A stretch of 64,000 bases of DNA from Trichomonas vaginalis G3. Its lineage: Eukaryota > Parabasalia > Trichomonadida > Trichomonadidae. The stretch lies in assembly GCF_026262505.1 (NCBI RefSeq), contig NC_067206.1:6538879-6602878 (forward strand). Direction: 5' to 3'. The position numbers and the translations under genes are program-made. Position 1 is the first letter of the stretch. The number at the start of each line of letters is the position of its first letter. Of this stretch, positions 1 through 64,000 are shown in pieces. The notes beneath the pieces were generated by a model, which was not told where the DNA came from, searched no databases, and worked only from the letters and a program-made list of their open reading frames with translations.

Positions 1-554
1 CTTTGACGCCAACCCATACCAGCTAATGAAGGTTGACTTGGTTTAGTTTCCAAACTAAACTTTGGTTTTGGTTTATCTTCAGTTTTTGGTTTTTCTTCTT
101 CTACCGGTTTTTCGTCACTTTTCGGTTCCTTTGACTTTACTTCACTTGCAGGAACAGTTGTGTCGTCAACATCTTCATAAATATCATATGCCATTTGTTT
201 TTGTTTTCCTTTCAACTTTTTGTGTTTGTTGTAAAGTTTAGAATATTTCGACTCTAAGTCAATGAGATGTTCTATAATGAACTGATGGTCAGTGAAGTAA
301 ACTTTTCCATCTGTTGTCTCGAAAGCTCCTTCAGACTTCAATATTTTATTTGTGAGAGTCTGTTTCTTTTTTGAGATACTTGCCGTTCCATTTTTATGAA
401 AAGTGACTTTGTAGTTAGGGTTTGTATTTCCAGACCTGGCACTTTCTATTATTGAATTTTTCTCTTCATCTGTAAGTTCTTTGACAGGTTTTGACAATGG
501 TTCTGAACTTTTTGTTTGTGGTGTCAAATCTACCGTTTCAACTTCTTCGGTCAT
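1..554 (-). CDS. Partial Maverick protein with small KDG-type domain and acidic/lysine-proline tail
   Basis: An ATG at 554 on the minus strand opens a frame with no stop through the window edge (at least 184 codons), so the gene is cut by the window. Residues about 28-68 (ending NGTASISKKKQTL) match in pattern the N-terminal parts of two proteins in the complete Maverick (23041-23468 and 20661-20906): a short helix, then Y-x-V-x4-K-(D/N)-G, then a basic K/R-rich stretch. After this comes a lysine-rich helical region and a Lys/Glu/Pro-rich tail. The leader (TTTTTTACTGAGATGAA then ATG) is the same as that of the next gene at 725. Function unknown; a DNA- or core-associated role is only a guess from the charge. 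Confidence 0.6.
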   Translation of the reverse strand, partial: MTEEVETVDLTPQTKSSEPLSKPVKELTDEEKNSIIESARSGNTNPNYKVTFHKNGTASISKKKQTLTNKILKSEGAFETTDGKVYFTDHQFIIEHLIDLESKYSKLYNKHKKLKGKQKQMAYDIYEDVDDTTVPASEVKSKEPKSDEKPVEEEKPKTEDKPKPKFSLETKPSQPSLAGMGWRQ

Positions 555-573
555 TTCATCTCAGTAAAAAATT

Positions 574-725
574 TTAGTTTGGTTTGTTTTCAACTGGTTG
601 TTGTTGTTTTTTAAGTCGGTCTAAAACTTCCTGAGGTATAGGAAGACTTGACAAACACGTTGTGTAACTGCTGGAAGCCGACAAATCCATCTTGAACCCA
701 TTTGTCTCAATGCTGTATTGTTCAT
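574..725 (-). pseudogene. Very small Maverick ORF, frameshifted
   Basis: The ATG at 725 has the same leader as the gene starting at 554 (TTTTTTACTGAGATGAA). The first codons read MNNTALRQMGSR and then run out of frame. A second frame starting MDLSASSSYTT and ending VENKPN with a stop at 574-576 looks like the continuation. The intact product would be about 50 residues. The tail is Gln- and Pro-rich. It lies between the 554 gene and the glycine-rich gene at 1146, all on the minus strand. I recognise no family. Confidence 0.35.
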
Positions 726-744
726 TTCATCTCAGTAAAAAACT

Positions 745-1146
745 TTACATTCCCCAAGTTTGAGGCGGTTGAGGTTGGTTATTGTTTACCCACTGTTGTG
801 CATGGTTATATCCTCTGTTAAAGAATCTTTCACCTTGGTCCATATAGTGTCCTGCTTGGTTATAGTAGTCATTTGCTTTGTTATAATAGTTTCCTGCTTG
901 TCTTCCTACATTGTCCATCCATCCTTGAACTTTTCCTCTTGTTTCAGGATTTGGAATAAGATTTGTTGCATCTCGTGCTACCTCCCAACCTTTCTGTACA
1001 GTTTGTATAATAGGTTGTGCTTTCTCTTTCAGTATACCTAATGTACTCAAAATCTTCCTTCCAACTCCAAATACACCTCTGGCTATTGTTCCCACTGCGG
1101 GTAAAAATCTGGATGCAACTCCTGCTAACGCGCCAAATAAACCCAT
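745..1146 (-). CDS. Small glycine/alanine-rich amphipathic protein, probable minor virion protein
   Basis: 133 residues. The N-terminus (MGLFGALAGVASRF) is a hydrophobic, glycine-rich amphipathic stretch repeated loosely to about residue 40. Then come polar helices and a Tyr/Asn/Gln-rich C-terminus with tandem YN-rich segments. Such small proteins with an amphipathic N-terminus occur among minor capsid or membrane-active proteins of adenovirus-like virions, but I see no sequence signature that proves it. Gly2 would allow N-myristoylation in principle. The ATG is 17 bp from the divergent integrase ATG at 1164, sharing one AT-rich promoter. It resembles in style the 80-residue protein at 4444-4686. 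Confidence 0.6.
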   Translation of the reverse strand: MGLFGALAGVASRFLPAVGTIARGVFGVGRKILSTLGILKEKAQPIIQTVQKGWEVARDATNLIPNPETRGKVQGWMDNVGRQAGNYYNKANDYYNQAGHYMDQGERFFNRGYNHAQQWVNNNQPQPPQTWGM

Positions 1147-1163
1147 TTCTTATGGGTTAAAAA
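1147..1163. promoter_or_regulatory. 17-bp bidirectional Maverick promoter
   Basis: The whole space between the divergent start codons at 1146 (minus) and 1164 (plus) is TTCTTATGGGTTAAAAA. Read from either side it gives an A/T-run motif ending next to the ATG. Equivalent 16-18 bp gaps occur at 3572, 37080 and 40032. Promoter function is inferred from this recurrence. Confidence 0.5.
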
Positions 1164-2125
1164 ATGACGAATCCAAACAAGGACCCCTATGTTTCTAAAG
1201 CGACAAAGAAAGCACTCATGGTAAAAATCTTTAGTTCAACACCAAATGCTTGGTTTATGGATATCTTGGAAACATTCCGAGAGTTAGAACAGATGGACCA
1301 CCATACTGGCTAATATTTGTCGGTCAAAACACAAGATACTGTGAAGCCATACCATTACAGTCCAAAAATATTTTAGATATCTTAGCAGCTTTGACAATAT
1401 TCGTTGACAAATACCATCCAACAAAACTGACATCTGACTGTGAAAGTTCTTTCAAATCAGACGATGTAAAAAACTATCTGCGTTCAAAAAATGTAAACCA
1501 ATATTTCATTGTCGACCAAAACCATTCTGCTCTTGGTGTCATTGACGGTTGTATAAAAATGTTAAGAGACTTAAACCAACCACAAGGTGGTGAAGCAAAT
1601 GAAATGTCATATGACGACAAGTATAGACACTTCTCCATGGCAAAGATGAGACAAGTTTTAAATATTTACAATAGCCGTAAACAAAAAAGGTTTGGGAAAC
1701 CACTCCCCCGAAGAAATGAAAAACAACCCTGACTTAGAGAAAGACTATATATTTAATAATTTAGTCAAAAGAGACAAACAAGAAAGAATGCCGGGCTTCA
1801 AACTTCAGAAAGGTGACAAAGTAAAAATAGAAATACCTAAACGCGACCCATATGAAAATACTATTGACTATGACAAACAATGGCAACCCGACAGGTACTC
1901 ACGTTCGTGTTCGTAAAAATAGAAGAAAGTATACAAGAGAATATTTATGAATTTTAGGCAAACATGGCAAAATGTACACACTGCAAGCAGAAGATAAAAC
2001 TACTATTGTCAGACCTCGTTTCAAAACTTGTCAAAGTTCAAGGTGGTATACTTTCAAAGACAGTTCCTAACAAATATAAGACAACTCCTGACGAATATGC
2101 TAAAGAAGTTGAAAATGACGACTAA
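1164..2125 (+). pseudogene. Maverick retroviral-type integrase (rve), frameshifted
   Basis: Pieces in several frames make one integrase. The start is MTNPNKDPYVSK (1164). A frame change near 1270 leads to the rve core in the open frame to 1732: VGQNTRYCEAIPL, then LTSDCESSF carrying the second catalytic Asp, then QNHSALGVIDGCIKMLRDL. A further frame change near 1695 gives the C-terminal part (SPEEM, KGDKVKIEIP), and the last frame ends VENDD with a stop at 2123-2125. The position expected for the catalytic Glu (usually V-I-E before the R-x-L-R-D segment) reads Asp. Integrases insert Polintons into the host genome. The stop overlaps the convergent fibre stop at 2122. Confidence 0.75.
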
Positions 2126-3571
2126 GCATTTCTATACCATGCGTAAACTGTCATGTAAGGTGGCATGTAGTCTTTACTTTGTCCTGTTGTTTGCGTATAC
2201 CCTGAAACGCGATGTGTATGGTTTCCATCTCCCTGAGTGTTACCCCAGAAACAATTTATAGCAAACTGAACGTTGTCTTTAACATCATATCCTTTACCTT
2301 TTGTCATTGCTGACCAATTCCAATATCTATGACTATGCCAACCTGCTTGAGATGTACTTAAATCTATGTAGTGACTGTGTGCAGGTAAGTTTTCACCTGA
2401 AATCGTTTTACTTCCACCTGTTTCCTTTGAAGAGTTTGCACAATACAAAAACCTGTCGACTATTTGAGTCCAAGTTCCAAAACCAAGTACTACTTCTGGT
2501 CTGGTAGAGTTCATTGACGTATAAATAGAGCCTATAGGATATAATGTTTGAAGTATTTCTGTCTTTAATGTTTGAAGCTCTGTTTTGTCAGCCTTCTTAT
2601 CTAACATTGCTGGTAGTTCATATGCTTCAAAGTTTCTGGCATGACTTTCAATGTTCCTGCAACTGTTATCTAAATTTTTAGTGTATCTTTTACGCTTGTA
2701 CTTGGATTCTCTAAAGGTGCACTTGAACCAAGGTCAAAGTTCAATATTATGTCGTCTGCTGTAAAAGTTGTAAAACTTGTATGTGTATGAGTCTTATTTG
2801 CTTTCTTCTCTAACTCATCGTTAACATAAGTTTTATCTGCTTTAAGGTCTAAACATCCTGAAACCCATCCTGTATCGGCTTTAGTTTTTAAAATCTTCGA
2901 TGTCCGTTCATGGTACCAGTCAACCCTTTCTATAATTTCGTTATCCTTTTCATCCACATATTCCTTATCCGCCTTCTTCACTAACACACTAGCCACCCAT
3001 TCCTTATCTGCTTTCTTTTCAAGGCTAACGTTTAAGTCTGTTATTTCAGATATAGAATGTGTATGTCCAACGTCACTTTTCCTGTTTAAGGTTTCTTGTA
3101 AGTTTGTAATATTTGCAATGGTATGTGTATGAGTCTTTTTAGAATATTCGTTTTCAGCTCTCGTCACTTCACTTGACATTTTATTGTCAACATATGTTTT
3201 GTCTGCTAGTTCAGGATGAGTATGTTCTTTGTTGCATAAGCTTTGTTAGCTCTTTCTTCTTCTTTTGCTATTGCATCGTCTACATATTCTTTGTCAGCTT
3301 TGTTGCCAACATCTGCTTTCAAAAGAAGTTCATTTATAGGTTTCTCGTTTAAAGTTCCTTTTGTTGGATTTATACAGACAGTATGGTTCTTCTTGTCTTG
3401 AAACAGAAACTCATCTGTCATTGGGTTTAATGTCAGTTTTAAGTTTCCTTCTTTCAATGACTCAGATATCTTAGAATAGTTTGAAAAGTTTGTTGTGTTC
3501 TTATTTAGAGCTTGTATAATGAGTTGTCGGTTGTGTTGTATTTCTCTCATAGACGCTGTTTCATTTGACAT
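2122..3571 (-). pseudogene. Fibre protein with phage tail-collar-type tip (Maverick 1), frameshifted
   Basis: Three open segments (3571-3206, 3179-2670, 2607-2122) belong to one fibre. The N-terminus starts MSNETASMREIQHNR. The shaft is built of repeated K-A-D-K-x-Y/H-V-D and T-H-T-H modules. The tip has PIGSIYTSMNST, FGTW, LPAHSH and a terminal MPPYMTVYAW, the pattern of phage tail-collar/receptor-binding domains. The tip and part of the shaft (SSAPLENPSTSVKDTL) are nearly the same as in the fibre at 33931-37079, but the N-terminal anchor differs and there is no collagen stalk. Frame breaks lie near 3190 and 2630. A virion attachment role is inferred from the family and from the adjacent penton-like gene. 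Confidence 0.7.
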
Positions 3572-3589
3572 TTTTATTATAGATAAAAT
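3572..3589. promoter_or_regulatory. 18-bp bidirectional Maverick promoter between fibre and penton-like gene
   Basis: TTTTATTATAGATAAAAT fills the gap between divergent ATGs at 3571 and 3590. It is nearly symmetric: TTTTAT at one end and ATAAAA at the other, so each strand presents the same motif to its gene. Inferred from recurrence in both Mavericks. Confidence 0.55.
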
Positions 3590-4439
3590 ATGCTTTCAAT
3601 AGAAAAAGAAAATTCTAGAGTTGCTACAACTAAACCATTAGATGAACTTTTTACGAATGTCGGTCAAAAGTTTGAGACAGAGACCGTAAAGCATGAAGGC
3701 TATCGTTTTGACTACCCGTTAAGATGGTTAAGAGACCCATCCGTCACAAAAGCTATTGGCTTTCGTAGAATGAAGTTCATTCAGAAGCCATACATGGTTT
3801 CCCATTTACGGTCGGTTTTGAAGTTCGATACTATAACAAAGAAAAACGTATGTATGAGAAATTTGAACAGGGAAAACTTTTACAAGTGAATTTGCTTGTA
3901 AACTTAGAAACAACTCTTCAAGCTTTTCAAGAAAAAATAAACGATATCTATATCGAATATGCAAAGCAGTATAACATTGACGAAGGAGAGTACCATCTCG
4001 ATATTATATATGACAGGAAAAATGCAACTGTTAAAAAATCAATAGAATAGAAGACCTTGGAGAAAACGTTTATATTTCTACAAAATATAACAACTTGGCA
4101 TGGTATAGATTTTTGAGGATGTTAAATCAGCCTGCAGCATATCCAGTACACCCGGACTTTTATGAAGTCGAAAACCCTAATGGAACATATGAAAATGTTT
4201 TCGACTCAGATGCTATTATAGTTCATGCTTCATTTTCTGGTGCACAAAACTCTTTTTTATGCTTGGCAAATGACTTTTACGAAAAACCTACAAAGCTATA
4301 TGAACCACCGAGTGGAAGTATTTCAGACTTTCAAGTATGGTTTACAACAGATGGAAGAAAGAGAATAATTCCATTATACCATGCGTTTTACTTAGAACTT
4401 AGTTTCATATACAACTACTATCGAACGGTAAAAATATAA
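3590..4439 (+). pseudogene. Penton-like minor capsid protein, frameshifted
   Basis: Open pieces 3590-3889, 3850-4050 and 4095-4439 form one gene broken near 3800 and 4035. Residues about 39-61 contain FDYPLRWLRDPSVTKAIGFR, matching the pattern [FY]-x-[FY]-P-x2-W-x(5-8)-K-x-I-x-[RI] seen in the two proteins at 23787 and 40048 of the complete Maverick. The middle has LQAFQEKINDIY, paralleling LQCMISFNEMFEKKF at 23787. The order motif, 30-60 residue spacer, helix and long beta-rich C-terminus is shared. Identity as a single-jelly-roll penton is inference from length (about 280 residues) and from position beside the fibre gene. Confidence 0.55.
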
Positions 4440-4443
4440 TTTT

Positions 4444-4686
4444 TTAATACGGTTGAGGTGTTGGATTTGGTTGCCAACTAGACTGTGGTGCAGGTTCAGG
4501 CTGTTGTATAACAGGAGCTTGTTCTTCTGGTTCAGGGTCTTTAGGTATAATACCAACGAACTGACCTACTCTTTTACCAATATTTTTGACTCCGTTCCAA
4601 ATTCCTCTTCCTACGGTTTTTATTCCATTCCATATACCTCTTCCAACATTTCGAAAGAAGTTTCCAATACTACTGAAGAAACCCAT
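4444..4686 (-). CDS. 80-residue amphipathic, proline-tailed virion-type protein
   Basis: The N-terminal half holds duplicated V-G-R-G-I-W-N-G-(I/V)-K units after MGFFSSIGNFF, giving a basic, glycine-rich amphipathic helix. The C-terminal half is Pro/Gln-rich (PAPQSSWQPNPTPQPY). Gly2 with Ser6 fits an N-myristoylation pattern. The ATG follows ATTTTTACATATAGTAAA, the Maverick-type leader. It is one of a run of small minus-strand genes (4686, 5067, 5222) that includes the methyltransferase. Function is unknown; a membrane-active or minor capsid role is a guess. Confidence 0.6.
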   Translation of the reverse strand: MGFFSSIGNFFRNVGRGIWNGIKTVGRGIWNGVKNIGKRVGQFVGIIPKDPEPEEQAPVIQQPEPAPQSSWQPNPTPQPY

Positions 4687-4704
4687 TTTACTATATGTAA
4701 AAAT

Positions 4705-5067
4705 CTAATGTCCGCCTAGTCTCTTACGTTTCCTTCTGAGTTCCATAGCATTTTTTAACTGGAGCTCATACATTCTATTTCTCCTCTGGTAGAAAACATA
4801 TTCTGGGTCAACTCCTGTGTTCGCGTCATCTGCATAGAGTTGTTTATATCCCACTTCAGGGTTTGTATAAAACTCTTTCCATCTCATATTTGCATACCAT
4901 GGTGGCAAACCTAACGCAGCGTCATTTGACATGGCAGTTTGCATTTGTACATCTGTTGGCACTTGACCATAGTTTGCCATTGCAGTTTGTATTCTAACTT
5001 CATTTGGAATATTCTCTGGGTTTGGTTGTCCAGGTTGCTGTGCATTCGCTAAGTTCTGTGCGTCCAT
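4705..5067 (-). CDS. 120-residue Maverick protein with internal duplication
   Basis: The N-terminal third is Gln/Asn/Pro-rich and contains a tandem duplication: PNEVRIQTAMANYGQ followed by PTDVQMQTAMSND. The middle has PPWYANMRWKEFYTNPE. The C-terminus is strongly basic (MELRRKRKRLGGH). The leader TTTTTATCTAATATTAA directly before the ATG is one of the clearest examples of the Maverick promoter motif. I recognise no family; the basic tail could bind DNA. Confidence 0.6.
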   Translation of the reverse strand: MDAQNLANAQQPGQPNPENIPNEVRIQTAMANYGQVPTDVQMQTAMSNDAALGLPPWYANMRWKEFYTNPEVGYKQLYADDANTGVDPEYVFYQRRNRMYELQLKNAMELRRKRKRLGGH

Positions 5068-5090
5068 TTAATATTAGATAAAAATATCTC

Positions 5091-5222
5091 TTACGAGTAC
5101 ATATGCTGAACATTTGCAGGCAATGGTTCATCTTCATATTCTCTATATCTTTCTGCCACGTCAAATAAGTAAATGACACAATGGAAAAAACCTAAAACAA
5201 GTAGTCCTATTTCAAACCACAT
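5091..5222 (-). CDS. 43-residue single-pass membrane protein overlapping the methyltransferase end
   Basis: An ATG at 5222 opens 43 codons to a TAA at 5091-5093. The N-terminal part (IGLLVLGFFHCVIYLF) is one hydrophobic segment and the rest is acidic and polar (RYREYEDEPL). The start lies 16 nt inside the end of the upstream methyltransferase frame (stop at 5207). An ATTTTACTAGTAAGTAA leader is embedded in that coding sequence, so promoter and upstream coding overlap. Small membrane proteins are common in Polinton-like viruses; the specific role is unknown. Confidence 0.5.
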   Translation of the reverse strand: MWFEIGLLVLGFFHCVIYLFDVAERYREYEDEPLPANVQHMYS

Positions 5223-6023
5223 TTACTTACTAGTAAAATTTCTTTGTTATGACACTTTCTCCGGTTTATAGGACCTCTCTCATATTCTATCTTGTCATAT
5301 CTAAACTCATAGGCATGTATGTCCTCTAACCATCTCATAACGGTTTCCAAACCACTTTTATCGGATGTAAAGTAAAAGCATGGACAGTTATGTAAAACGT
5401 CTAAAGTTTCTAAAGAGTCTCTCAAAGTCCAGTCTACTTGGTATTGAAAATCCCATGTGTTATAGAACGCGGGTCCACTATAAAGAAAATATTTTCCTTG
5501 TCTTTATATTTTTCATACAACTCTGTCCAACGACATCTCACAAACTCTATACCCTCAATATATTTTTCTATGTCCTCTTTGAAAACATTTGTATAGTTAA
5601 GATATAAAACATTTGACATAAGTGTTTCAATGTCATGAACTCTTATAGAACCACTATATAATAGTCTAGCAGATATACTATCCCAGTCTATATATTCTGC
5701 TTTTTTCAAAACCTCTCTCACAATATTTTTGTTATCTAATGGTATACGTTCCATCTTGCCTATAGGTATCTTTTCTTTTAACTCTTTCAATATTTTGTTA
5801 GTGTCTGGTATATGTTTGAGGCGGTCCATATAGTTGTCGAAGTCATTGCATATAATCTTTGAGTCTGGAAATATTGTATGGCACAAATGGGATATATAGA
5901 AACTTCCACCGAACAAATCTACAAATGTTAGACCATTCGGTAGTTTCTTAAGTTCTCTCAATAGAATATCTTTACATCTACTCTTATTTCCAAAGAAGGT
6001 AACGGTGGTTTTGTAAAATTCAT
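5207..6023 (-). pseudogene. D12-class (Dam-type) DNA adenine methyltransferase, frameshifted
   Basis: The most probable start is ATG 6023 (MNFTKPPLP), preceded by TTTTTTATTATTATATAA. A frame change at about 6001 leads to FFGNKSRCKD, then VDLFGGSF (SAM-binding motif I) and CNDFDNYMDRL. The next segment ends at a DP dipeptide near 5467, exactly where D12 enzymes have the catalytic DPPY-type motif. There the frame breaks again, and the C-terminal part continues 5425-5207 (NCPCFYFTSDKSG, NKEILLVSK). These enzymes make N6-methyladenine using SAM. The break in the catalytic motif makes this copy inactive unless it is a sequencing error. Confidence 0.75.
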
Positions 6024-6174
6024 TTATATAATAATAAAAAATGTTTTTTCCTGAAAAGTGACAGAAAAGGCTTCTCAAAGTATACTTCCTTGGAACGCCT
6101 GTAACTTTTCCTGTAGCGACGATAGACCCTTACTTGTCCGGACAAAGTTATACTAAACATCTTCAGGGCTAGAG

Positions 6175-6187
6175 GGCACGAAGTGCC
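6175..6187. repeat. GC-rich hairpin at the Maverick 1 edge
   Basis: GGCACGAAGTGCC forms a 5-bp stem with a GAA loop in AT-rich DNA. It resembles one arm of the double hairpins in Maverick 2 (for example 41040-41064). The second arm here is weak (GG-AGG-CC within GGAGGCCCC). Confidence 0.5.
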
Positions 6188-6191
6188 TGGA

Positions 6192-6241
6192 GGCCCCACT
6201 ACCTTTTTTTTTTTTTTTTTGCCCCACTACCTTTTTTTTTT
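6192..6241. repeat. Duplicated GCCCCACTACC-polyT block
   Basis: GCCCCACTACC followed by a long T run occurs twice in tandem, the first T run being longer. It lies at the junction between Maverick 1 and host DNA. It could mark a transposon end, slippage, or an assembly artefact. Confidence 0.5.
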
Positions 6242-6335
6242 TGATAGTATTTGTATTATAGTACTTTGATACACAATAATTTCTAAAAATCAATTTCTAA
6301 CGGTATTCAATTTCATTTGAATTTTTTACAATATA

Positions 6336-6908
6336 ATGGATAGGCTTTTGCCGTCTGGAGAGTCTCCAAAAGCAAATATGCTTGGCAGTAAAAGCAAGTT
6401 TACTCCTCAAGAAGATGAAAGACTGAGATATTTTGTTGAAAAAGCTGTACCAAAATTAACCTGGAAAGAGATTTCCATCTTAATGAGAACCCGTTCCCCT
6501 CGACAATGTAGGGAAAGATACCAAAATTATTTAAGCTCGAAAGTTAGCCATAATGACTTCTCTAATGATGAAGATCAGCAAATCCTTAGACTTTTTAATG
6601 AACATGGAAAGAAATGGAATATAATAGCACAATATTTACCTGGAAGGACAGGTAATGCTGTTAGAAATAGATGGCAATGGCTTGTCAAAAAACAAAAAAT
6701 AAATGTAAGTGATGCGTCTTCACCAATAATGCACGCAATTGACATTAGATCGGCCCCTAGTAATTCCACTATACCTGCAACAAGTCAGCCTCAAAACTCT
6801 AACTTCAAGACGTACGAAGAATTTTTCTACAACTTTGGACTGTTTAATCAAGGAAAAAATTCGGCTATTTTTGAAAACGACGAAGACCAGGGTATATTTG
6901 TATCTTGA
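6336..6908 (+). CDS. Myb-like R2R3 DNA-binding protein
   Basis: 190 residues. Two SANT/Myb repeats lie at about 21-70 (FTPQEDERLRYFV, WKEISILM, RQCRERYQNYL) and 74-120 (DFSNDEDQQILRLFNEHG, WNIIAQYLPGRTGNAVRNRW). The first and third tryptophan-type positions are partly replaced by Phe, as is common in trichomonad Mybs. The tail is Ser/Pro/Asn-rich and acidic at the end. Such proteins bind promoter DNA and regulate transcription. An initiator-like TCATTTG lies at 6313, 23 nt before the ATG. The frame is intact, unlike the related gene at 56990-57518. Confidence 0.85.
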   Translation: MDRLLPSGESPKANMLGSKSKFTPQEDERLRYFVEKAVPKLTWKEISILMRTRSPRQCRERYQNYLSSKVSHNDFSNDEDQQILRLFNEHGKKWNIIAQYLPGRTGNAVRNRWQWLVKKQKINVSDASSPIMHAIDIRSAPSNSTIPATSQPQNSNFKTYEEFFYNFGLFNQGKNSAIFENDEDQGIFVS

Positions 6909-7724
6909 TTTTCCTTTTGCTATTTTACGGATTTTTTTTTTGGAATTTGCATCCAATCTAATTATGAATATTACCGATTCATTACAAAGCAAAATCATTA
7001 GCTTTTTAGATCAAAATTTCCTTGATATCAGTATTTGATTTGAAAGTAACAATTTTATTGATTTTTGTAAGTATTATCTCGATGTTTGTTTGATAAATAT
7101 TTTAAATACTATGTTATTTTATGATATACTTACTTTTTTCAAAAATATCTTTTTATATTGAAGCTTGAATTGTGCACATTTATTTGAACTGATAATATCT
7201 TGTATAATAGCTACTGATTTCTGCTTGCAAATGATACTTTTCAATAAATTCAATATTTATTTAAACAAATATTGCTGAGAGAATACTAATGTAGCCCCAG
7301 AACACTAAATTACTTTTTTACAGATGGGATATAAAATTCCTTCTAAATTGAAATAATTTTGAATAATTTTATTTTGAATATGTAAAAAAAAAACTAAAAT
7401 TATATATTAGTAAGGATGTCGGAACTGCCAAAAGCGCAAATTTTGTTCATCACGAATTGCCAAGCTTGGCAATTCTTAGATGAGCGAAGTTTTGAAAAAA
7501 AAATAGTAAATTTTGCATTATTTAAGTCTGAAAGAAGCAATAGAATGCTATATTTTAGTTTCTATATATTTTTGAAATAAAATGGTGGCATTATTGATGA
7601 TTTTGAGAAATTTGATATTTGAAATTGAATCATTTGATATTTTTGCCGAAGGATTTATGTTTTTTGTGATGTTGTGTATTAGGTTATAGCGAAACTAGAG
7701 ATACTCAATGTAAACTCTTTTTAA

Positions 7725-7839
7725 AATAACGTACAATTGCCAAGGCAATTTTGGTTTTGGCAATTGTACGTTATTTTTTTTTCGCAGTGATTTGAGTGAA
7801 TTGCCAAACCTTAAACTTTCTTGGCAATTGTACGTTATT
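7725..7839. repeat. 19-bp perfect inverted repeat plus a third copy
   Basis: AATAACGTACAATTGCCAA (7725-7743) is followed by its exact reverse complement at 7757-7775, and the reverse-complement form occurs again at 7821-7839. The 13-nt loop itself contains GGCAATTTTGG. This could be a small non-autonomous element end or a cruciform. No target duplication was identified. Confidence 0.6.
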
Positions 7840-8362
7840 GAGAATTGCCCAATTACCATAAGCTACAAGAAAGCTGAAACAATGACACTGAAACATATTT
7901 AACTACACGGAAAATCAAATCAGACTCATTTATTAAAAATGCAATATATTTATACTTATTGTTTCGTTTAATCAACATGAATTTAAGACTAAATTCTTTC
8001 TTACATCTGAGGTGGCCTTCTTACATGAATTATTATGTAAATTTTTGATTATTTTGGAATAATATTAATCATTTGAACTGTTTTGTGGAGTTCTTTTGTG
8101 AATATGATACATTTGTTGAACTAATATTCAATTCTCAATAAGATAATGCATTTCTGTTATTATATTTCGAATAATTTTTTAAAATAATTTTTTTAACCGC
8201 TCACAAAATATAGCAGAGGACTCTCATCAAAATGAACAGAGTGTGATTTATTTTTCACATAGAAATTAAAATACAATATAATTAAAAATAAAATGAAGAA
8301 AAAGGAGAAAAAAATAGGTCCTAAAACCAAATACTAATAACTATGATATATGTATCTTATTG

Positions 8363-8397
8363 GGCGAAATTGGCGCCCTTCGGACGCCAATTTCGCC
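8363..8397. repeat. GC-rich 13-bp hairpin
   Basis: GGCGAAATTGGCG, then a 9-nt loop CCCTTCGGA, then CGCCAATTTCGCC. The stem is perfect and stands out in very AT-rich DNA. It lies in the 3' intergenic space downstream of the minus-strand gene at 8657-10048. Confidence 0.6.
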
Positions 8398-8656
8398 GGA
8401 AATTTTTTAAGAATTGCCAAAATGACCTCAGAATTGCCAAGTCTGCATCCTTAATATTGGATTTTGATTTCTGTGAACAACAAAACTTATGTAAAACCGC
8501 AATTGATACAAATATAAACATATTATTTATACAAACAAAAAATTGCAAATAAAATCAAAATAGAAATAGAAAAGTAAGTAATTCATTATTTCTACAATGA
8601 AGTTCCCACTCATCTTATTATAAATAGATATTCAGATTAGATCTTCTGCTGAATTA

Positions 8657-10048
8657 TTAAATTGGAACAGAAGTATTGTAAGAATGCCTAAGGAATGAAT
8701 TATGAGTAACTTCATAATAAGCAGGGCCTGGTACTTTTGACTTATTGTAAAGTGGTCTGTGTCCAATTCTTGAAATTGTTCTTCCCTTTGGTTTTTCATC
8801 AAGAATTGTGTAAGAACCAACAGGTGCCGCATCACTTGGAGACTCCCATTTATGGCAGTTACTAAACCTTGATGATTTGTTTAATGCAATTGGAATCTTC
8901 GAATTTCCATCAGCAAGAGAATAAGTTCCAGGTCCTGGAGCATCTCCTCCTGCCATATTCTGCAGTTCCCTCTTTGCAACAGTCTTAAACATCCAGTTTG
9001 GATTCGTTTTGTTCGTTTTTTGGAGAATATTGTAAGAACCTGGTCCAGGAGTTTCATCTGGCTGTGGTTCGGTGTTTGGAGCATGCCTGCCTGGTTTCTG
9101 GCCTTTCTTTATCCATCTAGGCTGCTTTGGATTATATGTACCTGGTCCAGGAGCTTCTGTTGGCTCCCAAAAATCTTTTCTTCCTTGTCTGAAGCCAAAT
9201 GAAGTCTGCGCACGAGAAACTGGCTGGTGAACAAGATCCCTGATATAGGCATCACTGTATGTTCCAACACCTGGAACGGAGTCCCCGGGAGGAAAAAGGT
9301 CTCCTCGTAATGATCGAGATTTAAAGCTGGAATGAGTAAGTTCAGCTTGCTCAGTCCAAACATCTGGTGGTAAAAAGACGGGATATTCATACTCTGGTTG
9401 CTTTTCTGGTGGTCGATCGGTAATTTTATGATAAAGTTTTGTTTCGTATGGCATATTGACATAAGAACCAGGTCCTGGTACTTCATTTGGCTTTGCGTAA
9501 AGATTTCTTTCGGCAGGGCGGTCAAGAAGAATAGGAGTTGGTTGATCAAGTGTTCTAGACTCGTATGTTCCTGGACCTATATCTCTACTATCTTTTCTAA
9601 CCATTTTAACAGCAACGAGATTGCCTTCTGGTGTTTCTTTATAACCAACAACATCTTGACCAACGAAACCTGTTAAAGGACGGAATTCTGGCTTTGAAAT
9701 GTGCTTTCCTGGATTTGGTGGACTTGGTATCCAATCATCTAGCTGTTGATATGCTGTAGGTCCTGGTGCGCATGAATTATTTGGAAAAATTGTTCGTTTG
9801 CTCTTTGATGAAAAGACGTATTTAGTACCGGTTGTTTGTTCGAGTGGTTTAGATTCATATTGTCCAGGTGCTGGGTTTGTATCTACAGGGGGATCAGCGA
9901 AATCATAAGTTCGGGAGCCAAAAGGAGCAGTTGCAGGCTTAACATCAGCTCTAGAAGGCGGTAAATTATATGCACCAGGTCCAAGGGCTGCAGGAGTTGC
10001 ATTTGATGATAAACAGAATTCTCGCTCCGATGATAATGCCCAACTCAT
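8657..10048 (-). CDS. Sperm-tail PG-rich (SHIPPO/STPG-like) repeat protein, flagellar
   Basis: 463 residues built of repeated P-G-P-G-x-Y units: LGPGAYNLP near residue 22, PAPGQYESK, GPGTYESR, PGPGSYVNMP, PGPGTYNPK, PGPGSYNIL and PGPGTYSLA, spaced about 30-60 residues apart. This is the signature of the ODF3/STPG family, microtubule-associated proteins of axonemes. A flagellar or axostylar location is expected in a flagellated protist. The ATG at 10048 has an initiator-type TCACTTTTTT about 30-40 nt upstream on the minus strand (10078-10087). The frame is intact and has host codon use. Confidence 0.85.
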   Translation of the reverse strand: MSWALSSEREFCLSSNATPAALGPGAYNLPPSRADVKPATAPFGSRTYDFADPPVDTNPAPGQYESKPLEQTTGTKYVFSSKSKRTIFPNNSCAPGPTAYQQLDDWIPSPPNPGKHISKPEFRPLTGFVGQDVVGYKETPEGNLVAVKMVRKDSRDIGPGTYESRTLDQPTPILLDRPAERNLYAKPNEVPGPGSYVNMPYETKLYHKITDRPPEKQPEYEYPVFLPPDVWTEQAELTHSSFKSRSLRGDLFPPGDSVPGVGTYSDAYIRDLVHQPVSRAQTSFGFRQGRKDFWEPTEAPGPGTYNPKQPRWIKKGQKPGRHAPNTEPQPDETPGPGSYNILQKTNKTNPNWMFKTVAKRELQNMAGGDAPGPGTYSLADGNSKIPIALNKSSRFSNCHKWESPSDAAPVGSYTILDEKPKGRTISRIGHRPLYNKSKVPGPAYYEVTHNSFLRHSYNTSVPI

Positions 10049-10469
10049 TGGAGCGAGAAAAAATAACGAAGAAAATCAAAAAAGTGACAATAAACTTTAT
10101 TATGAAAGGCATCTTACAGACTTAGATTCACATCAAAATAATGCAAAATGTATCATGTTGTATATCCAGACTTCAAAAAATTTAATGAAATTTAATTTCC
10201 TTCAAAAATTAGAAAGTAAGAGCAGCAATAGAGCCCAGATAAGCTTGTAATAGGTTATTACACAAAAGATATTGCAAGCTGAATCCTGATAGAAGGGAAT
10301 GCTGGTGGAGATTTTGAACAATGAAGTTCAGAAAAATTTTATTTTATTTTCGAAGGCAGTGTCACTTTTTCAGAAATCATTAATTTGTATCGATGTAAAT
10401 TCAAGAACTATGGCAAAATTACTGAGACTGGAGAAAAATTACAGTCCGACAAGCTTATTTTGCTCCGAT
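10049..10469. other. Intergenic space
   Basis: About 420 bp between the PG-rich-repeat gene (minus) and the unknown gene ending at 10470 (minus). A minus-strand initiator-like TCACTTTTTT lies at 10078-10087. Nothing else recognised. Confidence 0.5.
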
Positions 10470-11120
10470 TTAACATGGATAAAGATGAAAATATGAATAT
10501 AAGAACCAATTCACCTTTTTGAAGCTACGTCCATTCCATGTTAAGTAGAAATATTGACGTTTATTGTCTTCTTTTCGGTCATATACAAGAACTGTATTGT
10601 CGATATCATCATCATAACTCAGAAAATAAAATTTTGCAACTAATTTAATATTGGGAATGAAATCTATGCCACCATTTACTGCCATTATAACATGGCCTCT
10701 AGTTTTGAAAAAATCTCTTGTATCAACAAGTGGCGTTTTGGAGAATTTGGGATCGCTAATAATAACATGGAAATTGAACTCGTTTGATTTAAGAAGAATT
10801 TTCTTTAATTCCTTTTGAGATGAAGGTTTAAACCTTGTAAATGTTAGAGTTGCATATACAAAAATATCATTTCCCGGTGCATTAAATTCAGTTTGATAGG
10901 TTTTTGCTATAATTATTTTATCAGTTTTACCATTAATCAAAACAAAGATTGGCTTTTGGAGAGGATCATGAAAAGGATCTTGCTGCAATGGCTTTTTAAT
11001 TTTAATTTTTGGATCAAACTTTTCAAGTTCTTTTACGAAGCGATAATCAATGATTTCGTTCAGTTGTGTATTTTGAATTTCTCGCTTATCATGGAAAACA
11101 CTTAAAGATTCATCTGGCAT
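10470..11120 (-). CDS. Hypothetical protein
   Basis: About 216 residues from the preferred ATG at 11120 (MPDESLSVFHDKREI). An upstream in-frame ATG at 11168 would add a hydrophobic stretch (IKILKSDKILIFLM) that looks like untranslated AT-rich DNA. The sequence is a mix of beta-type stretches (PIFVLINGKTDKIIIAKTY, HVIMAVNGGIDFIP) with no motif I can place. There is no signal peptide with the shorter start. It could be a trichomonad-specific protein. No neighbour suggests a role. Confidence 0.5.
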   Translation of the reverse strand: MPDESLSVFHDKREIQNTQLNEIIDYRFVKELEKFDPKIKIKKPLQQDPFHDPLQKPIFVLINGKTDKIIIAKTYQTEFNAPGNDIFVYATLTFTRFKPSSQKELKKILLKSNEFNFHVIISDPKFSKTPLVDTRDFFKTRGHVIMAVNGGIDFIPNIKLVAKFYFLSYDDDIDNTVLVYDRKEDNKRQYFYLTWNGRSFKKVNWFLYSYFHLYPC

Positions 11121-12073
11121 CAAGAATATTAAAATTTTGTCACTTTTTAAAATTTTTATAAAAAGCATTGAGCAAGCATGTTAGTGAATTCAAAAATTTT
11201 GTTAAGTTGTGTATTTTGAATTCCTTGTTTTACAATTCTCACTTTACCAATCGCTTTCAACGAAATTTAATTGTAAAAACAAAATTATCAAACATACGAT
11301 TATTTTTGATTCAAATGCTGTTCGGTATTAGAATCATTAGTATGATAATTACACTTTTATTGCATCTTTAACAGGCTTCACGCATGTATAAAAACACAAT
11401 ATAAGTATAAATTTGCTATAATATCAATGGCTTTCAATGAAATTTAATTAGTATATATTGTGTAAGACAAAAATTAAAGGTTTTAATTGAAAAAAGATTT
11501 CAATTTTTAACATCGGAATACAGATCACTATAAATTTTTAGAAATATTTATAATTGCAATTTTTTTTCTCTCTTGAATAACAAAGTTATAATGCTTTTCA
11601 TACTCTCATAGCCAGAATTATGAAGATAATTTACTTATATAATAGAATATTGGTCTAAATAGCTGCTTTATCTATTCTATTTTAATGAAAGAAACATTTT
11701 TATTGTTGTTCAACTAATCGAATGAATATTACACATTCAATTTTATCATATTTATAACGAAATAACTCTATAATGCTCAAATCTTAAACAGATATAATCC
11801 CGATTATCTCATTATAGCCATTATTGGTGATTCATTATCTTTTGGAAATAAACACATATGTAATACAGTATATATACATCCTATGTAGATAACAAAATTC
11901 GTATAATAATTAGAAGGCTTGTAATGTTATGAATCCATTCGAGGTATTTCCAATGCTATCAAGTATCTCATTAGTCAAACAGTCTATAATCGTGTAGCAT
12001 CATGTGCTCAAAAGCAAATTCATATATCCTAAAATGAAAACTGACATCAATATAAAAAAACAAACTTTTGTTT
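11121..12073. other. AT-rich intergenic region
   Basis: About 950 bp with no supported gene. A short duplicated word TTGTGTATTTTGAATT appears at about 11064 and 11208. The rest is AT-rich low-complexity DNA upstream of the WD40 gene. Confidence 0.5.
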
Positions 12074-14737
12074 ATGGAAGAACCTGTATTAGATAAGATT
12101 ATAGGATGTTCTAGCCTTACGAAAAGCAAATTATCAGTCCATTATGAAACAGGTGCGACTGCTTTTGCATCCCATGGCTTTTTATCCATTGTTGTTCCTC
12201 AAAAAAAGCAACGTTATGATTTCAAAATCGCAGACGACGGAAGAGAGATATCGGCATTATGTTTTTCTGTCAATGACTCATCGATTGTTGTTGGAGAATT
12301 AGGAACTAACGCTAGATTATTCATTTTTACGTTTAATGATAAATTCGATCTAATTATTTCAAAACAAGAAATCAAAACTAAAGAAAATGGCTTCTCATTC
12401 CTTGCATTAAATCAAAAGGCAGGAAAATTAATCACAGTAGGAAATGATGAAAATCCATTTTTACTATTATGGGATTTAACTCAACCTAGACCAGCGTGCA
12501 TCGGTTATTATCATTTGCCAACTGTACCTCAACATGTTATTTTTTCACCTGACTGCAATTTCGCAATCGTATCAGGTGATAAACTTTTAAAGGCCGTTGA
12601 TACATCTATATCATACGGGTCAACACCATGCATTCTTAAAACTCGTAATTTTAATATTGGCAAGTATAAAACTTCGACATTTGTTTCATCAGCAGTAAAT
12701 GCACGTCCACCTTATAACATTTACAGTTTAACAGACGTAGGAACGCTCTGCATCATTGACTCTACATCCGTTTCTTTTCAACCTCGTAAAAAAGTTTCGA
12801 ATTCTACGCAACGAACTTTACCACCAGTCTTAGTAACACCGATTAACTTGAACAACGGCCCAACAACATGCATCACTCTAGACAGAAAAATCATCCTTGT
12901 TGGAACCTCAAACGGCAGCATTTTAGCGATCAAAAGAGATGGCGACGAACATCGCATATTTGGACAATTTTCAGCAGATGGAAAATCAGTTACAGCAGTA
13001 GGAATCGCTGAAAGAATGATATCAGCAGCTTACGATGATGGATCAATAATTTGTTGGCAAAGGAAAATCTCATCATCTCCCATCATCAGCCTTCCTTCCC
13101 ACATAGGACCAGTTTGCCAGTTCTGTCTCGCAGGCGATAAGTCGATCGTTATCTCAGGAGGAAGCGATGGAACTGTAAAAGAATGGAGAATTCAGAAAAA
13201 CAGCGGACTTGTTGGCAAAAGCTCACAAGAATTGATATGTACTACTTCTGTTACAAGCAAAGCAGCAGATTTCCTATCACAATTGAGTGGAGTTCGTTGC
13301 ATTTCCAGTTATGGAAATTATGTTTTTGCTGGAGACAACAGTGGCATACTCCATGTACTAGAACTATCATCCCTAAATGAATTACAGCGCCTTATTGAGA
13401 ACAAAGCTGGAATTTTCTCAATGGCTGTTCATCCAAAAATGCCATTACTCGCAACAGGTGGCGCTGATGGCATAATTCGATTATATAACATATCTACTGA
13501 ATCGTCATTTACTATTCTCAGCAGAATAGAGATGATTCCAGCTCATTCAACTCCAATCATGGATATTTCATTTGCTGGCAACTCAGTAATCAGCTGCAGT
13601 ACAGATGGTGTAAGATTCATGACAAAGGAGCTCAAAAAGTACGCAACACACCATCCAGATGAGCCTTGTTTGACTTTATATCCTGTTCCAAATGAAAAAT
13701 TTATCGTCGCAGGTGGTTGTGACCATTCTGTTGTAATTCTTAGAGTTTCCAATGGTACAGTTTTCAGGAGATACAAACTCTCAATGTCCGCTTATCCATT
13801 GCATCTTTGTGTTGATAGAAGTGGCTTATTTGTTGCAGTTGCGATGAGTGATGGAAGTGTTCGAATTTTGGACATAATGAGTGGAGATGTCATAACAGTT
13901 TTCCTTTCAATGGCTGGCATGATAACAGGTGTGTCATTCCATGAGGATGACATCTTGATATCTAGTGTATCTGGCTGTATAATGAGATGGAGCCTTCCTT
14001 CCCAAATCCACAATGCTATCACAGAAAAACTGACAAAAGATTTACCAATTATGGATTTGATTGAAGAAGAAACACCGATGCCAGCAAATAGAAGGGATAT
14101 GGTTACAGCAGGTTCAATGCTTAACTTTTCTGCAGCTCCTAAGTCTCATCTCTTCAAGCCAGTTGAAGATCAGCCAATGTCAAATGGTCAACCAGTTATT
14201 GGCGAAGAATTGGATGCAACAGATGGAGTAAATGCTGCAGGATTCGATGCACCACGTCCTTCCGTTGTTGGCTCTGAAGAAAGTAAAGTTGATTCAATCG
14301 TCAGAGCTTCTTTCATCAGACAAAAACAATCTGAAAAAGAAGAGAAACAAGAAAATGTAGAAACAATTGAAGTCGACAAACTAAGAGCATCAATTAAACA
14401 AAACATAAAGAGAAAGAAGAGTGATGATGATCCTTTCATAGTTACTGATTCTTCTCCAACAAATACAAGTTCTCCAACAGTTATAACAGCTCATAAACCA
14501 CAAAAGAAACCAAAAGTTGAAGAAATTCAACAAACAATTGACCAATTGGGAGATGTTGTAACTCACGTAAAGGAATTACTGGCATACAAACCACAGAATT
14601 ATGAAGAAGAGAGAGCACAAAATGAGTTGAGAAGGATGTATACGGAACTTCAAAAAGAATGCATCAAAGAAGAGTGGTTCGGTCAGTTAATGTCATCTTA
14701 TTTGGCAAAATTCTTCGATTTCATCAAGAGAGAATGA
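12074..14737 (+). CDS. WD40-repeat protein, WDR62/MAPKBP1-like layout
   Basis: 887 residues from the ATG at 12074 (MEEPVLDKIIGCSS). Residues about 1-650 are WD40 blades in two consecutive propellers (for example GGSDGTVKEWRI, TGGADGIIRLYNI, MSDGSVRILDIMSG). They are followed by a low-complexity acidic/Lys-rich linker (about 690-810) and a C-terminal helical segment (EEERAQNELRRMYTELQKE). The N-terminal order, starting with L-x-K-I/V-x-G before the first blade, and the double propeller plus helical tail recall WDR62/MAPKBP1-type scaffolds; this is pattern-level only. It is probably a protein-interaction scaffold. The frame is intact over 2.6 kb. Confidence 0.75.
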   Translation: MEEPVLDKIIGCSSLTKSKLSVHYETGATAFASHGFLSIVVPQKKQRYDFKIADDGREISALCFSVNDSSIVVGELGTNARLFIFTFNDKFDLIISKQEIKTKENGFSFLALNQKAGKLITVGNDENPFLLLWDLTQPRPACIGYYHLPTVPQHVIFSPDCNFAIVSGDKLLKAVDTSISYGSTPCILKTRNFNIGKYKTSTFVSSAVNARPPYNIYSLTDVGTLCIIDSTSVSFQPRKKVSNSTQRTLPPVLVTPINLNNGPTTCITLDRKIILVGTSNGSILAIKRDGDEHRIFGQFSADGKSVTAVGIAERMISAAYDDGSIICWQRKISSSPIISLPSHIGPVCQFCLAGDKSIVISGGSDGTVKEWRIQKNSGLVGKSSQELICTTSVTSKAADFLSQLSGVRCISSYGNYVFAGDNSGILHVLELSSLNELQRLIENKAGIFSMAVHPKMPLLATGGADGIIRLYNISTESSFTILSRIEMIPAHSTPIMDISFAGNSVISCSTDGVRFMTKELKKYATHHPDEPCLTLYPVPNEKFIVAGGCDHSVVILRVSNGTVFRRYKLSMSAYPLHLCVDRSGLFVAVAMSDGSVRILDIMSGDVITVFLSMAGMITGVSFHEDDILISSVSGCIMRWSLPSQIHNAITEKLTKDLPIMDLIEEETPMPANRRDMVTAGSMLNFSAAPKSHLFKPVEDQPMSNGQPVIGEELDATDGVNAAGFDAPRPSVVGSEESKVDSIVRASFIRQKQSEKEEKQENVETIEVDKLRASIKQNIKRKKSDDDPFIVTDSSPTNTSSPTVITAHKPQKKPKVEEIQQTIDQLGDVVTHVKELLAYKPQNYEEERAQNELRRMYTELQKECIKEEWFGQLMSSYLAKFFDFIKRE

Positions 14738-15364
14738 AATCCTATATATTTATATATTTTTTTGTATGTAATTAATGTAAATTAATATATATTAAATTTG
14801 ATAATTTTTTACAGCATCAGAATTCATATATCTCATAATACATTCTTCATAACATCATGATGGATATTTGAAATGATCAAGAGCATTCAAATACATTCAA
14901 TATTGAATCAAAATTTCAAAAGACCAATATTAATGTTCATATTATCAAGATATAATTCCTTAAATTCATAACAAATACTAATGCAAGATTATTGGCCTAG
15001 AACATAATAATTTTCAGAAGATATTGAATTTGAAATCTGGTAATTTTGATTTCTAACATTGTTCTGATAATGACATATCAACTGTTTATATGAATATGAC
15101 CTGATATTCAATAGCTCATTTGTGTGCATCCATCAAGGTTTGTTCAAAGCTTTTAATATGATATTTACATTTCAAAAACAGTTTCCTACAAATAAGGATT
15201 TGATACTGATACATTTCTTTCTCAAAACCCATCAAAATTGATAAAAATGATTTGTTCAATTGATTATTTGGTCTTAACACTACTCGAAACTATTTAAAGT
15301 AGGGCTGTATAAAATCGAGAAAAACATTGCCGTGCGGTAATATAGGGTCAAAAAAATCGCGCCT

Positions 15365-15397
15365 CGGCGGCTCCGCCGCCTCGGCACTATTAAGTGC
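15365..15397. repeat. GC-rich double hairpin outside the Maverick
   Basis: CGGCGGCTCCGCCG (15365-15378) is followed 6 bp later by GCACTATTAAGTGC (15384-15397). Each forms a stem of 5-6 bp with a short loop. The two-stem layout is like the Maverick palindromes at 25284-25308 and 41040-41064, though the sequence differs. Confidence 0.5.
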
Positions 15398-15416
15398 GCA
15401 TTATATTTAATATGTC

Positions 15417-15500
15417 CTTCTTTTTTTTTCTTTTTTCTTCTTCTTCTTTTCCTTTCTTTCTTACTCTCCTTCCTCTTCTTTCCTTCTCCTTCTCTTTTTA
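15417..15500 (+). repeat. Polypyrimidine tract
   Basis: A nearly pure C/T stretch (runs of T, TTC and TTCC units) on the plus strand. Its complement encodes the Lys/Arg/Glu-rich spurious ORF at 15280-15543. Likely low-complexity expansion. Confidence 0.7.
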
Positions 15501-15837
15501 CAACAACGTCGAAGATCTTCGAATTTGATTGTTGGAAAAGCATCTATTTCAGATAAAGGATGCCTTTCTCACAGTCAACATACGAGGGTCCTGGCTGAAA
15601 CGTTCTCAAAAAGCCTGAGATGGTAATTCTCTGATCACTCATAGCTGGGCAGGTAGTCATTGCTGACAATACCGGTCTTTATGCATGCACGCTTTCATGT
15701 ATATGGGTTTACACTATCAATTCGCAAAGTTGTTCCGAATTCTTCCAAAATGGAAGGACCCGAAACAACTTTGCTTGTTAACGATACAGACGCATTACTT
15801 TGCATTGATACTGTGCTGAGTTGTGTAGAAAGTTTGA

Positions 15838-16253
15838 TTAGAGTTGTTTTGTTCTGGTATCTCTCATCTTCTGATGAGAGAAATCAAAGCAACACAACTC
15901 TAATGAGTTTTTCACTCATTTGTATGTAGGTTTTTAGTTCGATTGGAGCTGCTTCATAATGAGATCTCTCATCAATTGATGAGGGAGATCATAACAAAGC
16001 AGCTCTAATGTATATGCTCGTATTAACCGGGTTGTAATGCGTTGTAACGTCAGCTTGTAGTTCGTTTGGGGCCACTTCACATTGAGATGAGAAGAAATGA
16101 TTAAAGGACTCTGAAAGGCTTTGGCCGTTGATGTTGTAATCGCATTACTTGGAACTAGCTGGATGCTAAGCTGTGTAGAATGTTCGATTAGAGCTGTTTT
16201 GATATGATTTTTCTCATCATAAGATTGGAGGAATCATAGCAAAACAACTCTAA
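15838..16253 (+). repeat. Three related 66-nt imperfect hairpins
   Basis: Copies at 15838-15903, 15943-16008 and 16188-16253 have the same length. They begin T-T-(A/G)-G-A-G-(T/C)-T-G-(T/C)-T-T and end with a complementary arm closing in CTCTAA. Copies 1 and 3 also share upstream sequence (GCATTACTT, then TGTGTAGAA) at a 350-bp period. The middle parts vary but mostly keep a TCTCATC/GATGAG-type inner stem. They could be a decayed tandem repeat, a hairpin RNA family or a non-autonomous element. Confidence 0.6.
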
Positions 16254-16673
16254 TGGGTTTACCATCATCTACTTGTATGTAGATGTTTGGGAAATTGTCT
16301 TGTTAATCGATTTTCGAGATGACTTTCAAATGCTATAATCAAATGACAAACAAGTCTAAGATTTCTCGACAATACATCAAATCATGATGTTTGTAAGTGC
16401 GATGAGATTAGAGTTTTTGAAGGAATGACAAGAGAAGTAGGGAAGCTCGGCATTCGCCTAGCAAATTAAAAATTAACGTATGGATTAAATTTTAAGAGGA
16501 ATTCAATTTTAATTACGGGTTGTTCAAATATTGATTAATATAAATTTATTAATAAGAATAAACAATTTTTGTTTTTGAATTTATTCAATTTATAGCTTTA
16601 CATATAGTTTCAAAATTGTACAACTATGATTATTTCAACAAAAAATATCTTACCTTTTCACTTCACTTTCACC

Positions 16674-16932
16674 CTCACTTTTTCCGTAATTCAAATTTCA
16701 ACATTATGTATTTTAATTCCTTATAGTATTTTTAACATAATTAATCAAATAATAATTGGAAGTTCTGAACTCACTTTTTCCGTAATTCAAAATCAAAAAT
16801 ATGAATAATATATCTATTTATTATATACTAATGCTATTTTCAACTAGAAGTGAGGTACGGTAATCTTACGGATTCCCGTAACTCAATTTTACAGAAAAAG
16901 TGCAGTAAACTACTCAATTTACGGAAAAAGTG
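16674..16932. repeat. CTCACTTTTTCCGTAA direct/inverted repeat cluster, possible MITE
   Basis: CTCACTTTTTCCGTAATTCAAA occurs at 16674-16695 and again at 16770-16791 (96-bp period). The inverted form (TTACGGAAAAAGTG) ends two tandem units of about 30 bp at 16886-16902 and 16916-16932. Inverted ends around about 260 bp suggest a small non-autonomous element. I found no clear target duplication. Confidence 0.45.
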
Positions 16933-17436
16933 TCGTAAACTATTGATGTGGCGGTAAAATCACGGTAATTCACGGAAAGCTATATGTGAAAATTTGAAAT
17001 TATACAAAATCGAGCGAAACACTTTTAAATAGGTTGTTCTCGTATTTAAAATACTATTCCCAGATTTATTGTCGTCAGAATATTTCCAAATTTTTGCCGA
17101 TTTACAAAAAATGATTTACAAAGCATATTTTTTAATCTAAAAAATTCCTAAAAAAAGGAACCGGTGTGCGGAAACCTCGGTAAATTACCGCGGTTCCCGT
17201 TGGGACTGCCATAATTTAAAGTGATTATTGACTGACATATTGTACTTTTTAAAGTTTGAAATAAAAAGCAGATTTAAATGATGAATTACGCAATGTAAAA
17301 CATTTAGTTCTATAACAAAATCAATATATACATAGCTAAATTAATTTCGATTTGATAGTCTAATGAAATAAATAATATAGATTTTTGGTATTTCTAATTA
17401 TCATTGATAATAATAAATGCTATTTCTAAATGGACT

Positions 17437-17877
17437 CTAATCATAGTCATCTCTATGGTGCCTGCGATATTTTCGTTTGTGAGTTCTTCCTTCGAAGCTT
17501 TTATTTGATTCTTTCTTCTGATATTTTCTCTTTGGTTCCTGATTAGAATTATTGATTATTGATTGATCTAAAGCAAAATATTCGGAATTTGCGATAACGG
17601 CTGTCTTCTTCAGGTAATTATGGAAATTCAAATTAAATTCAGACGATGCAAGTGCCTTTTTCTTTTTCGAACTATGGGAAATAACCTTTGTTACTCCTGC
17701 TTTCTCCCAATATATTGCTTTCTCAGATGGAAGAAGCATTGACCAATCAGCGGCAATTTTTCTTGCAATTTCAAGGAAGGTGAGACCCTCAATGGACTCA
17801 TCGTGCTGTTTACGCCATTCAGCTGAATACACTGAGAAAGCAGTTGGCTTGACAGTTTCTGGTGAGGAAATTATCAT
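17437..17877 (-). CDS. HMG-box protein
   Basis: About 146 residues from the ATG at 17877 (MIISSPETVKPTAF). The frame is open further upstream but has no ATG. Residues about 9-62 form an HMG box: PTAFSVYSAEWRKQH, then FLEIARKIAADWSMLLPSEK, then YWEKAG. The tail is rich in Lys/Arg/His (KRKYQKKE, HKRKYRRHHRDD). HMG-box proteins bend or bind DNA in chromatin or transcription. The stop is 720 bp inside the MULE-flanking host DNA, on the same strand as the transposase but outside its TIR. Confidence 0.65.
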   Translation of the reverse strand: MIISSPETVKPTAFSVYSAEWRKQHDESIEGLTFLEIARKIAADWSMLLPSEKAIYWEKAGVTKVISHSSKKKKALASSEFNLNFHNYLKKTAVIANSEYFALDQSIINNSNQEPKRKYQKKESNKSFEGRTHKRKYRRHHRDDYD

Positions 17878-18167
17878 TTGAATGTTTCTCACAATTTGTA
17901 TTTCGAATTCATTTTTATCGTCGCAATTCAAAATTAAGGGACATTGAATATTTCTTGAAATATATTGCTATAAACAACCCCATTAACAGGAATATCATCA
18001 TCGTCAAAAATAATTTTACAAAACCGATTTTTCTATAAAAATCAGTGTTTCTCAAATTTCGAAAATATACTAAATTGAATATTAGAAACAACATTATAAT
18101 TACAAATATGATTCAATGCATAAAAATACCAAAAAGTAAAAGAAATATGATGATTGCAAATTCAAAA

Positions 18168-18176
18168 ATTTTGAAA
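18168..18176 (+). repeat. 9-bp target-site duplication of the MULE (left copy)
   Basis: ATTTTGAAA directly precedes the left TIR. The identical 9 bp follows the right TIR at 42672-42680. Nine-bp duplications are typical of Mutator-like elements. Confidence 0.8.
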
Positions 18177-18209
18177 GAGTGGGGGACAAACTCGCCCATT
18201 GTCACTTTT
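18177..18209 (+). repeat. MULE left terminal inverted repeat
   Basis: GAGTGGGGGACAAACTCGCC then CATTGTCACTTTT. It pairs with 42636-42671 with a few substitutions and a small length difference near the tip. Confidence 0.75.
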
Positions 18210-18480
18210 CATTAACCTTAAACTTGTAATTTTCATTATTTTTAATTAACCTTATTTCTTTCCCAATTCTTGATTTATTTTATTCACTTACTATTAAAAG
18301 TCACATTTTAATAAAATATAATAATTTATTTATAGCATTTTTTACTATACTGTAATAAAAATTAATTATAATAAATTAAATGTTTATTAAATCAAATGTT
18401 TTCTTTGCAATAATATTTTTAATGTTGAGTAAACAATGTTGGGATCAAGTGTATCATTTTTCAGACCTTTCTGAACAGCT

Positions 18481-19831
18481 TCAAGCATACTGATGCATTC
18501 GACTTTTTTTAAATTGTGTCATTTCTTCGAAATCTCTTGTGACTTTTTTGATAACTTTAACACTTCTCTCTGAATCCAGACCTTTAATTTGCAACTTAAT
18601 CAGGAATGAAGGAACAACACTGGAATATAACTCGATGACAAGTTCATCGAGTCGAAGATTTCGCCTTTCTGGGAAGTACTGGTGCTTCAAAACCTTGAAA
18701 TGTGATTCCGAGATGTTGTTTGTTCCATCTCCTTCATTTCTATAGCGAAGCATCCACCTGTCAAGATGATGGCGCCACTGTTGGTCAAAGTATTCACGGG
18801 CAGCAGGTTCCTCATTTAAAATTTCTTCTAAATTGTTGTAAACTTCATCAGGATCAATTTCTTCCTCTTCAGAACCAAAGACCAATAACTTCATTAAGTT
18901 ATAGAAAGTTTCGAAGTTGGAACGATCTTGAAACTTTTCAGCCATTCTCATGACAGCGCGCAACACATGAACGCCACACCAAATGATCTGGCATAAGGGG
19001 ATGGCTGTTTCAACAGCATTTGTGATTTGAGGTGCGCAGTCCATTGAAAAATAAGATGGTTCGCGATTGATGGAGCCAAAATATGCTGTGAGACAAACTT
19101 GTATATTTTCACTTGTGTCGGGCCAAACGAAAAAATACAAAAACGGGAAAAACAATTGATTCCGCGAATTTGCCAGTGACGGCATAAAATGGTATGCGAG
19201 AGCGCAAGAGCTTATAAGTGGAATCAATGTGATAAGTTTGTATTTGATGTGAAAAAGCATTTGCTTCGAATGGGGCGTAATAGAAAATCATACGATCTGG
19301 CTCGTGAATAAACTCGATGAGATCATCCGGAGAATGACTCTTAACCATGTCGACAAAAATTGCAAGAGATGTAACATCATCCGCTGAGAAACGGGTATTG
19401 ATTGCATGAAGGCGTTTAGAAAACTTTTTTAAAGCATCTGTAGATTGTTGAAACATTTCCGGAATGATCCCACTATCAAATGGGATATTAAGATCTTTGA
19501 AACACCTTAATTGTGCGTAAACACGGTCTTGATTTGATTCAAAATATCTTGTTAAATAAGATCTATAAAAATATGATGTAATTTGTTGTGATTTGTTTGG
19601 AAAAGGGGCAGAATGATTGTGGGTGTTAATACATTTTTGTATGTGGTACTTGTCATCGGGAAGTGTATCAACAAGGAAGCGACATGGACAATTCGGCCAC
19701 TTACAATTAAATTGGATTTGATTTCTTTCTTTCCTAGTTTTATATGAATAACTACAACCTGCTTGGATTTCTTGTTGCACTCCATACTTAAGCAACTCGA
19801 TATATGTGAGTTCGTGATCTTGGATCTGCAT
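18481..19831 (-). pseudogene. MULE transposase (Mutator-like), one frameshift
   Basis: Start at 19831 (MQIQDHELTYIEL), just after an initiator-like TCATTTCATTTTA. Residues about 25-75 form a C2HC/WRKY-GCM-like zinc finger (FNCKWPNCPCRF, then NTHNHSAPF). The catalytic core follows: HIDSTYKLL (first Asp), frameshift near 19130 in an A-rich run, then FSMDCAPQITNAVE (second Asp), WCGVHVLRAV (the C-x2-H motif) and NNISESHFKVLK (Glu). The C-terminus ends at 18481. All catalytic residues are present, so a single frame break separates this from an intact transposase; a sequencing error cannot be excluded. Confidence 0.8.
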
Positions 19832-19973
19832 TAAAATGAAATGATTTGAAAGAATAAAGAATTTTGAATATATTGGTCTTATTTTGATAAGCTTGGTCGT
19901 GTTTTGAATAGCTTGGCCATCTAATTCAATTATGATCTTTGAAAATTAGGTGAAATAAAACTAAACATAAATG

Positions 19974-19979
19974 TAAAAC
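19974..19979 (+). repeat. 6-bp target-site duplication of Maverick 2 (left copy)
   Basis: TAAAAC precedes the left end (AGTTAGTATAC). TAAAAC also follows the right end at 42298-42303. Six-bp duplications are the rule for Polinton/Maverick integration. Confidence 0.75.
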
Positions 19980-20677
19980 AGTTAGTATACATATAATGTG
20001 TACGGAGGCACTGCGAGCCTCCTTACCCATTATATGTGAATTTGACACTTTACAAAACCGTTAACGTATATTTTACAACACAAACGACAACACCAACTTA
20101 ACCTTAAATATTTACAAGGCCGCCAACCACTTCACCTCACTAACGTTTTCACAAACGACTTCACTACTGTAAAAATAAACGTTCTCACTTACAAAAGTAT
20201 GCTACTCCTCCCATTGCTGTGCTTCACACAATACTTCATATTCTTCAGTATCGCTGCTGTCGCTCCAATCGTCAGAGTCAAAGTCACTGTCAAAATAAAT
20301 GTTAGTAAGTTTTGACAAAGCTAATGAAACACGTTTACCGTTTGTATCGTATGCTTGTATAAACTTTCCATTCTTCATTCCTTCATAAACGCTCAAACTA
20401 ACTTTACCCTTTCTCCCTCGTATCTGATAGAATGTATTTTCACGAGGAACGAAGAACAAATTCTTGAACTCATGACCGTTGTAGTTTGTTATCTCAATAG
20501 TTTTCGTCATTTATATAAAAATAAAATAAAAAATAAACTTAAAAATTAATGATATCACCACCCTCACACGTATGAAAACATAGCACAAAAATAAATTTAG
20601 GTGAAGTGGTGAATCTCACCTCTTTTTTCACCCTTTTTTCACCCTGTTGAATTCATTGCTTTATAACTCTCTTCCTT
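19980..20677 (+). repeat. Maverick 2 left terminal inverted repeat
   Basis: About 698 bp matching the reverse complement of 41657-42297. The match runs from the tip through the 102-residue ORF to the last codons of the adjacent gene. The left copy has an extra segment of about 60 bp near 20071-20145 and a few substitutions near the GC-rich hairpin (GGAGGCACTGCGAGCCTCC, 20005-20023). Confidence 0.85.
20202..20510 (-). CDS. TIR-encoded 102-residue protein (left copy)
   Basis: Intact ORF fully inside the left TIR. Its protein is identical to the copy at 41826-42134. The N-terminal part (NLFFVPRENTFYQI, then YDTNGKRVSLALSKL) resembles the C-terminal domain of the HNH protein at 24694-25260 (NYYYVPSEDAFYYF, then TDVEGRRTKLSIAKF). 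The C-terminus is acidic and Ser-rich (FDSDFDSDDWSDSSDTEE). The leader TTTTTATATAA sits directly before the ATG. The gene points out of the element, and transcription would read toward the tip. It might bind DNA or protein at the ends; unknown. Confidence 0.75.
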   Translation of the reverse strand: MTKTIEITNYNGHEFKNLFFVPRENTFYQIRGRKGKVSLSVYEGMKNGKFIQAYDTNGKRVSLALSKLTNIYFDSDFDSDDWSDSSDTEEYEVLCEAQQWEE

Positions 20678-20906
20678 TCTCCAACTCTTCTAACTTCTTC
20701 TTAAGTTCAGCAATGTTGTCCTCATGAAGTTTAATCTTCCTTAATATACCTTCTCTATCTAATGGTTGCTTTATCTTTCTAAACTGAACTCTACCATCCT
20801 TCATAGTATGAATGTAAAAACCTTCTGGAATAGTTCCTGATTTAATATATTCTACCAAAAACTTTTGTTTCATTGCTTCAGTGACTTTATTTGTCATTTC
20901 AATCAA
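20661..20906 (-). CDS. 81-residue Maverick protein with KDG-type domain and coiled coil
   Basis: Residues about 3-50 contain the small domain shared with the proteins at 1-554 and 23041-23468 (KSGTIPEGFYIHTMKDGR, then FRKIKQPL). The rest is a Glu/Lys coiled coil (LHEDNIAELKKKLEELEKG). The last five codons and the stop are supplied by the left TIR (TIR boundary 20677). The frame is intact. The leader has ATTTTTATTTGATTGAA before the ATG. Function unknown. Confidence 0.65.
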   Translation of the reverse strand: MIEMTNKVTEAMKQKFLVEYIKSGTIPEGFYIHTMKDGRVQFRKIKQPLDREGILRKIKLHEDNIAELKKKLEELEKGREL

Positions 20907-20945
20907 ATAAAAATTTTAATATTAAATAAAAATAACGTTATTTTT

Positions 20946-21407
20946 TCAGTAAGGAAACGCAGGAGTTTTACGATTTATTTGAGGAGTAGGTTCTGGTTTA
21001 AATGTTGGAGTCGGTTTAGGAGTTGACTTTTGAACAGGAGTTTGTACTTCCATAGGTTCAGGAGTCATTGAAGGTTTTGCTTGTGAAGGTTGACGTTGGT
21101 TTTGGCGAAGGTGTTGGAGTTTGTTTAACTTCAGCTACTTCAGTATTATTTACAACATTTGCTTTATTTCTTTTCAACATCATAACTGCTCCTGCTGTAG
21201 CTAGCAAACCTAGTGGGAGACCATATTTATATAAGGACTTGACCAAATGCTATTTTTGACAGGAGCTGGTGGAACACCTAACCTTGGTGAGACTGCTCTT
21301 TGCCATTGTGCAGCTCGTAAGAAATATTCAATAGGTGCTCCATAATCGTTTGGTAAAGTTTGTTTCATAGATGGTGAAGGTTCACGAGAGCTTGATGAAG
21401 AACTCAT
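20946..21407 (-). pseudogene. Membrane protein with Pro/Thr-rich tail, frameshifted
   Basis: Three frames join. MSSSSSSREPSPSMKQ to about 21250; then YKYGLPLGLLATAGAVMM, a single transmembrane segment, with a Lys-rich stop-transfer; then a tail of P-x-P-T repeats (TPEPMEVQTPVQ, TPKPTPTFKPEPTPQ) ending AFPY and a stop at 20946-20948. Breaks lie near 21245 and 21065. Upstream is GTTTATTTTTAAAGCTTATAA then ATG. It lies next to the capsid candidate on the same strand, so it may be a virion membrane protein. Confidence 0.5.
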
Positions 21408-21437
21408 TTATAAGCTTTAAAAATAAACGTTCATCCT

Positions 21438-23013
21438 TTATTCCTCACTGTCGTCCGTAGCTAAGTTATAGTCATCTAATCTTATTATGGGGATGCCATT
21501 AGCACGCACCTGAATGGCAAAGCAACAATCCCTCATAAATCCAATAAGTGGCTTTGGTACATTTTCAGTTGCTAGTTCAATAGGTCCTTTAACAGACAAT
21601 TTGTATGTTATTGGAGCAGTAGATGTTTGACCTTGCTGGAAGCAAAAGTCCACTTCTGTTGGAAAACCACATAAGAAATGTGTGTTGTCATAGCTATCCC
21701 ATTTATGTTCCACACTACCATCATCCACCAATGACCTCATAACATCTTCATTAAATCCTATCATATCATTGTTTGTATTGCAAGCGTTCGCAACCATTTC
21801 ATAAAATACAGGTCCATATGATTTTTCAGGTTCTGCAGGCATATTTCCATAAGCTCCCATGGAAAGCTGAAGATATTTAAACTTAGGGTTCTCAAAATTA
21901 ACATAATAGTTGTCTTTCTTTCTAAATAGTGCCCAAATACTTTTAACATTAATAGGCGTATAAGCTGCTGTAAATGTTGCACTTGAACTATCTGTATTCT
22001 TTGAGAATGAACCGTCCATAGGAATCCAATCCATAACTTTAACAGGAAAACATAAAGCCTCGTTTGTATAATGTTCTACAAGTTCTGTATAAATGTTAGG
22101 GTCTAAAGAGAATGACTTTGGATGAATGAAACATTCATTAAAATCCATCTTTGTTCGAAATAGTTGCTGGGTTACAGTTGTAATAGTAACTGTTCCACTA
22201 GCTTCTACTGCCTTCGTTATCATAGTGAATGGTTCATTCCATGGAACAAATTTATTTGTCGGTGGATTTGAATCTGAAGCAAATGCAACTTTAAGAGTTG
22301 GATTGAAAGCAATGATATCATTTACAGATATAGATGTGCATTGTAAGGCGTCGCTACTGAACTTTACTTTAAGCTGAATGTTTCCTGCAAAAGCTGGAAT
22401 AAATCGAATAGCTTCTAATGGAAGGAATCTTCTAACAGGAATTCTTAAACGAAGCTTAAAATCAAATGATTTTCCTGCTGTAATTGGACCACTAACAATT
22501 TGTCCTGTTCTGCATGTTCCCGAATGACTCCATACATCTTCATGTCGAGTCTTTGAGAAAACATCTACTTCTCTTTATTTGTTCGGTAGTTTGTGAGTTT
22601 GAAGTTATATATGCTTCTTCTCTTGCGTTGTCTTGAGAATATACGATACGACCATTTGCAAGGATTTGATATCCAGCAACTGCATAGAAAGCGTCATCGA
22701 AACCAATCCAAAATCCTGGTGGGTTTGTTTTATTGGAACCTGAACCAATTTCTTTATCTACAATAAATTGACCTTCCATTTTATACGTAATGAATGTATT
22801 GTAAAGGTCCAACATATTTTCACCAGGAGGTGAGAGATTGAATGTTACCCATGTGTTATCTTTAGCAGTTCCAGGTTGTGATGGAATCTTTGCGTCAGAA
22901 TATTTTCTATTAGTGTCACCAATTTGAACTGCATTGTCTATGATATCGAAATATGAGCGAATCTGATGAATATGCTCTGCTGGAGTAAATTCGTTTAGCT
23001 GTTCGTTCTGCAT
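21438..23013 (-). pseudogene. Major capsid protein candidate (double jelly-roll type), one frameshift
   Basis: About 525 residues if the frame break near 22557 is ignored. The N-terminus is MQNEQLNEFTPAEHIHQIR; then DNTWVTFNLSPPGENMLDLY and FDDAFYAVAGYQILANGR. After the break comes FDFKLRLRIPVRRFLPLEAI, then AGNIQLKVKFSSD, the pattern (polar strand, LPLxAI, then a beta strand of alternating I/V/K) found in Polinton and NCLDV capsid proteins. The C-terminus is acidic (LDDYNLATDDSEE). Size and position beside other virion genes fit a Polinton MCP. The leader is TTTTTATCTGAAGTAAATAC. The assignment is pattern-based. Confidence 0.6.
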
Positions 23014-23040
23014 GTATTTACTTCAGATAAAAATATCTAT

Positions 23041-23468
23041 TTACTTCATTATTCTCACTCTTCTTCTTGGCATTCGTGGTGGAAGTTGTTTCTTGACATT
23101 TTCAATGAACTGTACATTCTCTTTTGTCTCAACTTCTTTCACTGGCGGGTCAGGATTCTTTGACTCGGTTTGTTTTTCAATGAAATTCACGAACTTTGCA
23201 ATAAGCTCTTGGTTCGTTATTGAAAGTACATCTGGCTTCTTTTCTTCTGTTCTATTGACTTTTCAGTTTGAACAGAAGGTTTTATATGGGCTTCGCCCTC
23301 GGTGCCATGCACCTTAATGTTGTCGCTTTCTGCATTCGCTAATGGAACCTTTCTTTTTCTTACGTATATTTTACCATCTTTACTCTGACTTACGTAATAG
23401 AAAGGATGTTGTATTCCTCTTGCGTCATTTAATATAATAGACTCTCGCTCTGATTTTGACAAGCTCAT
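23041..23468 (-). pseudogene. Maverick protein with KDG-type domain, frameshifted
   Basis: N-terminal MSLSKSERESIILNDARG, then HPFYYVSQSKDGKIYVRKRK, the small domain shared with two other Maverick proteins. The coding sequence then crosses a GC-rich double hairpin (23288-23313), read as VHGTEGEAH. The frame breaks near 23255 and resumes to a basic C-terminus (PPRMPRRRVRIMK) with a stop at 23041. The protein would be about 140 residues. It lies head-to-head with the gene at 23514. Function unknown. Confidence 0.5.
23288..23313. repeat. GC-rich double hairpin inside coding sequence
   Basis: GGGCTTCGCCC (23288-23298) and GGTGCCATGCACC (23301-23313) form two stems with 3-nt loops. On the coding strand it reads in frame as VHGTEGEAH. 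Confidence 0.7.
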
Positions 23469-23513
23469 TTTACATCGGTTAAAGTTTTAATTTTGTTTTT
23501 TATCTGCAGTCAA

Positions 23514-23762
23514 ATGACTCAGACAAGCCCTACGGACAAGACCCAAGGGGTCATAGATGTTGAAGCATTGAAGAAAGAAATTCGTGAGCAAATTTTATCC
23601 GAACTGAAGGAACAAAAACAAGAACAAAAGCCAGAGAGACCAAAGAGAAAACTTAGTGAAAAACAACTTGCTGCATTAGCTGCTGGAAGACAAAGAACCC
23701 ACGTTTGCTGGCGAAGAAAGCTAGAGAAGAAGCTAAGAAAAGCTGAAGCAAAGAAAGAGTAA
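23514..23762 (+). CDS. Small Lys/Glu-rich Maverick protein
   Basis: 82 residues from the ATG at 23514 (MTQTSPTDKTQGV), preceded by TTTTTTATCTGCAGTCAA. An N-terminal in-frame extension lacks this promoter support. The middle is helical and highly charged (EALKKEIREQILSELKEQK) and the C-terminus is strongly basic (RRKLEKKLRKAEAKK). It probably binds nucleic acid or acts as a core protein; unknown. It lies 20-30 bp before the penton-like gene on the same strand. Confidence 0.55.
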   Translation: MTQTSPTDKTQGVIDVEALKKEIREQILSELKEQKQEQKPERPKRKLSEKQLAALAAGRQRTHVCWRRKLEKKLRKAEAKKE

Positions 23763-23786
23763 ATGGTTTATTTTTATCCGAATTAA

Positions 23787-24643
23787 ATGTATAGACAAAT
23801 ACCTTTATCTGTTGCGTTCAGTAGTGAAAACCCTGACGTCAAAATAAAGGGGAACAGAGTAACGTTTAAGTTTCCAACAGACTGGATTGTGAACATAAAT
23901 GAAGAGAAGTACATTGGCATAACATCTATGTATATAACACGTGCTTTCAGAAAGGTTGACTTTATACTTCAAGTCGAGATAGAAAATGACGAACAGTCTT
24001 TAAGCGCCCAAAACATTCACATATACAAATACTTTAAAGACGATACAACATTGTTGCAATGTATGATTTCATTTAATGAGATGTTCGAGAAAAAGTTCAA
24101 CATTGAAGTACAAACTTTACAGCCTTTACGTGAGTTTCTTGCACAACTGAAAGAAGAAGGTAGTCAGCCACAACTTATAGACTTTCATTATGAATTTAAT
24201 GAAAATGAAGATGGAACTCATGACTGTCAGTTTGTTATATATTCACCATTCAATGAAGTAGCTAAAAGAAAGAAAATCCATTACGTATAAGATTTCAAAT
24301 CTCTGAACCAAGTGATGATTTCAAGAATGTTTTCAATTATGATGCAATGCTTCCGAGGAAAAATGAATTTTCAAAGATTGTAACACCTGGCATTTGGGAT
24401 AGAAAGCAAGCTATATTATATTCAAACTTAAGTAAGGGAGTTGAAAATGAGTTCATTGGTCATACAAGAACTTCACCACTTCCTAACCCTAAATACTATA
24501 AATTAACTGGCTTCAATCGTGAGTTTTGGATAGACATGTTCTCCACTCATGACCATAACTGCCCAGTGTTCTTACCTCCAGACCATAAGGACTGTCTCTA
24601 CATTGAAGCACAACTCTTAAACTCTACCATCGCAGTATTGTAA
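23787..24643 (+). pseudogene. Penton-like minor capsid protein A, frameshifted
   Basis: Start MYRQIPLSVAFSSE after TTTTTATCCGAATTAA. Residues about 27-50 read VTFKFPTDWIVNINEEKYIG, the P-x2-W-x(7)-K-x-I motif shared with 3590 and 40048. Then LQCMISFNEMFEKKF. The frame breaks near 24275 in an A/G-rich run, and the C-terminal part continues to 24643 (YYKLTGFNREFWIDMFS, LYIEAQLLNSTIAVL). About 285 residues in total. A capsid vertex role is inferred from family pattern and from the neighbouring MCP candidate. Confidence 0.55.
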
Positions 24644-24693
24644 AATCTACGCTAGTTTTATTTTTTTCTGAAAATTTTATTTGAGTGAAAGGC

Positions 24694-25260
24694 ATGGAAG
24701 GTGAAGGACATTGGCAAACACTCGAACATGACAATGACTATGAAATCTTTTCAGAGTACCCTTATCCAATTAGACGTATAAGCAATAAAAGAGTTGTTAG
24801 TGAGTTTGACCAAGGAGATGGTTATATTTGTGTAAATTTAAACAAACACAAGCTGATGAAACATAGAATAGTTGCAGAAACTTTCATTCCGAACCCTGAA
24901 GGACTTCGTGAAGTAGACCATATAAACAGAGACAGAGGAGACTTTCATATCTCGAACTTAAGATGGACGACAAGAAGAGAAAACATGAGAAATATTTCTG
25001 GTTCAAATGGCTATTGGTTTGACATTGTTGACTCTCTTCCTGAAGACGCTGTTGAAATTATACAATACTCATATCACACGTTAGAGAACTACTACTATGT
25101 CCCAAGTGAAGATGCCTTTTACTATTTCATGGGAACTCAATACAGACGAATGAATGTCTTAAGACAGTATAACAAAGATTATATAAACATTACAGATGTA
25201 GAAGGAAGAAGAACAAAGCTGTCTATTGCAAAGTTTAAGAGAGACAATGGTTATACATAA
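24694..25260 (+). CDS. HNH homing-type endonuclease (NUMOD4-like plus HNH)
   Basis: 188 residues from the ATG at 24694 (MEGEGHWQTLEHDNDYEIFS). The N-terminal YEIFSEYPYPIRRISN is NUMOD4-like. GYICVNLNKHKLMKHRIVAE follows, then the catalytic HNH segment (REVDHINRDR, FHISNLRWTT, then N-rich). The C-terminal domain (NYYYVPSEDAFYYF, VEGRRTKLSIAKF) resembles the TIR-encoded 102-residue protein. HNH enzymes cut DNA and often home; here it may serve the element or be a passenger. The frame is intact, one of the few in this Maverick. Confidence 0.8.
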   Translation: MEGEGHWQTLEHDNDYEIFSEYPYPIRRISNKRVVSEFDQGDGYICVNLNKHKLMKHRIVAETFIPNPEGLREVDHINRDRGDFHISNLRWTTRRENMRNISGSNGYWFDIVDSLPEDAVEIIQYSYHTLENYYYVPSEDAFYYFMGTQYRRMNVLRQYNKDYINITDVEGRRTKLSIAKFKRDNGYT

Positions 25261-25283
25261 ATGACAAAAATATATGACCTCAT

Positions 25284-25308
25284 GGGCTTCGCCCTTGCCG
25301 CTAGCGGC
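25284..25308. repeat. GC-rich double hairpin between HNH and POLB genes
   Basis: GGGCTTCGCCC (25284-25294) and GCCGCTAGCGGC (25297-25308). It lies between the convergent HNH and polymerase genes, in a stretch that also repeats ATGACCTCA (25275, 25324, 25350). Possibly a shared terminator. Confidence 0.7.
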
Positions 25309-25354
25309 TTATTTTTATCACGAATGACCTCATTGCTGACAAAAATAAATGACC

Positions 25355-28300
25355 TCAGAACTTCAACTTACGAATAAAGCTTGTTTTAGTCGTTATTGAG
25401 AAGTTAAACTTTTCAGCAAAGCAAGGACTAGAAGACTTACATAAGTCGAATGCAATCTCTTGACCATCATGAAGTGCTTTGTAAAGTTTCATTAAATTGA
25501 ACTCAGAGTCTTTGTCATATGTTCCAACAGGTATGTGAATGTTCTTATCTTCATTGTAATAGCATTGTATAGCTTCAGGAAACATTTCATTTGCTGTTAA
25601 AGCAAGGACGTCTTGTTTGACACCTTTGCAACGTGCATGGAATGCAACTTCATTTAAATTGTTAGTGAGTAAGTCTATGTAGGTCTTCTTTCCACAAAAT
25701 ATTGACTTGTATGCTAAACTTTGTTTTCCAGGTGTTATTTCTGCGAAGTCAGAATGAAATTGACCAAGGTTCTTTCCTATAAGTTCGCGACCGTATCTCT
25801 TCTTAAACTCTGCTGCAAGCTTTGGTATGTCTTCATTGAAAATATGCATGCTATCGCAGTCCTGGTAAAATATTTGAAGTCCCATATCTTCAGCAGTAAG
25901 AATACTTCACACATTATTCTCTTCGACATAGACAGAAGTTAACACCAAGTGGACAGAAGTTAAAGTGTCTGCAAATGCTTTTCGTTAGCTTGAAAATAGT
26001 TTTATCTGAACCATCCAAACCTTCGAACTTCACTATATGGTTGTAGTTTCTGATGGCATATCTTATAGCATCTTTGTCATTTACTATGGTTATTTTTGAC
26101 TCAATAGGAGATAGAATAGTTTTGCCATAAATACTGTTCAGAATGAGCTTTATATTTTCTTGCAAAGGATTTCCTTCTTTCTTATACTTTAACCTTAACT
26201 CAAACAACTTCTTTACTTCATCTCTTATTCTAATATCTCTGTTTCCATCGTAATAGTATCCTTGCAACACTTCACATTTGACACCTTGATATTTATGAGG
26301 TCTTGTAATGTTATATGGTCAACATACATTAAACAGCAAGTGTTTGAACTTCTGGGAACGTTAAGTTCTGGATTTAGTTCAGGGTCACAAACTATTAAAG
26401 GAAAGTGTCTATGTATTCCAATCTCTGTTATCTTAATGAGAACAAAGAAGCCAGACATAAACTTTTCACCAATGGGTTCCTTTTGGTCGTCATCGAATAA
26501 ATGTCTCATGAGATACTCTGTGCTTAACATTTCTTTCTTCATAACCTTTGGAATACCTTCTAAAGTATAAAGTCTTGCTATAGCTGATGGATATAATGAA
26601 ACAGCGTCGAAATCAGCAATGAGTTTCTTTTCGCTCTTTTGTTTCATGTTATCTGACAGCATACATCTTCCACCTTGAATACAGCGTGAAATAAATTCTC
26701 TTGGTTTATTTGAGAGGTCATATAAATTTCCATTCGGGAAGTACACTCTGTTCTCAAACAATTTGTTAGCAATAGAACAAATACTAACGTAGTCATAAAC
26801 GTTTAAATCAAATTCTTTTAATATATCATTGCGGAACTTAACAAAACCTTCTCTTAAAATTCTTACATCTTGTTTGCAATAAAATGTGCTATACTTTTCT
26901 AAGTCGAAGTGGTTTTCATCTATTCTGCAACCTTTGATGGAATCTATGTTTTTCATGAACGTATCCGCATCCTGGATAAACTTACACGCTTCAGAAATGA
27001 CACCAGTTCTGTTGTCATTTGCTAATAAAGAGCTTGAATAATATTGATACGGAAATACTTCCTTTTCACCACACTGCAAATGAAACATTTCAGGAAATAG
27101 TTTAAGCTTCTTATTTATAACAGTGTATGAATCTTTAATAATGATTGCTTTACCTTTATATATTCCCGTTATCTGCATTGTTCGTGAACCTTTAATGATG
27201 GGAGTTCCTTTCACTTCTGTCATGTGTCTTAAGATGAAGTTTATATCATAACTGAGGTTATGGAAATATATTAAACTCTTGTCAGGAAGTCGTTCCAAAA
27301 ATTCTGTTGCACAGTTCTGACCCCAAATGCTTTCACTCACTGAACCATCTTCACTGTCATAACAATGTTAAAGCTTTATGAACCCATCAGTGCTACATTC
27401 AAAGTCAGCAAAGAAAACGTGCTCAGGAATGAACTTGCACTTATTTTTATTTACTTCTTTTGACTCGGCTTTCTTCTTCAGTTGTACACAATACTTTGGA
27501 GCATATGTCAAATCTTTAAATGGTGCAAGGTTCTGTTTATATAAGTCAGTCGTATATGTGAAAAGTTCTCCATAAGAAATAGGTTCGAAATATTTGCACT
27601 CCCACAATGTTTTCATAACATCCCATAGTGGTGTAGTTCTATCATTACGAACAATGTATTTACCATCTCTCATTGTATAAATCTTCATCTGTTTCTCAAT
27701 GTTCATTCCACCACAAGCTTTGAGAATTTCTTTATAGTTTCGAATGAAATATGTTGTCATTGGTAATCTTTCATTTAGCATGTAGTGGTCTTCAACAAGA
27801 AGTAAGTCAATAGTTCGAACAGTTTCACATTCTTTTGGTATGTATCTCTTTATTTCATTATGTCTTGAGTCATTGAAGTAACCAATGGTAACATTAAATG
27901 CTATACCTGTTGCGTCAGAAATTTCTTGTACTTTACTTTGAGGAAAGTCTCTAACACGAATGACTTCTCTCATGTGGTCAATAGTTTCTTCATTTACTCC
28001 AGCCTGAATGCAAGCATAAACGAAGCAGTTATCTTCTGTCATAAGTGTTGCAGTTCTTTTTTCAGTTCATTGAAGATTTGGTAGCGTTCAAGATTTATAG
28101 GTAATGTGCAAAGATACTTCCAGAACTGACCGCTTCTCTTCTTATAAAACTTCTTTTCACCATTATCTTTCCAAAAGCTTTCTATAAGTGCTGGGTTTCC
28201 TGTTTGCTTAAGAGCTTCCAAAATGGCTTTCTGGTCATTTGTCAGTGTGCTTTCATCTCTATATGGTCTCTTTTTTGGTTTGCCTTTCTTTACATCTGAC

Positions 28301-29125
28301 ATCGTTAAGCCTTCATATTCTGTTAAATCATACATCTTTATTTCAGTAAGATTCTTTATGTTTGTCAAGAAGAAGTCATAGTGCATTTCAACAATACCTG
28401 CAGCATTTGCTTCTATCTCTGATATAAAGTTCTCCTTCAAGAGCTGATGTAGTAATGTTCCAATATTATTGAGGTTTAACGTAGAACATTCATACTTTCC
28501 ACCAAGTTTATAACATACCATCCATCTTTGTTGGGAGTTTATTTTAATCTTCTCTAAGAGTCTCATGAAAACCTTACCGAAATGTTTGTGTAAGTAGTCT
28601 CTGTTTGGTTCATCTAAAGCTTCGATGTTAAAGTCAATGAGTCTATTGCCTGTCTTAACATTCCTCTTCCTATTCTCTTCATCTTTCTTTAACCATCTCT
28701 CACCTTCTTTTGGTTTGTCGTCAATGGAACGAAGGACATCGTTAGCTTTGCGAACTTGTTCTATAGCGCTCTTAAACATATCTCTTCTCTGTTGTTTCAG
28801 TGTGTCGTCTCTTCTTCTTGTTTCACCAACGTTTGCATTTGTTATGTCAAACATTTCTCTTCTTACTTCATGAGGTACTGAACGTCTATGATATAAGTCA
28901 ATAGCAACGTCATTTAAAGGAAATGCTCTTGCATGGACTTCGTCCTCGCCGCGTTGCGGCTTTATGAACTCATGAATTCTATCATAACTTATTGCACCAT
29001 TATAGTCTAATGAAGTCAGCGAGTGCTTTTTTGTTTGTTGCGTAATGTTTTGCTACTTCTATGTTAGCTTCTGTAAGAAGTTGTTTTATTTCCGAGTGTT
29101 CTAACTTAGACAACTTCCGATACAT
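25355..29125 (-). pseudogene. Protein-primed DNA polymerase B (pPolB), multiple frameshifts
   Basis: About 1250 residues. Start ATG 29125 (MYRKLSKLEHSEIKQLL) after TTTTTTTATTTCCTACTAAAG. Frame breaks lie near 28990, 28040, 27360, 26250 and 25900. Motifs in order: exonuclease I FADFECSTDG, exonuclease II YFHNLSYDINFIL, exonuclease III YCKQDVRIL, polymerase motif A DFDAVSLYPSAI, motif B KLILNSIYGK and motif C YQDCDSMHI (Cys replaces the usual Thr). This enzyme replicates Polintons from a terminal protein primer. A GC-rich double hairpin lies in frame near the N-terminus (28935-28960). The catalytic residues are kept, but the coding frame is destroyed. Confidence 0.85.
28935..28960. repeat. GC-rich double hairpin inside POLB N-terminal coding sequence
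   Basis: GGACTTCGTCC (28935-28945) and GCCGCGTTGCGGC (28948-28960). On the coding strand it reads in frame as KPQRGEDEVHA, close to PQSGEGEARENA in the protein at 40929. Confidence 0.7.
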
Positions 29126-29215
29126 CTTTAGTAGGAAATAAAAAAATATTTTTTGAAAAAATTAGATTAGATTTTTTTAAGTTATTTTTCAAAATAATTT
29201 AATATTTTTATTTTA

Positions 29216-29687
29216 ATGAAACACATGCAAGATTGCAAGTTCTTTTCATACAATGCTCTCGCTACTGCCATCAAGAATGAGTTCAATAATGCTTCAAATG
29301 TTAATGTTATCTTTAACAAGAAGTTTTGAAAGAATCTAAGTTTGTCAGTATGTCAGACCATTAGCTATCGTCATTGACCGCAAAAGTTATACTTCACAAG
29401 AGTTAGCAGTAGTTTTGAAACAAAAGGGTTTCTTCGTGAATGTCAAAGATACACACTATACTGTTATAAAGAACTCCAACATTGACTTCTTCAGTATTGC
29501 TATGAATCTTTCCGAACAGAAAGAATATAAGAAGGGTGAAACATCTGTGAAATATTATCCTTCATCTCTGAAGACAATAACGAACAAAGATGTTATACAT
29601 AAGCTCCTACCAAAGGTTGAAGAAGCTTCTATTGACATTGACGAAGGAAGTGAAATGGTTGAAGAAATTGACCCTGAAGCTTTATAA
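29216..29687 (+). pseudogene. Small Maverick protein, frameshifted
   Basis: ATG 29216 follows ATTTTTATTTTA. The N-terminal part reads MKHMQDCKFFSYNALATAIK and then breaks near 29325; the frame from about 29350 continues (LAIVIDRKSYTSQELAVVLK) and ends acidic (IDIDEGSEMVEEIDPEAL). The intact product would be about 155 residues. It is divergent from POLB with about 90 bp between the starts. I recognise no family. Confidence 0.4.
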
Positions 29688-30035
29688 GAAAATTTATTTT
29701 TGAATAACTGATGGTGACACCACGTCACCATGTGTCACCAGGTTAATTAACTTCTTTTAAAATTACTGACAACATGACATTTTGATAACAGTCCTGGAAA
29801 CAAATGTTTACGTTAATGTTTTCACGAATGTTTTCAGTTGTGATGGAATATATCTAACCCTCCCGTTAACTAATAAACTTGACGATCAGACGATTCTCTC
29901 TTCGTCGATTATGATCGACATGGAGCGTTTATGGAAACAATTAAATGGTAAAAACAAAATAATGACGAAGGGTTTTGTTTTTTATCGTGGTTTTCTCCAC
30001 TATGGTCCTAACGTGGCACCAGACGAGATTTTTTT
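29688..30035. other. Region between convergent genes with GTCACC repeats
   Basis: It contains GGTGACACCACGTCACC (29713-29729, 6-bp arms) followed by another GTCACC at 29734. It lies between the end of the 29216 gene and the end of the KilA-N gene (30036), so a termination or processing role is possible. A plus-strand open stretch at 29782-30138 has no convincing start and overlaps the KilA-N end. Confidence 0.4.
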
Positions 30036-30863
30036 TCATTCTTCCTCTTTGAAGTTATCGAAATATTCTGTTATTTTTTCCTTCAGTAATGTTAAGTCTT
30101 CTTTGAATGTAAGTATTGTGCAACCTTTGATGTCATAGTGTGTTTGAGGAAGAGTATTTTTGACAATTTCCTTTATTTGCTCATTCGGAGTCATTGAAAT
30201 CGGTAAGTTTTCACGATAGAACCAGTTTCTGTCAGATTTATATATCTTAGCTAAGTTATAAAAGCTCTTGTTGTTTCTTCTGACTAAATGTAACATAACC
30301 ATATCTTTATCTTCTTCTTTCTCCAACTTTTCAGTATATATCATATACTTATAACTCTTTTCCTTTCCTTTTGGTACTGAACGCGGTATTCTTTTCTGTA
30401 TGCTTTTGTCTTTGGATTCAATGACTTCATCTTTTGCATGAAGTTTCTTTTCCATCTCTCCACGTTCTGCTTTATATAGTTCATCTAACATCATGAAAAT
30501 ATAACAAGCATAACGAGGTGAAGCCCACATTGCTACAGCGTTTACTAAAAGTCTATGAACATAATAACCTTTCAAACCAGGAGCCAAATTCTTGCGATTT
30601 TCGAATGGAATCTCTTCTCTCGGTTTTCCGAGGGAAGCAATCATATGAGGAAATTCTTCTAAAAGTTCTTTTGTCTGTTGGTTTTCAAACCAATGATATG
30701 CTTGCTTTGTAGAACAAAGAGCATTCATTATACTTTGCATTTGGTACATATCGTCTTTGACTGAACGAATGAGACGTAACTGTTTGTTATACTGTATGTA
30801 TTCATATTCTTCATTTATGACTTCATGAACGATAGCAGTTGTTGTGTTCTCTGATGTTGACAT
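30036..30863 (-). CDS. KilA-N domain protein
   Basis: 275 residues from the ATG at 30863 (MSTSENTTTAIVHEV). The upstream in-frame extension would need a TTG start. The KilA-N domain lies at about residues 35-130: TKQAYHWFENQQTKELL, then GLKGYYVHRLLVNAVAMWAS, then YACYIFMMLDELY. The C-terminal half (YKYMIYTEKLE, then NNKSFYNLAKIYKSD) is of the accessory type found after KilA-N in large DNA viruses. KilA-N proteins bind DNA. The leader TTTTTATTTTGTATGTAAAGACAGTA is nearly the same as in the next gene (31563), indicating a duplicated promoter. The frame is intact. Confidence 0.75.
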   Translation of the reverse strand: MSTSENTTTAIVHEVINEEYEYIQYNKQLRLIRSVKDDMYQMQSIMNALCSTKQAYHWFENQQTKELLEEFPHMIASLGKPREEIPFENRKNLAPGLKGYYVHRLLVNAVAMWASPRYACYIFMMLDELYKAERGEMEKKLHAKDEVIESKDKSIQKRIPRSVPKGKEKSYKYMIYTEKLEKEEDKDMVMLHLVRRNNKSFYNLAKIYKSDRNWFYRENLPISMTPNEQIKEIVKNTLPQTHYDIKGCTILTFKEDLTLLKEKITEYFDNFKEEE

Positions 30864-30950
30864 TACTGTCTTTACATACAAAATAAAAATTTTTGTTAGA
30901 AAAAATTAGCGTTATTTTCTGACTTTCACAAAAGACCAAAAATAAACGCT

Positions 30951-31563
30951 TTACATGTATTTTTCAGCAACTTCGTCAAATAATTTTATAGCTTTATCTA
31001 TCTCATCTACTTCAAACGTTTCTTTACCTTTTATGGGAGCACCATACATTTTCTCAAACTTTTCAAGTAGTTCTGTTTCAGCAGCTCTCATATCATTAAC
31101 GAACACAACCTTGACTCTATTGACTGTAGAGTCATATCTTTGAGTTATATTATATGTTTCTTCCTATCTTATATCTCTTTGTATTGAAGTCCTTCGGTTT
31201 CTGAACGATGTAAAGTAAGCCTTCACTGCAACGTTCCATATCGAATGAGCCATAAGTTATGAAGTTATATCCAACAACCGGGTCAATCCATAGAAGAATT
31301 ATTGGTATAAGACTTTTGTCAATGAGATATGCTATAGTTCCATAGAATCTTACTGATATCATAAGCTCGGGATTTCTTGCCAAAATTTTCTGAGTAGAAG
31401 CAATTCTAACCCAGTCCTTTGTTATCTTTCCAGATGGTGTTATAATGTCTGACAAAGAATATTTGTTGTATTTCTTACAGTATCTTACGTTTAAATCACC
31501 AATTCTAACCACTTTGGTGTCATTGTCAATCTTTCTAACTGTTTCAAACTCAATGTTTGACAT
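30951..31563 (-). pseudogene. KilA-N-like protein, C-terminal frameshift
   Basis: ATG 31563 (MSNIEFETVRKID), after TTTTTTATCTTGTATGTAAAGACAGTA. The N-terminal domain resembles KilA-N: NVRYCKKYNKYSLSDIITPSG, WVRIASTQKILA, then YGTIAYLIDKSLIPIILLWID. The frame breaks near 31160, and the C-terminal part (VKVVFVNDMRAAETELLEKF, DEIDKAIKLFDEVAEKYM) ends at 30951. The intact product would be about 203 residues. It is paralogous in layout to the 30036-30863 gene. Likely a DNA-binding regulator. Confidence 0.55.
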
Positions 31564-31629
31564 TACTGTCTTTACATACAAGATAAAAAAATAAATAAAA
31601 ATAAAACTAACTTTATTTTTATCTTTTAT

Positions 31630-32811
31630 GAAAATTCATGAAATTTGGTCATTTTTCAGCAAAAATAATTTTTAGGTGAAGAGGTGAGATTTCACATGTT
31701 TTTTCACCTGTTTTTTCACAAGCGTTTTACATGAATTGTACGATGTATATTTGAAATCCTAAACAATTTCGTAGCTTCTATTTCTTCTTTTAGTACATTG
31801 AATGTTTTAATCATGCCGAAAGTCTCTTTATATTTCTTCTTGACGTCAGACAGAAGGAAATCTTCTGCTGTTGGATAGTTTTTATTAAGAAATGTCAACA
31901 TATCCATTTTATCTTCTGCTGGCTTTTCTGCTTCTTTTTTAAGTCTGCATAGTCGTTTCGCATTCTTTCTATCTCTTTGACTGAGTAGTTATATTTCCTC
32001 ATTACTGCTTTACATTTAGAACATTGCGGATTCATTTTTGCGTTATACACCGAAATAAAACCAGCTAGAACAACTAATGCGTCAATTGCTCTCTTTAACT
32101 CAAACATAGCGGGTCTTATTTGTTCGTTCCATACGTTGCCTCTTCTATCTTCATCTCTTATCTGCCATACACATTTTGCAACTAATGTAACAAAGTTATC
32201 GTATGTCTTAAACTCCCCAGATTTATATATGTCAGAGATGTTCTTATAAACCATATCGCAATCTTTGTCCATAACTTTATGGTTGCAATGAAAACCAAGG
32301 AATTCATAATTTACTTTACGTATGAATTTCTTAATTTCTACTGAGTCAGTTGCTTTGACTTCTATTTCATCGAATTCATGAATAGTGAGCTTTTGTTGTT
32401 GGATTTCAGGCAATTTGGGTAAATGGTCAATAATGTCCTGCATGTCATAAAGATATTCTTCATTTGTTTCATCTTTCGCACTACAGTCTAAATTACTTGT
32501 TAAAAGTTCTTGCTTTATCTTCTGGATTTCTGTTTCGAAAGTATATGAAGAAGGAATAAAGCTTTTCATCTCTACCAACATTGACTTAGGATTCATGACT
32601 AACGAGTTTGGTGCTGTAGTTGTGCCGATTGTTGAAATCATATCTTTTATACAAAATAAAAAAATAAATAAAAATAAAACTAACTTTATTTTTTCTATCT
32701 TAAGGAAATTCATGAAATTCACGAGGGTGAAAAAACAGGTGAAAAAGAGTGAGATCTCACCTCTTCACCTAAAAATTATTTTGGTGAAAAATGCAAATTT
32801 CATGAATTTTC
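31630..32811. repeat. Gene cassette bounded by ~85-90 bp inverted repeats
   Basis: The left arm (31630-31719) and right arm (32727-32811) are near-perfect reverse complements. Both contain TCATGAAATTTG, then AAAATAATTTTTAGGTGAAG, then AGGTGAGAT and CACCTGTTTTTTCAC. Between them lies a single gene (31716-32641) whose stop codon is inside the left arm. A related sequence occurs at the inner part of both Maverick TIRs (about 20600-20645 and 41690-41745). Confidence 0.65.
31716..32641 (-). pseudogene. Unknown protein in the inverted-repeat cassette, frameshifted
   Basis: ATG 32641 (MISTIGTTTAPNSLV) with leader TTTTTATTTTGTATAAAAGAT. An in-frame hydrophobic extension to 32722 is AT-rich leader sequence. 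About 310 residues: helical, charged, with LVVLAGFISVYNAKMNPQCS near residue 215 and a C-x2-C pair. The frame breaks near 31915, after which MLTFLNKNYPTAEDF continues to IHRTIHVKRL at 31716. No recognised family. Confidence 0.5.
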
Positions 32812-32929
32812 TTATTCTTTCTGGCATATTTTTGTCTTTCAGTACTCCCGCTCTAATGGTCCCAGATGTGTTGGCTTCGACTCTCTCAAGTTCTTAGATG
32901 TATAACATCTTCAACGCCTCCTTCATATC

Positions 32930-33871
32930 TTACTTTATAGTGTCATCGTTTATGTTATAGCCAAGTATTTCAATAACCACTCCTCGCTTTGCTTCGTCAG
33001 TGGTTTCAGCAAGTTTGCCATTACTACTTTCGACTAATTTATGACGAGGATAAAATGCTATGGAGTCGTCGGCAGCTTTTATAAGATATCCATTACCTTG
33101 CGTAGAGTCTACGATATAATAATTTCGACTAACCTTAAACGTTCTTTGTCAACGGTTTGTCGTCAAGAACTACACGAACTTTTGTACCAGAATGAGGGTA
33201 AATTGTGTTGAATTTCTGATATTTTGTGTTTGGCTTCGTTTCTTTTGTATATACTTTTCTTCTTGTTGTTGTGTCATTGAATTTGGTGTATGTCCTGTTG
33301 TAGAATGTGTTTGAGGAATTATATACTTCGAGAAAATGTTTCATTGTTTCTTCGTAAGTCTCGCTCTTGGTTTAAATCTCTGAGCGTTCTTATGAAGCGG
33401 TTTATGATCCAGTATGTTATGGTTATGGTCTTCAGTAGTGTAGTGAGTTATGCTATGCTTAATGAGAAAATCTGTGATTTCATTGCTGAGGTATGCACGT
33501 CTTGGCTGATGTTAAAGTACTTGGGCTATGTTCTGCTACAACTTTTGTAAAACTCTTAACACTTCACGAGTTCCTTTATTCCTCATTGGATATGCATATG
33601 CTTTGCGAGTGTTAACATTAATGAAGATGAGGAATGGTTTATGTCCTCCTTTTCTGCTTTGAATGAGAGTGTCAAATTGGTATGCGTCAGGAGTGTTGGA
33701 GTAAATTGGTAAAAAGTAGTCGTAAGGGTTTATTTTTGTTTGATGTACAACATTTTTGTCAAAGAACTTTTTAACTTCAGCTCTGTTAGTAAATCCCCAA
33801 CTTTTTGCTGCTTCATTGAACTTCTTAAATGACCTCCACGGTGATGATTCGAATACTTCTTTCAAGCTCAT
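32930..33871 (-). pseudogene. Maverick 2 retroviral-type integrase, multiple frameshifts
   Basis: Start MSLKEVFESSPWRSFKKF (33871). The core has PDAYQFDTLIQS (first Asp) and FLIFINVNTRKAYAYPM. After about 33540 frames change several times: FLSNEITDFLIKHSITHY, then INRFIRTLRDLNQ, where Asn stands at the position expected for the catalytic Glu (usually I-E-R-F). The C-terminal SH3-like part reads GTKVRVVLDD, then YYIVDSTQGNGYLIKAADD, then FYPRHKLVE, ending at 32930. It would integrate the element. At least three frame lesions. Confidence 0.75.
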
Positions 33872-33908
33872 TTATGTAAAAAATAAATTTAGTAATTTCA
33901 TGTTGTTC

Positions 33909-33937
33909 GCTCTTTTGGAGCTCAGGACTTTCAGTCC
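33909..33937. repeat. Double hairpin after the fibre gene
   Basis: GCTCTTTTGGAGC (33909-33921) and GGACTTTCAGTCC (33925-33937). The second arm runs into the fibre stop region (stop at 33931). It could terminate transcription. Confidence 0.55.
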
Positions 33938-36900
33938 GTTCTAACCCATGCATAAACCGTCATATAAGGTGGCATGTAATCTTCACCCGAACCTGTTGGA
34001 TTTGTTGTAAATGTATGTGAATGATTTCCTCCTGGTTCAGTTGGTCGAAAAGTCTTTTTTGCTGAATTGTTATAAGATGGAGATAAAACATCATGACTGG
34101 CTTCATAGTCTGAGTTGTATAATGGGTGGTCTCTTAATGAGTGGCTATGGTCGCCAGAAAAGTTTGTCGTTCCTGTATGAGTGTGCGCAGGTAAGTTTGC
34201 TTCTTTAATTTTCTTTGAGCCTCCTGTTTGCTTTGAAGAGTTAGCACAGTATAAGAATTTGTCTACAATCTGCTGCCATGTACCAAAACCCAGAACTGTT
34301 GCTGGATTTGTTGAGTTCATTGATGTATATAAAGAACCAACAGGATATAATGTTTGAAGTATTTCAGTCTTTAATGTTTGAAGTTCATGTTTAACATTTA
34401 TAAATCCATCGCCATCTACAATATTTATATTGTTTGTTATTAAACCATTAGGAAAAGTAGGAGGATAAATATTTTGTTCAACTAAAGGTGTACCGTCTCT
34501 TCCTGTTTTTGTTACTTCTTCAATGTATGCATTAATTTCTTTAATCCTGATTGTTTGAAATTCTTCATGCACGTGCTTTTTATCAGCTTTTCCATTAACC
34601 GCATCATTTACTTCCGACTTCTTTGCATAATTTTCATCTACATAAGTTTTGTCGGCTTTCTTATCATATAAATCTTGAGCAGTGAATTTAACATTATTTT
34701 CATCATCCATGACATAAACATTTTACAGCTAATTTCTTTCTTCGTTGTTATGTTTTCATTCGATGTTAAACCTTGTGGAAAGTTAGGAGGTTTATAATAT
34801 AATGCATCCCACCAGTTCCGCCAACCGTTCCTTCAATACTTTCTATAGCAACAGTTGAGAAGGAGTTATGTGTATGTTCTTTATCTGCTTTCTTATCTAA
34901 CATTGCTGGTAGTTCATATGTTTCAAAGTTTCTGACATGACCTTCGATATTTATACATTTGTTATTTAAGGAGTTTAGTGTATCTTTTACGCTTGTACTT
35001 GGATTCTCTAAAGGTGCACTTGAACCAAGGGTATAGTTCAATATTATGTCGTCTGCTCTAACAGTAGTGAAGGATTTATGTGTATGGTTCTTGTCAGCTT
35101 TACTATTTAATGTAGCTTGAAGTGAATTTATATCGGAGATATTGTGTTTATGAGATTTCAAAACTTTGTTCGTTGCGTCAAGTTCATCTTTGTCAGCTTT
35201 ACTTTTAATAGCATCTTCAAAAGTTATTTTTGCCTTAACTCTCAAAGTAAATCTTGGTTCAACTAATACACCGTTAACAGAGAAACTAGAAGCATAAATT
35301 TCATCGTTATAACCAAATGCTTCTTGTGCTTTACCTGTGTCATACTGTACAGTACAGCTTATGTCATAACCTTTAGCACGAATGAATTTATATCTTCTTT
35401 CATTAACATCTTCAGTGCTTATTTGTTCATCCTGTGTTAAATATCCGTGGTAGTCCGTTATAATTTGTTCGTCTGAACTTATATAATGAACATGGTTTTT
35501 ATCTGCTTTTTCGGCTAATTTCTCTTCTATCTCATTTATTTCAAGTTCATGCCTACCACCACCTCCCGAAGAAGTATTTTTCTTCAGCTCTTGAAGAACG
35601 TCCACTTCGCCATCTTTGGTGTCAATAATGAGACTTTGAGTTAAAACCTTTCCTGTCTTAATGGATGTTTGTAAAACTTCTTCTTCACCGTGTTCGGGGT
35701 CATGGTCGTCATCATATCTTGCGAAATCAGAGATGTTGTCATACATTAAGCATATCTGTCTCAAAAGTTCTGCTATTTGAAACTGGAACGAAAGATATAC
35801 AGAACTTTCATCATCTCCTAAAGTCAAGTCTGCTTTCTTAAGTATTTCTTGAATGTATGCAATGAGAACAGAGTACCTTGGAAAATATTCGAACAATATT
35901 TCATTAGCTGTTGGTTTTGGTGGTTCTTCTGGATTTCTGTTGTTTCAGTTCCTTCTGTAGGTTCTGTTGGAGTTTCTGCATCTCTTGATTTCAATGCTCT
36001 TGCTCTCAAAGACCTAAATGTTAGAGCACCAGGTTTTACAAAGGACTTTATAAATGCTTTAATAGTTCCTGGTAAGTTATTGTTAGCATTAAGTAAGTTC
36101 CTTATGCTTCCATCATGTACGTCCATAGCACTATGTAAAAAATCTATACTTTTCTTGTAGTCAGCAATAGACTGACTGTGATTTTTTAAAGATTTGTCAA
36201 TACCTTTAAGCCAATCTTCATGCATGTCTGATACTGAGCCAAGAATATCATTTGCTTCCTTTAGTGTATTTTGTGCTTCTCGTAAAGTATCCAATCCCGT
36301 ACGTGCATTGTTTGCTATACGTCTTACAATATCTATTTGACTCCTTGTTTCTTGCATCCAACCAGATAAAATTTTAATAGTATCCGAACCATTTGAAATG
36401 AAGTTCAAAGCATTTTTAACGTCATCTAAAACTTCTTCACCAAGTACCGCCCATATCTTTCCGATTTGGTATTGAAGAACTCCATATGAAGCAGCTGTTA
36501 AACCAGTATTTATAAGGTTCCATATCCATGATTTAGCAGTTTTTCCATCCTTTCCATCTTCACCATCCAAACCGTTTTCGCCTTGAGGTCCTTGTATTCC
36601 TTGTATTCCTTGTATTCCTTGTATTCCTTGTGGTCTTGAGGTCCAGTGTCACCCTTCTCTCCTTTCAGTTCATCTTTATGTTCGTTATAATATTCTAATG
36701 TCATAAGGTGTACATCATTACTGCTACCAGCAACGCCGAGAATTTGTTTCTCATTCATGACTAAATTCTTTAGGCATTTAATGTTGTCGTCAAATCGAAA
36801 GCTCTTTAGTAATTCAATGAGAACATTCAGTACTTTCACTAATGAGGCATCTACTGTTGAATTTATATATTGCACCATTCCATCATTTATGATGGGAACC

Positions 36901-37079
36901 TTGCTTGTTGTAATGAATGGGTCATAAGTGTTAAAAGTATCGAAATCAATGACTTTTTTAGTTTTTCCATCGTCAATGACTAAATCATTGCCTTCAATGG
37001 TTAAAGTTGAGTTTTCGTTTACTAGTTCATGTGCTCTTCTTGCTTCATTTGTTTCATACGCATATGCAGCAATAGTCAT
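33931..37079 (-). pseudogene. Giant fibre: collagen-like stalk, KADK/HTH shaft, phage tail-collar tip
   Basis: About 1040 residues with frame breaks near 36600, 35890 and 34770. The N-terminus (MTIAAYAYETNEARRAHELV) has an anchor domain to about 140. Then a collagen-like G-x-Q stalk (KGEKGDTGPQ, then repeated GIQ, then GENGLDGEDGKDG). A hydrophobic/coiled-coil region (about 185-390) follows. Then come repeated K-A-D-K and H-x-H shaft modules, including SSAPLENPSTSVKDTL. The tip has PVGSLYTSMNST, FGTWQQIVDKFLY, LPAHTHTG, NHSHTF and MPPYMTVYAWVR, typical of phage tail-collar domains. It resembles the Maverick 1 fibre. A role as a virion attachment fibre is inferred. Confidence 0.75.
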
Positions 37080-37096
37080 ATTTTAATGAGAATAAA
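37080..37096. promoter_or_regulatory. 17-bp bidirectional promoter between fibre and 37097 gene
   Basis: ATTTTAATGAGAATAAA fills the gap between the ATGs at 37079 (minus) and 37097 (plus). Symmetric A/T ends as at 3572-3589, where a fibre gene is also divergent from a virion gene. Confidence 0.55.
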
Positions 37097-37858
37097 ATGT
37101 TGTTCTATTTGCAAAGTACAGACCCAAACGAATACGGAATAGTAAAACTACAAACAAACTTAGGTCTTCAGAATGAAGCGCTTGCTTTCAGAGTTGTTGA
37201 CTTCAATACTATCGCAACTTTTGTCATAACAGATGAAACAGATTTCATAGAGATTGAAATAGATGACAAAAGAAGTTTATAACATTTCCTAACAGAGCTG
37301 GTATAGAATAGATAAATTGCTGGAGTCATAGATACTCTCATAAATGAAGAAACTATTGACAACATAGATGTCGAACTCTCTTCTGAGGGAACATTGAAGT
37401 TCAGCAGCGAGAAAGAGTTTAAGATACCAAGAATGAGTCATAGAGTTCAATTGCTTCTGGGTGCATACCATATGACATTTCCTTTGAAAAGTGTTGACAA
37501 AACGATTGAGATGAAATCTGTTCCATACGTATGTTATGGCAATTGTTTGTACGTTGAGTCAAAAATAGCTAATGTCACAGGTATTTCAGGAGTTAATAGT
37601 AAAGGTTCAGTAGAATATAAATCCTTCTGTTATGCAGTCAATTCAATGTTCATTCCAAACGTTCCTGTCATAGCAACTCATTTAGGTAAATGGGTTTGCA
37701 TTAGTCCTCATAATTTGAAAGACATGCAATTCAGACTTGTTGACTTTCAAGGAGAGCCTGTAGAACTGAAGGCACCAGTGCGAATGACTGTTGAAGTTGA
37801 CTTTTTAGAAAATATTAAATGCAACAGCTTACAAGAGAACTCAGAGCTAAAAATATAA
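37097..37858 (+). pseudogene. Virion-type beta-rich protein, interrupted
   Basis: MLFYLQSTDPNEYGIVKLQ starts at 37097 and runs to a stop near 37282. After several stops the frame resumes near 37310 (GVIDTLINEETIDNIDVELS) and continues to 37858. The C-terminal part (MQFRLVDFQGEPVELKAPVR, then VEVDF) has the strand pattern of jelly-roll capsid or penton proteins. It is divergent from the fibre gene and overlaps the next gene at 37819. About 250 residues intact. Which virion protein it is cannot be told. Confidence 0.4.
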
Positions 37859-38061
37859 AGTATGAATGTTATGTATTAGGTCATGAACTTTGGTTGTTGC
37901 TGTTTGATGAAACAAATGAGTTAGTTATGTCAGTCAAGAGAACAGAAAAATATTGTGTTAGTGAAAACTGCACCAAGTCAATAAGATTAGGTTTGCATTA
38001 TGAAGATGAGTTCGATACTGTTGAAGAAGTTTTGGATAGATATTACAAATTGCTAACTTGA
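37819..38061 (+). CDS. 80-residue Maverick protein
   Basis: Starts MQQLTRELRAKNIKYECYV at 37819, overlapping the end of the previous gene by 40 nt. A TTTTTAGAAAATATTAA leader is embedded in that coding sequence, so the promoter lies in the upstream gene. It contains three cysteines and an acidic C-terminus (YEDEFDTVEEVLDRYY). Intact. Function unknown. Confidence 0.55.
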   Translation: MQQLTRELRAKNIKYECYVLGHELWLLLFDETNELVMSVKRTEKYCVSENCTKSIRLGLHYEDEFDTVEEVLDRYYKLLT

Positions 38062-38076
38062 AATTTTTTGACTGAC

Positions 38077-38101
38077 GGCGCAAAGCGCCAAGACGAGGGT
38101 C
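38077..38101. repeat. GC-rich hairpin, partial double-hairpin member
   Basis: GGCGCAAAGCGCC (38077-38089) is a perfect 5-bp stem with an AAA loop. The second arm (GACGAGGGTC, 38092-38101) has only 3 bp. Between the convergent genes at 37819 and 38111. Confidence 0.5.
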
Positions 38102-38110
38102 CTGACTGCT

Positions 38111-38724
38111 TTAATTTACTAAAACATATTTCAAACAAAGCTTATATTCTGTTGAAAATTTTGTATACTCGTTTGAATATTTATACTTAAACTCAACTCC
38201 TGGAGTACCTGGTGTTTCAATGATGCGGATGTTACCTATTTTCATGAATAGTGGAGTTTGACCACAGCATTCGATTTCAGGGTCGAGATAGTCAATGACA
38301 CATTGTTTCCCCTGTTATTCGTGATATAACATTTTCAAGGTCCTCCTTTGTTAGAATTATTTGGTTCTTACTAATAAGATTTGTCAAAAGCTTCTTATCG
38401 TCTTTGAGTAAAATGTTTGGTATAACTGAAGAGGTAATGGTCTACGTTATCTGAAGGATTTGTTTGAACATTTGTGTAAGGGTTGTCGTTGGCTTCTCTT
38501 GAAAGAACTTGGTCCAGTGGTGGATACTCTAACTTAACATCTGATGTAGCGTTAGCGTTTGAAGCTGCGTTTAAATTCACCGACTTAAGATCTGGTTCTT
38601 TTTCTTTCAACACTCCGAACTATAGTTCTTTATGACAATATTGTTTGTCGTTCGTGAGTCAGTACATTTGATGTTGGTTCATTGGAACATTAACGGCACC
38701 AGCTAAGATGGATTTGCTTCTCAT
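38111..38724 (-). pseudogene. Unknown Maverick protein, several frameshifts
   Basis: ATG 38724 (MRSKSILAGAVNVPM), after TTTTATTCTATATGAA. At least three frame changes follow. Recognisable segments are SRTTNNIVIKNYSSE, then KEKEPDLKSVNLNAASNAN, YPPLDQVLSREANDN, then LLKDDKKLLTNLISKNQII and the C-terminal TPLFMKIGNIRIIETPGTPG, ending KYVLVN with a stop at 38111. About 205 residues when intact. Divergent from the gene at 38758. No family recognised. Confidence 0.4.
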
Positions 38725-38757
38725 TTCATATAGAATAAAACCTTTTATGTGTATGAA

Positions 38758-39150
38758 ATGAACAATATACTCGACAAGGGTTTGAATGTAAAGCTAACGA
38801 ATGAAAATATTGTTGAATTCACTGAGACAGGTGCTGTGTATAAAGATGTAGAACTACTGAACAAAAGAGCTAAGGGAAGAAGCAGGAACATGAACAAAGG
38901 GTGGAAGCCTATAAAAATTTATGTCAATGATGGCTCAGGAGGTTTCAAACATAAAGTATGCAGAAAGTTATAGAGTTTATGCTCTCAAGGTGAAAAGCCT
39001 TCATTTAAGAACAGCTATTCTAACGCATATCCTCAAAAGCTAACGGATGGGGAAGTGGATGATATGAATGACAGCAAAAATATTAACAGAAATGGCGACA
39101 GAGATGCATGGAATTTGTTTACCATCAGTCAATTGAAGGTTAAATTTTAA
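38758..39150 (+). pseudogene. Unknown Maverick protein with in-frame TAG
   Basis: ATG 38758 (MNNILDKGLNVKLT). The frame is open except for one TAG at 38971-38973 between KVCRKL and SLCSQGEKPSFKN; the same frame continues to a TAA at 39148 (TISQLKVKF). About 130 residues. The in-frame stop could be a point mutation. Positively charged middle (KRAKGRSRNMNKGWKP). Function unknown. Confidence 0.4.
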
Positions 39151-39213
39151 AACAATGTTGGTCGTTCCCATGGAATATTTTTGACTTTAATGGTATTAGT
39201 CATGATATGAATC

Positions 39214-40031
39214 TCAAGGTATGAACGAGGAGAGATGAGACTTATATGCTTCCCAAATTTCTTCAAAAGGTAATGTTATACCTGACTGTTTCCAAATGAG
39301 TTCAATATCATAGCGTGAGAAACCTTGAAAGATAACGAAGTCAGTTATGAGACGTTTTATGTTTAAAGCTAAAACCTCCATGTTTGCATAAGTATTGCTA
39401 CAGTTAAGTGGTAATGTCTGACTTTAGTAATGATGTTAGCTAATGGTGAGTCAGGCTTTGAAACTAAACCTTTTCCGGCGAAGTCGTCGCATACGAGCAG
39501 AGTGTTTGAAGGATACTTTTTGAAGGGGTATTTTGAAAGTTTTGATAGAATGTAGTTTGTCAGTCGTTTCATATCGTAAACTCCTGAGTACTGACGTAAG
39601 TGGTGTTTGTCAATAATTCTTTCCATCTCCTCAGAAGTCTTTTGCATTCCTGACTGTATAAATTCAACGATGGCATAATATTTCCTCTTACGTCGAATGT
39701 AACGTTGAAGAAATTCAATGAGTTCACTGTCTGGAACTTTAACGACAGAGGCTTGAACTTTTGACATGAATGTTTTCGCTGTTGAGTCCATAGAGTCTGA
39801 AGTTGCTGATATAATGATTTGGTCATAATAAGAGTCGTTTCCTAAACGCTCTGTTATGAGTATATGACGAATTAAATTAAATGTCTTACCTGAACCCATC
39901 TTTCCACAATAGAAATAAACACCATTTGAACAGAATTCATAGTCCTTACTGAAAGGAAGAATGAGAGAACTGTTGAGCTTTTCACTGCTTTCATTCATGT
40001 CTTCATCTACGTCATGTATTAAATGCTTCAT
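39214..40031 (-). pseudogene. Packaging ATPase (FtsK/HerA, A32-like), one frameshift
   Basis: ATG 40031 (MKHLIHDVDEDMNESS). The Walker A motif is GKMGSGKT near residue 45, and Walker B is TLLVCDDFAG near residue 180. VRHYHLTVAILMQTWRF follows, then the frame breaks near 39372 and continues (RLITDFVIFQGFSRYDIELI) to a stop at 39214. About 270 residues, the usual size for Polinton genome-packaging ATPases, which pump DNA into capsids. Divergent from the penton-like gene at 40048 through a 16-bp promoter. Confidence 0.8.
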
Positions 40032-40047
40032 TTTATCTCCATTAAAA
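40032..40047. promoter_or_regulatory. 16-bp bidirectional promoter between ATPase and penton-like B
   Basis: TTTATCTCCATTAAAA fills the gap between the ATGs at 40031 (minus) and 40048 (plus). Same symmetric layout as the other three pairs. Confidence 0.55.
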
Positions 40048-40928
40048 ATGCAAGTCAGAAATATTCAGAACATAGCACCGAGTCTAACTGACAAGAGTAT
40101 AAAGATATACTATGAACATGTTATGATGAAACAACCAAAATTCAAGAAAGTCAGTATACTTATGAATATCCAAGACACTGGGTAGAGTATGTAGGAGGTG
40201 AGAAAGCTATTGAAATCAGACAGGTTCGAAGTATTCCAGCAGGAAGAACAATATTATTGAAGAACTTTAATGTTTTGAGGTATAATGATGAAACAAAGAA
40301 GCAAGATAGTTTTCCTGTTGCTGTGTATGTGAACCTAGACACAGGAGATGACATGAAAGTTTTTAACACAAAGCTTCAAACGGTAGTGAGAGAACAACTG
40401 ACTGCGGAAGGGCATCCATTACCTTCAGAAGTTACCATAGCATATAATTTTGAAACAAACTCAATATATTTTAAAGTCGTCTCTGCAAAGAAGTCAAGAT
40501 TTACATTTAATGAAGCAGATGTCTATTCGAATGAAAACTTCAAAGCTATTGCATGGTTAGATAATGACGATTGCTTTAAGAAAATCTTTAAATTCAGTGA
40601 CTCAAAGATGTCAATAGATGACTTTCGTGGAATGTTACCATCGACGTTTACAGTAGAAGGTTCAGCAGGATTGCTTACAAGATTGTCAATTGGTGGTATT
40701 TGGTCTCGTGAGAACATTGTTATAAAATCCAGTATAAGTGAATTTGCTGAAGAATCTATATTATGTCTTTCAAACTATATGTATTCGCCGCCAAAGCATT
40801 ATAGTATAACAAACTTTGTCAGTAAGTTTAACATAAGACTTGTCGAACCTTCTTCAATGAAAGATGTTGTGCTACCTAAAGATGGAAAGGATGGACTCAT
40901 TATTGAGATGATTTTAATAGCATATTAA
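40048..40928 (+). pseudogene. Penton-like minor capsid protein B, one frameshift
   Basis: Start MQVRNIQNIAPSLTDKSI (40048). A frame break near 40175 precedes YEYPRHWVEYVGGEKAIEIR, the P-x2-W-x(6-7)-K-x-I-x-[RI] motif shared with the proteins at 3590 and 23787. The rest is open to 40928 and beta-rich (FTVEGSAGLLTRLSIGG, LVEPSSMKDVVLPKDG). About 290 residues. The stop TAA abuts the ATG of the next gene with no gap. Paralogous to penton-like A. Confidence 0.55.
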
Positions 40929-41153
40929 ATGAGCTTGTTCTTGAAGGTCATTCATGATGAAATAACTGTTGTAGAAGATGTTAGCAATTGTTCAGACATT
41001 TTGAAGCGTATAGATGAGATAAGAAAGAAGTTAGATAGACCGCAAAGCGGTGAGGGCGAAGCCCGTGAGAACGCTTATGTTTCATTGACTTTCTCCAGTA
41101 ACGAGAACTTTTATGAGATAATATTGAAGAGAGATGATTTTAATATGGTGTAA
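40929..41153 (+). CDS. 74-residue Maverick protein carrying an in-frame palindrome
   Basis: ATG directly follows the previous stop. GATTTTAATAGCATATTAA at the end of the upstream coding region supplies a promoter-like motif. MSLFLKVIHDEITVVEDVSN, then a helix, then the palindrome-encoded segment PQSGEGEARENA (double hairpin 41040-41064), then SLTFSSNENFYEIILKRDD. Intact. Its stop abuts the next ATG at 41154. Function unknown. Confidence 0.6.
   Translation: MSLFLKVIHDEITVVEDVSNCSDILKRIDEIRKKLDRPQSGEGEARENAYVSLTFSSNENFYEIILKRDDFNMV
41040..41064. repeat. GC-rich double hairpin inside coding sequence
   Basis: CCGCAAAGCGG (41040-41050) and GGGCGAAGCCC (41054-41064), each a 4-bp stem with a 3-nt loop. 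In frame within the 74-residue protein. Confidence 0.7.
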
Positions 41154-41681
41154 ATGGTAGCTTGGGCAGCTTTAGGCGCAATGGGAACAAAAGCATTAGC
41201 ATTTGGAGCAAAAGCACTTGGAGCTTATGACGCAGTAAATAAAATGAGTGGAGGAAGGGTTTCGAAGACATTAGATGCAAATAAAGGAAAGATTGGAGGC
41301 TGGGTTGCAAAGAAGTTAAGATTAAATAAAATAGGGCTCATAAATAAAGCATCCAATTTGGTTGCGACTGAGTCAGAAAATGCTTTAGGAAAGGACGATG
41401 AGTTTGCAAAACACGCAAAAGACTTTAATGACCAGATGAAAGGTGAAACAATGCATTTAAATAGAGTCGATGGAACTAAAGAAAATGTTTCTTCTCCACC
41501 AGCGGTTTATCCATACAGACCTTATGGAATGTATGGAAACCCTTACGAAAGACCATTTGACCCATTGACTGGTGGAAGTAATTGGTATCATTATGGACGA
41601 AGAAGAAAGACAGTCAAGTTGGAGACAGACGTGAAGAAAGCAACTAAAAAGAAACCAAGGAAGAGAGTTATAAAGCAATGA
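41154..41681 (+). CDS. 175-residue basic virion-type protein
   Basis: The N-terminus is Gly/Ala-rich and hydrophobic (WAALGAMGTKALAFGAKALG). The middle is helical, then Pro/Tyr-rich (PAVYPYRPYGMYGNPYERP), and the C-terminus is very basic (KKATKKKPRKRVIKQ). The layout suggests a core or minor capsid protein with DNA contact. The ATG follows the previous stop directly, with GATTTTAATATGGTGTAA as a promoter-like leader. The last codons and the stop come from the right TIR, read in a different frame from the left-side gene. Confidence 0.6.
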   Translation: MVAWAALGAMGTKALAFGAKALGAYDAVNKMSGGRVSKTLDANKGKIGGWVAKKLRLNKIGLINKASNLVATESENALGKDDEFAKHAKDFNDQMKGETMHLNRVDGTKENVSSPPAVYPYRPYGMYGNPYERPFDPLTGGSNWYHYGRRRKTVKLETDVKKATKKKPRKRVIKQ

Positions 41682-42297
41682 ATTCAACAGGGTGAAAAAC
41701 CGGGTGAAAAAAGAGGTGAGTTTTCACCACTTCACCTAAATTTATTTTTGTGCTATGTTTTCATACGTGTGAGGGTGGTGATATCATTAATTTTTAAGTT
41801 TATTTTTTATTTTATTTTTATATAAATGACGAAAACTATTGAGATAACAAACTACAACGGTCATGAGTTCAAGAATTTGTTCTTCGTTCCTCGTGAAAAT
41901 ACATTCTATCAGATACGAGGGAGAAAGGGTAAAGTTAGTTTGAGCGTTTATGAAGGAATGAAGAATGGAAAGTTTATACAAGCATACGATACAAACGGTA
42001 AACGTGTTTCATTAGCTTTGTCAAAACTTACTAACATTTATTTTGACAGTGACTTTGACTCTGACGATTGGAGCGACAGCAGCGATACTGAAGAATATGA
42101 AGTATTGTGTGAAGCACAGCAATGGGAGGAGTAGCATACTTTTGTAAGTGAGAACGTTTATTTTTACAGTAGTGAAGTCGTTTGTGAAAACGTTAGTGAA
42201 GTCGTTTATGTGTCAGACGGTTTTGTAAAGTGTCAAATTCACATATAATGGGTAAGGAGGCGCGCAGTGCCTCAGTACACATTATATGTATACTAAC
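41657..42297 (-). repeat. Maverick 2 right terminal inverted repeat
   Basis: About 641 bp matching the reverse complement of 19980-20677, containing the second copy of the 102-residue ORF. It lacks about 60 bp present near the left tip and has GGAGGCGCGCAGTGCCTC in place of the perfect left hairpin. Confidence 0.85.
41826..42134 (+). CDS. TIR-encoded 102-residue protein (right copy)
   Basis: Same protein as 20202-20510, inside the right TIR and pointing outward. Intact, with the TTTTTATATAA leader. Complete identity of the two copies, while internal genes are broken, suggests gene conversion between the ends or recent homogenisation. Confidence 0.75.
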   Translation: MTKTIEITNYNGHEFKNLFFVPRENTFYQIRGRKGKVSLSVYEGMKNGKFIQAYDTNGKRVSLALSKLTNIYFDSDFDSDDWSDSSDTEEYEVLCEAQQWEE

Positions 42298-42303
42298 TAA
42301 AAC
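42298..42303 (+). repeat. 6-bp target-site duplication of Maverick 2 (right copy)
   Basis: TAAAAC directly after the right tip GTATACTAAC, identical to 19974-19979. Confidence 0.75.
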
Positions 42304-42315
42304 TAGGGATATGAA

Positions 42316-42524
42316 ATTTTGGTTGTACACCACTTGTATGTGCCGGATACCATTGTGTCAAATTTTTTCTGAAATTAACTTTAAAAGTACTAAGTAAGAT
42401 CATGAGATATAGCAATATATGTTTAAACCAACTTATATTTTGGTTGTACACCACTTGTATGTGCCGGATACCATTGTGTCAAATTTTTTCTGAAATTAAC
42501 TTTAAAAGTACTAAGTAAGATCAT
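42316..42524 (+). repeat. Two identical 88-bp direct repeats inside the MULE
   Basis: 42316-42403 and 42437-42524 are identical (period 121 bp), beginning ATTTTGGTTGTACACCACTT and ending AAGTAAGATCAT. They lie in the MULE subterminal part to the right of the Maverick, upstream of the transposase in the unbroken element. Subterminal repeats can be transposase binding sites. Confidence 0.7.
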
Positions 42525-42635
42525 TTATTTTTGCATAATATAATGCCAATATGGTTTCTTTTGATTTTATTTCATTTATAAGCAAATCAGATTTACCCAA
42601 AAACTCCACTCCATAAGCGTTCATTTGCTAAATTA

Positions 42636-42671
42636 AAAAGTGACAATGGGCTAGTCTGTCCCTTTCTCCTC
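42636..42671 (-). repeat. MULE right terminal inverted repeat
   Basis: AAAAGTGACAATGGG, then CTAGTCTGTCCC and TTTCTCCTC at the tip. It pairs with 18177-18209. Confidence 0.75.
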
Positions 42672-42680
42672 ATTTTGAAA
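42672..42680 (+). repeat. 9-bp target-site duplication of the MULE (right copy)
   Basis: ATTTTGAAA, identical to 18168-18176. Confidence 0.8.
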
Positions 42681-43174
42681 TTCGATGTAAAATGATCAAC
42701 AATATATTTTAGTATGAAATTATATCTATAAAAATTATTCTGTATTACGACATTCTCATTGATATATTTTATCATCTTTTCATTATTATTGTTTTTGTTT
42801 AAGCACATAACTTAATATAAACGTCTTGAAAAATCTTGTCTTTTGCAACCGAGCTGTAAAACATTCAATTTAATAATCCTGGATATGTTCGGTCAAATTT
42901 CTATAGGGAACTCAGTATCATTCATTGTAAAATAATTGAATCCACCAAAATATAGTGATTTTCATATATTATCCATAAAATCACAACAATGTCTCGAAGA
43001 ATATTGAGGTATTTCGATTAGATAAAGGGTATATTATTCTATTCAGCTGATCATTTAGAAGGCCTTTGGACAATATGCCGAAGATAGTTGGAGAGTCACT
43101 AATTTAAATTCTATCATGTTCATTTAATCACAAAATAACCATTGCAAAATTTTACCTCATTTTTTTAACAGATA
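42681..43174. other. Intergenic region upstream of TM9SF
   Basis: About 490 bp, AT-rich. The host initiator TCATTTTTTT lies at 43157, 18 nt before the TM9SF start. Nothing else seen. Confidence 0.5.
43157..43166 (+). promoter_or_regulatory. Host initiator-type element of TM9SF gene
   Basis: TCATTTTTTT fits the known T. vaginalis initiator pattern TCA-Y-T-W-Y and is 18 nt before the ATG at 43175, matching the short leaders of this lineage. Confidence 0.55.
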
Positions 43175-44845
43175 ATGTTAATATTGATTTTTTTCTTTCA
43201 CACAGCTTATTCAAGGAAACTCAAAGTGAAAGACACAATACCAGTATTTGGAAGCAGTGTAAATTCATATGATGATCCATTTAAATATGGAAATTTTGAA
43301 TTTGTTCCAAATTGCTTCACGACAACAAATACAAATAAGGACTTTTATCATAAATTAAGAATGAATACAAAGTTTTCCATACAGTATAAGGTACCAATTT
43401 CAAATAAATATTTATGTTCATTGAACTTATCACGAAAAGACTCACAAATACTCGAAAATTTAATTAGGAAAGACTTCATATATGAGATTTATAATAATAA
43501 GTTGCCAGTTTGGATAAAAATTGGAGAAATAGATTCTAAAAATCAAGTTAAAATTTACACACATTTTCAATTTATATTTGGATTCAGAGTAGATCATATT
43601 GTTGATACATCTGTTATTCCATCAAACCCCAAACTACTTAATTCACAAAATTTATTACAATTTTCTTATTCTGTTGAATGGCAACCTTCACGCAAACGTT
43701 ACAGACAGAGATTTGAAAGGTATTCAGATTATGATTATATGGATTCTGATCTAAGAATAAATTCAATCTATCTTTCTTTATCAATGCTTGTAATCATCAG
43801 CGTTATTACATTTAACTACTTGATAAAGTTACGCAGGAATGGGAATGATACAAGAAAAGATAAAGCAAGTTCCGATTTATTTGATTATACTGAATCAGAA
43901 CAAAATGTAGCAGCAATTCGTAACAATATATTACATCCTCCACCACGTAAAATCAGATTAGCTTATCTATTATCAGTAGGATCTCAAATTTTGTTTACAT
44001 TACTGTTATTCTCTATAACAACCTTGATCAAGAGACTTTCTTTTAACAGAATGGGTCAATTAATAGTTATCTTAGTTGCTTTCGCTGTTTCAAGCTTTTT
44101 AACAATGTTTAATATGAAAGAAACTATTTTGATATGGAGTATCCCAAATTTAAGACTTCATATAGCCAAAATATCGTTAGTAATATCATCATCCTATCTT
44201 ATTTCCGATCTCTTTGTTTGGATAACTAATACCTTGTTCGGACCAACTAGATCAAGCAAAATTTATATTACATTTGTTATTTCTATGATCATCTTTTTAA
44301 TTAGTTTTGTTTCAATGTTTATTGGTAATGCTTTATCATTGAAAAAATTATTTTTCGAAAAATCATTATCAGCAATCAGAAGGAAGATACCAAACATGCC
44401 GTTTTATCTCACAAATACATTTATATGTTTTATAGTAGGAATAATAGGCTGGAATACAATTTATCTGGAATTTAATTTTATTTTGTCATCAATTTGGTTA
44501 CATAAGTTATATTATACATATTTTTACCTTGTTATCACATTACCGATCTCTATTCTCATTGTTGGCGCTTCAGGTTTACTTGCAAATTTAATACGATTTG
44601 CAAATGAAAATTATGAATGGCAATGGCTTAGTTTCTTATCTCCTGCAATTACTGGTTTTTATTCTTTAATTCAATCTTTTATTTTTGGTTATAATTATGT
44701 TGAATTTTCAGGTTGCCTTCATTTTACCCATTATATCTTCGTCTCATTAGTTTTATCATTAATTGTTGCTCTTATTTACGGATATGGAGGATTTGCTATA
44801 TCATCATATGTTATTCGTTTTGTTTTTGATCCCCACAGGGATTGA
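43175..44845 (+). CDS. TM9SF (nonaspanin, EMP70) family membrane protein
   Basis: 556 residues. N-terminal signal peptide (MLILIFFFHTAYS). A lumenal domain follows to about 200 (FGSSVNSYDDPFKYGNFEF, FSYSVEWQPS). Then a cytoplasmic stretch with HPPPRKIRLAYLLSVGSQ, the usual R-P-P-x-(L)-S-V-x-G-x-G-x-Q motif region. About nine membrane segments, and the family's C-terminal NYEWQWLSFLSPA. The C-terminus HRD resembles the K-x-D retrieval signal. TM9SF proteins work in endosome/Golgi trafficking. The length is a little short of the usual 580-680. Intact. Confidence 0.85.
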   Translation: MLILIFFFHTAYSRKLKVKDTIPVFGSSVNSYDDPFKYGNFEFVPNCFTTTNTNKDFYHKLRMNTKFSIQYKVPISNKYLCSLNLSRKDSQILENLIRKDFIYEIYNNKLPVWIKIGEIDSKNQVKIYTHFQFIFGFRVDHIVDTSVIPSNPKLLNSQNLLQFSYSVEWQPSRKRYRQRFERYSDYDYMDSDLRINSIYLSLSMLVIISVITFNYLIKLRRNGNDTRKDKASSDLFDYTESEQNVAAIRNNILHPPPRKIRLAYLLSVGSQILFTLLLFSITTLIKRLSFNRMGQLIVILVAFAVSSFLTMFNMKETILIWSIPNLRLHIAKISLVISSSYLISDLFVWITNTLFGPTRSSKIYITFVISMIIFLISFVSMFIGNALSLKKLFFEKSLSAIRRKIPNMPFYLTNTFICFIVGIIGWNTIYLEFNFILSSIWLHKLYYTYFYLVITLPISILIVGASGLLANLIRFANENYEWQWLSFLSPAITGFYSLIQSFIFGYNYVEFSGCLHFTHYIFVSLVLSLIVALIYGYGGFAISSYVIRFVFDPHRD

Positions 44846-44918
44846 TTTATTTATATTAGTAAGTGTTTGTATTTTTGTTTGTTTAAATAATAAATTTGTT
44901 ATCATGTATAAATTTTCT

Positions 44919-45746
44919 TTATTTTTTGTTAGCCATTTCTTCAAACATATCGGCAACTTCAACGAGTGATGGAAGGATCCATGTTGGTTTATCTTGATCT
45001 GGATATTTGAGTGCATCTTCACGAGTATCAACTCCAGACAAGACTAAAATTGATCTTGCTCCATTTTGAGAAGCAAAGGCAATGTCAGTGATCATTCTAT
45101 CTCCGACCATGACAACATCTTTCTTGTCAACATTTAATGTCTTCAAAACTGTATCAAACATTATCTTGGTGGGCTTTCCAATTACAGCAGCCTCTTGATC
45201 AACAGCAACTTCAAAGGCTTTTAGGCAAGCTCAGGTTCCACAAACCAAGATTCCGCCTGGCATTGGGAAATTAGGATCTGGACTTGCACCAATAAGTTTA
45301 GCTCCATAATTCTTTATAAGATTGATTCCTCTGGCAATTTCTTCATGAGATAAAGTTTCTGACCTCGAAATTACAACTGCTTCAACTGGCTGAGGTTCTG
45401 GATCTGTTTTGATGTTATGAACTTCGAATCCATGCTCTCTAAGTTCCTGCATTAAACCCTCGTAGCCGCAAACAAATACCTTATGAATATTATTGTGTTC
45501 AAGATATTTCACAGTTGCATAACCTGAAGAAAAGACATCATCTGCTTGAAATCCTTCAAAACCAAGCTTTTCGAATTGTTTAAGATATTGTTCTCGTGTC
45601 TTAGAACAATTATTTGTTACTAAAACAAGACGTATTCCAAGTTTCCTCATTCTGTTTAGTCCTTCGATTGCGCCTTTTACAGGTACATGATCTATCCATA
45701 TTACTCCATCAACATCTAGGAGAAGAATCTTTGGAATTTCACTCAT
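44919..45746 (-). pseudogene. HAD-family phosphatase (phosphoglycolate/4-nitrophenyl phosphatase-like) with in-frame TGA
   Basis: Starts MSEIPKILLLDVDGVIWIDH (motif I D-x-D-G). Then VLVTNNCSKTREQYL (motif II T-N-N), ASPDPNFPMPGGILVCGT, then a TGA at 45231-45233, then in the same frame ACLKAFEVAVDQEAA, IGKPTKIMFD (motif III Lys) and MVGDRMITDIAFA (motif IV G-D). The TGA stands where the family has Gly (GTGA-type), consistent with one GGA to TGA change. Intact length would be 275 residues, typical for this family. The gene is convergent with TM9SF. Confidence 0.8.
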
Positions 45747-45907
45747 TTATATTTTTGAAAGAATTTGATAGAAAATTCATCATTACCAAAATTTTTACAA
45801 AATATGATCAGTATAGATAGCGATTTTATTTCCTCTAGAATTTTATATTATTAACGTACACTTTGAATTCATAAAATTTTTAATTACAATATTGACTTTT
45901 GATAGCG

Positions 45908-48028
45908 ATGCGTAGGACTATGCGACCAACAACAACGGTTGCAAGCAGACGCTATCAGATTCCATCTATGGATTCTACCATGCCGACATCTCGCTCATCA
46001 GTTCGGTCATCAATATCAGTAAATGAAAATAATAAACATTCTCTCTTTCTTCAGTCGTGGGAAGTCTTTGAAACTTCTGCAGTAGAAATGTTCGAAAACA
46101 ATATTAAAATCATTAATAATCCAGATAATTTTCATGCATTAATATCAAAGTCTTCAACTACATTTGCAAACTTCTTCCAAACAGTATCAAGACTATGTGG
46201 AAACATCTTGACAATTAAACCAGGTAGGAAACAAGGATTAGTTAGTGGAGCCTCAGCAATTCGATCATCATATGCTCCTTTCTCTTTAAGTTGGACAAAA
46301 CTTACTGATGATTTAGAACATCAATACCTTCACATATATCGCCAGATCAGCGTTGAGTTTGAAAATACACTTTTACCGATGAAATCTTTTATTACTCAAA
46401 ATCTTAACCAATATAACAATTCAACGACTCAACTCTTATCATTATTCTCTGAACTTAAGAAAACAATTGAGATTATCTTCCAAAGTGAAGAATATTTACA
46501 TCAAGGAAGTCAATATTTTTCAGAAATCACAAGTAACATATCAGTCATACTTGCAAATATACCAGATCTCCCAATAGATCAACAAAACAGTTTCATGTCT
46601 TCTCTTGATATCCTTTTCCGAGCAGCAATTACCTTTTTAATGAATTATCATTCACTTTTATCGTCAAAGAACCAATTTCAAGAGATTTTAGACGAATACG
46701 TTTCAAGGTTAGAGCTTCAAGTTGAAACATCCAGATCAGCAGTTCCAAGTCACCCACCTCCTCTCAGTAGTTTGCAAAGTTCAAGGGAAATGATGTCGAA
46801 ATCTCCTCCATCATCGTATGAAATCAAATATTTGGGAGGAACAACTCTAGATGAAGTTATATCCAATGGCCAGAAAGTTATTGGAACAGAGCAACAATCA
46901 CACAGACTTTTCTTTGATGATCTTTACAAATTCGCAAATTTTCTGAGAAAAATTTCTGAAGAAAATAGCAGATTTAGAAAGATTAACTCTCTGATTTTTG
47001 AGAAAGAAGAACCTGATGATGAAGATGTAAAAGAACTGAAAGAAAGGCTTAAAAGAGTAAGATATAATGAAAAGAAAATTTATGATCTCGAAAAACAGTT
47101 GGATAGTCTTATAAACAAAGAGAATAAAGCTCAGAGAGAGAATAAGGAATATGAAGAGGAGAACAAGCGTCTAAGTCGTATTAATACTGAACAAAATGAT
47201 AGATTTAATAATTTTATCGGAAAAATGGCAGATCTTATTGGAACAGAGCCTAGCGAAGAGAAACTACTTGCAAAAATGGATCAAACAAGAAATAACAAGG
47301 CTTGTTTGTGCATGAATCAATTTTTATTTGGAAGTAAAGAGGAAAAATACCTTGGAAGCTTCAACGCATTATCAGCTCAGTTTGCCTCATTAAGAAAAGA
47401 ACTCATTGTTCTCTCAAATTCGTCTGAAACCTCATCTCATTCGGAAATTTTAAATAATCTCAAAGAGGTTTCAAAACAAAATAAAGAAATCATAACAAGC
47501 AAACGCAAGGAAGATCAAAAACCATCAGAAAATACTCAAGATGCTGCAAATTACAGTAAATTCAAAAACTCTATCGTTTCAATTTTGAAAAGTGCCAATA
47601 AAAACGTTCAGCAAAATATAACGATGAGTGAAATTGTTACGATTTTATCTGAAATATGCCAAGCATCTACAAATGAGTATTCAACTTCATATTTGAACAA
47701 AACTTTCACATCGGTTGTTGATTTGATTGATGTAAGTTCAAAAACAGTCCCTTCTGTTTATCTTCCGGAAGTTTGTTATTACTTTATGCTTATGTATCAA
47801 TCAATCAACTATCTCAAGAAATTTACTTCTGATATGGATGAGGTTTTTGATAAATTTGAATTTAAATTGCCAATAAAGGGAACAGCTGAATACGACAACT
47901 TAAAACATTGCAGTAATCAGCTTGCGAAACATTTACATGAAATAGAACCTTCTTCAATGCATTCCGTTGTATTTCATGCAATAAGTAGGTTTATTATCTT
48001 AGTTGAGGCGTTTGTTTCGAATCTGTAA
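45908..48028 (+). CDS. Large coiled-coil protein of unknown function
   Basis: 706 residues from the ATG at 45908 (MRRTMRPTTTVASRRYQ). An upstream TTG start is not supported. The N-terminus is Ser/Arg/Thr-rich and disordered, followed by helical regions (about 45-270). A Ser/Pro linker follows (SAVPSHPPPLSSLQSSREMM), then a coiled coil at about 355-440 (LKERLKRVRYNEKKIYDLEK), then another helical domain to the end. No enzymatic motif. Likely cytoskeletal or scaffold. Intact. Confidence 0.65.
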   Translation: MRRTMRPTTTVASRRYQIPSMDSTMPTSRSSVRSSISVNENNKHSLFLQSWEVFETSAVEMFENNIKIINNPDNFHALISKSSTTFANFFQTVSRLCGNILTIKPGRKQGLVSGASAIRSSYAPFSLSWTKLTDDLEHQYLHIYRQISVEFENTLLPMKSFITQNLNQYNNSTTQLLSLFSELKKTIEIIFQSEEYLHQGSQYFSEITSNISVILANIPDLPIDQQNSFMSSLDILFRAAITFLMNYHSLLSSKNQFQEILDEYVSRLELQVETSRSAVPSHPPPLSSLQSSREMMSKSPPSSYEIKYLGGTTLDEVISNGQKVIGTEQQSHRLFFDDLYKFANFLRKISEENSRFRKINSLIFEKEEPDDEDVKELKERLKRVRYNEKKIYDLEKQLDSLINKENKAQRENKEYEEENKRLSRINTEQNDRFNNFIGKMADLIGTEPSEEKLLAKMDQTRNNKACLCMNQFLFGSKEEKYLGSFNALSAQFASLRKELIVLSNSSETSSHSEILNNLKEVSKQNKEIITSKRKEDQKPSENTQDAANYSKFKNSIVSILKSANKNVQQNITMSEIVTILSEICQASTNEYSTSYLNKTFTSVVDLIDVSSKTVPSVYLPEVCYYFMLMYQSINYLKKFTSDMDEVFDKFEFKLPIKGTAEYDNLKHCSNQLAKHLHEIEPSSMHSVVFHAISRFIILVEAFVSNL

Positions 48029-48610
48029 TGACTAAAAATAAATATGTTTGTTTTTTTGTTTGAATTAATACATATCATATTTTTTTATAAAATTGCATCA
48101 ATTAAATCAAACAAATTCAAGATATGTAATCTGAATTCTCGTATGACAGTGGTTCACCCGCCAACAGCTAGATGCAAAATCATTAATTTTCAAATTTACG
48201 ATGAAAATCCGATTTTTTATCCATAAATTTTAAGATTCATACGCTATTTTAGAAGATACTAGTAACAAATTATTACATTTTTAAAGAGTAATCCATGGTT
48301 GTTCGACGGTTTGTTCGTCAAGGTTTCTCAATTTTTATTCAGATTCATTGTCCTATTTTGAATATATAAATAATATTTCATTAATCCCGATGAATATAAA
48401 TTCCATATTTAAGCATTCCATTTGGATAACCTCATCCTCGAATATTTTCAATCCAATTGACTTTTTGTCTGTTTCAAAAAAAAGTGATCTGACTAAATAA
48501 TAGCGTTTATGATAGTGTTTTAAATAAAACATAATTTGGATCAACAATTGGCAAATCTGACAGGCAAACCGTAAAAATTTGAACCGGTTTTAGAAATTTC
48601 ATTTTTTCTT
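48029..48610. other. Intergenic region
   Basis: About 580 bp AT-rich DNA with no supported gene, ending at the leader of the secreted repeat protein (CATTTTTTCTT just before 48611). Confidence 0.5.
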
Positions 48611-49387
48611 ATGTTTGCGTTTGCAGTTCTAGCATCGTCTAGAGTTCCACGCTACCCAGTTCGTCCAGTAGCGCCAGTCTTCCGCATCCCAAGACCATTC
48701 CCAAGACCAGTTCCAGTAGCTAAGCTTAACGGAGAAGAGGAAGAAGACCCAGAAAACATTTGGGGCACAATCGCCAAGGAAGTCATCAAGGAGGCTGCTA
48801 AGTCCGCTGCTGCCGATGCCATCTACTCTGGTGCCAAGTGAGGCTACCACAAGGTCTTTGGCCAGGAAGCCGAATCCAATGCTGAAGAAGAACAAGATCC
48901 AGAAAACATTTTACCAATCATTGCTGCTATTGCTGAAGAAGCTGCTTACACAGCTGCTTTCGAAGCTGGAAAGTGGATCGGAAAGAAGTATTTCCACAAG
49001 CAAGAAGCCGAATCTAACGCCGAAGAACAAATTGACCCAGAAAACATCTGGCCAATTGTTGTTGCTATCGCTGAGGAAGTCGCCATTTCTGCTGCTACAG
49101 ATGCTGCTATCGCCGGTGGAAAGTGGGCTTGGCACAAGATCCATGGCCAGAAAGCTGAATCCAACTCTTGGCTCCCAAAGGATTTCAAGTTACCATACAT
49201 CCCATACCGCCCAGTTTACAAGTTAAACTCTGAAGAAGAGGAAGATGATGATAACATTTGGGGCACAGTTGCTAAGGAAATCATCAAGGAGGCTGCTAAG
49301 TGGGGCTATCACAAGGTCTTTGGCCAGGAAGCTGAATCCAACTCCTTCGCACCAAGAGTTGTTAGACCAATCTGGAAATCATACTAA
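48611..49387 (+). pseudogene. Secreted repeat protein with one in-frame TGA
   Basis: Signal-like MFAFAVLASS, then a Pro/Arg-rich segment (RVPRYPVRPVAPVFRIPRP). Four repeats of about 45-60 residues follow: acidic (E)EEEDPENIW, an amphipathic Ala/Ile helix (IAKEVIKEAAK), K-W-x-x-H-K and a Q-E/K-A-E-S-N spacer. A TGA at 48839-48841 interrupts repeat 1 at KSAAADAIYSGAK; repeat 4 has TGG at the equivalent place (AAKWGYHK), so one G-to-A change explains it. The same frame then runs to a TAA at 49385-49387. Codons are rich in C-ending and AAG types, unlike neighbours, suggesting high expression. Family unknown. Confidence 0.6.
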
Positions 49388-49459
49388 ACTAAATAACTTG
49401 CAATTACTTTAATTCAAGTTGATTAAATTTTAATTACAAACAAACAAAAATTTTTTTAA

Positions 49460-50902
49460 TTATTCAATAATAGAATCTTCTTCTTCAGAGGATGATGAAA
49501 GAACAGTCTGCTTTTCTTCTTGGTCTTCATTGATAATGATCTCTTCGTCGCTGGAAGAAAGAAGATTATTGAAATTTATTTCAGGAAATTGCTTTTGCCG
49601 GAGTGGTGAGCGGAACAATGAAGGACTTATAGCGATGCCATCTTTAAATAACTCAGATGGTAGTACTTCGCTATCGCATGTTTCGCAATTTTCTGTTTTA
49701 ACTGCTGAAATATCCTCTGGTACCGGGATTTCTTCAGTTTTCTGAGTATAGTATTTGTCATACTTCCTCCTGGTTTCATCAAGTATTTTTGGAGGAATAA
49801 TTACCGGTTGACTTTCGAAAAAACGACAATCTGGGTCATAGCACCTTTGAACTGCAACTCCACTAGTTAATTTAGCCAAAATATATATTCCATTTGATTT
49901 ATGTTCTCTCCCTATGTTTCTGCAATATCTGCAACCAGAAATTCCGAAAAGGAGTGTATTAAAGCCTTCATTATAATCACATTTTGAAATACTACCAGTA
50001 ATATCAAATGCTTTGAGTATAAAATCTTCAATTCCGAGTCCATCTAATTCTGCTAAACTAATTTGATGAGAACCAGGCATTTCCTTCACATTTGTTATCT
50101 TCTTTTTACCATCATCTGTAGTAACAAGCATGTCTTCATAGCCAATGAGTTCTCTGTCAGGAGTATAAGAAATTAAAGTCGAAATAAAGAAATCTGCGTT
50201 GCTTGTAAGCACAGATGTATCAGATCCGTTCATTGGGATCAATTGCTCTTTGTATGACTTTTTTCTCTTAGAATTCCAGATTAATCTGAAACATCGATTT
50301 TTAGAGTAAACTCCATGATCTACGATTTCAGCATATTCAGGATTTGTTAGTATATTCTCATTAACGAATCTTCTAACATGGAAATTATCATAAAAAGCTT
50401 TAGTTTTAGACTTGATAATCACATGTCTTGAAAACTTCTCGCTTGAGTCAGTTCCGAGTAGTACTACTTCAGTATCGGTAACTCCCCATATCTCTTCAAG
50501 CTTATTTTGACTGAGTTCGATAATTTGTTTCACTAAATCGTCACCGTTAAGTTTTTTCTCAGCATAAAGGAATTCAATATCGTAATATAGGTGACATGGT
50601 TTTAAATATTCGATTACTTCATAAAAATGTCGATCAAATCCCCAACAAAAGTATTCAAATAATTCTTGATAAACTGCAGGGAAGAAAGTTCTTTTACCAT
50701 CATCAGTAGTTTCATAAGAAAAGATTCCCCATGGGCGTTTATCTTGCAAGGGTTTCACGTTTTTGTATAAAGTTGTTGTATTTATGGTTTTCCTTAATTT
50801 TTTGATATAATCTGGTGCAGAAAGCCATAGAAGACGTCCCTTTGCAGCTTGAGAAAGATGAGATTGCCCAGAATAAAAAGATTTTGTGCTAATTTCATTC
50901 AT
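49460..50902 (-). CDS. PRIMPOL: PrimPol (eukaryotic primase-polymerase)
   Basis: 480 residues from the ATG at 50902 (MNEISTKSFYSGQ), which directly follows an initiator-type TCACTTTTT. The catalytic core has HLYYDIEFLYAEK (D-x-E metal site), SSEKFSRHVIIKSK (S-x-H motif) and FRLIWNSKRKK. The zinc-binding region reads CRYCRNIGREHKSNGIYILA, then VQRCYDPDCRFF, the C-x-H-C-C pattern of PrimPol. The C-terminus is acidic (SSDEEIIINEDQEEK), like the RPA-binding region. PrimPol reprimes stalled replication forks. Intact, and only 20 bp from the divergent RRM gene. Confidence 0.85.
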   Translation of the reverse strand: MNEISTKSFYSGQSHLSQAAKGRLLWLSAPDYIKKLRKTINTTTLYKNVKPLQDKRPWGIFSYETTDDGKRTFFPAVYQELFEYFCWGFDRHFYEVIEYLKPCHLYYDIEFLYAEKKLNGDDLVKQIIELSQNKLEEIWGVTDTEVVLLGTDSSEKFSRHVIIKSKTKAFYDNFHVRRFVNENILTNPEYAEIVDHGVYSKNRCFRLIWNSKRKKSYKEQLIPMNGSDTSVLTSNADFFISTLISYTPDRELIGYEDMLVTTDDGKKKITNVKEMPGSHQISLAELDGLGIEDFILKAFDITGSISKCDYNEGFNTLLFGISGCRYCRNIGREHKSNGIYILAKLTSGVAVQRCYDPDCRFFESQPVIIPPKILDETRRKYDKYYTQKTEEIPVPEDISAVKTENCETCDSEVLPSELFKDGIAISPSLFRSPLRQKQFPEINFNNLLSSSDEEIIINEDQEEKQTVLSSSSEEEDSIIE

Positions 50903-50922
50903 TCTAAAAAGTGACAATCTCA
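50903..50922. promoter_or_regulatory. 20-bp bidirectional promoter of PrimPol and RRM genes
   Basis: The gap between the ATGs at 50902 (minus) and 50923 (plus) is only 20 bp and holds CTAAAAAGTGACAATCTCA. The minus strand shows TCACTTTTT; the plus-strand initiator candidate TCATTCATT lies inside the first PrimPol codons. Confidence 0.5.
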
Positions 50923-51315
50923 ATGAGTGAATCTTTTCTCAGACTAAAGAAGATTTACGAAAAATGCGCAGAAGTAGAACTCAGGAGATCAACACACGTA
51001 AATCAGCACCCGTACGAGATATTTGAAGATGAAGAAGAACTAGAAAAAGATTTAAAACCAAATTTCATTATATTTCAAGCGCGTGGAATGAATAACGAAA
51101 GCTATTGCCGTGTAATAGAAAACATGTTTTCACTATATGGTGATGTTAAACAAGTTATTTATGATTCTCGATTTGAAAATTACTTTTTCGTCGAATTTGA
51201 AAATGAAGAAGGCGTTCTTGAAGCAAGAGATTTCGCGAAAAGAAATAGAATTGCTATCCAAGGAACCCCAGTCAAGATTCATTTAGTACGATCAAAACCT
51301 GCTCAAAGATCATAG
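50923..51315 (+). CDS. RRM-domain RNA-binding protein
   Basis: 130 residues from the ATG at 50923 (MSESFLRLKKIYEKCAE); an upstream GTG start is not needed. One RRM at about 46-123: NFIIFQARGMNNESYCRVIE (RNP2-like start), then FENYFFVEFENEEGVLEARD (RNP1-like), then PVKIHLVRS. Small single-RRM proteins usually act in RNA processing. Intact; shares its promoter with PrimPol. Confidence 0.7.
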   Translation: MSESFLRLKKIYEKCAEVELRRSTHVNQHPYEIFEDEEELEKDLKPNFIIFQARGMNNESYCRVIENMFSLYGDVKQVIYDSRFENYFFVEFENEEGVLEARDFAKRNRIAIQGTPVKIHLVRSKPAQRS

Positions 51316-51537
51316 AATGTAACTCTATGATACGAAAAAAATACACACACCACTAAGTTTTTTACAAAAGATTTCCAAAAATTATATTTATGGAAGAGAA
51401 TACTTATTAACATGTATTTATTGTTTTGTACATCTTCTAATTCTATTTTACTATAGATTTGTTTAAATAAATTATAATAAATTAAATTACATTTTTTATT
51501 TTGTTTTAATTTTAAAAATAAAAACCGCATTGATGCC

Positions 51538-52296
51538 ATGAACATACTATGTTCCTTTTTGAATCAGTTATTCATAATTTCTTTTTGTTTCATGGAGAGA
51601 TGTTACAAAGAGATCTTTCGGTCCATTTTTACAAAAAATACATCAGCAAAGATGATCCCAGATAACGAATCTTTATATTCTTTTATTGAATGCTATCAAT
51701 TACAACTTTCTGACTGTACCCAAATTTTAAATTTTCTCAATCAAGGATTAGACATCGATAATGATCTCATAATAGCTATTACATCAAAACCAACCATGAA
51801 ATTAATCATGACAAAGTTCCCTAATATATATTCATTTAAAAAGATAACAACAAATTATCTAACTTCAAAGGCAAATACTATCATTTCATATTGTTCAGTT
51901 ATGTCTTCTATATTATCTAAAATTGGTCAGTCAAGACAAGATTTAGAACAGACAGCAAATGCAATACAAGATAGTATTATTTCGTACATGAAATTATCAC
52001 ATACGAATACTAACATAACAATCTGTAAATTCCAAAACTATGAAATTGACCCTGATTTATCTATTTATCTTGATAAAGAAAAATTATTAGAAAACAATCA
52101 AAACATCAGCAAAGAAATTGAACAGAAAAAATTTAGTTCTCATGTTTGTTGTTTGTGCAATGAATATCCTGCTATTTCATACGTTACACCATGCAATCAT
52201 TCTTTTTTGTGTATGAATTGTTTGCAAGAAGCGTTTTCTTCAAATAATATCTGGAAATGTTATATATGTGGGAAGAAAATTGAAGAAGTTAAATAA
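51538..52296 (+). CDS. C-terminal RING-finger protein
   Basis: 252 residues from the ATG at 51538; a second start at 51592 (MERCYKEIFRSIF) is possible. The N-terminal two thirds are helical (YSFIECYQLQLSDCTQIL), similar in style to N-terminal parts of trichomonad ankyrin-type proteins. The C-terminus holds a C3HC4-type RING: CCLCNEYPAISYVTPCNHSF, LCMNCLQEAF, KCYICGKKI. RING proteins are usually E3 ubiquitin ligases. Intact. Confidence 0.7.
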   Translation: MNILCSFLNQLFIISFCFMERCYKEIFRSIFTKNTSAKMIPDNESLYSFIECYQLQLSDCTQILNFLNQGLDIDNDLIIAITSKPTMKLIMTKFPNIYSFKKITTNYLTSKANTIISYCSVMSSILSKIGQSRQDLEQTANAIQDSIISYMKLSHTNTNITICKFQNYEIDPDLSIYLDKEKLLENNQNISKEIEQKKFSSHVCCLCNEYPAISYVTPCNHSFLCMNCLQEAFSSNNIWKCYICGKKIEEVK

Positions 52297-52610
52297 TTAT
52301 CTCCTTCAAAATAACTTATATGCTTTCATTCAAGGAAGTAAGGATCCCATTTAGCTGATAGTGCCAATTTTATCGCACTATTTATCATCTTCTTGTGCTC
52401 GATTTTGATTATACAATTTGTTACTTATTGAAGAAGCAAGAAGTATGCATCATATATCTCGAGATCAAGGTAATTAACGTACCAACTTCATAATGATTTA
52501 GGATATGAATACAAAAATAATCCAAAATTTTTATAGATCTAAGAAATTGTATTTAAAAATATTTTGTATAAAACAATTGTTTTCTATTAAATCATTTTGT
52601 TAATATCACT

Positions 52611-52620
52611 TCATTTTTTT
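52611..52620 (+). promoter_or_regulatory. Host initiator-type element
   Basis: TCATTTTTTT 14 nt before the gap leading to the ATG at 52635, matching the host initiator pattern. Confidence 0.5.
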
Positions 52621-52634
52621 TTAAATTACCAACA

Positions 52635-55600
52635 ATGGAGAAGATTTCAGATATTGAAATTCCAGAAGATCTGAAAGATTTAGACTGTTTTCAACAAACG
52701 CTTCTCGGATACGATTCAAATAACGCAGAACAACTCAAAATCATTATTGATTTCTTCGAAAAATATCCATTGATATCTTCATATGAGTTAGATCTATCAT
52801 TTTATCTCCGACCTAACAAAATTTTCCATTACATTCATCTCCTTGAACAACTTCCCAAATTAAATCTTTTGTTTTTTCTAAAAAAATACGAATTATCATC
52901 AACAGTTAAGCATTTAATTGCAGAGCATTCCCAAGATAAAAGGCTTCAAGTATTTATTACTCATAATTCGACAACAAATCAAATAGTATTACCTTCAATA
53001 ATAGAAAAAGCTTACGCTGATCGATCAAGGCTCTCATTCATTAGTTATAACAGTCTTAAAATATTAATTGAAGACGATCTCGATTCATATTTAAACTTAT
53101 ATGAAAATAAAGGAACTGCATTTTTAATATCTCTATTTGGTACAAATATTAATGCAATTCAGGCCGCTGCTCTGTTTGGAAGTGTCAAAATTTTCAAATA
53201 TCTTTCACTCAACTCCCAACTGAACAATGATATCGGAAAATATCTTCTTATGGGTGGAAATAAAGAAATCTTTAGAATTTGTCAATCAATCAACATAGAT
53301 TTTTCCCAAATTTTACAATTTGCGTATGCATTTAGGAATGACGAGCTCTATGACTATTTATCAGATTTTTATCCAGATAACAAAGTTAAGGGCCTCACAG
53401 GAACGATTCGTTGCATTCTATTTGCCAGCCAATTTCCACAAGAAGCTGATATATCACAATTTCTTGTGAATTGTGCGGTGGATGGATATAATTCAATATT
53501 CAATCATATTACAAACATCAAAATTTTATTTGGAGTCATTAATTCAATTTATGATGATAATGTTATCCATAAAATCCTTGAGAACAATACAATTCCTAAT
53601 CTAATTCAATACATTCGCAATATAAACTTGTTATTACAAATTGTTAAGACTGAAAAATTTTATTATGCATTGATAAATGATCCCGAATCAATTAAATTCT
53701 CATATGCTTTTCGGGGTCATAAATCTCAGCTAGTTAATGCTATTAAAGAGTCGCTTGATGAAGATAGATACGTTAAATTAAACGAAATTGCAGCCAAAAA
53801 TGAAATTTTGCTTATTTTCGATCCGGATTTCGCTTTTCAATTTCTATCGTCGGGGAAGTTCACCGACCAATCTACTCTCAATTTTTTGGTTGACAACATT
53901 GATATCTCAAAAATCGATACAGTTGATAAACTCATTAATATTTTCTTTTATTACCAAAAATGGTCAGTATTCTATGAGATAATGAAAAACGAAATTTCCG
54001 ACGAAACCAAATTAAAATTGATGGATTTGTTTTATCCTGAAAATACTAAGAAGGGAGATTTCGATCGTAGCTCTCAACAACTACATAAAATTTGCGAATT
54101 TTTCTTTGCTTCACCAAATGTCAGAAAAATGGCAAAACTGTTGCATATTTTGTATTTTGCCTTTATATTTAATTCATCAACTGTTTATCCAATATATTTC
54201 GAAGATTGTCTCAAAGAGCAAAACATTCCTTTAGCAAAACGTAGTAAGTTGTTAGAAAATATCATAAAAAGTAACGTTTTCCAAAACACAACAATAGTTG
54301 ATGAAACAATTGATTCATTTACGTATATACCTGAACTTTCTCTTTTTTATGAAACAAAAGAATTGAATAAGGAGCAGTTTTTGCGATTATCTCAATTAGC
54401 ATTTTCAAATTCTCCACATTATAAGTTTTTATCTGATGAAAAATACATGAAATATTATGATTTTGATCAAATGCCAATATCTTTCTTTAGAAATTATGGA
54501 ACATTCAATAAAGAAATGATTGATTATTTAGTCAAAGTTGGAAAACTTGAATCATTTGCTCATATTCCTGGTGTCCAAAAATTCATTGATTTTGATCAAT
54601 TTCTTAATCTCAATTTAGATGATAAATTAAAATACTTTGAAAACCATATATTTGAAAAAAGTGAAAGCGAAAGAGTGGAAGAATTCTTCAGAAATAGATC
54701 ACCATTTTTACTTCCTTATTTAATACAAAGAAAATCACAAGTCATTTCAATATTGAATCCAAAAATATTCATAGATTTACTTGATTTCAATCGAATTCTT
54801 ACTGATAATTATTCCTTTTTAATGGAATCAATATATATTAACTGGCCTGATGAAACAATCCCCCAGAATGTTGCCAATTATTTTTTGATGTTTCCACATA
54901 TATCATATAAAATTGTTTCAAATCAAATCGAAAGGATTTCGATTTTTCCTATTTCTCTTCAGATTTTATTCCCATTGATTTGTAATTTATATTCTTCTAA
55001 TGAAATCTTTGAAAGAATGATTACTGAGAACAAAAATAAATACAAAGATTTCTTAATAGATACTATTGACTTTATCAATTTGTGCAATGCTCTGAAAATG
55101 TCAGAAGTTATAAAGTTTGTTGTAGAAAACTACAAACTTGACAAAATTGCTGTTTATTATGGAATCAGTAGATTAATTGTTTACAAAGATTTACCAACAG
55201 TTGAATATCTCATGAAGAAATTTAATTATAACTATGATTATGTTTTACTGAACAAATTAACAATTCCTCAAATGATAGATATTCATATATATGAAAAACA
55301 AATTAAAAAAGAGTTGCCACCATTTGATGTATGTAGTGATTATAATATATTAACTCCTCAAGTGCGTTCAGTACTGAAAAGTATTAATGGTTTTCACTTG
55401 GAAGAATATTTTGTATCTGAATCATTATTCCTGAAATTTCTTAATTGGCTTGACAACGAAAAACTGAATGTTAAAGTTGCTTCTTGCATTTTACTTTATA
55501 CGATTGATCAAAGATTAATCAGCAAAATAGACTTAAGACAAACAATATACAAAGATAAGACTGATGATGAATTTGCTGCGATAATGAAAAAGAATTACCA

Positions 55601-56201
55601 GTTAATTTTTGAAGCATTAAAAAAGCAAAATTTTGACGACTTACAAGCAATTGATGATATTATAAATGGAAAGTCTATTTCTGTTGAAAACTTTACTCCT
55701 TACGACCAGTTTTATCTTTTGGCTTGTATGTATGATAATGTCGATGCAATGAAACAATTGTTAAGCAAAAGAAACTACATGGATGTTGAAATTAATAAAT
55801 ACATGAAGAGTCCAATTATTCTATCAATAATTGATCATAAATTTGAGATTTTCAAGTTATTAGTTAGTAACATTCCTGATCCAATAAATGCAATCTTTAG
55901 AGACATGACTCTTATATATGCTTCTATTAATTATGCATTCCAGCAGGGATTTGATTATTTGCTAGAAAATAATCTTTATAATTTGATTCCAAACAATTAT
56001 TGTGATCCGTTTACAAATGCATTGCGTTTAAACAATCCATATTATGCATTAAAATTGGAAAAGCTGATTGATTTGGAAGCAGAAAAAATAGCTAATCCTG
56101 ATTGTATATCATTAATTAAGCATTTGCATGGTGAAAATGTTGAACTGACTAATATTGGAAGGTTCATTCGCGCATGCGATAATGGTTATGTGATTGAATA
56201 A
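52635..56201 (+). CDS. 1188-residue ankyrin-type (DUF3447-like) repeat protein
   Basis: A very long intact ORF (MEKISDIEIPEDLKD). It is made of helical repeats such as IQAAALFGSVKIFKYLSLNS and MEKMI-type pairs, with motifs A-x-x-F-G-S-V-K-x-F-K-Y-L and L-L-x-Y-x-x, characteristic of the divergent ankyrin-like (DUF3447) proteins abundant in trichomonads. There is no signal peptide or membrane segment. Function unknown; probably protein-protein interaction. Being open over 3.6 kb argues that frame breaks elsewhere are real decay. Confidence 0.7.
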   Translation: MEKISDIEIPEDLKDLDCFQQTLLGYDSNNAEQLKIIIDFFEKYPLISSYELDLSFYLRPNKIFHYIHLLEQLPKLNLLFFLKKYELSSTVKHLIAEHSQDKRLQVFITHNSTTNQIVLPSIIEKAYADRSRLSFISYNSLKILIEDDLDSYLNLYENKGTAFLISLFGTNINAIQAAALFGSVKIFKYLSLNSQLNNDIGKYLLMGGNKEIFRICQSINIDFSQILQFAYAFRNDELYDYLSDFYPDNKVKGLTGTIRCILFASQFPQEADISQFLVNCAVDGYNSIFNHITNIKILFGVINSIYDDNVIHKILENNTIPNLIQYIRNINLLLQIVKTEKFYYALINDPESIKFSYAFRGHKSQLVNAIKESLDEDRYVKLNEIAAKNEILLIFDPDFAFQFLSSGKFTDQSTLNFLVDNIDISKIDTVDKLINIFFYYQKWSVFYEIMKNEISDETKLKLMDLFYPENTKKGDFDRSSQQLHKICEFFFASPNVRKMAKLLHILYFAFIFNSSTVYPIYFEDCLKEQNIPLAKRSKLLENIIKSNVFQNTTIVDETIDSFTYIPELSLFYETKELNKEQFLRLSQLAFSNSPHYKFLSDEKYMKYYDFDQMPISFFRNYGTFNKEMIDYLVKVGKLESFAHIPGVQKFIDFDQFLNLNLDDKLKYFENHIFEKSESERVEEFFRNRSPFLLPYLIQRKSQVISILNPKIFIDLLDFNRILTDNYSFLMESIYINWPDETIPQNVANYFLMFPHISYKIVSNQIERISIFPISLQILFPLICNLYSSNEIFERMITENKNKYKDFLIDTIDFINLCNALKMSEVIKFVVENYKLDKIAVYYGISRLIVYKDLPTVEYLMKKFNYNYDYVLLNKLTIPQMIDIHIYEKQIKKELPPFDVCSDYNILTPQVRSVLKSINGFHLEEYFVSESLFLKFLNWLDNEKLNVKVASCILLYTIDQRLISKIDLRQTIYKDKTDDEFAAIMKKNYQLIFEALKKQNFDDLQAIDDIINGKSISVENFTPYDQFYLLACMYDNVDAMKQLLSKRNYMDVEINKYMKSPIILSIIDHKFEIFKLLVSNIPDPINAIFRDMTLIYASINYAFQQGFDYLLENNLYNLIPNNYCDPFTNALRLNNPYYALKLEKLIDLEAEKIANPDCISLIKHLHGENVELTNIGRFIRACDNGYVIE

Positions 56202-56989
56202 AATTTTTATACAATGTTATTATTTCATATTTGAAAGGACTTGCTCTTTTTCCCTTCTAACTATAATTTACAAGCTGTAATTTCACATGATTTGATTCAT
56301 GAACAAGTTAAAATGAATAATATATCATCACCTATCAAAAAATCAATGCTGTATTTCTTCTATTCAAAAGGAAAAATACTATATCTTTCCATGGGATGCT
56401 GAATATCTGCAAACAATAGATATTTTCAGAAACAAAAATATTCAAACAGACATAATTATACTGATAAATATTTATGCGCTATTACTTGAGCCATTTAATC
56501 AAATTATAGTTGGTGAAGAAGATTATGTTGATGACAAAGAACTAACTTCATTTCATGATATTGAAAGAAGGAATAACATGATGCATATGTCAACGAAAAA
56601 CATATATATATAAATACAGTTCTTCAATATGTATATCTAATTGAAAAGGAGACGGCTATCTATTGTTTTCAAAAGGTGAGGTTTCTACTTCTTCATAATT
56701 CACGCTAAAACAAGTTTTGATATTGACATTTTTATTGCTTGTTAATAGTATTTTATATTAATGTGTGAAAAATATTCAGATTTTTAAATGATTTGTCAAA
56801 TTATGAAAAAATTTATCCAGAAACAACAAATTCATGATAACTACAGCGTTTATGGACATAATAAGTAATATAATCTAAATGTTGGACTTGTTACGACAAA
56901 CAATTTTGAGATCTGTGTAAAACAAGAATATTTTCCCTTTTTTGATCAACGCATATAATACTTAAACATCACGGAATGCACTTAAACAT
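56202..56989. other. Intergenic region with possible gene fragment
   Basis: About 790 bp. An open stretch near 56395-56613 (QTIDIFRNKNIQTDIII) without ATG looks like a remnant of a host repeat protein. Otherwise AT-rich. Confidence 0.35.
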
Positions 56990-57518
56990 TTACATAATGC
57001 ATTGCGTCTCTTCTGTATCTAAAAATAAGTCAACATCTTCATATGGAAATAATATGTGATCGATATTGATTTCTTCGTGCTTATACTCTTGGTTATTCTG
57101 TATAGATGTCATTTCATTGTTTTGGAATTGCTTTTCCGATCTGGATGATTTGGATTTTAAGGAATGAACTTTTTTGTAAAATTTTGCAACCCCACACGAG
57201 AGTTTATTCATTCTATCCTTAATTGATATGTCTGTTTGGAAAGAAAAAAGCAATGGTTTTCCATCGAGGACCAAAAATGGAATATTTTTCAGATAGTAAG
57301 GAATCTTCTTCGGGTGTCCATGGGCTTTTATCCAAGTTTGGAGAAAGATATTTTTGATACCTTTCGCGACATTGCCTTACATTTCGAGTTTTAAATTTCG
57401 CAGCTATAACATGCCAATCATTGTCTCCATACATCTCAACAAGCTTTAGAAGCTTCTCATCTTCTTCTGGAGTAAAAATCGCCCTTGGATGTGACTTTTG
57501 TTTTAACTGTGGCTCCAT
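56990..57518 (-). pseudogene. Myb-like protein, frameshifted in the second repeat
   Basis: ATG 57518 (MEPQLKQKSHPRAIF). Repeat 1: FTPEEDEKLLKLVEMYGDND, then HVIAAKFKTRNVRQCRERYQ. Repeat 2: WTPEEDSLLSEKYSIFGPRW, then FFFPNR, where the frame breaks near 57228. The other frame continues TDISIKDRMNKLS to 56990 (DTEETQCIM). The observed ACAGAC would fit loss of one ACAGA unit from a tandem pair, which is inference. Related in layout to the intact Myb gene at 6336. Confidence 0.7.
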
Positions 57519-58315
57519 TATGCGAAATTGAGAAATATTTCTTGAAATCAAATTGAGTGTGAATTCAAATATTGAGAGAATTTTACATGCGGTTAATTAC
57601 TATTTCCGTTCAAATGTATGAGGAAAACATTATAAAATTAAAAATAGCAATTGATCTTGTTAATCATGCCAATAGTAACATGATGCATTACAAGAAAATA
57701 CATGAACACCTTTTTAAATTTTATTGAATAATCAAGAATTCTATTGACATTAATGATAACCTTATTTCACATAATTGACAATGAATACTCTGCAAAATTT
57801 ATCAATGAATTGAATTTAATTAGAATTTTGCTTCAAAGAAAAAATTTTTAACGATTTGTTTTATTTCATTCTGTCTCTTATTAAACATGACCTTTTCTGA
57901 AATTTATTCGTCATTAGAATCTTTCCACATATATCAAATTCAGAAGATTCCCATGATATAAAGCCAATAGAACTATCAATTGGACATGTAGATCTAAAAC
58001 TCAAAATATTAATAACGCATGCATGCATAATTGTTACCTCTCCCATTATACATTAGGGATATGCATTTGATAAAAAATCTTTGAAAAGGATCAAAATTCA
58101 CCAAACAAGAAGAGCAATTATCTTGGAATCATATACTGGATATAGCATGATAGAAATGAAGCTTGAAATAGTCAAATAGCAGCATAAAATAAGTAAAATA
58201 GATATAATTTATGTTACAAAATCGTTTCATTTCTAAGTACAAGCTATTCTGGTTGATCTAATATCAAATTTATAAAATCAAATAAAAAAAATTTTTTTAT
58301 TGCTGTCAATTTTGA
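57519..58315. other. Intergenic region
   Basis: About 800 bp AT-rich DNA; the open stretch at 57861-58046 (minus) lacks support. Ends in the leader of the 58316 gene. Confidence 0.5.
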
Positions 58316-59053
58316 ATGTTTGAGACTAAGAGAATAGTCAACTTTATTTACAAAGAAATAAAAGAGCGTGAAGAAATTGTTACCCATATCCAATCGATTG
58401 CTCTTTGGCACAAACCAATTGTTTCGGCCATTTCCCTTTTAATTCTCGAAATTATCTTTGCTATCTTCTACTTCATCAAAGCCAGACAAATCACAGTTAT
58501 TCTTTCAATCATTGCTACATTTGCACTTCTCAACATTGCTAGAAATAATTTCCCAGCATTTTTCAATAAAATCTTCTCTTTCCAAATTCCTCAACAAGAA
58601 GAAAATGCATCAAACAGAATAAGATCTCCATCAGAACTTTCAGCGTACTTCACTACATTGTTATCATTCTTCTTTGACGTTGTCGGCTTCATCTTTCTTG
58701 ATCCAGAAGCAACATCAATTATCCGCTTATCAATCAGTGGATTTTTACTCCTCGTATCTACAGTATTCTGCTATTTACTTGGCGATTTCTGGATAATTTA
58801 TATTGTTTTCCACATTTTGTTTGTCATTCCAGGAATTTTACTTCATCCAAAAGTTTACACAATTCTTTTCAGCAATGAAGAAGAACCAGATGGAAATTCA
58901 GCTCAAGTTCCACCAAATCAGATCTTCCCACCTTCTGGTGGCATTAAGACACCACAGACAATCGACATGTCTGAGCATGTTGATACAATAGATACAACTC
59001 TGTCTGAAGCTCCTGAAAAAACAGAAGATGAAGGTAAAATTGAAAACCAATAA
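58316..59053 (+). CDS. ER-shaping-like membrane protein (reticulon/ARL6IP1-type)
   Basis: 245 residues. The N-terminus is charged (MFETKRIVNFIYKEIKERE). A long paired hydrophobic hairpin (about 35-85: PIVSAISLLILEIIFAIFYF, then ITVILSIIATFALLNIA) and a second one (about 115-185: FFFDVVGFIFLD, then LLVSTVFCYLLGDFWIIYIV) are typical of the reticulon homology fold. The C-terminus is acidic and polar (NEEEPDGNSAQVPPN). Reticulon/ARL6IP1-like proteins curve ER tubules. Fit is by topology, not strong motifs. Intact. Confidence 0.55.
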   Translation: MFETKRIVNFIYKEIKEREEIVTHIQSIALWHKPIVSAISLLILEIIFAIFYFIKARQITVILSIIATFALLNIARNNFPAFFNKIFSFQIPQQEENASNRIRSPSELSAYFTTLLSFFFDVVGFIFLDPEATSIIRLSISGFLLLVSTVFCYLLGDFWIIYIVFHILFVIPGILLHPKVYTILFSNEEEPDGNSAQVPPNQIFPPSGGIKTPQTIDMSEHVDTIDTTLSEAPEKTEDEGKIENQ

Positions 59054-59239
59054 ACTATTTGATTGAATTAATATTTTGAATAAACTTCTCTTACATTTTT
59101 TTTGTTTTAAAAAGCAAATAACAATTCGTAATAAATATTCCTCAAAAAATATTATTGAATTTTGAAGAATTCTTTTGGTCAGAAAAGCAAAAAATCAGTT
59201 AAATTTTATTATTTTCTCATAGTTTATAATTCAAACAAA

Positions 59240-60340
59240 TTAAATATTTTTGTTTCCTTGCTCAGTGACAAAGATAACACCAGGCTTCCCTTGTTGAACT
59301 GTAAGGAGGCAGCCTGATGAATCGTAGTAGTCTCCATCGATACAAAATATCGGATCTTCGCCTTCTCCTGTCATCATTAGTTCGAAAGTGTAGTTTGGCT
59401 CTTCCATGCCTGCAAAAGCATCCGGCTCATACCAATTAACAATTGTAGATTGATTTTCGCTGTCGCCATTGTCATCATTTTCAACATTTTTAATTTTAAG
59501 ATGAATGGACTGTTCAAGGATATCCATGTCAGGAGTATATGGTAAATCGTTATGGTGCTGTCTTTTAGGAATGCCTGATTTCTTAGGAATGGGATCTTCC
59601 TTCATTGCAGCAGGAACTGGTAATTTAGAACGCTTTCTTGGTGTTTCACGCTCTGCTTCTTTCGTGGACTCCTTTATTTCCGGTGTTTCGACTTCTTCTG
59701 GTTCTTGTATTTCTTGTTTCGAAATTATTGACCTTGAGCTGCTTTTTCCGGACTTAACAGACATCTGAGATGTTATATCGCTCTTTGGTCTGATGTTTAG
59801 TGCAAAATCTGCTTCTTCAAATGAAAGATCATTTTCGTTATTTTTCTCTTGTTGTTTTGGCCTTTTGAATGATGAGCGAGAAGGTATTTCTCTGACTCCG
59901 TCTTCGTCAGAAAGAATCACCTTTGAGCTCTGTTTCGAGGCAGAGCGAGCAGAATGCGGAGAAGGCTTCGGTTGTTCTGCTTTCACAGCAGCTTCTAGCT
60001 CATTGACAGATACAAGTGATACGGCTGGCTTAAGCACAACTTTAATTGGCTTTTTTCCACCTTCGACTAAAATAAAGTCATCTGGAACGATCCCAACATT
60101 TGCTCCTTTAGCAACAAAGATGTATTCTGATGATTCTGACGTTAAATTAAACTTTGTGAGTCCTGTGATGATTCTTCCTTTTGCATCTGTTAAAACGAAA
60201 GAATCTGTCTGAGGTGGATGTATTTGAACTTTACATGCAATATTCCCTAGATTCTTGACAGTTAATCTAACGCGTTTTGCAGTCCTTTGCTGACGAACAT
60301 CAAAAGAAACTTGCTCAGGAAAAACAACAATTTCACCCAT
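59240..60340 (-). CDS. MSP (VAPs-type) domain protein with disordered tail
   Basis: 366 residues from the ATG at 60340 (MGEIVVFPEQVSFDVRQ). The upstream in-frame ATG at 60397 lies in AT-rich leader. Residues about 1-100 form an MSP/Ig-like domain: VRLTVKNLGNIACKVQIHPP, then IVPDDFILVEGGKKPIKVVL. A long Ser/Lys/Pro/Glu-rich linker follows, and a C-terminal acidic and aromatic region (YTFELMMTGEGEDPIFCIDG). MSP domains bind FFAT motifs (VAP) or are part of hydin-like axonemal proteins. Intact. Confidence 0.65.
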   Translation of the reverse strand: MGEIVVFPEQVSFDVRQQRTAKRVRLTVKNLGNIACKVQIHPPQTDSFVLTDAKGRIITGLTKFNLTSESSEYIFVAKGANVGIVPDDFILVEGGKKPIKVVLKPAVSLVSVNELEAAVKAEQPKPSPHSARSASKQSSKVILSDEDGVREIPSRSSFKRPKQQEKNNENDLSFEEADFALNIRPKSDITSQMSVKSGKSSSRSIISKQEIQEPEEVETPEIKESTKEAERETPRKRSKLPVPAAMKEDPIPKKSGIPKRQHHNDLPYTPDMDILEQSIHLKIKNVENDDNGDSENQSTIVNWYEPDAFAGMEEPNYTFELMMTGEGEDPIFCIDGDYYDSSGCLLTVQQGKPGVIFVTEQGNKNI

Positions 60341-60809
60341 TGGCACTTTTTTGTATTTTATTGGCGTGTTGCGCCGAAAAAAAATATAATAATGCACGAA
60401 ATCAGGGGAAAAATATCAAAACATACTTTTGTAATTATGATAGACATTCTTTATACAATAATCAGAAGCTTATATCAAGGCCCTTGCATGGATGTTTTGC
60501 GAAATGGGATTGATTTTACATATCAAATTGCAAAAGGAAAAATACATAAGAAAATTGTATAACTGAAGATCAATTCTGACTGGATATGAAAAAAATCTCT
60601 CATAAACGATTTATTTTAAAATCCCTTTCAATGTAATATTCAATAGCATTTGATGTTTCTCTCCTAATATAATCCATTACATATCAAGAGTTACTAAAAA
60701 AGAATTCTGCAAAATTTCATAGTATCCATGGAGCAATTGTTGATGGAATATAGCTCTTCTTTTGAAAACGAAATTTATGTAAAATTTTGACATCTAAAAT
60801 TTTTGGTTG
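60341..60809. other. Intergenic region between MSP and ankyrin genes
   Basis: About 470 bp separating divergent genes. Contains leader elements on both sides; the open frames at 60277-60562 are antisense overlaps. Confidence 0.5.
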
Positions 60810-62132
60810 ATGTCTAAGGGAGAAATTAAACAAAATCATTATGACAAATCGATGGAGATTTATACAGGATATAATGATGTCTACAATGATTTGTACAGGC
60901 TGAAAACAAATGACGAAGAAAAATTAAACGCAATTTACAAAAAAATCAAACAAAACCTGATTGACTCTTATCATATTCCGCCTGATGCGATAATCACTGC
61001 AATATCCCAACTTTCAATTTATAACAACCGCTACATGAAGTCATATTTAGCGATTGCCAAACAAATTGTTGACGAATACCATCTAAATCATGTCAACAAA
61101 ATCAGCAGGGTTTTTGATTACCTTTTCTACAAAGGATACAGTACATTATTGAATGAAAACTGGAAAAATCTTTATAACTTTTATGAAGTTGCTCATTATT
61201 CATCTGACATTCACGACCAAAAAACAATTCACAGATCTATTATGAATGATGACAAAATAGCTTTGATAAATTTTACAGAAAGAGAAGGATTTTATAAAAA
61301 TCAAAAATTAACTAGCGATTTATATCCATTTTCAGGATTTGGTATTTCATTACTTGAACTATGTTGTTATCATGGATCTGTTGATTGCTTTAAGTTTTTA
61401 AGAATGAAATTTCAATCAGAAATCACTCCAGATTGTCTTAGATATTCGTTTTTGGGTGGAAATCAAGACATTATAAATGAATGCTTGAAAGTACAAAAAC
61501 CAGATGAAGTATGCATGGAATGTGCAATTATATCACACAACATTGATTTTGTAACATTTTTGATGAATGAATACGATATAAAAATTGATTTAAAATTGTG
61601 CTCTATATACAATAATCTTCAATCATTTTTAGTTTATTTGGATCAAACAAATGACATCAACACATGTTTTGTTTATTCTCCGAATTTCTATCTTTCATCA
61701 CTTTTAGAATATTTTATTTCAAATGGTGCAGATATCAATGCTAAAGACAATGATGGAAATACCGCTCTTCACCATGCAGCCAGGTATAATAACAAAGAAA
61801 TTGCAGAAATTCTTATTTCAAATGGTGCAGATATCAATGCTAAAGACAATGATGGAAATACCACTCTTCACCATGCAGCCAGGTATAATAACAAAGAAAT
61901 TGCAGAAATTCTTATTTCAAATGGTGCAGATATCAATGCTAAAGACAATGATGGAAATACCACTCTTCATTATGCAGCCAGGTATAATAACAAAGAAATT
62001 GCAGAAATTCTTATTTCAAATGGTGCAGATATCAATGCTGAAAACGGATATGAATCTACCCCTCTTTATTATGCAGCCAGGTGTAATAGCAAAGAAACGG
62101 CAGAAATTCTTATTTCAAACAAGGCAAAATAA
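60810..62132 (+). CDS. Ankyrin-repeat protein with near-identical 99-bp repeats
   Basis: 440 residues from the ATG at 60810 (MSKGEIKQNHYDKSMEI). The N-terminal 300 residues are a DUF3447-like helical domain (FGISLLELCCYHGSVDCFKF). Four ankyrin repeats follow, each 33 residues, starting NGADINAKDNDGNT. The first three copies (61725, 61824, 61923) are nearly identical in DNA and the fourth (62022) diverges. The repeat array ends abruptly at ISNKAK with a TAA; another frame downstream stays open (TRQNKESLVIF), so the C-terminus may be truncated by a frameshift. Confidence 0.75.
   Translation: MSKGEIKQNHYDKSMEIYTGYNDVYNDLYRLKTNDEEKLNAIYKKIKQNLIDSYHIPPDAIITAISQLSIYNNRYMKSYLAIAKQIVDEYHLNHVNKISRVFDYLFYKGYSTLLNENWKNLYNFYEVAHYSSDIHDQKTIHRSIMNDDKIALINFTEREGFYKNQKLTSDLYPFSGFGISLLELCCYHGSVDCFKFLRMKFQSEITPDCLRYSFLGGNQDIINECLKVQKPDEVCMECAIISHNIDFVTFLMNEYDIKIDLKLCSIYNNLQSFLVYLDQTNDINTCFVYSPNFYLSSLLEYFISNGADINAKDNDGNTALHHAARYNNKEIAEILISNGADINAKDNDGNTTLHHAARYNNKEIAEILISNGADINAKDNDGNTTLHYAARYNNKEIAEILISNGADINAENGYESTPLYYAARCNSKETAEILISNKAK
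61725..62120 (+). repeat. Tandem 99-bp ankyrin-coding repeats
   Basis: Units at 61725-61823, 61824-61922, 61923-62021 and 62022-62120. The first three differ by a few bases, indicating recent duplication. Confidence 0.85.
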
Positions 62133-62414
62133 AGAGTCTCTTGTTATATTCTACTTACACAATGATTTATTCATTGAGTCCTTATTCTCGAAACAAAAAG
62201 TAAACTTGATCGGAATATTTCCTCAATCTGTTTTACTCCTTGTTATATTCAGGTTTATTATCTGGATTAATTTGCATCCAAACCAATAACAACTTATTGG
62301 AGAGTTGTCATCCTCATTGCAAAAATTTTTCTAATGTTTCCATTTGAAAAATTCTTGTATAAATTTTGCATAAAACAAGATATTATCATCTTACAAGATT
62401 TATATAAAAAAGAT

Positions 62415-63000
62415 GTAATTAATAAAATTAATATTCTCAACAAATGTAAGAGCGACATCAAGTGGTGTTGCCTTGCCTTGGACAACAGATTCAATCTTGT
62501 AATTGCCAGCTTCACCGAACGACGCCACTGCAGTAAGCAGGGCTCTTCCTTGGCTGCCATTGCTCTGAAGATCTCTGCGCCTGGTCCAGGAAGACATGTT
62601 GACTTGTAAGTGAGGTGGTTGAGGAGCCTTGTGATTGCATCCTGGATTCCGTCGAGCCTGTTGATATAGACGAAGAGCTGGCATCCGATATCAGGAAGCT
62701 TCTTAACTTTTGCAGCACTGCGGCTCCACATGTTGCAAGCTCTGAGGATGGCGAATCTTGCAGCGGAATATGCCTGTGTCCACCTCTTGGCCTCTGTGGA
62801 GCACTACATCAATCAGAGGCCTGCAACAAGCAACAATGGCGAAAAAGAGGAAGTTCCTTCTGACACTTTGTAACGTAAACATCCTTTCCGTTGTATGCTC
62901 CAACCTTTTGGCCTTTTTTGTCGACTTCGATTGATGCAACTGAAACTTCCTGTTTATCAGCATGACGGATGATTGTAGTGTTCTCAATTCTTACAATGAT
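62415..63000 (-). pseudogene. Decayed host gene fragment, high-expression codon style
   Basis: On the minus strand several frames give protein-like segments: TTIIRHADKQEVSVASIEV, then YNGKDVYVTKCQKE (from about 63000), later AARFAILRACNMWSRSAAKV, PDIGCQLFVYINRLDGIQD, GPGAEIFRAMAAKEEP and VASFGEAGNYKIESVVQGKA. Frames change near 62840 and 62530. The DNA is clearly more GC-rich than its surroundings, with codons such as AAG, CTC and ATC. I do not recognise the family. It has no intact start-to-stop frame, so it is a relic or has sequencing errors. Confidence 0.45.
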
Positions 63001-63104
63001 TTTATACTCAAAAATGCTTTACATCAGATATATATGTAGCTACACATATAAATTATCAATATCAAGATTTGTAATTTTTTACTCGTTTTTTTTTACCAAA
63101 AAAA

Positions 63105-64000
63105 ATGAATTCAACTCCTGTTGTTATTGATACAGGAAGTGGATTCACTAAAGTCGGTTTTGCAGGATATTATGAACCAAAAGTTGAATTTCCAACTGTT
63201 GTTGGTGTTCCTAAAGATAGTACAGCACTAATTGGCGGAAAAAACGTTGATTTTTTTGTAGGCAACGAAGTTTTTACGAAATCAGATTTGGTTGACATCT
63301 CAAAGCCAATTGAAAACGGTGTTATTGTGAATTGGGACGATATTGAAAAAGTTTGGCATCATACGTATTATAACGAACTTCTTGTTGTCCCAGACCAGCA
63401 TCCAGTTATCATTACAGAGAAACAATGCGCAACTCAGCATGCAAGAGAGAAAACAATACAGATGTTTTTCGAAACTTTCAACGTTCCTGGATATTATTCA
63501 GGCGTACAATCAGTATTTGCTCTTCTCTCATGCGGACTAACGACTGGCATAGTTTGGGATGGCGGTGAGGGATATAGTTCTGTTGTTCCTGTTTACGAAG
63601 GATATCAACAACCTCATGCAGTGCTTCAATCTCCAATTTGCGGAGAGGTTCTAACAAAATTCTTTACAGATAAACTTAATGCAGCTGGTACTGATACATC
63701 TTTCCTTAAACCAAACGATATTGCAGGTTTGAAAGAAAATAAATGCCGTGTGAATAGAAAAATTGACGAAAATAGAGCGAAAACATCGCAATCATTGAAA
63801 CGAAGGAAGATTTTTCAAAAAGAATTGCATTCTCAGAACGAATCTGAAGCAGAAGCGGATTATGACACCGCTGAAGTATTATTCAATCCATCAATTGCAC
63901 AACTATCCACTCCATCTATACCAGAAACCATCGTTCAGTCGCTTTTGCTAGTTGATACAGCTGTTCGCTATGAGATGCTTCCAAATGTTGTTTTATCAGG
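63105..64000 (+). CDS. Actin-related protein, partial (runs off the window)
   Basis: ATG at 63105 (MNSTPVVIDTGSGFTKVGFA) with an open frame through the last base, so the 3' end is missing. Actin features: the phosphate-1 loop DTGSGFTKVGFAG, WDDIEKVWHHTYYNELLV, FETFNVPGYYSGVQSVFAL, TTGIVWDGGEGYSSVVPVYE. In the second half (RVNRKIDENRAKTSQ, then a charged insert before DTAEVLF) it departs from conventional actin, so it is an Arp or divergent actin rather than a canonical one. At least 298 residues. Role: cytoskeletal or chromatin Arp; the subfamily cannot be set from this part. Confidence 0.8.
   Translation, partial: MNSTPVVIDTGSGFTKVGFAGYYEPKVEFPTVVGVPKDSTALIGGKNVDFFVGNEVFTKSDLVDISKPIENGVIVNWDDIEKVWHHTYYNELLVVPDQHPVIITEKQCATQHAREKTIQMFFETFNVPGYYSGVQSVFALLSCGLTTGIVWDGGEGYSSVVPVYEGYQQPHAVLQSPICGEVLTKFFTDKLNAAGTDTSFLKPNDIAGLKENKCRVNRKIDENRAKTSQSLKRRKIFQKELHSQNESEAEADYDTAEVLFNPSIAQLSTPSIPETIVQSLLLVDTAVRYEMLPNVVLS

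What the first reader, a model, noticed from the sequence alone, without database searches (positions are those of the whole stretch)
33931..37079. Virus-like fibre with collagen stalk and phage tail-collar tip in a eukaryotic Maverick
The sequence shows one gene combining an N-terminal anchor, a collagen-like G-I-Q stalk, coiled coils, K-A-D-K/H-x-H shaft modules and a tip with PVGSLYTSMNST, LPAHTHTG and MPPYMTVYAW. The tip pattern belongs to phage tail-collar/receptor-binding proteins. In a Polinton it suggests a virion attachment fibre, meaning a virus that leaves the cell. The promoter and divergent partner gene layout matches that in Maverick 1.
Basis: partly seen in the sequence, partly recalled or inferred. 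Interest (0 to 1): 0.82.

Follow-up and report, generated by a model that had tools for sequence, protein, structure and literature searches.

The report
Maverick virion fibre with phage tip
A virus-like element embedded in a trichomonad genome carries a broken copy of a gene for a capsid spike whose far end is the same kind of docking tip that bacterial viruses use, and across the copies compared a short stretch of the tip appears to have been swapped.

Summary
It belongs to a 22.3-kb Maverick (19980-42298; 5-bp target-site duplication; inverted-repeat core 479/480 identical). The genome is Trichomonas vaginalis (inferred). Copies with open frames of 1,039-1,114 aa were read; they carry anchor, collagen, phage-tail repeats and a Gp10_C tip (window tip E 5.9e-29; T4 gp10 E 6e-6).

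(2) The anchor is at least 99% identical in the 150 copies listed, whereas listed tips fall to 66%. (3) The tip has three H-x-H boxes, as in two phage relatives; the ~40-residue loop between boxes 2 and 3 falls into three types among 108 tips, one framework carries two loop types, and one copy is a clear mosaic. (4) Tips look constrained (dN/dS 0.25-0.30).

This supports a virion attachment fibre. Particles are not shown, and published RNA-seq finds very few Maverick genes expressed. Collagen-repeat fibres in these elements were reported in 2025; I did not find penton pairing or loop exchange in print.

The parts
19980..42298 (.). Whole Maverick element, 22,319 bp, flanked by a 5-bp target-site duplication (AAAAC)
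   Evidence: Inverted-repeat arms; duplication found by script
20134..20613 (.). Left terminal inverted repeat core, partner 41723-42202
   Evidence: 1 mismatch in 480
41723..42202 (.). Right terminal inverted repeat core
36510..37079 (-). Fibre piece 1: N-terminal anchor (about 148 aa) up to the start of the collagen stretch
   Evidence: 98.6% to the L031 copy over 148 aa
36538..36627 (-). Collagen-like G-x-y stretch, 10 triplets, in the frame of piece 2 and overlapping piece 1
35824..36570 (-). Fibre piece 2: shaft with weak, below-cut-off DUF7217 and tape-measure-like matches, probably coiled coil
34766..35896 (-). Fibre piece 3: phage-tail-repeat (PTR) shaft modules
   Evidence: PF12789 E 1.7e-16, 2 stretches
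33931..34710 (-). Fibre piece 4: last repeat-like modules, neck and tip
33937..34362 (-). Gp10_C tip domain
   Evidence: PF21939 at residues 117-258 of piece 4, E 5.9e-29
34024..34140 (-). Variable loop between H-x-H boxes 2 and 3 (residues 191-229 of piece 4)
37080..37096 (.). 17-bp divergent gap between fibre and partner start codons
   Evidence: same in L031-L033
37097..37855 (+). Divergent partner gene with predicted penton (minor capsid) fold; open frame interrupted in this copy
   Evidence: tblastn 82% over 258 aa; model and fold searches of the homologue P0121
33361..33871 (-). rve integrase remains, directly downstream of the fibre
   Evidence: tblastn with the L032 copy; rve E 8.7e-11 in that copy
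39150..40031 (-). Packaging ATPase, A32-like, open frame interrupted in this copy
   Evidence: tblastn 83%; Pox_A32 3.2e-7 in the L032 copy
21441..23022 (-). Major capsid protein candidate in two frames (21441-22574, 22543-23022)
   Evidence: Open homologue L038, 524 aa; the 378-aa piece is at least 99% identical in the 109 copies listed; no Pfam or relevant PDB match, so the MCP identity is inferred from size, position and appearance
25917..27367 (-). Family B DNA polymerase remains in two of several frames
   Evidence: DNA_pol_B_2 1.9e-30 and 1.5e-9
2125..3571 (-). Second fibre, short class, in the left Maverick, in three frames; PTR and Gp10_C
   Evidence: PF21939 4.2e-26, PF12789 5.4e-26

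Best explanation
The locus is a decayed copy of the vertex fibre gene of an endogenous Maverick/Polinton virus lineage of T. vaginalis. In open copies the protein is probably a trimer: the near-invariant N-terminal anchor binds the penton, encoded by the divergent neighbour 17 bp away; a collagen triple helix, coiled coil and phage-type repeats form the shaft; and a Gp10_C tip of phage type, with H-x-H boxes that probably bind metal and an exchangeable loop, binds a receptor. Shown here: gene content and order, family membership of tip and shaft repeats, a penton fold prediction of moderate confidence, anchor conservation in listed copies, tip diversity with loop types on shared frameworks, and dN/dS below 1. 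Inferred: trimerisation, metal binding, anchor-penton contact, receptor binding, and that virions form.
Against: No particle, expression or binding evidence of my own; published RNA-seq shows 25 of 38,656 TE ORFs expressed, though 507 of 4,808 Maverick blocks had some RNA-seq coverage (PMC7845603). The partner model has moderate confidence (pLDDT 68.5, pTM 0.51), TM-scores near 0.3 and large rmsd. The tip model failed (pLDDT 46). Tip synonymous divergence is not clearly above that of the neighbouring integrase (means 0.165 and 0.116 over 300 pairs; tip higher in 27 of 42 pairs), so the tip is not shown to evolve specially fast. The partner of the left element's short fibre shows no profile match to the penton family. 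A metagenome relative of anchor and stalk (P0170) has no Gp10_C match. The stretch of T4 gp10 printed shows no H-x-H box, so the box layout is that of other phage relatives, not of T4 gp10.
Confidence: 0.78

Rival explanations
1. The fibre is a relic: the elements now move only as transposons inside the genome and the virion genes, fibre included, are decaying passengers.
For: The window copy is in four frames; 49 of the 150 listed anchor copies have an open frame of 900 aa or more and 101 do not; 25 of 38,656 TE ORFs were expressed in culture (PMC7845603).
Against: dN/dS 0.25-0.30 in tips and 0.045 in the MCP candidate (78 pairs of 13 elements chosen partly for similar MCP); anchor at least 99% identical in the 150 copies listed; discrete loop types on shared frameworks.
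Confidence: 0.17
2. The fibre was taken over as a parasite adhesin displayed on T. vaginalis or its vesicles.
For: Collagen-like and phage-tip domains are adhesin-like; NCBIfam matches bacterial collagen-like adhesins over the collagen stretch only, far below cut-off.
Against: I saw no signal peptide or membrane segment by eye in the open copies read (no predictor was run). The partner gene is beside the fibre in 3 of 3 copies read that far, and an integrase match follows in 29 of 30, so the gene stays within the element.
Confidence: 0.05

Closest known systems
Collagen-PTR fibres of T. vaginalis polinton-like viruses (PMC12220804, passages read)
   Same: Same kind of element: 20 T. vaginalis PLVs with one collagen-like domain fused to up to seven PTR domains; the authors propose bacteriophage-like fibres used for entry
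   Different: The main text has no 'Gp10' or 'Gp12'; in the passages seen I found no penton partner of this gene and no loop exchange; supplements were not read
T4 gp10 and gp37 baseplate and tail-fibre domains
   Same: Gp10_C family match; in gp37 iron-binding His929 and His931 lie beside essential tip residues (PMC6957217, passages), which resembles the boxes and loop here
   Different: Carried by a tailless element of a eukaryote on a collagen/PTR stalk; the gp37 likeness is by analogy and was not tested by structure
Virophage tail fibres (OLV18/19, PMC3671162, passages; DSLV2, PMC12724248, abstract and section list)
   Same: Phage-like fibres in small DNA viruses of protists; OLV19 is noted as having regions similar to T. 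vaginalis
   Different: DSLV2 has a three-protein heterotrimer that binds cyanobacterial LPS; here one protein, receptor unknown
Adenovirus penton base and fibre (recalled)
   Same: Penton-fold protein paired with a fibre that has a conserved anchor
   Different: No adenovirus knob was matched; the tip is of phage type

Membership tests
Pfam Gp10_C (PF21939) | Score above the curated cut-off over the full model | tested here: met
   102.2 bits against 27, model 1-139 of 139
Pfam PTR (PF12789) | Score above the curated cut-off | tested here: met
   60.4 bits against 27
Pfam Collagen (PF01391) | Score above the curated cut-off | tested here: inconclusive
   25.6 bits against 27.2 in L031, 24.4 in L033; precomputed as present in 12 of 15 relatives of at least 800 aa
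Phage tail collar (PF07484, number recalled) | Pfam Collar domain match | tested here: not met
   The only Pfam family listed for the tip piece at E<=0.1 is Gp10_C
Maverick/Polinton | TIRs and short target-site duplication | tested here: met
Maverick/Polinton | rve integrase, family B polymerase, packaging ATPase | tested here: met
   integrase and ATPase families were scored on the L032 copy, to which the window remains match
Maverick/Polinton | Double jelly-roll MCP | tested here: inconclusive
Penton (minor capsid) of jelly-roll viruses | Penton fold | tested here: met
   Fold searches of a model of moderate confidence; no sequence-level match
Virion attachment fibre | Presence on particles and receptor binding | not testable with these tools
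   Needs purified particles and a binding assay

The most novel reading that the evidence does not exclude
T. vaginalis Mavericks form a population of capsid viruses that diversify host recognition as T-even phages do (comparison recalled): by exchanging a receptor-binding loop between conserved H-x-H boxes of a phage-derived tip on an otherwise fixed, penton-anchored fibre. This implies past or present extracellular spread between trichomonads, possibly by hitchhiking on bacteria they eat, as proposed for a virophage (PMC12724248).
Probability: 0.42. Interest if true: 0.8.

Novelty: new variant of a known kind. Interest (0 to 1): 0.6.

Why it matters
Mavericks make up about a third of the T. 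vaginalis genome (PMC10120064, passages), and whether they are only transposons or are viruses has been debated. A fibre that pairs with a penton-like gene, keeps a near-invariant capsid anchor and exchanges a tip loop is the kind of trace that selection for attachment to cells would leave. It gives concrete markers (fibre, penton, loop type) for looking for particles and for asking what they bind, and it shows a phage docking module in a eukaryotic jelly-roll virus lineage.

Tried and rejected
Tip as a Collar-family member: not listed; the match is Gp10_C. Structure of the tip: monomer model pLDDT 46, so I ran no fold search with it. Tip as a specially fast island: I first saw mean tip dS 0.278 against MCP dS 0.015, but those elements were chosen partly because their MCP was on the best-match list. 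In elements chosen by fibre, tip and integrase dS are alike (0.183 and 0.178, 12 pairs), and over 300 pairs they are 0.165 and 0.116, with the tip more than three times the integrase in 48 pairs and the reverse in 6. I dropped the claim of tip-specific speed; MCP stays lower (tip dS above MCP dS in 63 of 63 pairs). In one search the all-pairs block is wrong (window piece misplaced); one search replaces it. MCP was found in 6 of the 10 downstream windows fetched; the other 4 were dropped. In one search, 25 of 30 loci gave usable integrase codons. In one search tips were found in 114 of 153 sequences and three boxes in 108 of 114; the rest were dropped, and clusters are single-linkage at thresholds I chose. 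In one search I set the segment borders at the H-x-H boxes myself. Copies lacking the tip: the ~780-aa frames looked tip-less, but in 3 of 3 read the tip follows out of frame; P0150 and P0158 are listed without Gp10_C, P0150 being cut off in mid-shaft, P0158 not examined. Relatives in IMG/VR and GTDB genomes: none confirmed, though these scans need short conserved words. DUF4106, named as the MCP in PMC10120064: one representative has no match in the window, and its ORF did not look like a jelly roll to me (by eye). Left element's partner as a penton relative: no match. PDB sequence search with the partner profile: nothing relevant. In one search one further MCP place, 9.6 kb upstream of a fibre, was not counted. 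Not-in-print statements rest only, an open-licence library; supplements were not read.

Full report
WHAT IS THERE. The fibre region 33931-37079 is on the minus strand and lies in four open pieces in different frames. Aligned with an open genomic copy of 1114 aa (L031), the pieces run in order at 91-99% identity. The tip piece matches Pfam Gp10_C over the whole model (E 5.9e-29), the third piece matches phage-tail repeats (PTR, 1.7e-16), and the second has weak, below-cut-off matches. PHROG tail families match the tip (best 3.4e-17), and T4 baseplate protein gp10 matches in the PDB (6.1e-6). The window frame keeps 10 G-x-y triplets and L031 has 12.

THE ELEMENT. Inverted-repeat arms and a 5-bp duplication place the element at 19980-42298; its inverted-repeat core has 1 mismatch in 480. 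It carries remains of polymerase B, rve integrase and A32-like ATPase and a two-frame remnant of a 524-aa protein (L038) that is probably the major capsid protein but has no Pfam or relevant PDB match. The lengths of contigs C1-C5 equal those given for T. vaginalis G3 proteins; C6 differs by about 15 kb. The window is therefore almost certainly T. vaginalis. Of 30 tip loci, 29 have an integrase match just downstream on the same strand.

CONSERVED ANCHOR, VARIABLE TIP. The first 148 aa of the fibre are at least 99% identical in the 150 copies listed, of 1141 candidates. The tip list falls from 100 to 66% (147 scored of 5916 candidates), while the MCP piece stays at 99% or more in the 109 copies listed of 4109 candidates. 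All three lists are best-first and capped, but only the tip list falls. Among the 150 anchor copies, 49 have open frames of 900 aa or more. Five anchor copies, three picked for frames near 780 aa and two for long frames, were read to the end: the two long ones carry the tip in frame, and in the other three it follows out of frame.

LOOP EXCHANGE. The tip has three H-x-H boxes, invariant or at least 90% conserved in 61 aligned proteins, and the stretch between boxes 2 and 3 is the most variable (block entropy up to 1.6 bits). The two phage relatives that I fetched, from a Dorea phage and a Chlorobiaceae phage, have the same three boxes with a loop in the same place; the T4 gp10 stretch printed does not. 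In T4 gp37, His929 and His931 bind iron and tip residues beside them are essential (PMC6957217, passages), which is why I read the loop as the receptor-binding part; that is analogy, not test. Among 108 tips the loop falls into three types (70, 32, 6). One framework carries two loop types (70 and 31 tips); the second type also sits on a different framework, in one copy, L080. Copy L081 is a plain mosaic: its three segments are 0.88, 0.45 and 0.80 identical to the window copy and 0.59, 0.90 and 0.64 to L080. I set the segment borders at the boxes; in the printed alignment the changes of likeness fall at or next to boxes 2 and 3. Mosaicism reaches beyond the loop: against L003 the window copy has neck dS 0.000 but tip dS 0.379, and 7 pairs show a near-identical neck with a diverged tip.

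SELECTION. Tip dN/dS is 0.30 over 78 pairs and 0.25 over 300 pairs, so tips look constrained; the neck is 0.85 and 0.67. The pairs are not independent and some copies may be dead. Against my first idea, the tip is not clearly faster than its neighbour once elements are chosen without regard to MCP: tip and integrase dS are 0.183 and 0.178 in 12 pairs, 0.165 and 0.116 in 300 pairs, and the tip is higher in 27 of 42 pairs. MCP dS is lower (63 of 63 pairs). So the evidence for diversification is exchange of segments, not a raised mutation rate.

WHAT IS KNOWN. Collagen-PTR fibres in 20 T. vaginalis PLVs were reported in 2025 with an entry role proposed (PMC12220804, passages). An MCP for T. vaginalis Mavericks was reported in 2023 (PMC10120064, passages). 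A virophage tail that binds cyanobacterial LPS was reported in 2025 (PMC12724248, abstract and section list). Databases already name many of these proteins as tail-repeat or baseplate proteins. I found no mention of the penton partner of this gene or of loop exchange in the searches listed, of which I opened eight papers in part.

AGAINST. RNA-seq in culture found 25 of 38,656 annotated TE ORFs expressed, although 507 of 4,808 Maverick blocks had RNA-seq coverage (PMC7845603, passages). I know of no particle. The tip could not be modelled. A metagenome relative shares anchor, collagen and the following stretch but has no Gp10_C match (P0170); whether that record is complete I do not know.

VERDICT. 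A real, well-supported virion-type fibre of an endogenous virus lineage, dead in this copy. The kind is known; the penton pairing and the loop exchange make it a new variant worth a direct search for particles.

Noticed in passing
window 19980-42298: The inverted repeats are nearly identical (479/480) yet polymerase, fibre, penton and other genes are broken into several frames; either the element was copied when already dead, or the assembly has small indel errors.
   Followed up: partly
L077-L079: Copies with open frames of about 780 aa break by small indels at the same place in the shaft; the tip follows out of frame.
   Followed up: partly
window 1-6130: A second Maverick, cut by the window edge, carries a short fibre class and a 282-aa divergent partner (in open copies) with a Pfam DUF7777 match that does not match the penton family.
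   Followed up: partly
L034 811-4191: A DUF4106 protein, the family named as MCP in PMC10120064, looks coiled-coil and proline/glutamine rich by eye and has no match in this window; the 524-aa ORF in L038 looks a better MCP candidate.
   Followed up: partly
P0123-P0142: Partner (penton) relatives, most of them at 41-67% identity, exist in metagenome-type records of unknown host, hinting at related elements in other protists.
   Followed up: no
window 12056-14734: An 893-aa WD40-repeat ORF, probably a host gene.
   Followed up: no
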